A stretch of DNA of 42,375 bases from an uncultured Gammaproteobacteria bacterium (GTDB lineage Bacteria; Pseudomonadota; Gammaproteobacteria; Pseudomonadales; Litorivicinaceae): assembly GCA_913042205.1 (NCBI GenBank), contig CAJWIY010000011.1:1-42375 (forward strand), in the 5' to 3' direction. Of the stretch, positions 1 to 42,375 are shown piece after piece; positions within the stretch are counted from its first letter, which is position 1; every line of letters starts with the position of its first letter. The notes beneath the pieces were generated by a model. The model worked only from the letters and a program-made list of their open reading frames with translations. It was not told the origin of the DNA and ran no database searches. Both the position numbers and the translations under genes were made by a program.

Positions 1-500
1 ATCTCGCAAGGCTCTCAAAAATTGAACCAGCAGGGTCTAGGGTGCCGTTTCAGGGGACGGAGTTGATTAGTGCTCTATATCTTAACGAAATAACGAATTG
101 GATCCTGCCAGAAGGCGCTGAGGTAGAGAGATTATTTGATCTATATACGGATTCGGTGAAGGATATTTCTCTCAAATCTTTTGACGCCTTGCGTCGATTT
201 GAGCGGCTTTTATTGGAAGCAGCTGGAACATACCCTGTCCTTGATGTTGATCGTAGCGGCAAACAACTCCATGATCACAGATATTATCGTTTGCACCAGT
301 TTCAAGAATTGGTTGAAGTGAATTCTGATGAAGTTGATGCTCTGCACGGTGCGGATTGGAAGGCCTTATCGATGGGTTTGTATTCTGAACCGGTTACTGC
401 AAGGCACGCAAAGTGGTTGCATCGAAGTTTGGTAGACCACACGCTGGGAGGACGGCGTTTAGTGTCCCGGGAGATGTTGTCGGAAGCGAGAAAAAGTTGA
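1..500 (+). CDS. recO: DNA repair protein RecO, C-terminal part (cut by window edge)
   Basis: RecO helps RecF/RecR load RecA on SSB-coated single-stranded DNA during recombinational repair. The frame is open back to the left edge, so the N-terminal OB fold lies outside the window and only about 165 C-terminal residues are seen. The helical segment with the family's ALYLNE-type sequence followed by a PEGAEVERLFDLY stretch matches RecO. The stop codon shares a base with the pdxJ start (TGATG), so translation is probably coupled. The recO-pdxJ-acpS order is the common gammaproteobacterial arrangement and supports the call. Confidence 0.85.
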   Translation, partial: LARLSKIEPAGSRVPFQGTELISALYLNEITNWILPEGAEVERLFDLYTDSVKDISLKSFDALRRFERLLLEAAGTYPVLDVDRSGKQLHDHRYYRLHQFQELVEVNSDEVDALHGADWKALSMGLYSEPVTARHAKWLHRSLVDHTLGGRRLVSREMLSEARKS

Positions 501-1234
501 TGAATCAATACGTAAGGCTCGGTGTCAATATCGATCACGTCGCAACGTTGCGTAACGCCCGTGGTGGGCGTGATCCAAACTTGTTACAAATGGCTCTTGC
601 TGTCGAGGAGGCAGGCGCTGACGGTATTACTATCCACCTACGTGAGGATCGCCGGCATGTGCGTGATGATGACGTTTGGTTGTTGAGGGATCATCTTCGA
701 ACGCCAATGAATCTGGAAATGGCCGCAACAGATGAAATGGTCCGAATCGCACTAAAAGCGGCGCCAAAGGCGTGCTGTATTGTTCCGGAACATCGAAGAG
801 AGGTGACCACGGAGGGGGGGCTTGACCTGGTGAATCAAGTGTCTGAAATTAGTGCTCAGGTCGCTAAATTGTCAGATGCGGGTATCGAGGTTAGTTTGTT
901 TATTGATCCCAATACGGAGCAAATTCAGGCTGCGCAGGAGGTTGGGGCGCCAGTTATTGAGTTGCATACGGGTGAATATGCTAATGCGGCCACGCCGGAG
1001 CAAAGGAACTCGGAATTGAAGCGGCTCGAAGAAGGCGCGATGTTTGCGCAACGGTTAGGTCTCATAGTGAATGCGGGGCATGGGCTTACCAAATTTAATG
1101 TTGCGCCAATAGCTAGCATCGGTGGTATGCACGAGTTAAATATCGGTCACAGTCTGGTGGCAAGAGCACTGATGATTGGGCTACCGGAGGCCGTAAAAGA
1201 ATTCCGTTTGATCATGGATCGTGCTTGCAGATGA
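500..1234 (+). CDS. pdxJ: Pyridoxine 5'-phosphate synthase PdxJ
   Basis: PdxJ condenses 1-deoxyxylulose 5-phosphate with 3-amino-2-oxopropyl phosphate to make pyridoxine 5'-phosphate, the last ring-forming step of vitamin B6 synthesis in the cytoplasm. The 244-residue product has the expected length. It shows the N-terminal LGVNIDHVATLRNARGG block, the IHLREDRRH segment and the NAGHGL phosphate-binding region. I chose the ATG at 500, which overlaps the recO stop by one base; the longer frame from 413 only adds residues that overlap recO. The 3' end overlaps acpS by an ATGA. Confidence 0.97.
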   Translation: MNQYVRLGVNIDHVATLRNARGGRDPNLLQMALAVEEAGADGITIHLREDRRHVRDDDVWLLRDHLRTPMNLEMAATDEMVRIALKAAPKACCIVPEHRREVTTEGGLDLVNQVSEISAQVAKLSDAGIEVSLFIDPNTEQIQAAQEVGAPVIELHTGEYANAATPEQRNSELKRLEEGAMFAQRLGLIVNAGHGLTKFNVAPIASIGGMHELNIGHSLVARALMIGLPEAVKEFRLIMDRACR

Positions 1235-1611
1235 TTAGCGGTATTGGTATCGACTTATGCGACGTTGAGCGAATTCGAAATGTGTTGAAACGTCATGGAA
1301 ATCATTTTGCTTCTCGTATCCTTGAACCTGTGGAGTACGCAGAATTTCAGTCTTTGAGAGCGTCACAGCGACCTCAATTTCTTGCTAAACGCTTTGCGGC
1401 GAAGGAGGCAATTTCTAAAGCACTGGGGACTGGTATCGGACGGGGTTTCGGGTTTCGCGATTTATTTGTTCGCCATGACGAACTCGGCCGTCCGGTGGTC
1501 AAGTTGAATCCAGAGAATAAAGTGCTAAGCGACGCCCTTCCTCGTAAGATTCACCTCAGCATTAGCGACGACCACTCACATGCGATTGCTTTTTGCACAA
1601 TCGAGAGTTAA
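1231..1611 (+). CDS. acpS: Holo-[acyl-carrier-protein] synthase AcpS
   Basis: AcpS transfers 4'-phosphopantetheine from coenzyme A to apo-ACP, activating it for fatty acid synthesis. The 126-residue product has the family motifs: GIGIDLCDVERI at the N terminus, where the Asp binds Mg, and KRFAAKEAISKALGTG with the Glu and Lys used in catalysis. The ATG at 1231 overlaps the pdxJ stop (ATGA), which is better than the TTG six bases upstream. It ends with a 4-bp tail-to-tail overlap with the converging acyltransferase gene. Confidence 0.95.
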   Translation: MISGIGIDLCDVERIRNVLKRHGNHFASRILEPVEYAEFQSLRASQRPQFLAKRFAAKEAISKALGTGIGRGFGFRDLFVRHDELGRPVVKLNPENKVLSDALPRKIHLSISDDHSHAIAFCTIES

Positions 1612-2363
1612 GAAACTATCCGGTTAACAAGACGTCTGAGTGCATAATAAATTCGCTCTTCTGAGGTTTTCGCCAGAATTTTTCTGTCCAGTTGAGGACT
1701 GAGAGGCTTTCGGATCCACACTTCAACAAGAACGCCCGGGCGCAAAATAAGTTTTGAGAAATGATTAAAAAAAGGAGCGTCCGTTCCCCAGGTGTAAAAT
1801 TGGCGATCTTTTTCAGATAGACGGTAGCCATGTCGCTCACGGTAAATGAGGCTCACAGGTTGGACATAGGCATTTGCTCGTTTTGGAGCTTCGAAAAGCG
1901 TGCTTTTGAAAGGCAGGATGGTTACGCCGTCTGTTGATGTTCCCTCCGGAAAAACAATTACGTTTGAACCTCGATTTAACGCCTTAACAAGCGGCCGAAT
2001 TTCGTCATCAGCCTTTGAACGCCTGCGTTCAATGAAGATAGTACGTTGTAACCAAGCTATCCACCCGATCACTGGCCACTCTCTGACTTCTTTTTTTGCA
2101 ACAAATACTGCTGGAATCAGGCTGCCGAGTACGAATACGTCAAGGTATGACACGTGATTCGCAACGATACAGAGCGGTCGACGAGGGCTAAAATCATGAA
2201 ATACACGGATACGGATTCCCAGAATACGTAGAGCTCCCCTGTAAAAACGAAGTCTGAGGTGACGACCGTCACCGGTACCCAATAAAAATCCGGCAGTTTG
2301 CTGAAGTAGCGACAAAACAAACCATGCAATAAGCAGGGCGATGCGCAGAAGAGCACGTAGCAT
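1608..2363 (-). CDS. PlsC-family lysophospholipid acyltransferase
   Basis: This is a 1-acyl-sn-glycerol-3-phosphate acyltransferase-type enzyme of the inner membrane, likely acylating lysophosphatidic acid or another lyso-lipid. It has one or two hydrophobic segments near the N terminus, then the catalytic NHVSYLD motif (HX4D), a substrate-binding segment around FIERRR, and the FPEGTSTDG block. Length is about 251 residues. The start is uncertain: ATG at 2363 has an AGG five bases upstream, while a TTG at 2393 sits inside the end of ppnN and would allow coupled translation. A second plsC elsewhere in the genome is likely, so the exact acyl acceptor is unknown. Confidence 0.85.
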   Translation of the reverse strand: MLRALLRIALLIAWFVLSLLQQTAGFLLGTGDGRHLRLRFYRGALRILGIRIRVFHDFSPRRPLCIVANHVSYLDVFVLGSLIPAVFVAKKEVREWPVIGWIAWLQRTIFIERRRSKADDEIRPLVKALNRGSNVIVFPEGTSTDGVTILPFKSTLFEAPKRANAYVQPVSLIYRERHGYRLSEKDRQFYTWGTDAPFFNHFSKLILRPGVLVEVWIRKPLSPQLDRKILAKTSEERIYYALRRLVNRIVS

Positions 2364-2386
2364 AGCGCCTAAAACTTCGAGATTCT

Positions 2387-3775
2387 TTAGCAATTTGGGA
2401 TGATGCGATAGCAGGGTGTATAAACTCCATCAATTTTCATTCGGTTTTCAGATATAAGTCGTTTTAGTAACGATTCGATCGCACCCCCTATTTCAGGTGT
2501 TGCATGGACCTTAAATGGTCCTGATTCGTTGACGAGCTGGCGTGTTTCAGGTTTCACATTGCCTGCTACAATCCCTGAAAATAGCCGCCGAAGTTCCGAG
2601 GCTAACTTTTGCGAACTTTGACTTAATGAGAGATTTAGCTCACTCATTGACTCGTGTGTTGGTGCAAAGCTTGTGGACAACAAGTCAGGAATTACCAGAC
2701 ACCAATTAAAACAATAAGCGTCGTTAGTTTCCAGCCGATATTTTTTTACTTCATCACGACCCGCTTGCATCGTTTCGGCTACATACGAAGCGTCGCCGAT
2801 TATCACATCAATGCGGGAGGTAATGCCCTGTCCAAGCGCAGTTTCGAGGAACGTTACGTAGGCATCGACAATGGATCTGGAGGACTCAGGACCGGTGAGA
2901 ACAACTGGCAGCGGATCCTCCTTATTGTCGGGCGTTGCAAATATTGCGAGCAGGTATAGGATCTCCTCTACGGTGCCCGGACCACCGGGAAAAATAACGA
3001 TGCCATGAGCGATCCTGATGAAAGCTTCTAGCCGCTTTTCAATGTTCGGCATTATCACGAGATCAGATACCATATCGTTTGGCGCCTCAGCGGCAATGAT
3101 CCCAGGTTCGCTGAGGCCAATGAAATGCCCAGCTGAATATTTCTGGCGCTTATGTGCATAGAACGCCCCACGCATTGATCCCTTCATGGCACCGGATCCA
3201 CATCCGGTACATATATCAAACCGCCGTAAACCTAGTTCCTGACCGACGGCTTGCGCATAGTCGTACTCGGGTTTACTCACGCTGTGTCCGCCCCAGCAGA
3301 CAATGCGTGACAATTCTCGGTCCGACTGAAGCACTTTTGCGTTACGTAAAATTTGAAACACTAAATCAGCTGAATCGGGTCCAGTTAGCTGGTCCAAGTG
3401 CCTTCCCAGATCGCGGCTATGTAGTAAGTCTCGTAGCACTGAAAATAGGTGGTCGTGGATTGTTTCAATCAGGACGCCATCAACAAATGCTTGCGCGGGT
3501 GCATTTTTCAATACCACTTTCAGTCCGCGCGGGTGTCTTTCGAAATCCATATCAAAGTTGGGATACTCAGCAGATAGACAGGTATCATGGTCGGTCGCCA
3601 TGCCACTGCTTAATACCGCGAGACTGCAGCTACGGATCAATGGATATAGCATCCGGTCAGTACGGTCGATCAGCAGACTAATTTCATTCTGACTTAAAAA
3701 TGCTAGATGATTGTAGGGGAAGACCGATGATTCCGGCACCGTGTCAACTTTAACAATGGCTCTTGAGCGGCTCAT
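2387..3775 (-). CDS. ppnN: Pyrimidine/purine nucleotide 5'-monophosphate nucleosidase PpnN (YgdH, LOG family)
   Basis: PpnN hydrolyses the N-glycosidic bond of nucleoside monophosphates to free base and ribose 5-phosphate; in E. coli it is bound by (p)ppGpp. The product (about 462 residues) matches E. coli YgdH along its whole length, including the N-terminal domain with NFDMDFERHPRG, the Rossmann-like lysine decarboxylase/LOG core with CTGCGSGAMKG and PGGPGTVEE, and the C-terminal domain ending in PCYRI. I chose ATG 3775 because an AGGA lies six bases upstream; a longer frame starts at 3811. It is divergent from hrpA and its stop overlaps the possible TTG start of the acyltransferase gene. 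Confidence 0.93.
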   Translation of the reverse strand: MSRSRAIVKVDTVPESSVFPYNHLAFLSQNEISLLIDRTDRMLYPLIRSCSLAVLSSGMATDHDTCLSAEYPNFDMDFERHPRGLKVVLKNAPAQAFVDGVLIETIHDHLFSVLRDLLHSRDLGRHLDQLTGPDSADLVFQILRNAKVLQSDRELSRIVCWGGHSVSKPEYDYAQAVGQELGLRRFDICTGCGSGAMKGSMRGAFYAHKRQKYSAGHFIGLSEPGIIAAEAPNDMVSDLVIMPNIEKRLEAFIRIAHGIVIFPGGPGTVEEILYLLAIFATPDNKEDPLPVVLTGPESSRSIVDAYVTFLETALGQGITSRIDVIIGDASYVAETMQAGRDEVKKYRLETNDAYCFNWCLVIPDLLSTSFAPTHESMSELNLSLSQSSQKLASELRRLFSGIVAGNVKPETRQLVNESGPFKVHATPEIGGAIESLLKRLISENRMKIDGVYTPCYRIIPNC

Positions 3776-3867
3776 AAGACATCCTAAGCGCGGGATGTTA
3801 AGGTTACACATGTAGGTTGAATAAAAAAGCTCCGAGTTGATTTTTTCGTTGAAATCCGTCAGTTTTC

Positions 3868-6800
3868 TTGCTGAGATATTGTGAGTTTATTTTGCCTTCA
3901 TTTACTTGTGAAATCCCCCATCCAAGATTGAGCGAGCCCCTGCTCACCCTCAATTTCCCGGACTTACCGGTAACTGATGCATTGTCCGAGTTGGAAGCAG
4001 CATTCCGTTCGCATCAAGTGATTATCGTGGTCGGCGAGACGGGTTCTGGGAAAACAACACAATTGCCGAAACTCTGCCTGAAACTCGGTCGCGGCAAAAA
4101 GAAACAAATTGTTCACACGCAACCACGACGACTTGCGGCACGCTCTGTTGCAACTCGTATAGCAGAGGAGCTGCAGTCTGATCTTGGTGATTTGTGTGGC
4201 TACCAGGTGCGATTCGATCGTCAAATTTCTGATGGAACTCCGATCAAATTAGTAACAGACGGATTGCTGTTGGCAGAATTTCGAAATGACCCATTACTCG
4301 AACGTTACGACACGGTTATCATCGACGAGGCCCATGAACGCAGTCTGAATATTGACTTTCTCTTAGGCGTTCTCAAGACGATTCTTCCGAAGCGGCCAGA
4401 TCTCAAGGTAATCGTTACGTCGGCAACGATTAACTATGAAAAATTCAGTACCCATTTTCTTGACTCACCGGTGATTCAGGTGTCAGGTCGGACCTACCCG
4501 GTAAAAATTCAGTATCACCCAATGAGGGATTTGGACGCATCGAAGTCGGATGGGGTTGGCTTGGCACAAGCCATTCATCAGGCAATTGTTGAGTTGCGTG
4601 CGATCGATCGACAATCACAGGTACCGAGTGGTGATGTATTGGTATTTTTACCGGGTGAGCGTGAAATTCGGGACGTATCTCACTTCCTGAGACAGGCAGC
4701 GTTAGACCGCCTCGACGTGTTACCGCTCTACGCGCGGCTTGGAGCGAAGGAACAGCAACGAATCTTTAATCCAGTTAACCTTGGATCGCAACGTATCGTT
4801 TTAGCCACAAATGTTGCGGAGACCTCATTAACAGTTCCAGGAATTCGCTATGTGATCGACTCAGGGCTCGCCCGGATCAGTCGTTATTCTCCAAGAAGCA
4901 GGATACAGCGCTTACCTATCGAGCCCATCAGCCAAGCCAGTGCGAATCAGCGATCTGGTCGCTGCGGCCGAACACAGCCTGGGATCGCTATCCGTCTTTA
5001 TGATGAGGATGACTTTAAGGCAAGGCCTGAGTTTACCGATGCTGAAATTTTGAGGACAAATCTGGCCTCTGTTGTACTGCAGTGCCTGGATCTTTCACTT
5101 GGCGATCCTCTTGAATTTCCATTCGTCGATCCGCCCGAACCACAGTCGATTCGCGATGGTATTCAGCAATTACGAGAGCTTGACTTAGTTACACCAAAAG
5201 TCAGCTTGACTAAGCTTGGTCGACGAGTCGCCGGTATTCCACTAGACCCGCGTATTGGGCGAATCCTTTTAGATGCTGAATCGCGACGCGTATTTTGGGA
5301 GGTCAGTATCGTCGCCTCCGGGCTTTCGATACAAGATCCGAGGGAATCTACGTTTGATGATTCGGCAATTTCAGACGCGAGTAGTCAATTTGTATCGTTA
5401 TTAAATCTCTGGAATTACGTGGAGACCGCGCGCAACGAATTATCGAATTCAAAGTTCCGACAATGGTGCATTTCAGAGCGGCTCAACCATAATCGTCTGA
5501 GAGAGTGGCGGGAAATTCATCGACAGATCTTGCTAATTTTTCGCGACCAGAAACGTGCATCTGAGGGCGATGAGCTTGATCGTGAAGGGTTTCATATAGC
5601 ACTTCTTACCGGTTTTTCTTGCCAGATTGGCCGGCGCCAGGAGGCAGACTATCAGGGCATTAGAAATCGGCGTTTCCGTGTCCCAAAGACAGCACTAGCG
5701 TCAAAAGCTGCTTGGGTTATGGCCGGAGAGTTGGTCGAGACGCATCGGATAATTGCGCGGACTGTCGCTCGAATTGAGCCAAAGTGGGTAATCGCAGCAG
5801 TACCAAAACTTCTCAAATTCACACACCAGGAACCGTTCTGGTCCAAGAAACAAGGCCGAGCTCTCTGCTATCGGTCCACACGGTTGTTCGGCCTTACCTT
5901 ACGGGAGAGAGAACCGGTCAGATATGCATCCATTGACCCAAGGCATGCGAGACAATTGTTTATCACTGAAGGCTTGATTTTCGGTGAGATCAAAACGAGG
6001 TTGCCGTTCTTGAACCATAACAAAAGGATTTTTTTGGAGGCTTCTGATATAGAGGCAAAACTTCGGCGTGTGGACTTAATGAAAAGTCCTGACGACATGA
6101 CTGATTGGTTTGGCTCGCGATTTCCAGACTCAATCACTGACGTCCGTACCCTAGAGTCATGGTGGAAAACAGCCTCAGAGGAAGAACGGCAATCACTCTA
6201 TCTGTCTATTGACGACCTAAAAATTGATCAGAAAGCAGCAGTTGGCACAGAGCAGTATCCGGAACAGGTGGAACTGGGGCATCTCACATTACCTGCCAGC
6301 TATCAGTTTGCGCCAGGCAAAGACGAAGATGGTGTTACGGTTCAAGTTCCACTCGAAGCCTTGATGCAGTTAGATCCCGATAACTTAGAATGGACTGTGC
6401 CGGGTGCAGTAGAGGAAAAGGTGGAGGCAATGGTCCGCGGTTTGCCAAAGTCGATCCGACGTCACTTGGTTCCAATTCCTGATTTCGTGCGAGATATCAT
6501 GCCATCAATCAATCGAAATGCTGGTAGCTTAAGTCAATCAGTTGCTTGGTGTGTCACAAAACGGACCGGTATGTCCGTTGACGCTCGGTTCTGGGATGAC
6601 AAACAAATAGATTCCCGGTTGAAACTCAGAATTGAGGTGGTCGGTTCAGATGGCTTAGTTGTCGGTGCCGACCGTGACCTGGGGAAACTTCAGGACCGAT
6701 TGAGCAATCAATTCAGTAAACTCCACCTAACCGGTGCTCAGGAAATTTATAACGACTGGCCAACCGGGATAGACCTCGCGCGCGACACAAGCACGGTCCT

Positions 6801-7596
6801 CGGCGGCATCAAAATGAAAAAATTCAAAAGATTTACGTTGCAAGACGACCAGGTCATGCTGACTTCTGTTTTCGATCCTAAAGACGCTGCCGTTCAGAAT
6901 CAGGAAGCTGTAGCGCAATTATTGGTAGCTCGATCCTCTGACCTATTTCGGTTTTTAAAAACAAAAGAGGCGGCATACCAGAGGGCATCGATCGCGCTTT
7001 GCTCAAACGAGACCGATCAAAATAAGTTCAACCGGTTAATCGTGCTCTCTTGCTTTGAACTGGGCGACGAGATCTTATCCGAGACGCAGTTTGTTGCTAT
7101 AAAAAAGTACGTCCGTGAACGAGTAATCGATCAAGCCATTCGGGTATCGGTCTCACTTGAATCGGCTATGGCTCGACTTCGATCCTTGAGGCAAAGACTC
7201 GGTGGAAAAGTTCCGGTGCCATGGCTCAGCACAATTTCTGCAATGAAATCTCACATTCAGGCTCTTTGCGACGCGCCTTTGTATAGCACTCCACCGGACC
7301 GACTAATCGATCTTGATCGATATTTGCAAGCGGTCGAGCAGAGGTTGGAGAAGCTTCAGTCCCGCCTTTTGCTCGACGCACAGTGGCAGAAAGAGATCGA
7401 GGACCTCGAATCGAGCCTGAAAAGATTGTGGCCGACTTATCCTAACGATTGGCGCTATCAGGACCACCAGTTGGTGGACCTAAGGTGGCAAATTGAAGAA
7501 TTTCGCGTACTTTGTTTTGCTCAAGCGTTGAAAACACGTGATAAAGTCTCGTATAAACGGTTATCAACTGCTTTGAGGGAATACCGAAAATCATGA
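3868..7596 (+). CDS. hrpA: ATP-dependent RNA helicase HrpA (DEAH box)
   Basis: HrpA is a large DEAH/RHA RNA helicase; the E. coli protein is about 1300 residues and has been linked to mRNA processing and rescue of stalled ribosomes. This product is 1242 residues. Walker A GETGSGKT is at residues 56-63, followed by the DEAH box in IIDEAHERSLNIDF, the SATI motif, motif VI QRSGRCGR, the helicase-associated domain and the long C-terminal DUF3418-type region. The TTG at 3868 is not backed by a clear ribosome site, so the first 20-30 residues are uncertain. The stop overlaps the mlaA start (ATGA). Confidence 0.95.
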   Translation: MLRYCEFILPSFTCEIPHPRLSEPLLTLNFPDLPVTDALSELEAAFRSHQVIIVVGETGSGKTTQLPKLCLKLGRGKKKQIVHTQPRRLAARSVATRIAEELQSDLGDLCGYQVRFDRQISDGTPIKLVTDGLLLAEFRNDPLLERYDTVIIDEAHERSLNIDFLLGVLKTILPKRPDLKVIVTSATINYEKFSTHFLDSPVIQVSGRTYPVKIQYHPMRDLDASKSDGVGLAQAIHQAIVELRAIDRQSQVPSGDVLVFLPGEREIRDVSHFLRQAALDRLDVLPLYARLGAKEQQRIFNPVNLGSQRIVLATNVAETSLTVPGIRYVIDSGLARISRYSPRSRIQRLPIEPISQASANQRSGRCGRTQPGIAIRLYDEDDFKARPEFTDAEILRTNLASVVLQCLDLSLGDPLEFPFVDPPEPQSIRDGIQQLRELDLVTPKVSLTKLGRRVAGIPLDPRIGRILLDAESRRVFWEVSIVASGLSIQDPRESTFDDSAISDASSQFVSLLNLWNYVETARNELSNSKFRQWCISERLNHNRLREWREIHRQILLIFRDQKRASEGDELDREGFHIALLTGFSCQIGRRQEADYQGIRNRRFRVPKTALASKAAWVMAGELVETHRIIARTVARIEPKWVIAAVPKLLKFTHQEPFWSKKQGRALCYRSTRLFGLTLREREPVRYASIDPRHARQLFITEGLIFGEIKTRLPFLNHNKRIFLEASDIEAKLRRVDLMKSPDDMTDWFGSRFPDSITDVRTLESWWKTASEEERQSLYLSIDDLKIDQKAAVGTEQYPEQVELGHLTLPASYQFAPGKDEDGVTVQVPLEALMQLDPDNLEWTVPGAVEEKVEAMVRGLPKSIRRHLVPIPDFVRDIMPSINRNAGSLSQSVAWCVTKRTGMSVDARFWDDKQIDSRLKLRIEVVGSDGLVVGADRDLGKLQDRLSNQFSKLHLTGAQEIYNDWPTGIDLARDTSTVLGGIKMKKFKRFTLQDDQVMLTSVFDPKDAAVQNQEAVAQLLVARSSDLFRFLKTKEAAYQRASIALCSNETDQNKFNRLIVLSCFELGDEILSETQFVAIKKYVRERVIDQAIRVSVSLESAMARLRSLRQRLGGKVPVPWLSTISAMKSHIQALCDAPLYSTPPDRLIDLDRYLQAVEQRLEKLQSRLLLDAQWQKEIEDLESSLKRLWPTYPNDWRYQDHQLVDLRWQIEEFRVLCFAQALKTRDKVSYKRLSTALREYRKS

Positions 7597-8300
7597 CGCG
7601 TTCTTTCTACTTTGTTGTTGCTTTGCTTTTTTCGTCCGGCCTTGCGTTTGGCGAGACTGAGACTGATCCCTTCGAAAGCTGGAACCGTGCAATGTTTGCG
7701 TTCAATCAAAAAGCGGATAGTTATGTTTTGAGCCCGGTTGCTAGGGGGTATCGAGCCATTACACCGAAGCCAGTCAGGACAGGCGTCAGCAATTTCTTTA
7801 ATAATCTCGGTGAACCCATCACCGCAGTGAATTCAGTCTTACAGGCGAAACCGGGGAAGGCCGTTCGTTCATTGACCCGATTTATTTTCAATTCCACGAT
7901 TGGTCTGTTTGGGCTCTTTGACGTGGCAGGCGCTATGGGTATTGAGCGGGAAAGAGAGGATCTGGGTCAGACCTTGGCCTATTGGGGTGTCGGCTCAGGC
8001 CCGTATTTAGTGCTACCAATCCTCGGCCCTAGCAACCTGCGCGATCTTGGGGGGCGTATCGGCGACAGGCCCCTGAGCCCAGTCGACTGGCAGGACGAGG
8101 TGGGTGTGACCGAGCTTATGATCGCCGACGGGATACAGACACGTGCGCAATTGCCGATGGAGCTTAAGTCGGTTGGGGATCCGTATGTGTTGATGCGCAG
8201 CGCGTATGAGCAGCGTCGTCGCTACGAAATCAATGACGGGATCGTTGTTGATCTGTTCCTTGACGACCCGTTCCTCGACGAGACCTCATCAGCTCAATAG
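7593..8300 (+). CDS. mlaA: MlaA/VacJ family outer-membrane lipid asymmetry protein, without lipobox
   Basis: MlaA sits in the outer membrane with a porin partner and removes phospholipids from the outer leaflet, passing them to MlaC. The 235-residue product has the family signature from DPFESWNRAMFAFN through PKPVRTGVSNFFNNLGEP and the GPYLVLPILGPSNLRD block. A signal peptide occupies about residues 1-20. Unlike standard MlaA, no cysteine follows it, so lipidation is not predicted. The start overlaps the hrpA stop. The 3' end overlaps the converging tal gene by 12 bp. No other mla genes are in the window. Confidence 0.92.
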   Translation: MTRSFYFVVALLFSSGLAFGETETDPFESWNRAMFAFNQKADSYVLSPVARGYRAITPKPVRTGVSNFFNNLGEPITAVNSVLQAKPGKAVRSLTRFIFNSTIGLFGLFDVAGAMGIEREREDLGQTLAYWGVGSGPYLVLPILGPSNLRDLGGRIGDRPLSPVDWQDEVGVTELMIADGIQTRAQLPMELKSVGDPYVLMRSAYEQRRRYEINDGIVVDLFLDDPFLDETSSAQ

Positions 8301-9215
8301 AGCCTCAAGTGTCTTTTGATCCTGAACGAATCGGGTTATCCCGTCGGCGAGTTTTTCGTTTGCCATGGGGTCGGCAGACAGAGAGAGTAAGAATTTATCG
8401 CGTGTGATTGTCTCTAGGGTTTGACCCGCTGGCTCTTTGATTGCTAATGGCGCTACTGATTGGTCGAGAGAGCCAAGTTCTTCCAGGAGAGCGGGTGATA
8501 TTGTTAGGCGGTCACAACCGGCGAGTGCCAGGACTTGGTCTGCGGTCCTGAAAGAGGCGCCCATCACAATCGTTGCCACCGTGTGTGATTTATAGAGGTT
8601 AAGTATGTTCCTGACCGATAAAACACCGGGATCATTTTCCGTTGATTCTGGGACCTCCCCTCGGGCCACAAACCAGTCAAAGATTCGACCGACGAAAGGG
8701 CTAATTAATGTGGCGCCAGCGTTGGCCGCGGCGATTGCCTGCGCCTCGCAGAACAGGAGCGTCAGGTTGCATCCAATACCCTCTGACTCTAGTGCCCTCG
8801 CGGCTTGGATTCCCTCCCAGGTCGAGGCCAGCTTGATCAGAATACGGTCTCGCGCGATTCCGTGTTCCTGATATTTTTCGATGATAGTGTGGGCCTGTTC
8901 GATTGAGCGTTCCGTATTGAAGGACAGCCGTGCGTCTACCTCGGTCGAGACGTACCCCTCGATCCTGTTGGCGATCTCGACGCCGAAACGGACCGATAAA
9001 TCGAGTGCCGCGTCAGCGGTGGATTGAAAACGACCACCACCCAGATCCTTCTGGGTTTTTTTAATCAAGTCTGCCGTGACTGGCGACTGTGCTTGTTTTA
9101 GGATCAGGGACGGGTTTGTCGTCGCATCGATTGGTTTGAAAACATCTATTGCACGAAAGTCCGCGGTATCCGCGACAACAATACTGTGCTCACGAAGTTG
9201 GTCTAGGGTGTTCAT
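8289..9215 (-). CDS. tal: Transaldolase (TalB type)
   Basis: Transaldolase moves a dihydroxyacetone unit between sugar phosphates in the non-oxidative pentose phosphate pathway. The 308-residue product is of the classical class. It shows the DATTNPSLILK motif at about residues 30-40, VSTEVDARLSFN, and the Schiff-base lysine in the ILIKLASTWEGI segment. The start overlaps the dusA stop (ATGA), so dusA and tal form a two-gene minus-strand unit. The 3' end overlaps mlaA by 12 bp. Confidence 0.96.
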   Translation of the reverse strand: MNTLDQLREHSIVVADTADFRAIDVFKPIDATTNPSLILKQAQSPVTADLIKKTQKDLGGGRFQSTADAALDLSVRFGVEIANRIEGYVSTEVDARLSFNTERSIEQAHTIIEKYQEHGIARDRILIKLASTWEGIQAARALESEGIGCNLTLLFCEAQAIAAANAGATLISPFVGRIFDWFVARGEVPESTENDPGVLSVRNILNLYKSHTVATIVMGASFRTADQVLALAGCDRLTISPALLEELGSLDQSVAPLAIKEPAGQTLETITRDKFLLSLSADPMANEKLADGITRFVQDQKTLEALLS

Positions 9216-10204
9216 ATTGTCTCTACGTCAGGGATTGCAGCGAGCGCGTCCTCAATTACCTTCCAGTTGGCGCCCGGTAAGTGCGCACGCTCGCTGAGGA
9301 TTTGTCTATATCTCCGCGCACCTGGGACATCATGATACAAGCCAACTAAGTGTCTTGTCAGGTGTTTCAGGGGAAAACCCTGGGCGAGGACAGATTCGAC
9401 ATAGGGCTGATATGCCATGAGCGCCTCGAACGCTGTCTTGTGGGGCGGGTCGGACCTGAAGACTTGGTGGTCCACACCCAGAAGTATCTGTGGCGTTTGA
9501 TAAGCGGCACGACCGACCATGACGCCATCAAAGACCGAGAGTTGTTGGATACACTGATCTAATGATTTCAGTCCGCCGTTTAAAATGATTTCCATGTCCG
9601 TGAATTGATACTTCATTTTCTGAACCAGGTCATAGTTTAGGGGCGGTATTTCTCTATTTTCTTTCGGGGACAATCCCCCTAGAACCGCTTTCCGTGCGTG
9701 GACAATCACACGTCTAATATTTCTTTGACGGAGCATCTCAAGAAATTCGGGTAATGTTTGTTCAGTATTTTGATCATTAACACCTAGACGAATCTTCGCC
9801 GTGATATTCGGACCCTGAGAACCAGCGGCGTTTAGCATCGCCTCAAAACATTCCGAAACACGATCTGGGTCGGTCATTAATGCCGCGCCAAAACAGCCGG
9901 CCTGAACCCTGTCTGACGGACATCCCAGATTAAGATTAATCTCGTAAAATCCCAGTTCTTTTACGTATTCAGTAGCTCTGTACAGCTCATCGGGGTCCGA
10001 TCCGCCGACCTGTAATGCCAAAGGATATTCCTCTGTTGAGTGCTGAGTGAGGCGGTCGAGATTTCCGTGGACTAGAGCGGGCGCCGTGACCATCTCGGTA
10101 TATAAGAGCGCTTTCTGGGTTAGCGTACGCGCAAACACACGCCAATGGCGGTCGGTCCGTTCCATCATGGGCGCGGTCGAGAAACGATAATTTAAGAAGG
10201 TCAT
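9212..10204 (-). CDS. dusA: tRNA-dihydrouridine(20/20a) synthase DusA
   Basis: DusA is a flavoenzyme that reduces uridine 20/20a in the tRNA D-loop to dihydrouridine using NADPH. The 330-residue protein starts with a TIM-barrel FMN domain (STAPMMERTDRHWR) and has the catalytic cysteine within the NLNLGCPSDRVQAGCFGA block. The GGLSPKENREIPPLNYD segment is characteristic of the DusA subfamily. It is the promoter-proximal gene of the dusA-tal pair, with an AT-rich intergenic region upstream shared with the divergent H-NS-like gene. Confidence 0.95.
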   Translation of the reverse strand: MTFLNYRFSTAPMMERTDRHWRVFARTLTQKALLYTEMVTAPALVHGNLDRLTQHSTEEYPLALQVGGSDPDELYRATEYVKELGFYEINLNLGCPSDRVQAGCFGAALMTDPDRVSECFEAMLNAAGSQGPNITAKIRLGVNDQNTEQTLPEFLEMLRQRNIRRVIVHARKAVLGGLSPKENREIPPLNYDLVQKMKYQFTDMEIILNGGLKSLDQCIQQLSVFDGVMVGRAAYQTPQILLGVDHQVFRSDPPHKTAFEALMAYQPYVESVLAQGFPLKHLTRHLVGLYHDVPGARRYRQILSERAHLPGANWKVIEDALAAIPDVETI

Positions 10205-10349
10205 TGACTCAGGTTTTTATAACAAATCGCTGTCTTTTAATTAAATTTTATTCATTCTAGGAAATTAAAACTAATCACTCGGTTGAATTAATTTTCTAAT
10301 TCATTATATATAAACGCATGTTTTATTGAATCACTCCCGGGGGATCATT

Positions 10350-10706
10350 TTGGTTTCAAATACTAGTATCCGGCTGTCCGCGTTTAATCTTAAGGAACTG
10401 GAGAGTCTTCAAAAAAAAATTCAAAACGAAATTAAAAAACGGCGCTCAAAAACTCAAGAAGAAGGATTAAAAAAGATCAAACTGATCGCAGCCGAGTATG
10501 GTCTATCTGCAAGTGAGTTAAAAAGTTTATCCGTTGTGAAGGCACGGAAGGTTAAATCGAAGTCGAGGACAAAGCGTGGTCCCGTGCCGCCGAAATATCG
10601 TGACCCGTCAAACAGCGCCAATACGTGGACCGGCCGCGGTAGGCAGCCTAAATGGGTCGAGGCGTTCCTAAGCTCAGGCGGGCGACTAGACCAGATCACC
10701 ATTTAA
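10350..10706 (+). CDS. H-NS family nucleoid-associated protein
   Basis: This is a small DNA-binding protein of the H-NS histone family, which typically silences AT-rich and horizontally acquired DNA. The N-terminal half is a predicted coiled coil (FNLKELESLQKKIQNEIKKR) for oligomerisation. A basic linker follows, then the C-terminal AT-hook-like domain with PPKYRDP...TWTGRGRQPKWVEAFL, the family signature. I chose TTG 10350 because GGGGG lies six bases upstream; an in-frame TTG at 10326 would add eight residues. The upstream 150 bp are strongly AT-rich, consistent with autoregulation, which is inference. Confidence 0.85.
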   Translation: MVSNTSIRLSAFNLKELESLQKKIQNEIKKRRSKTQEEGLKKIKLIAAEYGLSASELKSLSVVKARKVKSKSRTKRGPVPPKYRDPSNSANTWTGRGRQPKWVEAFLSSGGRLDQITI

Positions 10707-10737
10707 AATCCCGCAGTTTTTCGGTAGGCGTTATACT

Positions 10738-10761
10738 CCTCCTCAGCCGGAGGATTAGATG
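10738..10761 (+). promoter_or_regulatory. Hairpin masking the gltX Shine-Dalgarno
   Basis: CCTCC at 10738-10742 is complementary to GGAGG at 10749-10753, the ribosome site of gltX, with a six-base loop. Folding would hide the ribosome site six bases before the ATG at 10759. Regulation by this fold is inference. Confidence 0.35.
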
Positions 10762-12252
10762 ACCGTTCGTACACGTATAGCGCCCTCACCGACGGGCGAC
10801 CCCCATGTCGGGACCGCCTACATTTCTCTTTTCAACTATGCGTTCGCAGCGGAACATGGTGGCCAATTCGTTTTACGGATTGAGGACACAGACCAGAGGC
10901 GTTCAACAGCTAAGTCGGAGAAAGACATTCTAGATGCGCTCCGTTGGACTGGTCTGAGTTGGGACGAGGGGCCCGACATAGGAGGTGATTACGGGCCCTA
11001 CCGCCAGAGCGAGCGTGCCGAAATATATCAAACCCACTGCGATACACTGATTGATAGCGGCCACGCGTTCCGTTGCTTTTGCTCGGCGCAAGATCTTGAC
11101 GCGATGCGGGCTGAGCAGATGGCTGCAAAGCAAACACCCCGATACGATGGACGTTGCTCACACTTGTCAGCCGCCGAGGCAGACGCCCGAAAGGCGAGGG
11201 GCGAGGAGTGCGTCGTCCGGATGCGTGTCCCGACGGACGGGGACTGCGTGTTCAGCGACAGGCTTCGGGGCGATATACGTATCCCGTGGTCCCAGGTCGA
11301 CATGCAGGTACTGATGAAGGCCGACGGTCTGCCTACGTACCACCTCGCAAATGTTGTCGATGATCACCTGATGAGGATCACGCACGTGATCCGGGGCGAG
11401 GAGTGGCTCCCGTCGGCACCAAAGCATCAGCTGCTTTATCAATATTTTGGTTGGGACATGCCAGAGCTTTGTCACCTCCCCCTGCTCCGCAACCCAGACC
11501 AGTCGAAGCTAAGCAAACGAAAGAACCCGACCTCAATACTCTTTTATCGTGATCAGGGATATCTCCCCGAGGCGCTCCTTAACTATCTCGGCCGGATGGG
11601 CTGGTCGATGCCAGACGAGAGGGAGCAGTTCACGCTATCAGAGATGGTTGACGCGTTCGACATTGACCGTGTGTCACTCGGGGGGCCAATCTTCGATCTC
11701 GAGAAACTGACCTGGTTGAACGGTCAGTGGCTCCAGAAAAGTCTCTCAGATAGCGATTATATCGAACGCCTCATGAGCTGGATGTGCTCACGTGGTTTCT
11801 TTGAGTCGGTCCTGCCGCACCTCAGGTCTCGGCTTGACGTATTTTCTGATGCCGGTCAATGGTTAGCCCCGCTGTGGTCCCGGGACGTGACGTTGTCCGC
11901 TGACACGCTCGAGGCGATCGGTTTAGATCAGGACACCTTGACGAGTGTATTGCAATACCTGATCTGGCGACTTGAGTCCGTGGGCTCGTGGAGCCGTGAG
12001 AATATTGAAACAGAGGTCAGGTGGGTCTGTAATGCGTTGGATCTTAAGCTTAGGGACGTTATGCCTGTTATATTTCTAGCGCTCAGCGGATCCAGGCAGT
12101 CTATGAGCGCCTTTGATCTAGCGGCACTGCTTGGTCCCGACCGGACGAGGGTCCGCCTCAGGTCAGCTCTCGAGTTGAGTGGTGGTATCTCGAAGAAGGC
12201 ACTAAAGCGCCTCGAGAAGGGCTACCAAGACGCGATAACGACCACGTCTTAG
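10759..12252 (+). CDS. gltX: Glutamyl-tRNA synthetase
   Basis: GltX charges tRNA-Glu with glutamate. The 497-residue product is a class I synthetase of the Pseudomonas-like type: the HIGH box appears as PSPTGDPHVGTAY at residues 9-21, the RIEDTDQ segment follows, cysteines in CFCS and YDGRC suit a zinc site, and the KMSKS loop reads KLSKRKNP. The C-terminal anticodon-binding helices are present to full length. A strong GGAGG ribosome site precedes the ATG. It is followed directly by a tRNA-Pro gene on the other strand. Confidence 0.97.
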   Translation: MTVRTRIAPSPTGDPHVGTAYISLFNYAFAAEHGGQFVLRIEDTDQRRSTAKSEKDILDALRWTGLSWDEGPDIGGDYGPYRQSERAEIYQTHCDTLIDSGHAFRCFCSAQDLDAMRAEQMAAKQTPRYDGRCSHLSAAEADARKARGEECVVRMRVPTDGDCVFSDRLRGDIRIPWSQVDMQVLMKADGLPTYHLANVVDDHLMRITHVIRGEEWLPSAPKHQLLYQYFGWDMPELCHLPLLRNPDQSKLSKRKNPTSILFYRDQGYLPEALLNYLGRMGWSMPDEREQFTLSEMVDAFDIDRVSLGGPIFDLEKLTWLNGQWLQKSLSDSDYIERLMSWMCSRGFFESVLPHLRSRLDVFSDAGQWLAPLWSRDVTLSADTLEAIGLDQDTLTSVLQYLIWRLESVGSWSRENIETEVRWVCNALDLKLRDVMPVIFLALSGSRQSMSAFDLAALLGPDRTRVRLRSALELSGGISKKALKRLEKGYQDAITTTS

Positions 12253-12268
12253 GCGCCTTTAATGTTAA

Positions 12269-12345
12269 TGGTCGGAACAGCAGGATTCGAACCTGCGACC
12301 TTCTCGTCCCGAACGAGACGCGCTACCAGGCTGCGCTATGCTCCG
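12269..12345 (-). tRNA. tRNA-Pro (anticodon CGG)
   Basis: Read on the minus strand this 77-nt stretch folds as a full cloverleaf. The acceptor arm CGGAGCA pairs with TGTTCCG, the D arm is GCGCAGCCTGGTAGCGC, the anticodon loop is TTCGGGA with CGG at 12309-12311, the T arm is GCAGG TTCGAAT CCTGC, and CCA is encoded at the 3' end. It is closely similar to E. coli tRNA-Pro. Confidence 0.96.
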
Positions 12346-12367
12346 ACACCAGCTACTGATTGTAGTA

Positions 12368-12724
12368 TTAAAGTCTGCCGTTGAGTATCTCGTCGCAGCG
12401 AGGCCAGTTCCACTCGCCCTCGGTCCTGGCCATGCGTATTGACTCGATAAGTCCATCGGAGACGTCAATCTCGAGGACGCAGTAAAGGCTCAGACCATGG
12501 CCGTAGCCGTCACCATAGATCTTGGTTGAGTCCCCGGTCCCGATCCAGTTATATGTCACCAAATTTGGTTCCTGTTTCTCGACATCCTTGGGCTGACCAA
12601 ACCGATCGAAAAATATGTCCGCGTTCTGGCCGGCCCAAGACGCTGACGTCTCGCTAATAAGTTCACTGGTAGTCTTAAAACAGCCGGTTAACAGGCAAGC
12701 TAGAAGGATAAAAAAATACCGCAT
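12368..12724 (-). CDS. Small hypothetical lipoprotein
   Basis: The product is 118 residues. The N-terminal signal peptide ends in a clear lipobox (LLTGC at about residues 11-15), so it should be a membrane-anchored lipoprotein. The mature part contains [22 protein letters not shown] and a pair of later cysteines. The FGxP-plus-YxW pattern resembles small outer-membrane lipoproteins of the BamE/SmpA type, but I cannot assign it to a family with confidence. It lies alone between tRNA-Pro and tRNA-Ala. Confidence 0.65.
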
Positions 12725-12957
12725 GGCATGGGTCTCTCTGGTTAAAATTTAAACGCGGCAAGTCATTTAAGACCCGTTCAGATCTAGCGAAATACCTTTC
12801 TGGTGTCCTCTAAGCGCGGCATGTTCCAAATTTGTTTGTCAACCTTGTTCTAGCGGTTTAAACTCTCGCCGCGTGTAAATACGCATATCAATGCTACCAT
12901 AATCAAATTAAGGTTCTGGAAGATGTGGACTCCACAGGCTGGGGTTCGAAACAAATA

Positions 12958-13033
<76 letters not shown>

Positions 13034-13132
13034 TCTTAAATAACTGATTTAAATGATATAAATTTAGTTACGTCCTTCGAATTGAGATAACCTTTAAGTC
13101 AAAGGACATCTGAAAGACACTAAATTTGTCAG

Positions 13133-13453
13133 TCAAACAGCTTTTCCAATCATTTCCAAACGGCCAATAACCAGGTCATAACTCAAACCTGCATCCCTGC
13201 AGAAGGCTCTTAATGTTTTTGCGCCCTCAGACGTATTACAGGGTGCACATATCAGGACTAAGTTGTCGTCTTCACTTAGACCACCTTTGCTGAGTTGATG
13301 GATGTGATCGAGATGTGATTGGTCAAAGGAGAGCTTTGTGGCGCAATATGGGCAGCGATTGAAGGGATGCATAAGCGTACTGAGGCAGTGGTAAGCGTCA
13401 CAACCGCTCACTAGGGAAATGATGCAAGAGTCAAGGATCCCTGCACCAAACAT
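13133..13453 (-). CDS. Small HNH endonuclease
   Basis: The 106-residue product carries an HNH nuclease core. A CPYC zinc knuckle is followed by LDHIHQLSKGG, an NLVLICAPCN segment with the second cysteine pair, and a short basic end. These small stand-alone HNH proteins are often found in mobile or defence-related islands. The first 27 residues are atypical, and translation could instead begin at the internal ATG at 13372. It lies within the stretch bounded by tRNA-Ala and its decayed copy, which suits an acquired origin. No partner methylase is visible. Confidence 0.75.
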   Translation of the reverse strand: MFGAGILDSCIISLVSGCDAYHCLSTLMHPFNRCPYCATKLSFDQSHLDHIHQLSKGGLSEDDNLVLICAPCNTSEGAKTLRAFCRDAGLSYDLVIGRLEMIGKAV

Positions 13454-13464
13454 CAGTTGTTAGC

Positions 13465-13860
13465 TTAATCAGCGAACAAGAGAGTCCCCGTTTCAATCGG
13501 ACTATTGGACATATTGAATTTTCTCACCACATCATTCTCATCAAACAAAATGACAAGTTCATTCCGTGTGCCCTCAGATTTGATTCCTGCTAGACCAAAA
13601 GTAAGAAGCACTGAACCAACTGTTTCCTTGGTAAATGCAGTTGTATCGTCGTATTGATACTTCCAAATCAACGAACCACTGTCGGTGTACGAAGTTTCAA
13701 ATGGCGAACCGAACATTCCTTTGATCTGTAATTTGGTCGTTTGTCCCGCAACGATCTTTGCTTGAACCTTTTCTTCTGTCTGTCCTTTCATACTCTCGTT
13801 CCCCGTGTTTGCGCACGCAACAAGAATCAGAAAAGTGAATAGTATTGATATATATCTCAC
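13465..13860 (-). CDS. SmpA/BamE-like small lipoprotein
   Basis: The product is about 131 residues. The GTG at 13860 has GGAGG five bases upstream and gives a normal signal peptide ending in a lipobox (LILVAC); a longer frame from 13935 lacks this logic. The mature protein contains a pattern of the SmpA/OmlA fold: the segment IVAGQTTKLQIKGMFGSPF, then a WKYQYDD strand and a final LVILFDENDVV strand. Family members bind peptidoglycan or outer-membrane assembly partners; the role here is unknown. It sits next to the HNH gene in the tRNA-bounded segment. Confidence 0.6.
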   Translation of the reverse strand: MRYISILFTFLILVACANTGNESMKGQTEEKVQAKIVAGQTTKLQIKGMFGSPFETSYTDSGSLIWKYQYDDTTAFTKETVGSVLLTFGLAGIKSEGTRNELVILFDENDVVRKFNMSNSPIETGTLLFAD

Positions 13861-14162
13861 GTCTGCCTCCTTTTTAGGTTTGAAGAGTTTAAAAACTAAA
13901 TTGCGTACGTCGCAGAGAATTAATTCATTCTTCATTTTATCGATTCAATATATACACACCAAAAGCGCTCTTTAGCAAATCTAGGCAGGTTCCCGCGGGT
14001 ACTTTGTTGGAATCCTAAAACTCGTTTTTAGACTATGAATGAGAAAGTTGTACAAAAGGCAGAAGAGTTTGCTAGAAAGCAGACGTTTAACCCACCGTCA
14101 GTACTTCACTTGGTTATCTAAAAAAAATATTATCCTCTAAAAATCATGTAAGAGATTTCGTT
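13861..14162. other. Gene-poor stretch with a 28-codon ORF
   Basis: No full gene is visible. A short plus-strand ORF at 14035-14121 encodes a charged helix-like peptide beginning MNEKVVQKAEEFARKQ, then stops. It could be the start of a truncated gene, but there is no ribosome site of note and no family I can name. The stretch is AT-rich and lies within the tRNA-bounded segment. Confidence 0.3.
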
Positions 14163-14528
14163 ATGAAATTCTTGGGTTTAGCTATTTGTTTGGGAATTAT
14201 TACTGGAGCCGTTGTAACGGTCGGTATTCATTTATTTTTTGACATCAATAGTCTCGTGTTTGTTCTTGGCGGAGCAACTGGCTTTTTAGTCATGAAAAAT
14301 GACCCAGAGAAGCACCTTGCCAACTTCGGGGAAGGAGCTGTTTATTTTGGATGGCTTGGAACTCTAATTGGATTAATTTCTATCGCAGGTGACCGTTTTT
14401 CTGCTTGGGGTGATGTGGATAAGATGGGACCAGCATTAGCTGTGGCTATGCTCACCATCCTATACGGTTACTCAATCAAGCTAATCACCATTGCGTTAGC
14501 CAAAGATTTAAAGCCCGTCAAGGAGTGA
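14163..14528 (+). CDS. Short MotA/TolQ/ExbB-like membrane protein
   Basis: The 121-residue product has four hydrophobic segments. An N-terminal helix is followed by a second helix in SLVFVLGGATGFLVM, then GWLGTLIGLISI and GPALAVAMLTILYGYSIKLI. The last two, with the GxxGTxxGL and PALAVAxLTxLYG patterns, match the proton-channel helices of MotA-like proteins. It is about half the usual length and lacks the cytoplasmic domain and a MotB/ExbD partner, so it may be a compact homologue or a remnant. It lies in the tRNA-bounded segment. Confidence 0.6.
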   Translation: MKFLGLAICLGIITGAVVTVGIHLFFDINSLVFVLGGATGFLVMKNDPEKHLANFGEGAVYFGWLGTLIGLISIAGDRFSAWGDVDKMGPALAVAMLTILYGYSIKLITIALAKDLKPVKE

Positions 14529-14531
14529 ATA

Positions 14532-14585
14532 ATGAACAAGTACACAAAATCAGTTTTAACCGTGATTGAATCAGCCGAAAGCTAA
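14532..14585 (+). pseudogene. Possible truncated gene start (17 codons)
   Basis: AAGGAG at the end of the MotA-like gene is well placed for this ATG, but the frame closes after 17 codons. It reads like the preserved start of a lost second gene of that unit, possibly a MotB/ExbD partner. That is inference with no sequence proof. Confidence 0.2.
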
Positions 14586-14622
14586 CCAGACTGCAAACAC
14601 GATTCTTAGTGAGTGACTAATT

Positions 14623-14841
14623 TTATTGAGCGTTTTCATAATTGAACGATGTTGTAGGCATGGGAAAATGGACGAAACCAGATTTTGACTTTAGATTAGG
14701 AGCACGGGCTACATATGATCTTGTTTGTTCTAACTGAGAAAAGATAGTTAGCGGTAGCAAATTTCCAGTTACCACTGCGTGAATATCGTGCCTCTCCCAA
14801 GCCACTACAGTTTTAACAAATTGTTTGTATGGTTTTCGTTG
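14623..14841 (-). pseudogene. Open frame of uncertain status
   Basis: A minus-strand frame of about 70 codons, with a GTG at 14805, encodes a protein-like stretch including KPYKQFVKTVVAWERHD and SYVARAPNLKSKSG. There is no good start or ribosome site and I recognise no family. It may be a remnant in this decayed segment or a chance open frame. Confidence 0.2.
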
Positions 14842-15096
14842 CTAGATCAATGATAAAGAGTAGACAGTATCTCTGCAGCCATGTTCAGCGTCCCATGCCT
14901 TCATCTCGTCGGCAGTCATAAAAGCTTCCATCGCTTCAAAATCTAGAACGTTCATGAGCATGATAGAGTTATGCTCGTCTACTTTGGCGATTTGGTAGTC
15001 ACCAACAAACTGTGACCAAGTTGGCTCATCCTCCATCACTTTTGCCTTAAAAACTTCAAAAGTACATTTGAAGGTTGATCTTATACATGTATTCAT
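14842..15096 (-). CDS. Small DUF3764-like protein (putative ferredoxin-like fold)
   Basis: The 84-residue product starts at an ATG with GAGGGA six bases upstream. Its beta-alpha-beta pattern (CTFEVFKAKV..., then NSIMLMNVLDFEAMEAFMTADEMKAW) resembles small dimeric alpha-beta barrel proteins and two neighbours further right (17412 and 17836). The family name comes from memory and is not certain. It is the last gene before the decayed tRNA-Ala copy. No function can be assigned. Confidence 0.55.
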   Translation of the reverse strand: MNTCIRSTFKCTFEVFKAKVMEDEPTWSQFVGDYQIAKVDEHNSIMLMNVLDFEAMEAFMTADEMKAWDAEHGCRDTVYSLSLI

Positions 15097-15710
15097 TTAG
15101 GTCCCTCAACGGATATGATCGCGCTTGAATTATCGAATGATCTAATCTGATTTGTCGAGTTCTCGCAGGGAGATCTTAATTTAGATGATACGAGATCTGT
15201 TTAGTCGTAGTGGCGTAAGGAATTTTAAGGCAGGTCTAATACCTGGATACAAACAATCATGGCATTGTCTAGGTCGGTGGTCCGACCCCGCCTAGTTCCA
15301 CCATTTCAAGTTATTGGATTTATTCATAAAACTCGAAATATATTTTGGTGTATAAACGTGTAGCTTAGTCCCGCGCCTCACATGAGTAATACGGATTCGA
15401 TCGCACACTCGCACTCCCTCTACCCCTAGCTGACATCTCTTAATGACGCCAAATGGAATTCAGAGCGCTCGATTAGCATTCTCGGACGCAATCACGACTC
15501 TTCGTCATCTTTTGGATCGGATATCAGGCCAGTCAGGTAAACCCGCGGACCCGCACAGTGTATGCATCATGGTGGTTGGGTTTGGGCACTGTTACCCCAT
15601 ATATCTGTGGGGGTCACGAGGCTTCTAGAGCTACGAACAGTTTAGTTCGAAATAGCTGTTGAAACTACACCGAAGTTCGAGTTGATTGTTTAAGTTACAG
15701 GGGAGTTACG
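15097..15710. other. Long non-coding stretch containing a tRNA remnant
   Basis: Apart from the tRNA-Ala-like segment at 15259-15303, I see no gene. A 61-codon frame at 15443-15628 has no ribosome site and a composition unlike a protein. This stretch marks the right boundary of the tRNA-bounded segment and holds the upstream region of the copper genes. Confidence 0.5.
15259..15303 (+). repeat. Decayed copy of the tRNA-Ala 3' half (candidate attachment-site remnant)
   Basis: Positions 15261-15303 match the 3' part of the tRNA-Ala gene (12991-13033) at 37 of 43 bases, from the anticodon through the encoded CCA, in the same orientation. The 5' half is absent. This is the pattern left by elements that integrate into the 3' end of a tRNA gene. 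No integrase gene is visible between the two copies. Confidence 0.75.
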
Positions 15711-16343
15711 ATGATACTCTACCGCCTAGCGATACTTATCTTGTTGTTCGTTCCAAAAGTAGCAGCCGCACACTCGCCTGTGGCTTACGTGATACCCCAA
15801 GACGAGGCGATCATTAAGGAATCACCAGAAACAATGGAGATCGCATTTACCGGTCCGTCGAGGCTCATCAAAGTCACATTGCATAGGCTGCTTCCGACCG
15901 AGGGTGCATCACTCTTCAGTAGGTTGTTCGGTGAGGCTCGGCAAGAGGAGATCGGGTTGTCAGACGATCAGTTCATGAAAGAAAACAAACGGCACCTGAT
16001 AGGGTTGCCGCCACTGACGGATGGTAAGTATAAGGCTGCATGGCGTGCCATAAGTGAGGACGGTCATACGATCAAAGGGAATTTTTCGTTCGAAATATCT
16101 CCAAATGGGACCAGCCTTGTAGCGATAGAGAAACAGAGCTTTAGTGGACAGGGTGTTGTCATACGAGTAAGGGACGCGAGCTTAACAATAAAGCACGGAC
16201 CTATTGGAGATCTGATTCCAGCGATGACAATGGAGTATGAGGTACCAGATAAGGCGATACTTAGAGAGCTGAAAAAAGGGGATCACGTGTCTTTCGTAAT
16301 AAACAAAGATCTGGATATCGTGCAACTGGTCAATGGAGAATAA
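15711..16343 (+). CDS. Periplasmic copper protein: CopC domain fused to a CusF-like domain
   Basis: The 210-residue product has a signal peptide ending in AAA, leaving a mature N terminus HSPVAY, with histidine as the first residue as in CopC. A CopC beta-sandwich follows to about residue 135, including the EDGHTIKG loop with a second histidine. The C-terminal part (about 140-210) resembles the CusF fold, with KHGPI and the copper-binding MTM motif (PAMTMEY). The position of CusF's copper-capping Trp is not Trp here. The start has GGGGAG upstream. With the downstream copD-like gene it should handle periplasmic copper. Confidence 0.82.
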   Translation: MILYRLAILILLFVPKVAAAHSPVAYVIPQDEAIIKESPETMEIAFTGPSRLIKVTLHRLLPTEGASLFSRLFGEARQEEIGLSDDQFMKENKRHLIGLPPLTDGKYKAAWRAISEDGHTIKGNFSFEISPNGTSLVAIEKQSFSGQGVVIRVRDASLTIKHGPIGDLIPAMTMEYEVPDKAILRELKKGDHVSFVINKDLDIVQLVNGE

Positions 16344-16475
16344 GGGTATTGAGTCAGTTCAGTCAAAAGCAACGAAGAGCTAGTCGGGTACTGATATTTT
16401 TAAATCAAATTACTCTCCTTCTTATCAAGTGACCCGCACGGTTCAGGGCGTGAATGTCTGGCGGGTAGAGTGATC

Positions 16476-17348
16476 ATGGATATCTGGGTATTACTGATCC
16501 CTACGATGCGAGTAGCTCTTTATGCTGCCGTAATCGGGGTCATAGGCACGTTTCTATTTACGGGTCATTTCTGGAGATACCAGTCGGACCGCAGCAGGGC
16601 CTATTGCACTGAACTACTACAAAAACTGTCTATGGTCGGAGTCTTAACCTCGGCCGCACTTTTTTTTGCTGTGAGCGGAAACATGGGCGGGACCTTCATG
16701 AGTGCATTTTCGCCTGAGCTACTTGAAATAGCGCTGAGTTCCAAAGCAGGGATCGCAAGCATTCTAGGCACAGGGGGATTTTTGGTCGTTATAGGCAAGA
16801 ATAGACTTGACCGAATCCTTCCCCCACTTGTAACTACCTTCGCGGTATCAGGGCTCCTTTTGTGGACCTTTCTCGTGTCCGGCCATGCGATAAAACTTGG
16901 TGCTTTTGCTCAGATTCTGTTGTTAATCCATTTACTCGGTATTGCGTTCTGGCTCGGTTCGCTTTTGCCCCTGAAACACATGTGTGAGTGCGAGGAGGGT
17001 GACGAGTTGTACGAGGTGGCGCACAATTTTGGGAAACTAGCTGTCTTTTATCTGTTAGGTCTATTGGTGGCCGGAGTTACGTTTGCATACTTGCTGATCG
17101 GTGACCTAGCTTTGCTGGTAGAGACCTCCTACGGTAACGTTTTTTTGGTGAAGCTATTGGTGGTTTCGGTTTTATTTTCTCTGGGTGCTTATAACAAATT
17201 TGTGTGTGTTCCCAAAATAAAAACCGATCCCATAAATGGCGCGCTGTACTTGAAGAAGTCGATTCGCATTGAGCTGGTGGCAGTCACCTTGATTTTTACA
17301 ATTACAAGCGTGCTGACAACTTCTGTCCCCCTTCCTATGGGGGGCTAA
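16476..17348 (+). CDS. CopD-family copper resistance/uptake membrane protein
   Basis: The roughly 290-residue product is an integral inner-membrane protein with about eight hydrophobic helices. The HLLGIAFWLGSLLPL segment and the SGHAIKLGAFAQILLLIHLLG stretch match CopD, which is thought to move copper across the inner membrane together with periplasmic CopC. It follows the CopC-CusF gene on the same strand after about 130 bp. The ATG at 16476 is preferred; a GTG lies two codons earlier. Histidines in the membrane segments are potential copper ligands. Confidence 0.85.
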   Translation: MDIWVLLIPTMRVALYAAVIGVIGTFLFTGHFWRYQSDRSRAYCTELLQKLSMVGVLTSAALFFAVSGNMGGTFMSAFSPELLEIALSSKAGIASILGTGGFLVVIGKNRLDRILPPLVTTFAVSGLLLWTFLVSGHAIKLGAFAQILLLIHLLGIAFWLGSLLPLKHMCECEEGDELYEVAHNFGKLAVFYLLGLLVAGVTFAYLLIGDLALLVETSYGNVFLVKLLVVSVLFSLGAYNKFVCVPKIKTDPINGALYLKKSIRIELVAVTLIFTITSVLTTSVPLPMGG

Positions 17349-17411
17349 TCGCTACCCGAATATGGAAAGCTCTAGTCCTATTTCAAGATGTTGGTCGTCG
17401 TTTTACGAACA

Positions 17412-17696
17412 TCAACCCATGAAGTAATTACCAATCTGCGCGATCGGTGTCGTGGAAGATACGTCAGCCCCAGCAGCCTCTCTGATCGCAACAATATCCG
17501 CCCTCTCGCCAAATGTTTTCATGAAAGACGGGTCCTGTGCCTCGACCAAGACATAAACCGCAGTCTCGTCGGCATTACATCCGGCCCAAATAATTTTCGA
17601 GCCAACCTCATTCATTTGGGGCTCAAGACCTTTGGCCATTTCAGACCAAGTATCCCAACCTTTCGAAATTTTAATTGTCACCAGCATAGTTACCAT
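17412..17696 (-). CDS. Small DUF3764-like protein (putative ferredoxin-like fold)
   Basis: The ATG at 17696 has GGGAG seven bases upstream and gives a 94-residue product; the longer frame from 17735 lacks support. The layout is beta-strand (MLVTIKIS), a helix with WDTWSEMAKGL, then strand KIIWAGCNADETAVYVLVEA and helix FMKTFGERADIVAIREAAGA. This is the split beta-alpha-beta pattern of small dimeric alpha-beta barrel proteins, like the neighbour at 17836. Family name from memory. Function unknown. Confidence 0.6.
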   Translation of the reverse strand: MVTMLVTIKISKGWDTWSEMAKGLEPQMNEVGSKIIWAGCNADETAVYVLVEAQDPSFMKTFGERADIVAIREAAGADVSSTTPIAQIGNYFMG

Positions 17697-17835
17697 TCCA
17701 AATCTCCCAATTTTTTGTAAGGTTTTGATTCTCACAGATACTTTTAATCACGTCACTGCGATGACAAAAAACCTTGTCAAAGATACAGTCGCGAAGCAGA
17801 CAAAGCATCAAGACCAAACATGGGCCAACATGTTT

Positions 17836-18102
17836 TTAATTGACGTAGATTTCCGTCACGGTTGACTCAAGGATGTGGCCAGAAGAAGCCATGGGCTCCC
17901 CATTAGCCTCGATAAACTTTTGCATATGCTCTTCGCTCAAGCAGTTCACAACTACAACTACTCGTTTATCGTTGCCCGGATCGTGGCCGTGGTACAACTC
18001 ATATAGACCCGCGGCTCGGGCTATGGGTTGGTGAATGTAAAACGCTTGTTCCCACTGAGCGAACGTGTTGCTTATGTCAAATTTAAGAATCGCTGTGATC
18101 AA
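17836..18102 (-). CDS. Small DUF3764-like protein (putative ferredoxin-like fold)
   Basis: The 88-residue product begins at a TTG with AAGGAG six bases upstream. The pattern is strand AILKFDI, helix FAQWEQAFYIHQPIARAAG, strand YELYHGHDPGNDKRVVVVVN, helix EEHMQKFIEAN, final strand. This is like its neighbours at 14842 and 17412 and like proteins labelled DUF3764. It is upstream of the 18127 ORF's end by 24 bp with the same orientation. Function unknown. Confidence 0.6.
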   Translation of the reverse strand: MITAILKFDISNTFAQWEQAFYIHQPIARAAGLYELYHGHDPGNDKRVVVVVNCLSEEHMQKFIEANGEPMASSGHILESTVTEIYVN

Positions 18103-18126
18103 GTGAAACTCCTTAAATGAATCAGA

Positions 18127-18333
18127 TCAGACTTTGTATACCATAGTTCCATAGACAGGATCACTGAAACCGGATCTTGGCGACAACTCCTCCAATAGGT
18201 GGCGCGTACTGTCAAGTAGAGAACTCATCCCCGGCATAGCCCGCTGCATTTCCTCCCGCTCTGCTAGAGGCCCAATCCAACATAGGTTTGATCCCCAGTC
18301 TTGGCTCGAACGTGTAAAAGCATTCCGTCCCAT
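18127..18333 (-). CDS. Small hypothetical protein, possibly a shortened alpha-beta barrel protein
   Basis: The 68-residue product reads like the second half of a dimeric alpha-beta barrel monooxygenase-like domain: strand SNLCWIGPLAE, helix REEMQRAMPGMSSLLDSTRHLLEEL and a last strand TMVYKV. The first strand and helix seem missing, so it may be 5'-truncated. An AAGG lies a few bases before the ATG. It sits in the run of small minus-strand genes upstream of the hydratase operon. Confidence 0.4.
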   Translation of the reverse strand: MGRNAFTRSSQDWGSNLCWIGPLAEREEMQRAMPGMSSLLDSTRHLLEELSPRSGFSDPVYGTMVYKV

Positions 18334-18368
18334 TTTTCAGCCTTTTTGAAAATGCTCTCAAATTCAGA

Positions 18369-18563
18369 TTAACGGCCCTCTTTCACTCTGGAGCAGACAA
18401 CCTTGGCGTGTCTGGCCATGTTCGCTAAGTCTTCTGTCTGATGATCATTTATTTGTGGTCCATATCCATCAAGATACTGATGCCACACACACGAGTTGGC
18501 TCGCGAAAGAACCCTCCAGCACACCTTTGCACTAGAGTGGTCTGATTGCAAACGTCGCTGCAT
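18369..18563 (-). CDS. Hypothetical short ORF of doubtful status
   Basis: The frame encodes 64 residues with a protein-like C-terminal half (QINDHQTEDLANMARHAKVV) but lacks a clear ribosome site. Open frame continues upstream into the promoter region of the hydratase genes. I recognise no family. It may be a remnant. Confidence 0.22.
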   Translation of the reverse strand: MQRRLQSDHSSAKVCWRVLSRANSCVWHQYLDGYGPQINDHQTEDLANMARHAKVVCSRVKEGR

Positions 18564-18633
18564 GACAGTTTTTCTCAGTCGCTTTGCAGGGTGTAGAATG
18601 ATGCCCGAGTGCTAAACCTCGAGGGGAAAAAAG

Positions 18634-18957
18634 ATGCGCGGCCCACATGATGTAGGCGGTCTCGATTCTGGACCGATCGATCTGGCGGAATATTCTCTGA
18701 CATTCTGGGAATTACAAATTGACGCGATACGAGCCGTGATTGGCTCTAAGGGGATTGTTTCGACACACGAAAATAGACGGACGATCGAGCAGTTTGGGCA
18801 CGAAATCTATGACACGTTGTCCTACTACGAACGATGGACCGCCGCGTTACAGCGTCAAATGGTAGACAAAGGCATCTTGACTCAGGATGAGATTGATAAA
18901 AAAGTCGCGCAGCTGCGGATCCGGTTCCAGGAAACTGGGGATCTGGAAGGTCCGTGA
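18634..18957 (+). CDS. Nitrile hydratase beta N-terminal-type subunit (thiocyanate hydrolase beta-like)
   Basis: The 107-residue product corresponds to the N-terminal half of the nitrile hydratase beta subunit as a separate polypeptide. PHDVGG at residues 4-9 is the beta-subunit start signature. The helical part includes TFWELQIDAIRAVI, the YYERWTAALQRQMVDKGILT segment and a final KKVAQLRIRF helix. In thiocyanate hydrolase the beta and alpha subunits are the two halves of an NHase beta chain, as here. GAGGGG seven bases upstream supports the ATG. The stop overlaps the next start (GTGA). Nitrile hydratase accessory proteins share this fold, but they normally lack PHDVGG. Confidence 0.82.
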   Translation: MRGPHDVGGLDSGPIDLAEYSLTFWELQIDAIRAVIGSKGIVSTHENRRTIEQFGHEIYDTLSYYERWTAALQRQMVDKGILTQDEIDKKVAQLRIRFQETGDLEGP

Positions 18958-19241
18958 CGGTGTCGGTCAAGTTCAATCCGGGAGACCAAGTTGTAGTGCG
19001 TGGAGACTATCCGATTGGACATTTTCGGACGCCTGTGTATGTCAGGGGACACCTTGGTGTGGTGGTGCGTTACCTGGGGCACTTCGAGAACCCCGAACCA
19101 CTCGCATATTGCCTACAAACCGACCTGTTAGCCTTGTTCAAGGTTCGGTTTAGGCAGGTAGATCTTTGGCACGAGTATAAGGGCTCTACCGCAGACACGA
19201 TTGACCTTGATTTGTACGAGAACTGGTTAGAGAGAGGTTGA
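18954..19241 (+). CDS. Nitrile hydratase beta C-terminal-type subunit (thiocyanate hydrolase alpha-like)
   Basis: The 95-residue product is the SH3-like C-terminal half of the NHase beta chain: FNPGDQVVVRGDYPIGH, then FRTPVYVRGHLGVVVR (Arg25 and Arg31), and the closing VRFRQVDLWHEYKG...LDLYENWLE block. The Arg of the RxPxYxRG motif corresponds to the beta arginine that contacts the oxidised cysteine ligands of the metal site in NHases. The GTG start overlaps the upstream stop by GTGA and its own stop overlaps the region of the alpha-type gene, so the three genes are one tightly coupled unit. Confidence 0.85.
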   Translation: MTVSVKFNPGDQVVVRGDYPIGHFRTPVYVRGHLGVVVRYLGHFENPEPLAYCLQTDLLALFKVRFRQVDLWHEYKGSTADTIDLDLYENWLERG

Positions 19242-19246
19242 GTAAG

Positions 19247-19876
19247 ATGGACAGTTTTGGCCATGATCATAGTCACGATCACCCCCACCAATCAGACGAT
19301 AAGATTCATGCCTACTACCAAATATTGGGCCAGGCACTGAAAGAATTGCTCATCGAGAAGGGCATAGTAAGCGCGTCTGAAATACAGTATGCGATGGAAA
19401 GACGCGAAGCCACCACGCCAGCGAATGGTGCGAAAGTGGTCGCCAGAGCATGGTTGGATTCGGAATATCGTAAACGCCTGTTTATGGATGCAAACTCAGC
19501 CGCTGCGGAGTTTGGGATAGAACTACCCACGACACACTTAGTTGCGCTGGAGAATACGCCGAAGATTCACAATGTGGTGGTTTGCACGCTTTGCTCGTGT
19601 TACCCGCGTGATCTGTTGGGACTGCCGCCGGCCTGGTATAAAAGCAAAGCCTATCGCTCGAGGGTGGTCTGCGAGCCGCGTGAAGTTTTAAAAGAGTTCG
19701 GCACTTTGCTACCCGACGATGTCGAAGTACGAGTTCATGACTCTACCGCTGATTTGCGCTACCTAGTGGTTCCCATGCGACCCGACGACACTGACGATCT
19801 GGGCGAAGACGCGCTTCGGTCACTGATTACGCGCGACACTATGATAGGTGTTGCCTTAGCTGGTCGTACTATCTAG
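19247..19876 (+). CDS. Nitrile hydratase alpha-type catalytic subunit, cobalt type (thiocyanate hydrolase gamma-like)
   Basis: This subunit holds the metal centre. The 209-residue product has VCTLCSC with Cys113, Cys116 and Cys118; Thr at 114 marks the cobalt type (iron enzymes have Ser). YPRDLLGLPPAWYKSKAYRSRVV and the EFG...LP segment complete the family core. The N terminus is histidine-rich (five His within residues 6-14), reminiscent of thiocyanate hydrolase gamma. I chose ATG 19247, nine bases after AGAGAGG; a TTG at 19238 overlaps the previous stop. The reaction is hydration of either a nitrile to an amide or thiocyanate to COS and ammonia; sequence alone does not decide. Confidence 0.88.
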   Translation: MDSFGHDHSHDHPHQSDDKIHAYYQILGQALKELLIEKGIVSASEIQYAMERREATTPANGAKVVARAWLDSEYRKRLFMDANSAAAEFGIELPTTHLVALENTPKIHNVVVCTLCSCYPRDLLGLPPAWYKSKAYRSRVVCEPREVLKEFGTLLPDDVEVRVHDSTADLRYLVVPMRPDDTDDLGEDALRSLITRDTMIGVALAGRTI

Positions 19877-20363
19877 CGTAACCGTCGAGGTTAGTCCTCC
19901 TTTTGAGGGGATTTCCGACTTGAGTATGATGATCCATTTGGTGGCGCACACCGCTAATATTTGAAAAAGAAAAGTTTGTAACCTCTCTTTTAGCAAGTGG
20001 TGAGGTTAGCAATGCGAAACATCAGCTGACTGTTTATAGTATCAGGCTCGAGCATTTTATTTATGTCGGTTGTGGCTTATCTTGCTAGGGGATTCTGGAG
20101 ACTAGTAAATGGGGCCCGTTGTGAGACTGTTAGAGCGCACCAGTAGATTACATTAATGACGAGATCCTCTTTGAGTTAAAGAGTCACTCAGGTCATTATG
20201 CTATTCAAGAAATTCTAGAATCTAATCCAGCAGATTGTAGGAGAGCCCCGGAGGTGGAGAGGGCAGGAGGTCGTGGCACCAGAGATGGCTATAAGGACCG
20301 ACGTTAATATGTCACTAATCGGCAACTATTAACTAATCGAAAAAGGCTAGAGGAGTATTAGAT
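19877..20363. other. Stretch without a clear gene between the hydratase operon and the rhodanese gene
   Basis: Just after the alpha-type gene lies a short CCTCCTTTTGAGGGG hairpin. A second inverted pair, TAACCTC and GAGGTTA, follows about 80 bases later. An open frame without start at 20134-20307 looks weakly protein-like but begins right after a stop. The end holds the ribosome site of the rhodanese gene. No accessory or metallochaperone gene for the hydratase is present here. Confidence 0.5.
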
Positions 20364-20741
20364 ATGAAAAAGACCGCCCAAGATTTTCTGAGGGAAGCAA
20401 ACGCGGTAGTGCCGTCGATCGGTGTTACGGACGCTGTTTCTCTCATGAATTCTGGTAAAGCAGTAGTCATTGATGTTCGTGATGGCAAAGAAATCGATCA
20501 GTCTGGAACTGTGAAAGACGCCCTCCGAATTCCTCGTGGTATGATCGAATTTGTAGCGGATCCAGCGACCGATTTTTATAATGATCAGATTTCTACAGAT
20601 AAAGAAATTTTAGTAATTTGTGGCGCCGGCGGGATGGCGGCTTTAACCGGTAAAACTCTGGTCGACATGGGATACGACAAGGTTCGTAATCTGGGTGGCT
20701 TTTCCGCATGGAAAGATGCCGGGGGTCCGACGGAAAGTTGA
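20364..20741 (+). CDS. Single-domain rhodanese-like protein
   Basis: The 125-residue product is one rhodanese domain. It has the IDVRDGKEIDQSG strand-loop, an IPRGMIEF segment and the active-site loop with cysteine (ICGAGGMAA), ending in NLGGFSAWKDAGGP. Rhodaneses carry sulfane sulfur as a cysteine persulfide. There is no signal peptide, so it should be cytoplasmic. AGAGGAG nine bases upstream supports the ATG. It is near the hydratase operon and a DsrE-like gene, which suits sulfur transfer, but a direct partner cannot be named. Confidence 0.92.
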   Translation: MKKTAQDFLREANAVVPSIGVTDAVSLMNSGKAVVIDVRDGKEIDQSGTVKDALRIPRGMIEFVADPATDFYNDQISTDKEILVICGAGGMAALTGKTLVDMGYDKVRNLGGFSAWKDAGGPTES

Positions 20742-20764
20742 ATACCTGAAGTGCGTGGAATAGA

Positions 20765-20787
20765 AAGACCACCTCTGTAGTGGTCTT
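20765..20787 (+). terminator. Hairpin after the rhodanese gene
   Basis: AAGACCAC at 20765-20772 pairs with GTGGTCTT at 20780-20787 across a seven-base loop. A loose T-rich run begins about ten bases later, so it is a weak intrinsic terminator. Confidence 0.45.
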
Positions 20788-20944
20788 CGTACACCTTTAT
20801 TTTTGCTGATCGCTCTTCGGCCGATGTAAGAAACATTGGTCTTCAAGTAAGTGTAAACTCCACCACCAAACCCTGATCTCTCCCATATCTCTCCATAATC
20901 AATTCGCATAATTACGCTCAATCCAATAGAAGTGAGATGTAGTG

Positions 20945-21028
20945 ATGTTCACGACCCGATTAGATCAAGTTTTGTTTGGAATCTGTCTGCTGATTAGTGG
21001 TATGGCGATTCAGCTTTTTTTACCCTGA
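20945..21028 (+). CDS. Possible 27-residue single-pass membrane peptide
   Basis: The ORF starts MFTTRLDQVLFG and is followed by one hydrophobic stretch (residues about 9-26) ending in Pro-stop. A charged N terminus followed by one helix is the usual layout of bacterial small membrane proteins. There is no strong ribosome site, only GTGAG-like sequence upstream, so it is a weak candidate. Confidence 0.25.
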   Translation: MFTTRLDQVLFGICLLISGMAIQLFLP

Positions 21029-21147
21029 TTTCAAGACGTCTCAAGCTTTGTTTCAAGGGCAAATACCCCCGATACACTCCTTTTTCTCGATTTCAGTCGG
21101 GATTTTTTTGAAATTGTAAAAACACAATCGAAATATATTTTGATTAT

Positions 21148-21510
21148 TTAATAGCACAACACACTGTCCGCACCAAAGGATCGGTTAATTAATGTATCAG
21201 GCATTGCGAATTGCGCATTGTAACCCTCTAAAAGATTTTCATCATAACCCCGTGCCCGCGAAGACATACCAGAAACGAACATTTTTACATTGCCTTCTCT
21301 GAGTTCGTCGAGATGAACCTTTACGTCTCCTGTTCCTTGTCCAACTATTTCATTCTCATTTTTGCAGTTGAGCAGGTGCACCCCATCTGCTGAAAAGAAA
21401 ATCTCCACGTCATGACCTTCCCGAAGGCCTGTAACAGCGACCAGTAAACCCATCGTGACGTTGTTCTTCATCTGAGGGTGACTGTAAATATGCACTAACA
21501 ATTTTGACAT
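21148..21510 (-). CDS. DsrE/DsrF-like family protein
   Basis: The 120-residue cytoplasmic product has the DsrE fold. It has strand LLVHIYS, helix MGLLVAVTGLREGHDV, strand EIFFSADGVHLL, a helix in HLDELREGNVKMFVSG and a C-terminal Arg/Cys region. Some DsrE family members carry or relay sulfane sulfur; others act elsewhere. The ATG is preceded by AAGGA. Cysteines at the family's sulfur-carrying position are not certain here, so a role in sulfur transfer is only suggested by the rhodanese and sox context. Confidence 0.75.
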   Translation of the reverse strand: MSKLLVHIYSHPQMKNNVTMGLLVAVTGLREGHDVEIFFSADGVHLLNCKNENEIVGQGTGDVKVHLDELREGNVKMFVSGMSSRARGYDENLLEGYNAQFAMPDTLINRSFGADSVLCY

Positions 21511-21993
21511 TCCATTATTCCTTGTTAAAAACTTTCAATCTTAAATTGTAAATCAATGATTACCTGCGCAAATAAGGACAGTAACTCTGTGACATTCGAG
21601 ATTTTTATTCATGATAAATTGAAATTTTTGACTGACGACACTGTTTACCAAACTCTGTGTTCTGACATCCGAATATCACTCAAAGTCTCTATAAGGTAAT
21701 TAAGAAACGGTGAATTGGTAAGTCTCTTTTTAAAAAAGTTAGCTTAAAATCTGAACACTGAGAATGAAATCGAGAATTTGGGCATCAATGATGTCATTTA
21801 CCAGCTAGAGCTTTTTCACCACCATCTTCCGAGATTACTCCGCACTAAATCCAAGCAGGTTGTACTGGATACACAAAGTGCGCTAGCGGTTTGCGTGTGG
21901 CCTGTATTTTTTATGATGAAAAAACACGACGATCGGATGAGGTCTGGCCCAAGTTGTTTTATGTTAGAGAAAAATTAAGGAAAAGATCTCAAA
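21511..21993. other. Non-coding stretch upstream of the adenylate cyclase
   Basis: A divergent promoter region between the DsrE-like gene and the cyclase gene, about 480 bases and AT-rich. A 66-codon frame at 21778-21978 lacks a ribosome site and has an unconvincing composition, so I do not call it. No structured element stands out. Confidence 0.5.
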
Positions 21994-23169
21994 ATGGAGA
22001 CGACAGCTCAATTATCTTCGCGTTTTAAGCAGGTTTTCTTTAATACTGGTGTTGGAATAATGATCGTAGATAAAAGTCGAATGTTATTGGAGGTTAACCC
22101 AAAATTCTGCGAATTCTTTGGATATACAAGAGATGAGTTGGTGGGTAAAAGTGCCGAGATGCTCCATCTGTCAACGGACACCTTCAAAGAGTTCGGCGAA
22201 AAGGCTTTCGATCAGGTTAGACAGAAGAAGACCGTTAATTTGGAGTGGCCCTTCAAGAAAAAGGATGATGACGAAATATGGTTTAGAGTTGCCGGTGATC
22301 CGGTCGCCGGGGCTGAAGAGGTTCTTTGGACTGTCGTTGACATCACTCAAAGAGTTCAGGCACAAGCGAAGGTAGAGGAATTAGCCGAAAAATTATCTAA
22401 ATACCTCTCTCCACAGGTATACGAGTCAATTTTTTCAGGAAAACAAAACGTAAAAGTAGAAGCGTACAGAAAAAAACTGACCGTTTTCTTTTCGGATATC
22501 AAAGGCTTCACTGAGTTAACCGATAGTTTAGAACCCGAAGTACTGAGTTCTCTGCTCAACAGTTACCTAAATGAGATGTCTGAAATAGCTCTGAAGTATG
22601 GGGGGACGATTGATAAGTTTGTGGGAGATGCCATTTTGATTTTTTTTGGGGATCCGGAGACACGGGGCACCCAAGAGGATGCAATATCCTGCGTTCTAAT
22701 GGCCATGGAGATGAGAGAAAGAATGAAATCTCTACGCCTCAAGTGGAACGACCAAGGAATATCTCAGCCGTTGATGATCAGAATTGGGATCAATAGTGGA
22801 TTCTGCAACGTGGGGAACTTTGGGTCGGAGGATCGGTTGGATTACACGATAATTGGAGGCGAAGTTAATTTGGCCAGCCGTTTGGAGTCTTCTGCGGAGG
22901 CTGGTCAAATTTTAATTTCGCATGAGACCTACTCATTGATTAAAAAGTCGATCGCATGCGAAAAAAAGGATGAAATTAGCGTCAAAGGAATAGCCCATAA
23001 AATCCAAACCTACGAGGTGATTCGTCCATTGGAAGCCGGCCAGCACCATCCGCAATATATCTTTGAAGATTTCGAGGGATTCAGCTTATCTATTGATTTA
23101 AACAGGAGTGAGAAAAAACGTACACTTGAGGCACTCAAGAAAGCTCTGGGTGAACTTGAGCGGTATTAA
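21994..23169 (+). CDS. PAS-domain class III adenylate cyclase
   Basis: The 391-residue soluble protein makes cyclic nucleotide in response to a signal sensed by its PAS domain. PAS spans about residues 8-125 (NTGVGIMIVDKSRMLLEVNP to WTVVDITQR), a short helical linker follows, and the cyclase homology domain spans about 150-345. Metal ligands are Asp168 (FSDIKGFT) and Asp212 (FVGDAILIFFG). The adenine-selecting Lys208 and Thr285 (DYTIIG, class IIIb type) favour ATP, and Asn292 and Arg296 support catalysis. No transmembrane segment is present. It is a single gene between the DsrE-like and a secreted hypothetical gene. Confidence 0.92.
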   Translation: METTAQLSSRFKQVFFNTGVGIMIVDKSRMLLEVNPKFCEFFGYTRDELVGKSAEMLHLSTDTFKEFGEKAFDQVRQKKTVNLEWPFKKKDDDEIWFRVAGDPVAGAEEVLWTVVDITQRVQAQAKVEELAEKLSKYLSPQVYESIFSGKQNVKVEAYRKKLTVFFSDIKGFTELTDSLEPEVLSSLLNSYLNEMSEIALKYGGTIDKFVGDAILIFFGDPETRGTQEDAISCVLMAMEMRERMKSLRLKWNDQGISQPLMIRIGINSGFCNVGNFGSEDRLDYTIIGGEVNLASRLESSAEAGQILISHETYSLIKKSIACEKKDEISVKGIAHKIQTYEVIRPLEAGQHHPQYIFEDFEGFSLSIDLNRSEKKRTLEALKKALGELERY

Positions 23170-23290
23170 GTTAATGGGAATAGGTGGGTGTCAGGAACCA
23201 GTGGGCGACACTCTTATGCCTTACGAATTACCTGAATATATACCCAGGATCGCGGCAGCAGTTTCAGGTCAAAATTGAAGGATATTTTCT

Positions 23291-23563
23291 ATGAGACAGC
23301 TTATTTTCATTCTCATCTTGATGGTGCCAATAGCCTCGAATGCCGAGCACCAAACAGATAATCATTTTTCAAAAGAAAACTGCGAGGAGATATTTAAAGG
23401 GGTGCAGTTTTTGCTTTCTGAAGCCGACAAACACTGGGAGGCGCTCAATGAAAATCCCGAGGGGTCGAAGAAGTTTATTGAGGATGCAACGAGAGTCCAA
23501 TGGCTGGCCGATGTGGCTGGCAATTACTCGACCGTTTATCAAACCTTTTGCAAGGAAAACTAG
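23291..23563 (+). CDS. Small secreted hypothetical protein
   Basis: The 90-residue product has a signal peptide (MRQLIFILILMVPIASNA) and a mature helical part with two cysteines, Cys35 and Cys87 by rough count, that could form a disulfide. AAGGA eight bases upstream supports the start. It follows the cyclase gene on the same strand after about 120 bp. I recognise no family. Confidence 0.55.
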   Translation: MRQLIFILILMVPIASNAEHQTDNHFSKENCEEIFKGVQFLLSEADKHWEALNENPEGSKKFIEDATRVQWLADVAGNYSTVYQTFCKEN

Positions 23564-23692
23564 CTTCAAACAACAGCCGTGCTCCCCAAAATTTGCTATT
23601 GTTTGGTTGAGCACAAAGAGTGAGGTCCTGCCCTCATTATCTGGTCCGGTCTCTCGCTACATTCTATTTTGATTAATTTGTTGGTTGGTCGC

Positions 23693-23998
23693 CTATGATC
23701 CAGCTCCCGCTTCCAATTGCTTTATCAAGGCTCGGGCTGCGTCGTCGTCGAGCATGGGCTTCACAATTGGGAAGTGACACATGGTTGCCCAGCCCAGCGT
23801 CCACGCGGTCATCGCCTCTTGGTCGTCGGTTTCTAGAATGGTGATGCCTGTCCCGTTGGGCACATCGTGATACCGCGCCAGTAGTTTCACATTCGGCGGC
23901 ACCTCGGCAGCGATCTGTTCGGCGGACATGTTCGCGAAGAACGATTGAGCCTGTTCTTTCTTATCTGGGAAGCACTCATAGGAAGCAAAAAATATCAT
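23693..23998 (-). CDS. Small DUF3303-like protein (putative ferredoxin-like fold)
   Basis: The 101-residue product resembles DUF3303-type proteins, from memory: FFASYECFPDKKEQA, helix, strand VKLLARYHDVPNGTGITILETDD, helix AMTAWTLGWA, then a C-terminal helix with P-x-L-DDD. This fits a small dimeric alpha-beta barrel. An AGGA seven bases upstream supports the ATG. It is a single gene, in the same orientation as the other small fold-like genes at 14842-18102. Function unknown. Confidence 0.6.
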   Translation of the reverse strand: MIFFASYECFPDKKEQAQSFFANMSAEQIAAEVPPNVKLLARYHDVPNGTGITILETDDQEAMTAWTLGWATMCHFPIVKPMLDDDAARALIKQLEAGAGS

Positions 23999-24306
23999 TC
24001 AAGTATCCTCATTTGATTTTCTTTCGGATGATTTATTCGGGCCTTGATAGTTATCGCCCGTTGAACTCCTCAATTTTGGAAATTGCTGTAAGCCGTAAGA
24101 ATCAAAAGTCTTATTATTAAACTGGTCTAATGATAAGACCGAATCCCGATGCATTATCTGGATCATGAATTCATCGACACGGGCAGCGCCTGATTAAAAA
24201 CAGTGAAGAAACCCGTGGCCCCGCGCCCAGCTTCTATTGAAAATCTCGCGGTCCTGGCAGGTGTCTTGCTGTGGCTTTATCCGACTCAGATCTAATCCCC
24301 ATTTTT
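23999..24306. other. Stretch without a clear gene
   Basis: An inverted pair GGTCT/AGACC at about 24125-24142 makes a small hairpin. A GTG-started 30-codon frame at 24203-24295 encodes a peptide with one hydrophobic stretch, but it has no ribosome site. Nothing else is seen. Confidence 0.4.
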
Positions 24307-25164
24307 TTAGAGACGACGCTTTATCTCGTGAATGTGTGAGGGCGAGATCTCGCAGCACCCTCCAACGATGGTTGCACCTACTGATATCCATTGGTCTACG
24401 TAATCCGCGTATTTTGTTGGCGATAGATCCTCACGAGCCTGTAGCTTAAACACGGACTCACCACGGGCAAGTGGCTCCACACTCACAAACCCATTGCCGT
24501 ATGCGCCAAACGGCATATCAAAGATCGACAACTCCGCTATGTGATCGCTTATGATTTCAGGCTCGCTGCAGTTTATGAGGATCCCGCTGAGGTCCTTGTG
24601 GTCGAAGCAACCCTTAACCTCTTTGAGTGTTTGTCCTGACTTAAGCTTGCCGTTTTTTTCTAGACGGTAGGCCAGGAAAACCGGTTTGCCGCTTTCCAGG
24701 CCGGCCGTGACCGCGGCCTCTGCTTCGAGCGGGTTGGTCATCGTCTCTATGATCCACAGATCGACCGCGGGATGAAGTTGAACTATCTGCGCATACTCTT
24801 CCGCCATGCTGCTTTTGGGGCGGGAGGGGGTTCCAAGATAGCTACCGTGCAAAGGTGGGAGGCAACCCGCGACTTTTATGGGAAGTTTGCTGTTCTGGAT
24901 GGCTTCCCGGACAGCTTGTTCGGCCATGGAGTGTATCAGCTCGAAGTCGTCTTCACGATTCGAATTTCGGAGCCTTGTAGGCGTGGCTGCATAGGTATTC
25001 AGGGTACATATTTCAGCGCCTGCTACAATAAACTCGAGGTGTACCTCTCTAACAATCTCTGGCTCGTTGAGCATCGCCTCCACAGACCAGAGGAGTGCCT
25101 CCGTGAGCTTTGATCGACGGTATATTTCCTGTCCTAGCCCTCCGTCGAGGAGCGTTATTTGCAT
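24307..25164 (-). CDS. Homocysteine S-methyltransferase family protein
   Basis: Members transfer a methyl group from S-methylmethionine, betaine or a related donor to homocysteine, giving methionine. The roughly 285-residue product has the TIM-barrel start LLDGGLGQEIYRR. The zinc cysteines are in place: Cys of GILINCSEPE and the Cys pair of GGCCEISP near the C terminus. The donor is not clear, as both MmuM- and BHMT-like enzymes share these motifs. The ATG at 25164 is preferred; a GTG lies three codons upstream. It is a single gene between decayed sequence and a gene-poor stretch. Confidence 0.88.
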   Translation of the reverse strand: MQITLLDGGLGQEIYRRSKLTEALLWSVEAMLNEPEIVREVHLEFIVAGAEICTLNTYAATPTRLRNSNREDDFELIHSMAEQAVREAIQNSKLPIKVAGCLPPLHGSYLGTPSRPKSSMAEEYAQIVQLHPAVDLWIIETMTNPLEAEAAVTAGLESGKPVFLAYRLEKNGKLKSGQTLKEVKGCFDHKDLSGILINCSEPEIISDHIAELSIFDMPFGAYGNGFVSVEPLARGESVFKLQAREDLSPTKYADYVDQWISVGATIVGGCCEISPSHIHEIKRRL

Positions 25165-25222
25165 CAGGGTCACCTGTCTTGCGGATTGTTTTCATGAGCT
25201 GACCTACTTTTATAACGCGTAA

Positions 25223-25505
25223 TATCATCCACATGGAACCACTAAGAGCGAATTTACCGCGATCGAAGTTTTTTTCGAAGGTTTTCAAAAATGGGATTAC
25301 TCTGACTTGGAGAGTGTGACACAGGGCGTTATGCAGTTTTGGAGCCCGGAGGGGTCGGATTGCTTTATATGATTTCTTTATTACCTTTGGACTAAAAAGG
25401 TATGTCTCCGATGCCTATAATTCCTTCGATCGGGAGGAGTGGCATATTGAGGTATGTGTTATTGCTCATGGAGATGCTACGTTTATTCGGGGTCCTTCCA
25501 TTTAA
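25223..25505 (+). pseudogene. Possible frameshifted remnant of a small-protein gene
   Basis: Two consecutive open frames give protein-like sequence. The first (to the TGA at 25370) contains IEVFFEGFQKWDYSDLESV; the second, one base shifted and ending at 25505, contains YVSDAYNSFDREEWHIEV and ends RGPSI. Joined, they look like one small domain, perhaps a SnoaL/NTF2-like protein. There is no start codon in the first frame. The family guess is weak. Confidence 0.25.
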
Positions 25506-25528
25506 AGCGACGCGTAAACCCTTTTGCA

Positions 25529-25556
25529 TTGACACCATGAATGGATCAAGTATGTT
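25529..25556 (+). promoter_or_regulatory. Sigma-70-type promoter of the mini-gene
   Basis: A perfect TTGACA at 25529-25534 is followed 16 bases later by TATGTT at 25551-25556. Transcription would start near 25563, about 30 bases before the strong ribosome site and ORF at 25595. Confidence 0.6.
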
Positions 25557-25594
25557 AGCGCCATGTTCAGCAGTAATTTAAAGGAGGTGATCCA

Positions 25595-25663
25595 ATGTCT
25601 AGTGAATTGAGTCTAATTTTGAGTGATGTTGGTTGCCGTAGTGAGGTTCGGGGTAACTCCTGA
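25595..25663 (+). CDS. 22-residue peptide ORF with an exceptionally strong ribosome-binding site
   Basis: The ORF begins MSSELSLILSDVG, has one Cys and ends in NS. The sequence just before it, AAAGGAGGTGATCCAA at 25580-25595, matches the full complement of the 16S rRNA 3' tail over about 16 bases, with GGAGG seven bases before the ATG. It sits between a consensus-like promoter (25529-25556) and an intrinsic terminator (25715-25739), so it has all parts of an expressed small gene. Its RNA can also fold (see the 25628-25677 entry), so the transcript could act as an RNA instead of or as well as encoding the peptide. No match to PqqA-type precursors. No function assigned. Confidence 0.5.
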   Translation: MSSELSLILSDVGCRSEVRGNS

Positions 25664-25677
25664 AGGCACGCGCCAAC
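25628..25677 (+). ncRNA. Nested RNA fold overlapping the mini-ORF
   Basis: GTTGG (25628-25632) pairs with CCAAC (25673-25677), TGCC (25634-25637) with GGCA (25665-25668), and GAGGTT (25643-25648) with AACTC (25655-25659) with a bulge. These nest to give a three-part stem. It overlaps the end of the ORF, so it may be a structured small RNA. I recognise no known RNA family. Confidence 0.35.
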
Positions 25678-25714
25678 CCACTGAAATGTGATCGCTCGAG
25701 ATTACCATTTCGCG

Positions 25715-25739
25715 AAGGGAGCTATTTAGCTCCCTTTTT
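25715..25739 (+). terminator. Intrinsic terminator of the mini-gene
   Basis: AAGGGAGCT (25715-25723) and AGCTCCCTT (25728-25736) form a nine-bp stem with loop ATTT, followed by a run of T to 25739. It would end transcription from the promoter at 25529. Confidence 0.85.
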
Positions 25740-25839
25740 AATGGGCGAATCTTTGTGCTCATGCTTGTTGTCGCAGGCGCCTAAAGGCTGAGTCTCTTCA
25801 ATTGAAAATGTCAGGATCGTGTTTAGCCCAAGAGATGAA

Positions 25840-27477
25840 CTATCCGATACGGCTACGTTCTGCGATTAATGAATACGCGATCGATGAGAACGCAGAGTTG
25901 ACTTGTCGCAGAGCTCTCAATGTTTCGATGTGTATATTACTGGATCGAAGGCTCGCAGAATCCCCATCTCGAAGCCTATCTAAATGGTTTCGGTGACTTT
26001 CCAACACCATCGTTCCCACCGCCCCCTTTTCCCGAACCAGTTGCCGAGCACTCTCGAGGTCACTCGATAGAAGCACGTTCATTGCTAATTGCATGTTCAC
26101 AAGAATCCGGTCGTGTAGAGTTGTCAGTTCTTTTCGTCCCTTGTTAGAGAAAATGAGCGCTTTCTTGTTTTGTGTTGCCGCGAGCTTGAACAGGTTTTTT
26201 ACAATAACGTCTCCCGCAGCTTCCATGTTGTCTGCATACATAACCAGCTCGTGACTACGTCTCAATTCTTCTTCGGTAAGGTTATGACGAATGACCTCGG
26301 TGACATAATCCTTAACGCGTTTATGAACGCTGTTGACCTCAATCTCCAGTGCCTGCAGGTCGTCTATTAGGGATTTGTCCCATTTTTCGAAGAGCTCCAT
26401 CACTGGCTCGAACATTTTTTGTACGAGCTCTGAAAGGTATAACAGTTCGCGGGTGGTACTCGTTAGGGCGTGCGTTGGTATGTGAATCTTTTCGCTCTCT
26501 AATACGCTCTGCCTGTTGGCCCCGACGCCATTTGTGGCTGAATTATCTGAGGGGATTAGTTTGTCGAGAATTAGTTCCACTCGCCGGACAAGGGGAAGCC
26601 CTAAGATAACCAGAGCAAAGTTGAGTCCGACGTGAAATCCGACCAAGTAATGAATATTTGCATCCTCAACGAATTTTTCGGGTATGGGCCAGATTTGTAC
26701 CGCTATTAACAAAAGAACAGCGACCGTTCCACGCAAACAAAGATTACCCACCGTAACCAGACGTGCGGTTTTGTCAGCCTCCCTCGTAAGGATCACTGCT
26801 ATTAAGGCTCCTCCGATATTTGCTCCGAGGACCAGAGCTACGGCCACATCGAATGGGATTATTCCCTGCGCCAGGAAGGCAATAATGAGCAGCAGGGCAG
26901 CGATGCTTGAGTGGATCAACCATGTAAAAATTCCACCAATCAGGAAGGCCGTTACGGGGTCCGCTTTAAGGTAATCTACCGCAAGCGGAACAAACGTGTT
27001 GTGCTGAAGTGGCTGAGTTGCCTCGCCTAGCATGGCTAGTGAAATGAGAATTAGAGCTATTCCAACCAGAACGCGCCCTGTCTGTTTCGCGCCAGGAGTC
27101 TTTCCCTTGAAAAAACCAATGCCTCCCGCGATCAGAAAAATTGGAATCAGCCAGCTCAGATTGAAGGATAGAATTTGTACGACTAGTGCCGAGCCGAGGT
27201 CAGCTCCAAGCACCGCCGCGATTCCCACCGAGGGGGTTATCAGACCAGTTGAGGCGAAGCTCGCTGTTAGAACAGCAACTGCCGTAGAACTTTGCAGTAG
27301 GATCGCCAGCATTAAACCGAATGTTGCAGATTTAACCCTTCGGCTGTCCGCTTGCTGTAGCGCACGACGTATCCTTGAACCGTACGCCCTCTCAATACCA
27401 GATTGTACTAATTTGACCGACCAGATAAGTAGAATCGCTGCTGCGACTAGATTTAGAATCAAGCTGAATAAGGTCAT
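25840..27477 (-). CDS. Na+/phosphate cotransporter with PhoU-like domain (YjbB type)
   Basis: The 545-residue membrane protein has two inverted Na/Pi repeats: one with LQSSTAVAVLTASFASTG and one with LIHSSIAALLLIIAFLAQG, the QSS/HSS motifs of the family. About eight hydrophobic helices are seen. The C-terminal part (from about residue 340) is a PhoU-like helical domain. In E. coli YjbB such a protein exports phosphate. It is the last gene of the RpiR-led operon and overlaps the HAD gene by an ATGA, so it is co-translated with it. That placement suggests it deals with phosphate released by the operon's substrate. Confidence 0.88.
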   Translation of the reverse strand: MTLFSLILNLVAAAILLIWSVKLVQSGIERAYGSRIRRALQQADSRRVKSATFGLMLAILLQSSTAVAVLTASFASTGLITPSVGIAAVLGADLGSALVVQILSFNLSWLIPIFLIAGGIGFFKGKTPGAKQTGRVLVGIALILISLAMLGEATQPLQHNTFVPLAVDYLKADPVTAFLIGGIFTWLIHSSIAALLLIIAFLAQGIIPFDVAVALVLGANIGGALIAVILTREADKTARLVTVGNLCLRGTVAVLLLIAVQIWPIPEKFVEDANIHYLVGFHVGLNFALVILGLPLVRRVELILDKLIPSDNSATNGVGANRQSVLESEKIHIPTHALTSTTRELLYLSELVQKMFEPVMELFEKWDKSLIDDLQALEIEVNSVHKRVKDYVTEVIRHNLTEEELRRSHELVMYADNMEAAGDVIVKNLFKLAATQNKKALIFSNKGRKELTTLHDRILVNMQLAMNVLLSSDLESARQLVREKGAVGTMVLESHRNHLDRLRDGDSASLRSSNIHIETLRALRQVNSAFSSIAYSLIAERSRIG

Positions 27478-28166
27478 ATCGACGGCTTATTGGCCGACAT
27501 GGTATTCGCCGATTCGACGATGCATGACAAGTCGAGGATGTCTCTGAATGAATTGGCCGTAAAGTCCGCCTCAAGGCAATCAGGATCTGGGTTAAACCGA
27601 ATGGTTGTTATATCTAGCGCCTTGGCGCCGTCTAATTCTTTTTTTGCGTGCCCCACGAAGGCTGCGTTTTGGGGACGCACCCCTATAGGATCTAGAGCCG
27701 CCATATAGATGGCTGGATTTGGCTTAATAATCTGTAGATCACAGGAATTTGCATACGTATCCCATACCTTATCGATCCCTAGTGGAGCAAACCATTTGTA
27801 TTTTTCCTGCTGAGAGTTATAGGTATTCGTTACGATTCCTAGCTTGAATCCCTGTCGTTTTAGTTCGAATAGAGTGTCTGCTACGCCTTCAAAGAAGACT
27901 ACTTTTCGCTGTTCTGCGTGGAGTAATTCAATCCCGTCCTTCACATCTGTTGGATGATTCACACCATGATGTGCCATTAATCTCTCAAAAAACTCTAGCT
28001 CGCTCATTTGTCCCGCGTGGGCTTTTAAACGCATCTCCTTTGCTATCGGGTCCGGGTTTTTCGAGGCAGCGTAACCACGGGACAGCAAAAATGTATCAAA
28101 AGCTTGCTGACGACTTGGTTTGCTGTAAAGAATATCGCCTGCATCGAATAGAATGGCGTGGATCAT
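27474..28166 (-). CDS. HAD-superfamily hydrolase-like protein with altered catalytic motifs
   Basis: The 230-residue product has the Rossmannoid HAD core. Motif I is LFDAGDILY: the nucleophile Asp8 is present, but the residue two positions on is Gly10, not the usual Asp. A helical cap follows (about residues 15-90). Motif II is VTNT, motif III is the Lys in IIKPNPAIY, and motif IV reads FVGHAKKELDGAKAL, with His where the first Asp normally is. Phosphatases usually keep both acids; phosphonatases and dehalogenases do not keep the Asp at motif I +2. The role is therefore uncertain. It overlaps the downstream Na/Pi gene by ATGA. Confidence 0.85.
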   Translation of the reverse strand: MIHAILFDAGDILYSKPSRQQAFDTFLLSRGYAASKNPDPIAKEMRLKAHAGQMSELEFFERLMAHHGVNHPTDVKDGIELLHAEQRKVVFFEGVADTLFELKRQGFKLGIVTNTYNSQQEKYKWFAPLGIDKVWDTYANSCDLQIIKPNPAIYMAALDPIGVRPQNAAFVGHAKKELDGAKALDITTIRFNPDPDCLEADFTANSFRDILDLSCIVESANTMSANKPSI

Positions 28167-28224
28167 TCATGTGTCCTTAACGGTTAAACCGGTTTTGTAT
28201 CTTGGCAAGTTGCTGACAAAGACA

Positions 28225-28257
28225 GGATGGCGCCGCATTTTAGGTGTGGCGCCATCC
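28225..28257 (-). promoter_or_regulatory. Long hairpin between the binding-protein and HAD genes
   Basis: GGATGGCGCC (28225-28234) and GGCGCCATCC (28248-28257) form a perfect 10-bp stem with a 13-base loop. It lies just 3' of the binding-protein stop within the minus-strand operon. Such hairpins commonly stabilise binding-protein mRNA and lower expression of what follows. On the plus strand it has a T-run (28262-28267), so it could also terminate antisense transcription. Confidence 0.6.
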
Positions 28258-28265
28258 AGCGTTTT

Positions 28266-29477
28266 TTAATTCAGTGATAGATACAGAGCTAAGAACCCAT
28301 ACTTTGAACTGTAAACCTGATCAGGGTCCAAGGGTATTAATCCCAGATCATTAAAGGCTGGCAATCCATAGTCCTTAACTTGACGCGCCTCGACTGGTGC
28401 CCGGGCCGCGTAGTCGCCTGGCTCGTCCCAAGGCTTGAAACCCTCTTCCATCATGTAGCGGATGAGAAGTTTCGCCGCGTTGGGATGCGGCGCCATATCC
28501 GCCACCATCAGGGAGGTGGGGTAGCTGACTCCGAATGCGGGTTTCAAGTTATAAATAGGCTCGGCCGCATAAACATCTTTTTTATTCTTCCGCATTTTGG
28601 AAAAGGTCGTGATGCCTATAGGCGCTTTGTCCTGCTTGACGTCACCAACGTTCTTGAAGATCTTGGTAGTTGATCCTTGGAATACAGGCTCGTTATTCAA
28701 AAAGCGATGGAGCCATTCCATAGAGGCGGTTGGTTTCTCGATAAGAGGATTCTTTTTGACTGCCTTCAATACCGCCTTTGAGTACTCGATATCCTTGCCG
28801 AACTCCTCTTTATACGCAGCTTCCATAGCGTCCGAGTTGAGCAAGATAGTCTGCATAAAATTAGCTGAAAGACCATCCTCGAGTGGGCTCGGAAGAAGGG
28901 TTCTACCCTTCCATTCTTCACGTGTTAGATCCCACAATGAGTCGATCGGAGGGCCATTGGGATTTAAGGCTGTGTTGTAATACACCACACGGCTGCTGTG
29001 CCTTTGGACTAATAAAGGTTCTTTTTCACTTGCACTTAGCTCTCCGGCAATGTTATCCGGCACAAAATTCCAGACCAATTTGTCTGGTAGCGCCTCATTT
29101 AGTAGCATCGGGGCCTCAGCGTTATAAAGCACATCGACACTGTATACACCGGCCTTGTGTTCCCGGCGGAATTTTTCCAGTTGGAGGTCTGAAGGAATAT
29201 CGTATCCTTCAACCTCAATCCCATATTTTTCCTTAAACTTTGGTGCGAGTTTAGCGATTCGTGATGAGACCGAGTAGATAACTACTTTGCCCTCCGCCTT
29301 AGCCGCCTTCTCGATAGCTGCCCAGTCTTGTTTTACTGGAGTGTAAGGTCCGAGCCCTGCGGATTTCAGCCAAGCGTCATCCGCGAAGGTATTACTACCA
29401 GACAGCATGCAAGCGGACATGGCAGCGATTGTTAATCCTCGCTTGAACGCCTTTTTTATTTTTATTTCCGTTTTCAT
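28266..29477 (-). CDS. ABC transporter periplasmic solute-binding protein (family 1, FbpA-like)
   Basis: The 403-residue product has a signal peptide ending in the FADD region and a two-lobe binding-protein fold starting AIEKAAKAEGKVVIYSVSS. This is the family of iron(III), thiamine and phosphonate binding proteins. I chose ATG 29477 because GGGAGG lies seven bases upstream; a longer frame from 29663 would overlap the ATPase gene. The ligand cannot be read. Iron is less likely, since the typical tyrosine pair of FbpA is not obvious. With the neighbouring HAD and Na/Pi genes, a phosphorus-bearing organic ligand is a reasonable guess. Confidence 0.88.
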   Translation of the reverse strand: MKTEIKIKKAFKRGLTIAAMSACMLSGSNTFADDAWLKSAGLGPYTPVKQDWAAIEKAAKAEGKVVIYSVSSRIAKLAPKFKEKYGIEVEGYDIPSDLQLEKFRREHKAGVYSVDVLYNAEAPMLLNEALPDKLVWNFVPDNIAGELSASEKEPLLVQRHSSRVVYYNTALNPNGPPIDSLWDLTREEWKGRTLLPSPLEDGLSANFMQTILLNSDAMEAAYKEEFGKDIEYSKAVLKAVKKNPLIEKPTASMEWLHRFLNNEPVFQGSTTKIFKNVGDVKQDKAPIGITTFSKMRKNKKDVYAAEPIYNLKPAFGVSYPTSLMVADMAPHPNAAKLLIRYMMEEGFKPWDEPGDYAARAPVEARQVKDYGLPAFNDLGLIPLDPDQVYSSKYGFLALYLSLN

Positions 29478-29532
29478 AATAGTTCCTCCCAAGTGGGTTT
29501 TTTTGACACACCGAGAACGATCTCGGAGTGCG

Positions 29533-30642
29533 TTAGTTGGTCCTGTCTGTATCGATAGGCGGGCCCAAAAGGGCTCCGCTTTTGGCGTCGTAGACATTGA
29601 GCGCCTTTTGATCAAACTGAACCGTGACCTTCTCGCCTTCATGTACGTGTATTTCGTGACCAATTCGAGCGAGTAGAATTGTCCCTCCTTTCGTAAGTTG
29701 GATTATTGTTTCAGGGCCGTTGGGTAGCACGGAGGAAACCTCGTAAGTCTGACTACCTTTCAGCTCTTTTTTCGATATTTTTAGGTCTTCAGGACGTGCT
29801 CCAACGACTATGCTGCTTGGTGCCTCGTCCCACCCGATGTCGATGTCGATATCTCCGTTGCTGTAAAGACGATTTTTTCCGTCAGACTGATTCGCCTGAA
29901 TGAGATTAATTCGGGGCATCCCGATAAAGTCAGCGACGAAGGTATTCTCTGGACGCTTATACAGCTGAGAGGGTGGAGACACTTGCTGTATTTGCCCATC
30001 TCGCATTACCACGACACGGGTCGACATAGTCATGGCCTCGGTCTGATCGTGCGTGACGTATACTGTTGTGGAACCGGTGGATGCCTGAAATTTTTTTAGT
30101 TCGACCCTCATGTCCATCCGGAGTCGAGCGTCTAGGTTCGATAAGGGCTCGTCCATCAAGAACACTGGTGGTTTCGTTGCCAATAGCCGCGCCAGGGCAA
30201 CCCGTTGCTGTTGACCACCCGATAGTTCGGAGGGGTAGCGATTCTGTAGGTCGCTCATACCAAGATCTTTTAATACCTGATCAAGCCGGTCTTTCGAGTC
30301 GGACTCAGATAGGTTTAGGACATCGAGTCCGAACTTTACGTTGTCACGTACGGTCATGTGCGGCCACAACGCGTAACTCTGAAAGACCATCCCGAGGTTG
30401 CGCTTGCCGGGTGGAACGATTCTTTTGAGCTTGGAGGAGAATACGAGTTCTCCGTCCATATATATCTCACCCTCGTCAGGCGTCTCTAGCCCTGCCAGAC
30501 AACGTAATAGTGTCGTCTTTCCACACCCGGATGGTCCAAGTAAAACCAGAAACTCGCCAGACTCGATTTTCAAAGATACGTTATCCAGAGCCGTCATGGC
30601 GCCATAACGTTTGGTCAAATTCTCAATTTCAATGCTGGCCAT
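29533..30642 (-). CDS. ABC transporter ATP-binding protein (with TOBE domain)
   Basis: The roughly 369-residue ATPase has Walker A GPSGCGKTT, the Q-loop in VFQSYALWPHMTV, the signature LSGGQQQRVALARLL, Walker B VFLMDEPLSNLD and the switch His in VTHDQTEA. A C-terminal TOBE-like domain with VVGARPEDL follows. This is the PotA/FbpC/UgpC class. The ATG at 30642 is used, with AAGGG ten bases upstream; TTG 30648 is two codons earlier. It lies between the permease and binding-protein genes in one operon. Confidence 0.92.
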   Translation of the reverse strand: MASIEIENLTKRYGAMTALDNVSLKIESGEFLVLLGPSGCGKTTLLRCLAGLETPDEGEIYMDGELVFSSKLKRIVPPGKRNLGMVFQSYALWPHMTVRDNVKFGLDVLNLSESDSKDRLDQVLKDLGMSDLQNRYPSELSGGQQQRVALARLLATKPPVFLMDEPLSNLDARLRMDMRVELKKFQASTGSTTVYVTHDQTEAMTMSTRVVVMRDGQIQQVSPPSQLYKRPENTFVADFIGMPRINLIQANQSDGKNRLYSNGDIDIDIGWDEAPSSIVVGARPEDLKISKKELKGSQTYEVSSVLPNGPETIIQLTKGGTILLARIGHEIHVHEGEKVTVQFDQKALNVYDAKSGALLGPPIDTDRTN

Positions 30643-30655
30643 CTTCAATTAACCC

Positions 30656-32467
30656 TTAAGAGTTCTTTTCGCGTAATCGAACGAGTTTGCTTTTCCCTGC
30701 CCACCACAGAATCAGTTCACCGGCGATGGTGATCATGGCGACGATCAGAACCAATGCGTTAGAGAGCTGCGTGAGACCTTCTTCCGCGTAGTTGAAACCG
30801 ACTGTCATCAAGACCCGTGTGGAGGGTGTAATCAGCAGAATGATTAGTGACAGTTCTCTCATCACACCCACAAAACTGACCATCATGCCTGTCACCACTC
30901 CGGAGCTCGCAAGCGGTACGATTATCTTCCTGAAACGTCGACCCCAGCTCGCGCCTGCAACTTCTGCAGCTTCCTCTAGTTCCCTCCCGATCTGCGTTAC
31001 CGCGGTTACACCGGTTTTTACGGAGTAAGGCAGTCGGTTTACTACTGAAATTAAAACCAACAGTGTGAACGTGCCGTAGAGGGCTGGGATTGGGCCACGG
31101 GCTTCGGCGAACATAGTTAGATACATCGCGCCGAAAGCGATCGTTGGGAACAAGAAGGGGATAAAAGCAATCTGATCCAACATCCTGGCCAGTGGATTGC
31201 CGTCTTTCCTTACAACGATATAAGCGATTATCAGGCCGATCAAAGACGCTATTACGGCCGAAAAGAAGGCAAGTTCAATCGTGTTCCAGGCTGCTCCTAA
31301 GATATTTGCATTGTGCAGAACCCCGGGTTCCCCCATCGCAATCTCTGGATCGGACTGTCCTGTCCAAAAATGCATGGTCAGATTACTGAGATTGAAAAAG
31401 CCGTCGATCAGCATCAGCGACTGATATCCGAGTAAAATTAGTGGAAGGATCCCAACCACAAACCCGAACGTTGCCACGCTCCAAAAGATAGGCCAGCGCC
31501 ATCCGCCAAGTGCGACCTGACGGCTCCTAAATCCTTTTCCACTAATTGTTTCGAAACGACGAGCGTTGTTTCCAACGAATTTGTTCGATGCCCAAATTGC
31601 GAGTAAAGACATTAAGATCAGGAGAATGGCTAATACGTAAGCCATTGAATCGAGACCGAGCGCTAGGTTTGCGTAAACCATTGTGGCGATTGTATGGAAC
31701 TGAGTCGGTGCACCCAGCAAAAATGGTAGTGCGAACTGGCCGATGGTTTTTCCAAACGTGAGAACGAACGCTGCCGCAAAGGCTGGGGCAACGACAGGAA
31801 AAGTGATCCGGCGTAAGATCATCAACCGCGATGCGCCTGAGAGTAGGGCGCCTTCTTCCATCTGCGAGTCGATAGTCGCTAGAGCGCCAGCGACCAGTAG
31901 GTAAGCGAATGGAAAGTAGTGCATCGCTAATGTAATTGATATCGGAAACGTGCCATAAGAAACCCACTCCGGGGGTGGGATTCCCAGAACGGTCTCGTAC
32001 AGACCAGGTTGGCCACCAACCTTGGGGCTCCTGAAGACAGTCTCCCAGGCCAAGGCGATCGCGAACGATGGAACAATATATGGCAGGGTAAGGACCGGCT
32101 GTAACCATCCCTTACCGGGCATATCTGATCGGATTACACACCAGGCAAGGCCGCCCCCGACGATCAATGCAATTACTGTCGAGATGACCCCTGTGATAAG
32201 AGTGTTCACTAGTGGTGCGTATAGCATGCGTTCTGAGAGCGGACTGGCTGTCACTTGGAGCCAGTGGAACCACGTGTATTCGCCCGGAACTGCGTCACGC
32301 GAGAGCCTACGGTCGCCGTCGCCCCAGGTGATCGTGTGCAATACAAGCTCCAAAAATGGCCATAAAACGAGGTAGAAAAGGATTCCCAGCAAAATCATCA
32401 GTAGGATATTCACTGGATCCAGAATTAGTCGCATCAGAGGACTGTCTCGTCGTATCGCTAAATCCAT
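30656..32467 (-). CDS. ABC transporter permease, fused two-domain (FbpB/PhnV-like)
   Basis: The 603-residue product has about twelve hydrophobic helices in two halves. Each half carries a permease EAA-type loop: AGALATIDSQMEEGALLSGA in the first and REVEEAA-like LEEAAEVAGASWGRRFRKI in the second. This is the fused permease layout of iron(III) and 2-aminoethylphosphonate type importers. The start ATG follows the regulator stop directly (TAAATG), so it is translated from the same transcript. The C terminus is followed after 13 bp by the ATPase start. Confidence 0.92.
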   Translation of the reverse strand: MDLAIRRDSPLMRLILDPVNILLMILLGILFYLVLWPFLELVLHTITWGDGDRRLSRDAVPGEYTWFHWLQVTASPLSERMLYAPLVNTLITGVISTVIALIVGGGLAWCVIRSDMPGKGWLQPVLTLPYIVPSFAIALAWETVFRSPKVGGQPGLYETVLGIPPPEWVSYGTFPISITLAMHYFPFAYLLVAGALATIDSQMEEGALLSGASRLMILRRITFPVVAPAFAAAFVLTFGKTIGQFALPFLLGAPTQFHTIATMVYANLALGLDSMAYVLAILLILMSLLAIWASNKFVGNNARRFETISGKGFRSRQVALGGWRWPIFWSVATFGFVVGILPLILLGYQSLMLIDGFFNLSNLTMHFWTGQSDPEIAMGEPGVLHNANILGAAWNTIELAFFSAVIASLIGLIIAYIVVRKDGNPLARMLDQIAFIPFLFPTIAFGAMYLTMFAEARGPIPALYGTFTLLVLISVVNRLPYSVKTGVTAVTQIGRELEEAAEVAGASWGRRFRKIIVPLASSGVVTGMMVSFVGVMRELSLIILLITPSTRVLMTVGFNYAEEGLTQLSNALVLIVAMITIAGELILWWAGKSKLVRLREKNS

Positions 32468-33325
32468 TTAATCCTCTTCACTTTTGAATGCGGTTCGAAG
32501 CTTTTCAAGGGCTTCGGAACTCCCAACGGCCCGTTCAGGTGACAAATGCGCCAATGTTATTGCCAACGCCTCACACACGAGGAGCGGTGCGGTACGCATC
32601 GATAGCTCCGCCTCATCCGGTCTGCTGACACTGAGTAGAGCATCTGGGTTAGGGCGCAATGTTGGCCCAATCGAATCACTAATCACGATCGATTTTGCTC
32701 CCACTGCTCGCGAATGCCTCAGGAGTGCAGAGTAGCCAGCTTGAAGCGAATCGGGCGATTGAAAGGCAAACGAGATCAATGCATCACCCCTACCCATACC
32801 AATTAGACTGGTCGCTAAATCACGTGTCTGCATGTTCAGCGATATGGATACCTGAAACCCCCACCGACTCAGTCGTCGCTCGAGATGGACACCCAAGGGG
32901 GCAGCGCTACCGCGACCAACAATGAATATATTTTTCGCGCCCGCAAGAATATTAGCCGCATTATCTATTTCGGCTTGGGAGATGGTCTCTTCGATGGCTT
33001 CAATTGCAGCGATTTCGGTATGTACTAGCATGGACAGACTTGAGCTTTCGTCTGCCTTGCTCAAGCGTCGTCTGACCCGTTCGCCAGGCCCGAACGCCAC
33101 CTTTGTTTCGCTCTGGAGCGCTTTTCGCATTCCTGGAAAGCCGTCAAAACCCAGCTTGCGGGCCAGACGGACCACCGTGGATGCGTGAACGCCTGCTTGG
33201 TTTGCCAACTCGTGCGCAGAATAGAAGACGACCTGCGAGGGATCGCTCAATATGATTGAGACAAGAGTCCTGTCTGAATCTGTTAATCGCCCACTAAAGG
33301 TCTCTACAGCAAGCTTGAAGCTCAT
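32468..33325 (-). CDS. RpiR/MurR-family transcriptional regulator with SIS domain
   Basis: The 285-residue product has an N-terminal winged-helix HTH (YSAHELANQAGVHASTVVRLARKLGF) and a C-terminal SIS domain (about 120-260) with IFIVGRGSAAPLG and KSIVISDS. Such regulators respond to phosphosugars or other phosphorylated ligands. It is the first gene of the operon that also holds permease, ATPase, binding protein, HAD and Na/Pi genes, so it probably controls its own operon. The promoter should lie in the AT-rich gap before 33326. Confidence 0.93.
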   Translation of the reverse strand: MSFKLAVETFSGRLTDSDRTLVSIILSDPSQVVFYSAHELANQAGVHASTVVRLARKLGFDGFPGMRKALQSETKVAFGPGERVRRRLSKADESSSLSMLVHTEIAAIEAIEETISQAEIDNAANILAGAKNIFIVGRGSAAPLGVHLERRLSRWGFQVSISLNMQTRDLATSLIGMGRGDALISFAFQSPDSLQAGYSALLRHSRAVGAKSIVISDSIGPTLRPNPDALLSVSRPDEAELSMRTAPLLVCEALAITLAHLSPERAVGSSEALEKLRTAFKSEED

Positions 33326-33779
33326 TTTTGACGCCCAAGTTTTTCTTATTTTGCAATATTTATAGCATAAAAATTAGTTTCTGCAATTTTATATTCAATA
33401 TAGATTTCTTGGCGATTATCGATTATCGGATTAACACCCTCGCCAAGGGTAAGTGTCGAACTCTCCGGATTAACAAAACTTTGCTTTCGTTGGGTGCGCT
33501 CCAAACACGAGTTCAGGTTCAAATTTTGGGGTATCGAGGGAATCGTTGAGGATTTAACAGGTCGAGTTCTGCTACAGCCGCTGATCTCTTATTAGTTGAA
33601 TTTTCGCGACCGAGCCCTAGATGAAAAGAAAGGAAAGACATAAAGAATCGGAACTACTCGCATTCCAAATATAGACCCATTGACATAAAGATATCTTTAT
33701 GTTTTTATATTTATAGGTATTTGAACTTCAGCTTGTGCGCCTTGGCATAACGCCTAAAGCACTAAAGAGAGGTGGCAAC
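33326..33779. other. AT-rich divergent promoter region
   Basis: It separates the RpiR-led operon (minus strand) from the small gene at 33780 (plus strand). It contains the perfect palindrome at 33683-33702 and a TTGACA at 33680-33685 overlapping it. A 73-codon frame at 33328-33549 has a low-complexity AT-driven composition and no ribosome site, so I do not call it. Confidence 0.55.
33683..33702. promoter_or_regulatory. Perfect 20-bp palindrome, probable operator
   Basis: ACATAAAGATATCTTTATGT reads the same on both strands. It overlaps a TTGACA box at 33680-33685, so a bound repressor would block a promoter reading toward the gene at 33780. Size and symmetry suit an ArsR-type dimer. I recall similar sites from methionine/SAH regulation but cannot confirm it. 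Confidence 0.6.
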
Positions 33780-34124
33780 ATGTCTTATATTCACGACTTA
33801 ACAACAACCGCTTTGAATCTAATCGACGCTAGGAAGAGTCTCGAGGCCGGTGACTTCTCCTCGGTAAGTCATTCAAAATGCACAACCTTTGATAATTTGC
33901 TCGCAATTGTAAACCGGTGTGGATCGATACCTCGCTGCGATATCTCTGTCTTGGAAAACGCGTGGAACGATCGCGATCGGACAGCCGTGCGGGGCCGGGT
34001 ATCAGAAGAAATCTGGTACCTCTTATCTGCCGCGAGTGAGGGGCAGATTGATGATAGAAACCCTGCTTCGCTGGTGGACAGGGCGATTAGCCTTTGTATT
34101 GCTGACCAACCCGGTTCTGCTTAA
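33780..34124 (+). CDS. Hypothetical small helical protein
   Basis: The ATG at 33780 has AGAGAGG seven bases upstream and gives a 114-residue product, better supported than the longer frame from 33735. The sequence is mostly helical (DLTTTALNLIDARKSLEAGD, EEIWYLLSAASEG), with two Cys in the middle. It has no signal peptide. It lies downstream of the palindromic operator and upstream of the yadGH-like genes, with about 140 bp between. I recognise no family. Confidence 0.55.
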   Translation: MSYIHDLTTTALNLIDARKSLEAGDFSSVSHSKCTTFDNLLAIVNRCGSIPRCDISVLENAWNDRDRTAVRGRVSEEIWYLLSAASEGQIDDRNPASLVDRAISLCIADQPGSA

Positions 34125-34159
34125 ATCGCCAGGTCGCGCTTGACGAGACTTTCTTAAAC

Positions 34160-34195
34160 TCAGGGGCCGTATCTCCTCGCATGGAGATCGGGCCA
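34160..34195 (+). other. Structured hairpin between 33780 gene and yadG-like gene
   Basis: ATCTCC and GGAGAT pair across TCGCAT, flanked by GGCC/GGGCC to lengthen the stem. There is no T-run after it. It may be an mRNA structure before the exporter genes. Confidence 0.35.
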
Positions 34196-34267
34196 CCTGT
34201 AAATAAGATAAATAGCCTCCATTGATGGGAATGGATTTGGTTTAAAGGTCAGGCGGGTACCCTCGGG

Positions 34268-35197
34268 ATGTCTTCAGTAATAAAAGTCCGAAACGTTACT
34301 AAGAAATACGCAGACGAAAAAGTGGCTCTCGCTGATCTTTCGGTAGACATTTCTTCGGGAGAAATCATTGCTCTGCTTGGCCCTAACGGTGCCGGCAAGA
34401 CGACCCTCATCTCGATAATTTGTGGGCTCACCACGCTCACTGCCGGGAATGTCTTCGTTGACGGTCTTGATATCGAGGCAGACTATCGCGAGGCCCGCTC
34501 GTTAATTGGTTTGGTTCCCCAAGAGCTCGTTCTCGAGCCCTTTGAGACAGTTATGGGCACGGTGACTTTGTCGAGGGGCCTCTTTGGTAGGTCCCCGAAT
34601 CCGGAACTGATCAAAAGCATCCTTGAGAATTTATCGTTGTGGGATAAGCGAGCCTCACCAATAAGAGAGTTATCCGGTGGGATGAAGCGTCGTGTCTTGA
34701 TAGCGAAAGCGCTCAGTCATGAGCCAAAAATTTTGTTCTTAGACGAGCCAACAGCTGGGGTCGATGTTGACCTGCGGCGTGACATGTGGCGGCTTATAAA
34801 AAATTTAAAAGCGACCGGTGTGACGGTCGTGCTAACGACCCACTACATCGAGGAAGCGGAAGAGATAGCGGACCGGATAGCGGTGATCGACAAAGGAAGG
34901 ATCTTGTTGGTTGAGGAGAAGACTGTGTTGATGGAGCGCTTGGGTAAGAAGCAACTCTCTATTGACTTAGACAAACCATTGTCAGGATTACCGACGACAC
35001 TGATGGATCTAGGAATAACATTAGAAAACGACGGCAAAAAACTGATTTATAACTATAATGTTGATCTTTCTGATTCAAAAATATCAGAAATTTTGTTGGC
35101 TATACGTTCGGAACAGATCCAGATTAATGATGTCCACACCGAGCAGAGCTCGCTTGAGGATATATTTATCGAGCTGGTCACGGAGGGTCAATCTTGA
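34268..35197 (+). CDS. yadG: ABC-2 type exporter ATP-binding protein (YadG-like)
   Basis: The 309-residue product is an ABC exporter ATPase. Walker A is GPNGAGKTT, the signature LSGGMKRRVLIAKAL and Walker B ILFLDEPTAGVD. The extended match to E. coli YadG includes LVPQELVLEPFETV and the C-terminal LEDIFIELV region; lengths agree (about 308). Its stop overlaps the permease start (ATGA). The substrate of YadGH is unknown. Upstream are the small unknown gene and the palindromic operator. Confidence 0.9.
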   Translation: MSSVIKVRNVTKKYADEKVALADLSVDISSGEIIALLGPNGAGKTTLISIICGLTTLTAGNVFVDGLDIEADYREARSLIGLVPQELVLEPFETVMGTVTLSRGLFGRSPNPELIKSILENLSLWDKRASPIRELSGGMKRRVLIAKALSHEPKILFLDEPTAGVDVDLRRDMWRLIKNLKATGVTVVLTTHYIEEAEEIADRIAVIDKGRILLVEEKTVLMERLGKKQLSIDLDKPLSGLPTTLMDLGITLENDGKKLIYNYNVDLSDSKISEILLAIRSEQIQINDVHTEQSSLEDIFIELVTEGQS

Positions 35198-35955
35198 ACT
35201 TATACGCAATCAAAGCGATCTACGTGTTTGAGATGGCCCGAACGTTCCGGACGCCCCTTCAGTCCTTCGCCTCCCCGGTTATATCAACGATTCTGTATTT
35301 TGTTGTGTTTGGGTCTGCTATCGGTAACCGGATGCTTCCGATTGGTGACGTCTCTTATGGTGCGTTTATCGTACCGGGTCTGATTATGTTGACGGTCATG
35401 ACTCAATCGGTCGCAAACGCTTCGTTCGGTATTTATTTCCCAAAGTTTTTGGGCACGATCTACGAGCATCTATCGGCACCGATTTCGCCATTCGAAATGG
35501 TCGCAGGGTACGTCGGTGCTGCTGCGACAAAGTCAGTCGTAGTGGGTTTTATCATCCTTGCGGTGTCGTTCTTATTCGTATCACTGAGGATAGAACATGT
35601 CGTTCTGGCGTTCCTATTTCTGATTATGACAGCATTCTGCTTTTCTCTTCTCGGGTTTATCTTGGGTTTGTGGGCCAAAAATTTCGAGCAGCTCAATTTT
35701 GTGCCAACCCTCATCATTACCCCTCTAGTTTTTCTTGGTGGAAGTTTCTATTCCATCGATATGCTCCCGTCGGCCTGGCAGGTTGTCAGCATGTTCAACC
35801 CCGCGATGTATCTCATCTCAGGATTTAGGTGGGCGTTTTTTGGTGTCTCAGAGGTCCCGATTCAGGTCTCGTTTTTGGCGGTGATGCTATTTGCGGGACT
35901 GTTCTTAGGCATCATCGCTTACATATTTAAGACCGGGTACCGACTCAGAAATTAG
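35194..35955 (+). CDS. yadH: ABC-2 type exporter permease (YadH-like)
   Basis: The 253-residue membrane protein has about six helices, the length and layout of E. coli YadH. Shared blocks include SPVISTILYFVVFGSAIGNR, YGAFIVPGLIMLTV, LGGSFYSIDMLP and MYLISGFRWAFFGV. It pairs with the overlapping ATPase to form a half-transporter complex of the inner membrane, exporting an unknown substrate. Confidence 0.9.
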   Translation: MNLYAIKAIYVFEMARTFRTPLQSFASPVISTILYFVVFGSAIGNRMLPIGDVSYGAFIVPGLIMLTVMTQSVANASFGIYFPKFLGTIYEHLSAPISPFEMVAGYVGAAATKSVVVGFIILAVSFLFVSLRIEHVVLAFLFLIMTAFCFSLLGFILGLWAKNFEQLNFVPTLIITPLVFLGGSFYSIDMLPSAWQVVSMFNPAMYLISGFRWAFFGVSEVPIQVSFLAVMLFAGLFLGIIAYIFKTGYRLRN

Positions 35956-36011
35956 TCGCACGGCCGCGTATTTGGTGTTGCTTAGATAAATAAATAAGTA
36001 TCATTCTGGTC

Positions 36012-36200
36012 ATGAAGATAATTTTTGTGCTGGTGTATTTCATACCCGGGACTTTTGATCCCATTGATACTGGTATGAAGTTTGAGACTCTGGACGAGTG
36101 CAACCAAGCGGCCTTTGACATGTCTTCAGATTTTGATATGCGTTACAGCCTCCAGTGCATACCCCAGGACTCTGGCGAGCGACTTCCAAAGATATCCTGA
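36012..36200 (+). CDS. Small hypothetical protein with an apparent signal sequence
   Basis: The 62-residue product starts with a short hydrophobic stretch (MKIIFVLVYFIPG) followed by FETLDECNQAAFDMSSDF and a second cysteine in LQCIPQ. Short secreted proteins with a FxSxxxC..C pattern are common in proteobacteria. No strong ribosome site is seen. It stands between yadH and the sox promoter region. Confidence 0.45.
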   Translation: MKIIFVLVYFIPGTFDPIDTGMKFETLDECNQAAFDMSSDFDMRYSLQCIPQDSGERLPKIS

Positions 36201-36278
36201 GCGGCGCAATTGTCAGTGAAAGTTCTTGTGCATCTTCTAGAGAGGATTCGACTTTTGGCTATTACCCCTCGATTCATA

Positions 36279-36320
36279 GAATCTAGGTTGTTATATTCAA
36301 TTTAGATATAACCTTAGATC
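36279..36320. promoter_or_regulatory. Imperfect inverted repeat upstream of soxC
   Basis: GAATCTAGGTTGTTATAT (36279-36296) is mirrored by ATATAACCTTAGATC (36306-36320), with small bulges. It ends six bases before the AGGGA ribosome site of soxC. It could be an operator for a sox regulator or a 5'-UTR hairpin. Confidence 0.45.
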
Positions 36321-36337
36321 AATATAGGGATACGTTG

Positions 36338-37654
36338 ATGGGTAGAATCTATGAGCCGTCTCTTCCGAAGCTGATGGAAGCGATCGCTACCGAGGCGAGA
36401 GGAATGAAGGGCCTCGATCGTCGTAACTTCCTCAAGGGTGGTATTGCTGCAGTAGCGGGCCTTGCTAGCGTACAAATTATTCCAAAAGCGAGCGCATCTT
36501 CGAACCTCCCCCCGAACCTTCCGAAATGGCAGAGCCATCTCGGACCCGGCGTTGTTTCCAAGCCTTATGGTGAGCCGGCTGAGTTCGAGGATCTTCAGCG
36601 CCGGACTGTCCCCTGGCTGACCGTAGACGCTGCCTCATCGATCTCTATGACACCGTTGCAAGATCTTGAAGGCATCATTACGCCAAGTGGAGTTGTGTTT
36701 GAGCGTTACCACGGCGGTATTCCAAACGTCAATCCAGATCAGCATCGCTTAATCATCCATGGCCTCGTGGAGCGTCCGTTGGTTCTGACCATGGATGATT
36801 TGAGGCGATTTCCTTCTGTTTCTGAGATTCGGTTTATTGAGTGCCCGGCGAACGGTGGAATGGAGTGGCGTGGGGCACAAATGGAAGCACTACAGTTCAC
36901 CCACGGCATGCTGGCGTGCTGTGAGTGGACAGGCGTTAAACTGTCCACTCTCCTTGATGAGGTCGGCGTAAAGCCCGACGGAAAATGGATCCTAGCGGAG
37001 GGGGCAGACGCGGCGGGTATGTCACGTTCGATTCCGCTGGAGAAGGCGCTCGATGATACGATTATCGCCTGGGGCCAGAACGGTGAGGCGCTCCGTCCTG
37101 AGCAGGGCTACCCCCTACGTATGCTTAACCCGGGCTGGGAGGGGAACACGTCTGTTAAATGGCTTCGCCGGCTGGAGATAGGCGATCAACCCTGGCATCA
37201 CCGCGAAGAGACGTCAAAATATACCGATCTAATGCCTGACGGACGAGCGCGCCGATTCACGTGGGTGCAGGAGGCAAACTCTGTAATCACATCGCCATGT
37301 CCAGAGAAACCCCTCAAGCAATCCGGATTCGTTGAGATCCGAGGTTATGCCTGGTCAGGTCGCGGAAAGATTAAGGCCGTCGATATCTCTTTCGATGGCG
37401 GTGTTAACTGGGAGCGCACAGAGCTCAAAGGACTCGTCTTATCCAAAGCGCTAACCCAGTTCAGTTATAGGACCACTTGGAGCGGCCAGCCATGGCTACT
37501 TCAGTCTCGCGCGATTGATGAGACAGGTTACGTGCAGCCAACATTGAAACAGTTGCGTGATGAGCGTGGTGGTTGGTCGATATACCACAAGAACTCAATA
37601 CATACGTGGAACGTGATGGAAAACGGAGACGTGTTCAATGTTCAGATCTCTTAA
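36338..37654 (+). CDS. soxC: SoxC, molybdenum subunit of sulfane dehydrogenase SoxCD
   Basis: SoxC with SoxD oxidises the sulfane sulfur bound to SoxY, giving six electrons. The 438-residue product starts with a Tat signal (DRRNFLKGG, twin Arg at 28-29). The molybdopterin-binding oxidoreductase domain has the Mo-ligating Cys in RFIECPANGG and the C-terminal dimerisation domain with the AYAWSGRGKI-like segment. The ATG at 36338 is favoured (AGGGA eight bases upstream) over TTG 36335. The end overlaps soxD by 17 bases. Confidence 0.95.
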   Translation: MGRIYEPSLPKLMEAIATEARGMKGLDRRNFLKGGIAAVAGLASVQIIPKASASSNLPPNLPKWQSHLGPGVVSKPYGEPAEFEDLQRRTVPWLTVDAASSISMTPLQDLEGIITPSGVVFERYHGGIPNVNPDQHRLIIHGLVERPLVLTMDDLRRFPSVSEIRFIECPANGGMEWRGAQMEALQFTHGMLACCEWTGVKLSTLLDEVGVKPDGKWILAEGADAAGMSRSIPLEKALDDTIIAWGQNGEALRPEQGYPLRMLNPGWEGNTSVKWLRRLEIGDQPWHHREETSKYTDLMPDGRARRFTWVQEANSVITSPCPEKPLKQSGFVEIRGYAWSGRGKIKAVDISFDGGVNWERTELKGLVLSKALTQFSYRTTWSGQPWLLQSRAIDETGYVQPTLKQLRDERGGWSIYHKNSIHTWNVMENGDVFNVQIS

Positions 37655-38621
37655 GCTAATCCCGCTTCTTCTGACAATGGCGTTCTCCGTGATCGTCTCG
37701 GCGGGTCCGCTTGGAATTGGTTCTGTGGCGACCCCTGAGATGATCGCCGGGTGGGATATTGATATTAGGCCGGATGGGACCGGCTTACCTGATGGTGAGG
37801 GCACAGTGGCGGCGGGCGAGGGTCTTTATGAGGCTAAGTGTGCAAGTTGCCACGGCCTCTTTGGGGAGGGCGAAGGTCGGTGGCCCGCCCTCGCTGGCGG
37901 TGAGGGAACGCTTGATACCTTGCATCCGGAGAAAACCGTTGGGTCATACTGGCCATATGCGTCGACGTTGTGGGATTACATTCACCGAGCGATGCCTTAT
38001 ACCGCTCCACAGTCGCTGACTGACGCCGAGACCTATTCGATTTCCGCGTATGTTTTATATCTCAACGACATCGTCGACGATGAATTCGTCGCGAATAGGG
38101 AGACCTTCGCTCGGGTGAAGATGCCAAATGAAGAAAATTTTTATGTAGACAATCGCCCCGATTCAAAGAACGAGCGTTGCTTCGAAAACTGTGCAGATCC
38201 CAAGGCTTTTGAAATCGTCACAACGATTAATGGATTGACACCGACGGGTCACTTTAAGGAGGACTCTGGAGTCGCCGCGAATCATTATGACGGGAATCCC
38301 TCGGCAGCAAGTGAGTCGGGAATAAGCAAAGAAAAAAATGATACTAAAATCGTACTGTCAGATAAGGCAACCTTAGGTAAGGGCGTGTACGATACAGCGT
38401 GTCAGGCTTGTCACAATCCTGGGATCGCAGGTGCTCCTAGGACGGGTGACAAGACTGCTTGGGTAAGTCGCATAGATCAGGGAATGGATGTCCTGAATGG
38501 TCATGCGATTAACGGCTATCAGGGCGCAGACGGAGTGATGCCCGCGAAAGGTGGCAATATGTCGTTATCGAACGACGACGTAATAAACGCAGTTGCGTTT
38601 ATGGTTGAATTGAGTCGCTAG
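37638..38621 (+). CDS. soxD: SoxD, dihaem cytochrome c subunit of SoxCD
   Basis: SoxD accepts electrons from SoxC and passes them on. The 327-residue product has a signal peptide ending near SAGP and two c-type haem sites: CASCH at residues 68-72 and CQACH at 255-259. The arrangement of two cytochrome domains matches full-length SoxD. Its start lies inside the soxC end, so translation is coupled. With SoxCD present, thiosulfate can be oxidised fully to sulfate without stored sulfur. Confidence 0.95.
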   Translation: MFRSLKLIPLLLTMAFSVIVSAGPLGIGSVATPEMIAGWDIDIRPDGTGLPDGEGTVAAGEGLYEAKCASCHGLFGEGEGRWPALAGGEGTLDTLHPEKTVGSYWPYASTLWDYIHRAMPYTAPQSLTDAETYSISAYVLYLNDIVDDEFVANRETFARVKMPNEENFYVDNRPDSKNERCFENCADPKAFEIVTTINGLTPTGHFKEDSGVAANHYDGNPSAASESGISKEKNDTKIVLSDKATLGKGVYDTACQACHNPGIAGAPRTGDKTAWVSRIDQGMDVLNGHAINGYQGADGVMPAKGGNMSLSNDDVINAVAFMVELSR

Positions 38622-38656
38622 GCTCTGTTCTAACTCGCTATGGAGAGGAAACTATA

Positions 38657-38992
38657 ATGAAGAAGGAGCTCCTGTCGGCCGTGCTTGTATCTGCGCTCGT
38701 GTCGCCGCTGGCGATCGCCGACGCTGTAAAGCAGGGTAAGGAAATTGCGTGGAGTCGCAAAAAAGGTAATTGTCTGACTTGCCATATGATGGATGGCGGA
38801 CAACAAACAGGAAACTCAGGCCCACCGCTGATTGCGATGGAGGCTCGTTACCCAGATAGAGCCATGTTACGTGAGCAAATTTGGGATCCCACTAAACGAA
38901 ACCCGCTGACAAATATGCCCCCATTCGGTCGTAATAAAATTTTGACTGAAGCGGAGATTGATGCGGTCGTTGATTATCTGTATTCACTTTAA
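38657..38992 (+). CDS. soxX: SoxX, monohaem cytochrome c
   Basis: SoxX is the small haem subunit of SoxXA, which joins thiosulfate to SoxY. The 111-residue product has a signal peptide ending in ADA, one haem motif CLTCH (Cys39 to His43) and a C-terminal NMPPFG segment with the Met ligand. AGAGGAA upstream supports the start. It begins the soxXYZAK part of the cluster. Confidence 0.93.
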   Translation: MKKELLSAVLVSALVSPLAIADAVKQGKEIAWSRKKGNCLTCHMMDGGQQTGNSGPPLIAMEARYPDRAMLREQIWDPTKRNPLTNMPPFGRNKILTEAEIDAVVDYLYSL

Positions 38993-39012
38993 ATTCACAT
39001 AGGAGAGATGCG

Positions 39013-39465
39013 ATGAATCGTCGTAGCATTTTAAAGGCAGCAGGTACATTCATGGCCGCTGCAGCAGCTGTTGTTGCATTCCCACGCATGGTTTTCGCCG
39101 GATACAACGCGAAAGCTTTTAAGAATCCAAAAATGGATGACTCGATGAACGAGTTGTTCGGCTCCAATGCGACCACACCCAGCGGTGAGGTGAAGTTGAA
39201 GGCCCCAGATATTGCAGAAAACGGGGCGGTCGTTCCGATCGAGATATCGACCTCACTAAAAGCAGACCGGATTGCGTTCATGGTCAAAGAGAACCCGAAC
39301 CCCTTAGCAATAGTTGCCGATATCCCAGCCGGGACCCAGCCTACGGTGAAGACGCGTGTCCGAATGGGTAAGACAACCCAGGTGATGGCTGTGGTAAGCG
39401 CAGACGGGAAGCTCTACACGGCGTCCAAAGAGGTCAAGGTTACGATCGGCGGTTGCGGCGGTTAA
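39013..39465 (+). CDS. soxY: SoxY, sulfur carrier subunit
   Basis: SoxY carries pathway intermediates on a C-terminal cysteine. The 150-residue product has a Tat-like signal (NRRSILKAAG) and ends in GGCGG, the family's swinging arm with the sulfur-binding Cys. AGGAGAG upstream supports the ATG. It is followed by soxZ after 16 bases. Confidence 0.96.
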   Translation: MNRRSILKAAGTFMAAAAAVVAFPRMVFAGYNAKAFKNPKMDDSMNELFGSNATTPSGEVKLKAPDIAENGAVVPIEISTSLKADRIAFMVKENPNPLAIVADIPAGTQPTVKTRVRMGKTTQVMAVVSADGKLYTASKEVKVTIGGCGG

Positions 39466-39481
39466 TTAGGAGGATTTAGAG

Positions 39482-39787
39482 ATGTCATCAATTCGTATCA
39501 AAGCAAAAGAGCGGAACGGTAGCGTCGACGTGAAGACGCTTATGAAGCACAACATGGAAACAGGCTTGCGCAAGGGCAAGGACGGGAAAAAAATTCCAGA
39601 GCACTGGATCACTGACGTCACCGCCGAGTCGGGCGGGAAGGTCGTTTTTGCTGCGGCCTTTAATACCTCGATCTCGAAGGACCCCTATCTCGCCTTTAAA
39701 TTCGCCGGCAAGAAAGGGGACACCGTGAAGATTTCTTGGAAGGATAGTCAAGGCAAGACAGACTCTGCCGAGACTAAGGTTAAGTAG
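39482..39787 (+). CDS. soxZ: SoxZ, sulfur carrier complex partner
   Basis: SoxZ forms a dimer with SoxY and is carried to the periplasm with it, so it needs no own signal. The 101-residue product shows the beta-sandwich sequence IRIKAKERNGSVDVKTLMKH and HNMETGLRKGKDGKKIP typical of SoxZ. AGGAGGATT precedes the start. Confidence 0.96.
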   Translation: MSSIRIKAKERNGSVDVKTLMKHNMETGLRKGKDGKKIPEHWITDVTAESGGKVVFAAAFNTSISKDPYLAFKFAGKKGDTVKISWKDSQGKTDSAETKVK

Positions 39788-39805
39788 CTGGAAGGAGACG
39801 GTGAA

Positions 39806-40642
39806 ATGAGAACAATAATTAGTTCGGCTTTGGTCGGCGCCCTCGGCCTGGGAATCGCGCTCAGCGTCTCGGCCGGGCCGGTCGAGGACCAGATTGCTTT
39901 TCAAAAGTACTACGAGAGCAGATTCCCCGATACACCCACCGAGGACTTTGCGAATGGAGTCTATTCGATCCTTCCCACGGCTCGTGAGCAGTGGGAGGCT
40001 ATTGAGGAGTTTCCCCCATACGAGCTAGCGATCGAGAGCGGTGAGGAGCTCTACCATTCAAAGTTTGCCAACGGTAAGTCTTTGGCGGATTGTTTCGGGC
40101 CAGAGGGCGCCGTGCGTGGACAGTATCCGTTTTGGGATAAGGAGCGTGGGATGGTGGTCACCATGGAGCGTGCGGTCAATGAGTGCCGTGAGGCCAATGG
40201 TGAGAAGCCGTACGGCTGGAAGAAAGGTAAAATCACCGAGGTGACAGCATACATGTCCTACAACTCGCGCGGCCAAGAGGTGAAGGTCGAGGTGCCCTCA
40301 GACGACCCACGGGCGCTTGCTGCTTACGAGGACGGTAAGGAGCATTTCTACACAAAGCGTGGGCAGTTGAATTTCGCTTGCGCAGATTGTCATATGTTGA
40401 CGGCCGGGAACTTGTATCGTGCTGATACAACGTCACCTGCGTTTGGGCACGCGACAAGCTGGCCGGTATTTCGTTCTAAGTGGCAGTCGATGGGGACCTT
40501 ACACCGCCGCTTTGCGGGATGTCACAAAAATATCCGAGCAAACCCATATAAGGCTCAGGGACCTGAATACAGTAACCTCGAGTACTTTGTGACCTATATG
40601 TCTAACGGGCTCGATTTTAATGGCCCGGCGGCCCGGAAGTAG
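39806..40642 (+). CDS. soxA: SoxA, single-haem type cytochrome c
   Basis: SoxA with SoxX catalyses the first coupling of thiosulfate to SoxY. The 278-residue product has a signal peptide, one haem motif CADCH (Cys192 to His196) and the conserved catalytic Cys239 in RRFAGCHKNIRA. Only Cys96 and Cys127 remain in the N-terminal half, where dihaem SoxA has its first haem, so this is a one-haem form, probably with a disulfide there. GGAGACGG upstream supports the start. Confidence 0.95.
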   Translation: MRTIISSALVGALGLGIALSVSAGPVEDQIAFQKYYESRFPDTPTEDFANGVYSILPTAREQWEAIEEFPPYELAIESGEELYHSKFANGKSLADCFGPEGAVRGQYPFWDKERGMVVTMERAVNECREANGEKPYGWKKGKITEVTAYMSYNSRGQEVKVEVPSDDPRALAAYEDGKEHFYTKRGQLNFACADCHMLTAGNLYRADTTSPAFGHATSWPVFRSKWQSMGTLHRRFAGCHKNIRANPYKAQGPEYSNLEYFVTYMSNGLDFNGPAARK

Positions 40643-40651
40643 GGAATTGTT

Positions 40652-40957
40652 ATGAAAAATGGATTGAAAACAATTGCCCTAGGGCTCGCTTTTATCGCTC
40701 CACTTTCCTTCGCTGGCAGCGGTACTACCGCGGAGCATATTGAGGCCGCGACCGCAGCCTACAAAAAATTGGCAAAGGAAAGCAGTTACCAGTGGACGGT
40801 TACCGTCAAGGCTATTAAGGCAGCGAAGAAGGCTCTAAAAGCTGGTGATGATGAGGCCGCCCGTAAGTTGGCTCATGAGGCGATGGATCTGGTGGAGGCG
40901 ACTCGTCTCCAAGCGAAGATTGAGTCAGAAACCTGGCAGATGCGGGTTCCTAAGTAG
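40652..40957 (+). CDS. soxK: SoxK, SoxXA-binding protein
   Basis: The 101-residue product has a signal peptide (MKNGLKTIALGLAFIAPLSFA) and a mature helical hairpin. It contains YQWTVTVKAIKAAKKALKAGDDEAARKLAHEAM, the pattern of SoxXA-binding proteins (SoxK/SAXB), which join SoxXA into a trimer and raise its activity. The soxXYZAK order is known from green sulfur bacteria and Thiomicrospira. It follows soxA after nine bases and is the last gene of the unit before a bidirectional terminator. Confidence 0.8.
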   Translation: MKNGLKTIALGLAFIAPLSFAGSGTTAEHIEAATAAYKKLAKESSYQWTVTVKAIKAAKKALKAGDDEAARKLAHEAMDLVEATRLQAKIESETWQMRVPK

Positions 40958-40973
40958 TTAGCGACTGGCAATG

Positions 40974-41003
40974 AAAAACGCGACCCTTGGGTCGCGTTTT
41001 TTT
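40974..41003. terminator. Bidirectional terminator between soxK and soxB
   Basis: CGCGACCC (40979-40986) and GGGTCGCG (40989-40996) form an eight-bp stem, with AAAAA before it and TTTTTTT after it. It can end transcription from both converging units: soxCDXYZAK on the plus strand and soxB on the minus strand. Confidence 0.9.
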
Positions 41004-41109
41004 ATCGACGTTTGATAGTTCCATGGGGTGTCAGACGGAGCAGTGGTCCTTATAAATGGCCCGCAGGGCGACACTGATTATCGCGAGGCCGGTCGAGACA
41101 TATATGTCA

Positions 41110-42375
41110 CTAGCCTGTCTCGCCAGGATAGTCGGCTATACCAGGATTCTCGTCCATTCCGACGACTTTAGGGTTATTCACCTTGCTCAATCGTAGGACG
41201 TCATCGGTTCCCTTATTCTCGAGGATGTAGTCCCGGATCACGTCCCAAATCAGTCGCCCTTCGGGAGTCCGGTTCACGGTAGCCCAGCCTGTCACTTTGT
41301 ATACTTTTTTAGGGTCGATGGTCTCCCCGTTATCGAGTCGAGCGTCGGAAATTCGCTCCCCTAACCCCTTTTTGGGCGCAATGGTGTAGTCCATACCCCC
41401 TATCCGGACCATGTCTCCCCCGGATTGGAGATAAGGATCTGGATCAAAAAGATTGTCTGCTACGGCCTCCAGAGTTTGAAGCAGTTGCTCACCCGTCATC
41501 TCGGACACATAGGTCTCGGAGTAGGTTGTGGCGACCTGACTCATCACATCATCCATAGTGATCCAGTCGCCCTCAAGCGTAGTGGTACCCCAGCGAACGC
41601 CCGCCGACATCGCGACGTCAGCATCGTACTCCCACCGCAGCGCGTTACAGATTACCTGGTCCCAGGTACCCATGAAATTCCCACGACGGTAGAGCAGACG
41701 GTCGGCTTTGCCGAGTTTCTCGGTGAGAATCTCATCATAAGTCTTGCCGACCCAGCTTGGGGAAAAGTACGCATCCTTACGGCGGCTCTGAATGACCGAA
41801 TCATTATATTTGGTCTGACGCATTTGTGAGATGTATGACTGCATCTCCTTGTCTGCCTCGAGCCAGCCACTGATCACCGGAAACATCTGATATGAGAGCC
41901 CTTCAAGCTGACCATCACCAAACTTAAAGTCCATGCAGCCAACAAACTTTCCATTGGACCCAGCGTTGGTGACCCAGCAATCGTGTCCAGCGGGATTCTT
42001 GACCTTAACGGGGAGCGGGCAACCATCGTGCGTGTGTCCACCAAACACAGCATTGAGGCCTGGGACCCTCTCGGCCATCTTTATGTCTACGTCCATTCCA
42101 TTGTGTGACACTAGTACAACGGCATCGGGTGACTCGTCCCCACGAATTTGCTCGACAAGCTCAGCCATATCGTCCTCACGAATACCAAACGACCAGTCGG
42201 GGAAGAACTCCCTCGGGTTAGCGTTTGCTGTACGAGGAAACGCCTGTCCTACCACAGCAAACCGTGCACCGTTGATTTCTTTTATGACATAAGGCTGAAA
42301 TGCGTGTCCTGTGTCTTCGTCGTATAGCCCACGTCCATCGAATCGCTCGACCAGCGCTGGATAATCATCACCGAA
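41110..42375 (-). CDS. soxB: SoxB thiosulfohydrolase, 3' part (cut by window edge)
   Basis: SoxB is a di-manganese enzyme that hydrolyses the thiosulfonate bound to SoxY, freeing sulfate. The visible frame continues through the right edge; about 420 C-terminal residues are seen. Metal-binding motifs SHNGMDVD and GGHTHDG belong to the 5'-nucleotidase/calcineurin-like domain. The C-terminal domain follows with ADVAMSAGVRWGTT, the substrate-binding region of the family. The gene faces the soxCDXYZAK unit, an orientation less usual than the collinear soxXYZAB. Confidence 0.95.
   Translation of the reverse strand, partial: FGDDYPALVERFDGRGLYDEDTGHAFQPYVIKEINGARFAVVGQAFPRTANANPREFFPDWSFGIREDDMAELVEQIRGDESPDAVVLVSHNGMDVDIKMAERVPGLNAVFGGHTHDGCPLPVKVKNPAGHDCWVTNAGSNGKFVGCMDFKFGDGQLEGLSYQMFPVISGWLEADKEMQSYISQMRQTKYNDSVIQSRRKDAYFSPSWVGKTYDEILTEKLGKADRLLYRRGNFMGTWDQVICNALRWEYDADVAMSAGVRWGTTTLEGDWITMDDVMSQVATTYSETYVSEMTGEQLLQTLEAVADNLFDPDPYLQSGGDMVRIGGMDYTIAPKKGLGERISDARLDNGETIDPKKVYKVTGWATVNRTPEGRLIWDVIRDYILENKGTDDVLRLSKVNNPKVVGMDENPGIADYPGETG

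Follow-up and report, generated by a model that had tools for sequence, protein, structure and literature searches.

Three overlapping open reading frames (ORFs) on the plus strand fill positions 18634-19876 of the window, by which we mean the whole 42,375-nucleotide stretch analyzed here, on contig C11 of a 2.02-Mb genome that is 98% complete. The first (18634..18957, +) encodes a polypeptide of 107 residues and 12.2 kDa that matches the N-terminal part of a nitrile hydratase (NHase) beta chain (PF21006, NHase_beta_N; E = 9.9e-19); we refer to this AnhD-like product as betaN. It is followed by the AnhE-like C-terminal part, betaC (18954..19241, +; 95 residues, 11.0 kDa, GTG start; PF02211, NHase_beta_C; E = 1.6e-19), and by a cobalt-type alpha subunit with a His/Asp-rich N terminus (19238..19876, +; 212 residues, 23.8 kDa; PF02979, NHase_alpha; E = 9.7e-79). 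Both junctions are 4-nucleotide overlaps, with GTGA between betaN and betaC, and alpha could start either at TTG 19238 (212 residues) or at ATG 19247 (209 residues). Its metal site, Cys116-Thr-Leu-Cys119-Ser-Cys121 (19583..19600, +), was read from the alpha sequence as the motif VCTLCSC. The three cysteines and the serine are invariant in an eight-sequence alignment and in a set of 53 loci.

A sequence-only reading of this locus had described the split beta chain, the GTGA overlap, and the VCTLCSC motif, all of which are borne out by the ORFs and their Pfam matches. It was also right about the three-part plan, the split NHase beta, and the comparison with toyocamycin NHase (TNHase), and in noting that the subunits are shorter than those of thiocyanate hydrolase (SCNase) from Thiobacillus thioparus (107, 95, and 212 residues versus PDB chains of 157, 126, and 243). 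In the PDB, betaN matches SCNase beta best (2dd4_B, 45.9 bits), with an NHase beta second (4zgd_B, 36.7 bits). For betaC, the best match is a P. putida-type NHase beta (3qyg_B, 48.1 bits), and SCNase alpha (2dd4_A) scores 39.2 bits.

Family placement and second-shell residues

Directly after the CSCYP motif of alpha lies Arg124 (19607..19609, +; Arg121 when counted from ATG 19247), and it is the residue at this position that defines what we call R-type and W-type loci. Against the NHase alpha equivalog model TIGR01323, the window alpha scores 250.0 bits, passing the cut-off of 249.85 by only 0.15 bit, and 3 of 10 other R-type alphas fail the same model. The SCNase model TIGR03887 is failed both by the window alpha (210.2 bits; cut-off, 291.45) and by all 10 further R-type split alphas tested. 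The NHase beta equivalog model TIGR03888 (cut-off, 152.2) gives 58.5 and 61.4 bits for the two beta parts, a shortfall that is expected because beta is split and each part covers about half of the model.

The association between a split beta chain and the residue after CSCYP was evident in a sample chosen independently of likeness to the window, for which we took all NHase_alpha matches with E <= 1e-30 from 398 Pseudomonadota genomes; 58 of these genomes contributed 61 matches. Nine of these loci, the window included, were split in the order betaN-betaC-alpha, and all nine carried Arg after CSCYP. The 48 fused loci had W (44), H (2), or F (2) at that position, and W was also found in one split alpha-betaN-betaC locus and three partial loci. 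Our residue counts cover a set of 155 loci (90 R-type split, 54 fused, 5 split alpha-betaN-betaC, and 6 SCNase). The R and W groups are defined by the CSCYP residue itself, and for that residue only the split and fused counts are meaningful: outside the SCNases, the position holds Arg or Lys in 90 of 95 split loci but in 0 of 54 fused ones, and 6 of 6 SCNases have Arg there. The five split loci lacking Arg or Lys are all ordered alpha-betaN-betaC.

Phylogenetic analysis gave a similar picture. In a quick tree of 132 alphas, rows with R or K after CSCYP, from split loci and SCNases, were set apart from the rest (SH-aLRT, 99). In a concatenated tree of 53 loci, whose bootstraps had not settled and which fixes neither the root nor the exact position of the SCNases, a 100/100 branch separated the 19 W-type rows from the rest, and the six SCNases formed a 100/100 clade on a long branch. 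The window trio fell outside the SCNase clade in both the alpha and the concatenated trees, and a Streptomyces locus of the same three-part plan was placed among the R-type rows, in trees built without ScNHase or ToyJKL sequences. An approximately unbiased (AU) test rejected a clade uniting the genus with the SCNases (p = 0.0185), and a grouping of the R-type split rows that excluded SCNase was not rejected (a cost of 1.45 log units; p = 0.468). The SCNases may therefore belong within the R-type split family or next to it, and the window trio is not an SCNase by descent. The earlier reading had proposed alpha phylogeny as one check between SCNases and ordinary NHases; it sets the trio outside the former and places it with the latter only in the wider sense of a three-subunit family apart from the fused enzymes. 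Judged by sequence, the trio is a member of a widespread split NHase family that is distinct from fused NHases. Duplicates of loci fetched twice and two partial alphas (L009 and L170) were dropped as rows, and an ordinary fused NHase with an activator (L140) is absent from the 53-locus tree and from the activator and residue counts but contributes to the order and activator tallies of the 61-match sample.

The second-shell residues distinguish the trio from SCNases. In an alignment with P. putida NHase beta (3qxe_B), betaN Arg48 (18775..18777, +) corresponds to Arg52 and is Arg in 155 of 155 loci. BetaN Glu52 (18787..18789, +), the counterpart of Glu56, and betaC His23 (19020..19022, +), the counterpart of His147, are both conserved in 149 of 149 NHase-type loci. 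SCNases instead have Asn (4) or Ala (2) at the first of these positions and Tyr (6 of 6) at the second. BetaN Arg48 and Glu52 and betaC His23, together with betaC Arg25, which aligns with Arg149, are kept in 90 of 90 R-type split loci, and SCNases lose two of the four. One study describes Glu56 and His147 as important second-shell residues of P. putida NHase (PMC8278588), and the PDB variant 3qyg has Gln at beta position 56. Furthermore, the window alpha is without the SCNase insertion of 10 to 12 residues: from a conserved alpha Trp to the first metal-site Cys, SCNases have 57 to 59 residues versus 47 to 49 in R-type split loci. Other positions are common to both groups. BetaN Arg67 occurs in 88 of 90 R-type split loci, 6 of 6 SCNases, and 4 of 59 of the others, and betaN Arg49 is common to the window and the SCNases and is absent or rare in fused NHases. 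Across the loci examined, fused NHases, three-subunit NHases, and SCNases can be told apart by the CSCYP residue, betaN Glu52, betaC His23, the alpha insertion, and the presence of a linked activator. In the accessible part of the open-licence literature, we found no published account of an association across bacteria between Arg after CSCYP, the activator-free state, and a split beta chain.

Activator search and maturation

We searched for activators with a profile (cut, 25 bits) whose 46 seed ORFs were candidates taken from fused, alpha-betaN-betaC, and SCNase loci, so that it matches these groups partly by construction. A linked activator-like ORF was present in 50 of 54 fused loci (the exceptions being L007, L119, L167, and L169), in 5 of 5 split alpha-betaN-betaC loci, and in 3 of 3 partial W loci; the 90 R-type split loci yielded one, and the 3 partial R loci none. 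The sole R-type split match, an ORF of L014, also scores 80 bits as betaN. Four of six SCNase loci had a linked match, and the remaining two scored 23 to 24 bits. Flanks of at least 800 bases were available on both sides of the trio in 82 of 90 R-type split loci, and downstream in 85, so that a missing activator is weaker evidence in the eight loci with short flanks. In the 61-match sample, an activator lay beside 0 of 9 R-type loci, including the window, versus 49 of 52 others.

We also searched whole genomes. In the window's own genome, the activator model TIGR03889 matched only betaN, at 18.7 bits against a cut-off of 46, and betaN was likewise the only activator-like match in G006, G011, G012, and G020. 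Among the 22 genus genomes, only G016 had a match above the cut-off, next to the fused NHase that it carries separately. At E <= 0.01, the model found nothing in six genomes showing R-type split matches only, and it did find a match in three genomes (G486, G378, and G307) that hold both R-type split and W-type loci. Because TIGR03889 misses SCNase activators, which it detected in 0 of 4 SCNase genomes, we also used the SCNase activator of L096 as a query. This query strongly matched all three of the other SCNase genomes (E <= 5.3e-35), and in the window's genome, G006, G011, G012, and G020 it recovered betaN alone (E = 0.0006 to 0.009; own genome, 0.0015). In five of the six R-type split genomes it returned nothing at E <= 0.1, and in the sixth (G622) its one match (E = 0.07) lay almost wholly inside betaN. 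The window's genome thus has no activator recognizable with these queries, leaving room for a more divergent one, and the activator-free state appears to hold widely among the split loci sampled. A search of the 22 genus genomes for the cobalt transporter CbtA was negative. The beta chain of NHases may have been split on more than one occasion. Five W-type loci (L102, L103, L105, L108, and L132) have beta in two ORFs, with frameshifts possible, in the order alpha-betaN-betaC; since they have a linked activator, a beta split is not by itself tied to activator loss.

Two characterized enzymes resemble the window trio, and we compared both by description. ScNHase from Streptomyces canus CGMCC 13662 has the gene order anhD-anhE-anhA, no activator gene, and subunits of 10.41, 11.35, and 21.33 kDa (PMC7329996). 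It is thus like the window in its betaN-betaC-alpha order, its three separate subunits of similar size, and its lack of an activator gene. TNHase (ToyJKL, Streptomyces rimosus) is described as a heterohexamer with two copies each of subunits of 21.2, 10, and 11.4 kDa (PMC8574189), and this plan of three subunits of about 21, 10, and 11 kDa is close to the 12.2, 11.0, and 23.8 kDa of the window, as are the ScNHase sizes. Its locus lies in an antibiotic gene cluster (PMC12648386), unlike the window, where none was seen among the scanned neighbors. The Streptomyces locus that we read directly, L093 from strain NBC_01176, is 56, 32, and 41% identical to the window in alpha, betaN, and betaC, respectively; it adjoins an aquaporin and a Ni/Co transporter gene, neither of which is among the scanned window neighbors. 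Classical cobalt NHases with an activator (P. putida; L008 in the same-genus genome G016) are like the window in family, metal motif, and all four beta residues, but unlike it they have a fused beta, a linked activator (in the 50 of 54 loci given above), and Trp, rarely His, Phe, or Thr, after CSCYP. A study with SCNase and NHase trees calls NHases two-subunit enzymes (PMC10098168).

Taken together, these comparisons suggest that the trio encodes a cobalt NHase of the three-subunit, activator-independent ScNHase/TNHase type, a reading to which we assign a probability of about 0.8. The trio would then add to an already known, thinly studied kind of NHase. Several findings count against this reading, among them the 0.15-bit margin with TIGR01323, the failure of 3 of 10 other R-type alphas to reach that model's cut-off, the arginines shared with SCNases, the negative CbtA search, and the fact that betaN scores SCNase beta above any NHase beta in the PDB. 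Under the preferred reading, betaN and betaC would jointly take the place of a conventional beta chain above the metal site of alpha, probably in a (betaN betaC alpha)2 assembly. The metal would be cobalt, the metal-site cysteines of alpha would be oxidized, and metal-activated water would be added to a nitrile, the presumed substrate, to yield the amide. During maturation, betaN, as an activator relative, may hold apo-alpha for cobalt entry and pass it on by subunit swapping.

Because no activator gene was recognized in the genome, free betaN may also do the activator's job, which we consider an even bet by analogy with AnhD of ScNHase. AnhD is described as both a metal chaperone and a subunit-swapping chaperone (PMC7329996). 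A further report singles out AnhD-Glu56 and AnhE-His21 as key residues (PMC13243292), and these may be the counterparts of betaN Glu52 and betaC His23. A chaperone role of betaN need not be general, since TNHase alpha alone is active and ScNHase and TNHase mature differently; according to the same source, two NHases with activator genes were also made active without their activators (PMC7329996). The activator-free state has been described for one Streptomyces enzyme, and its apparently wide occurrence in the sampled loci makes the model of betaN as a chaperone testable in many enzymes.

Candidate substrates and the sox genes

One feature of alpha leans toward the SCNases. The Arg after CSCYP is common to SCNases but not to fused NHases, and together with betaN Arg49 and Arg67 it could point to another substrate class. 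We take the CSCYP residue to lie at the substrate pocket, from the position of Trp117 in Fe-NHase alpha. It is unlikely, but conceivable, that R-type hydratases as a whole, found here in a marine sulfur oxidizer, are a functionally distinct and mostly unstudied group whose pocket is cationic and whose substrates are small cyano compounds, polar or charged. They would mature without a dedicated chaperone because a beta fragment doubles as one, and SCNase would be a specialized branch of the group. For the window trio itself, we consider it quite unlikely that the enzyme is a hydratase of some other small polar or charged cyano compound, with alpha Arg124, betaN Arg49, and betaN Arg67 adding positive charge to its pocket, and with SCNase as a later specialization. 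The split and fused counts for the residue after CSCYP fit such an enzyme, as do the AU tests, which leave SCNase inside or beside the family. Set against this, the placement of the Arg in the pocket is drawn from the Fe-NHase Trp117 position, and the known three-subunit enzymes take larger nitriles. Specifically, ScNHase hydrates acetamiprid and thiacloprid and not indole-3-acetonitrile (PMC7329996), and TNHase hydrates toyocamycin (PMC12648386).

The sequence-only reading had likened the trio to an SCNase and had suggested that the host could gain energy from thiocyanate. Such an enzyme would convert SCN- to NH3 and COS, with the sulfur passing into the sox pathway. We regard this as very unlikely, despite some resemblances. 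SCNases (T. thioparus 2DD4; L096-L099, L091, and L092) share with the window the three-part plan, the metal motif, betaN Arg48, and betaC Arg25, and the Arg after CSCYP, betaN Arg49, and betaN Arg67 are common to all six; beta is split in L096-L099, and SCNase beta is the best PDB match of betaN. Identities with L096 and L091 are 44 to 47% for alpha, 30 to 33% for betaN, and 26 to 31% for betaC. Yet neither the window alpha nor any of the 10 other R-type split alphas tested reaches the TIGR03887 cut-off, uniting the genus with the SCNases is rejected by the AU test, and the trio keeps betaN Glu52 and betaC His23, both lost in SCNases. SCNases also differ in their longer chains, their alpha insertion, and their linked activator, which has no SCNase-type equivalent in the genome by the L096 query; in L091 and L092 the small subunits are fused as well. 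Combined with the distribution of sox genes described below, these results oppose both the enzyme assignment and the claim of energy from thiocyanate, and they remove a likely misannotation, that is, thiocyanate use by this marine group. In L091 and L092, which lie on Azospirillum and Roseomonas plasmids, the fused small subunits form a 283-residue SH3-like protein beside scnC; TauE/SafE genes lie near both loci, and CbtAB occurs in L092.

The host does carry sox genes, and the soxB cut-off is passed in all five other trio genomes, as an SCNase would suggest. The stretch 36335-42375 encodes SoxY, SoxA, a molybdopterin-binding protein, a cytochrome c protein, and, incompletely, SoxB, which bears out in part the "complete sox cluster" of the earlier reading. 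The soxB gene (41110-42375) runs off the contig end, and contig C8 of this assembly carries another piece of it. Matches to soxB at E <= 0.001 occurred in 18 of 22 genus genomes and also in 10 of 14 controls, for which reason only matches above the model cut-off were counted. These were found in 16 of 22 genus genomes, with sub-cut-off pieces in the window's genome and G010. They occurred in 5 of 6 trio genomes and in 11 of 16 genomes without an alpha match, and the latter count argues that sox is independent of the trio. One study places HIMB30 and several OM252 metagenome-assembled genomes under Litoricola in GTDB and reports sox genes in both OM252 subclades, one species cluster excepted (PMC8269220). 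The host of the trio is itself probably a gammaproteobacterium of the Litoricolaceae/OM252 group.

Recurrence and genomic surroundings

The betaN-betaC-alpha trio is also present in five other genomes of the genus, although alpha in G016 ends at the contig end. Genomes of the genus are often incomplete (lowest, 56%), and alpha was found in 6 of 22, the window's own included, with the other five alphas 78 to 86% identical. A seventh genome, G007, has betaN and a betaC fragment at a contig end. Beyond the genus, we scanned GTDB species genomes with two alpha motifs and used the best 80 of 589 relatives, which include four genus genomes again and one circular contig seen twice. Among these best 80, beta was split in 77 of 77 readable loci, and the order was betaN-betaC-alpha in 71 and betaC-alpha-betaN in 6, with the other 3 loci cut. 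Furthermore, the trio is under purifying selection: dN/dS relative to G011 was 0.068 for betaN, 0.153 for betaC, and 0.085 for alpha, and that of betaC relative to G006 was 0.204, other pairs being more distant, with dS not computable. Although betaN and betaC together make up one NHase beta chain, there is virtually no chance that the locus is an ordinary two-subunit NHase whose beta gene was frameshifted or broken in assembly, given the identical split in the five genus genomes and the 77 relatives, the low dN/dS of all three ORFs, and the separate start codons and short overlaps across genus loci.

The surroundings of the trio vary. When 15 other window proteins (12368-27477) were compared with the stretches around the trio in other genus genomes, the sole match was a short ORF beside tRNA-Pro. 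By eye, G020 and G006 share some trio neighbors. The distance between the trio and a tRNA-Pro(CGG) gene is 0.6 to 0.7 kb in G016 and G007 and about 6 kb in the window, and a tRNA-Ser(GCT) gene lies 1.3 to 5 kb away in G020 and G006 (tRNA positions: window, 12269-12345; L175, 1814-1890; L181, 1043-1119; L172, 14929-15021; L174, 3019-3111). It is possible that these tRNA sites are insertion hot spots, and the trio is likely an accessory, movable trait. Downstream in the window are genes for a rhodanese-domain protein (20364-20741) and a DsrE-family protein (21148-21510), neither of which was found beside the trio in the stretches from other genus genomes.

Neighboring genes were also considered as a clue to substrate. 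Clusters around 83 loci looked, by eye, like Rhodobacteraceae chromosomal synteny and were set aside; the gene caller used for this survey was crude and picks antisense ORFs in GC-rich DNA. Aldoxime dehydratase (PF13816) had no match in the 22 genomes and likewise none in the control genomes. A partial second alpha in G011 (L170; contig C55, 13649-14723), with the motif CSCYPRSILGQ, lies at a contig end and adjoins an isochorismatase-like hydrolase, a context that may hint at a nitrile-to-amide-to-acid route. By eye, the rest of L170 resembles a hydroxyproline-type catabolic cluster (racemase-like, DapA-like, ABC transporter, and dehydrogenase genes), and the alpha of L168 has the same motif. 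Finally, an aquaporin gene and genes for cobalt or nickel/cobalt transporters follow the split NHase genes of L093 (Streptomyces) and L094 (Rhizobium), an arrangement that would suit the passage of a small neutral substrate or product across the membrane.
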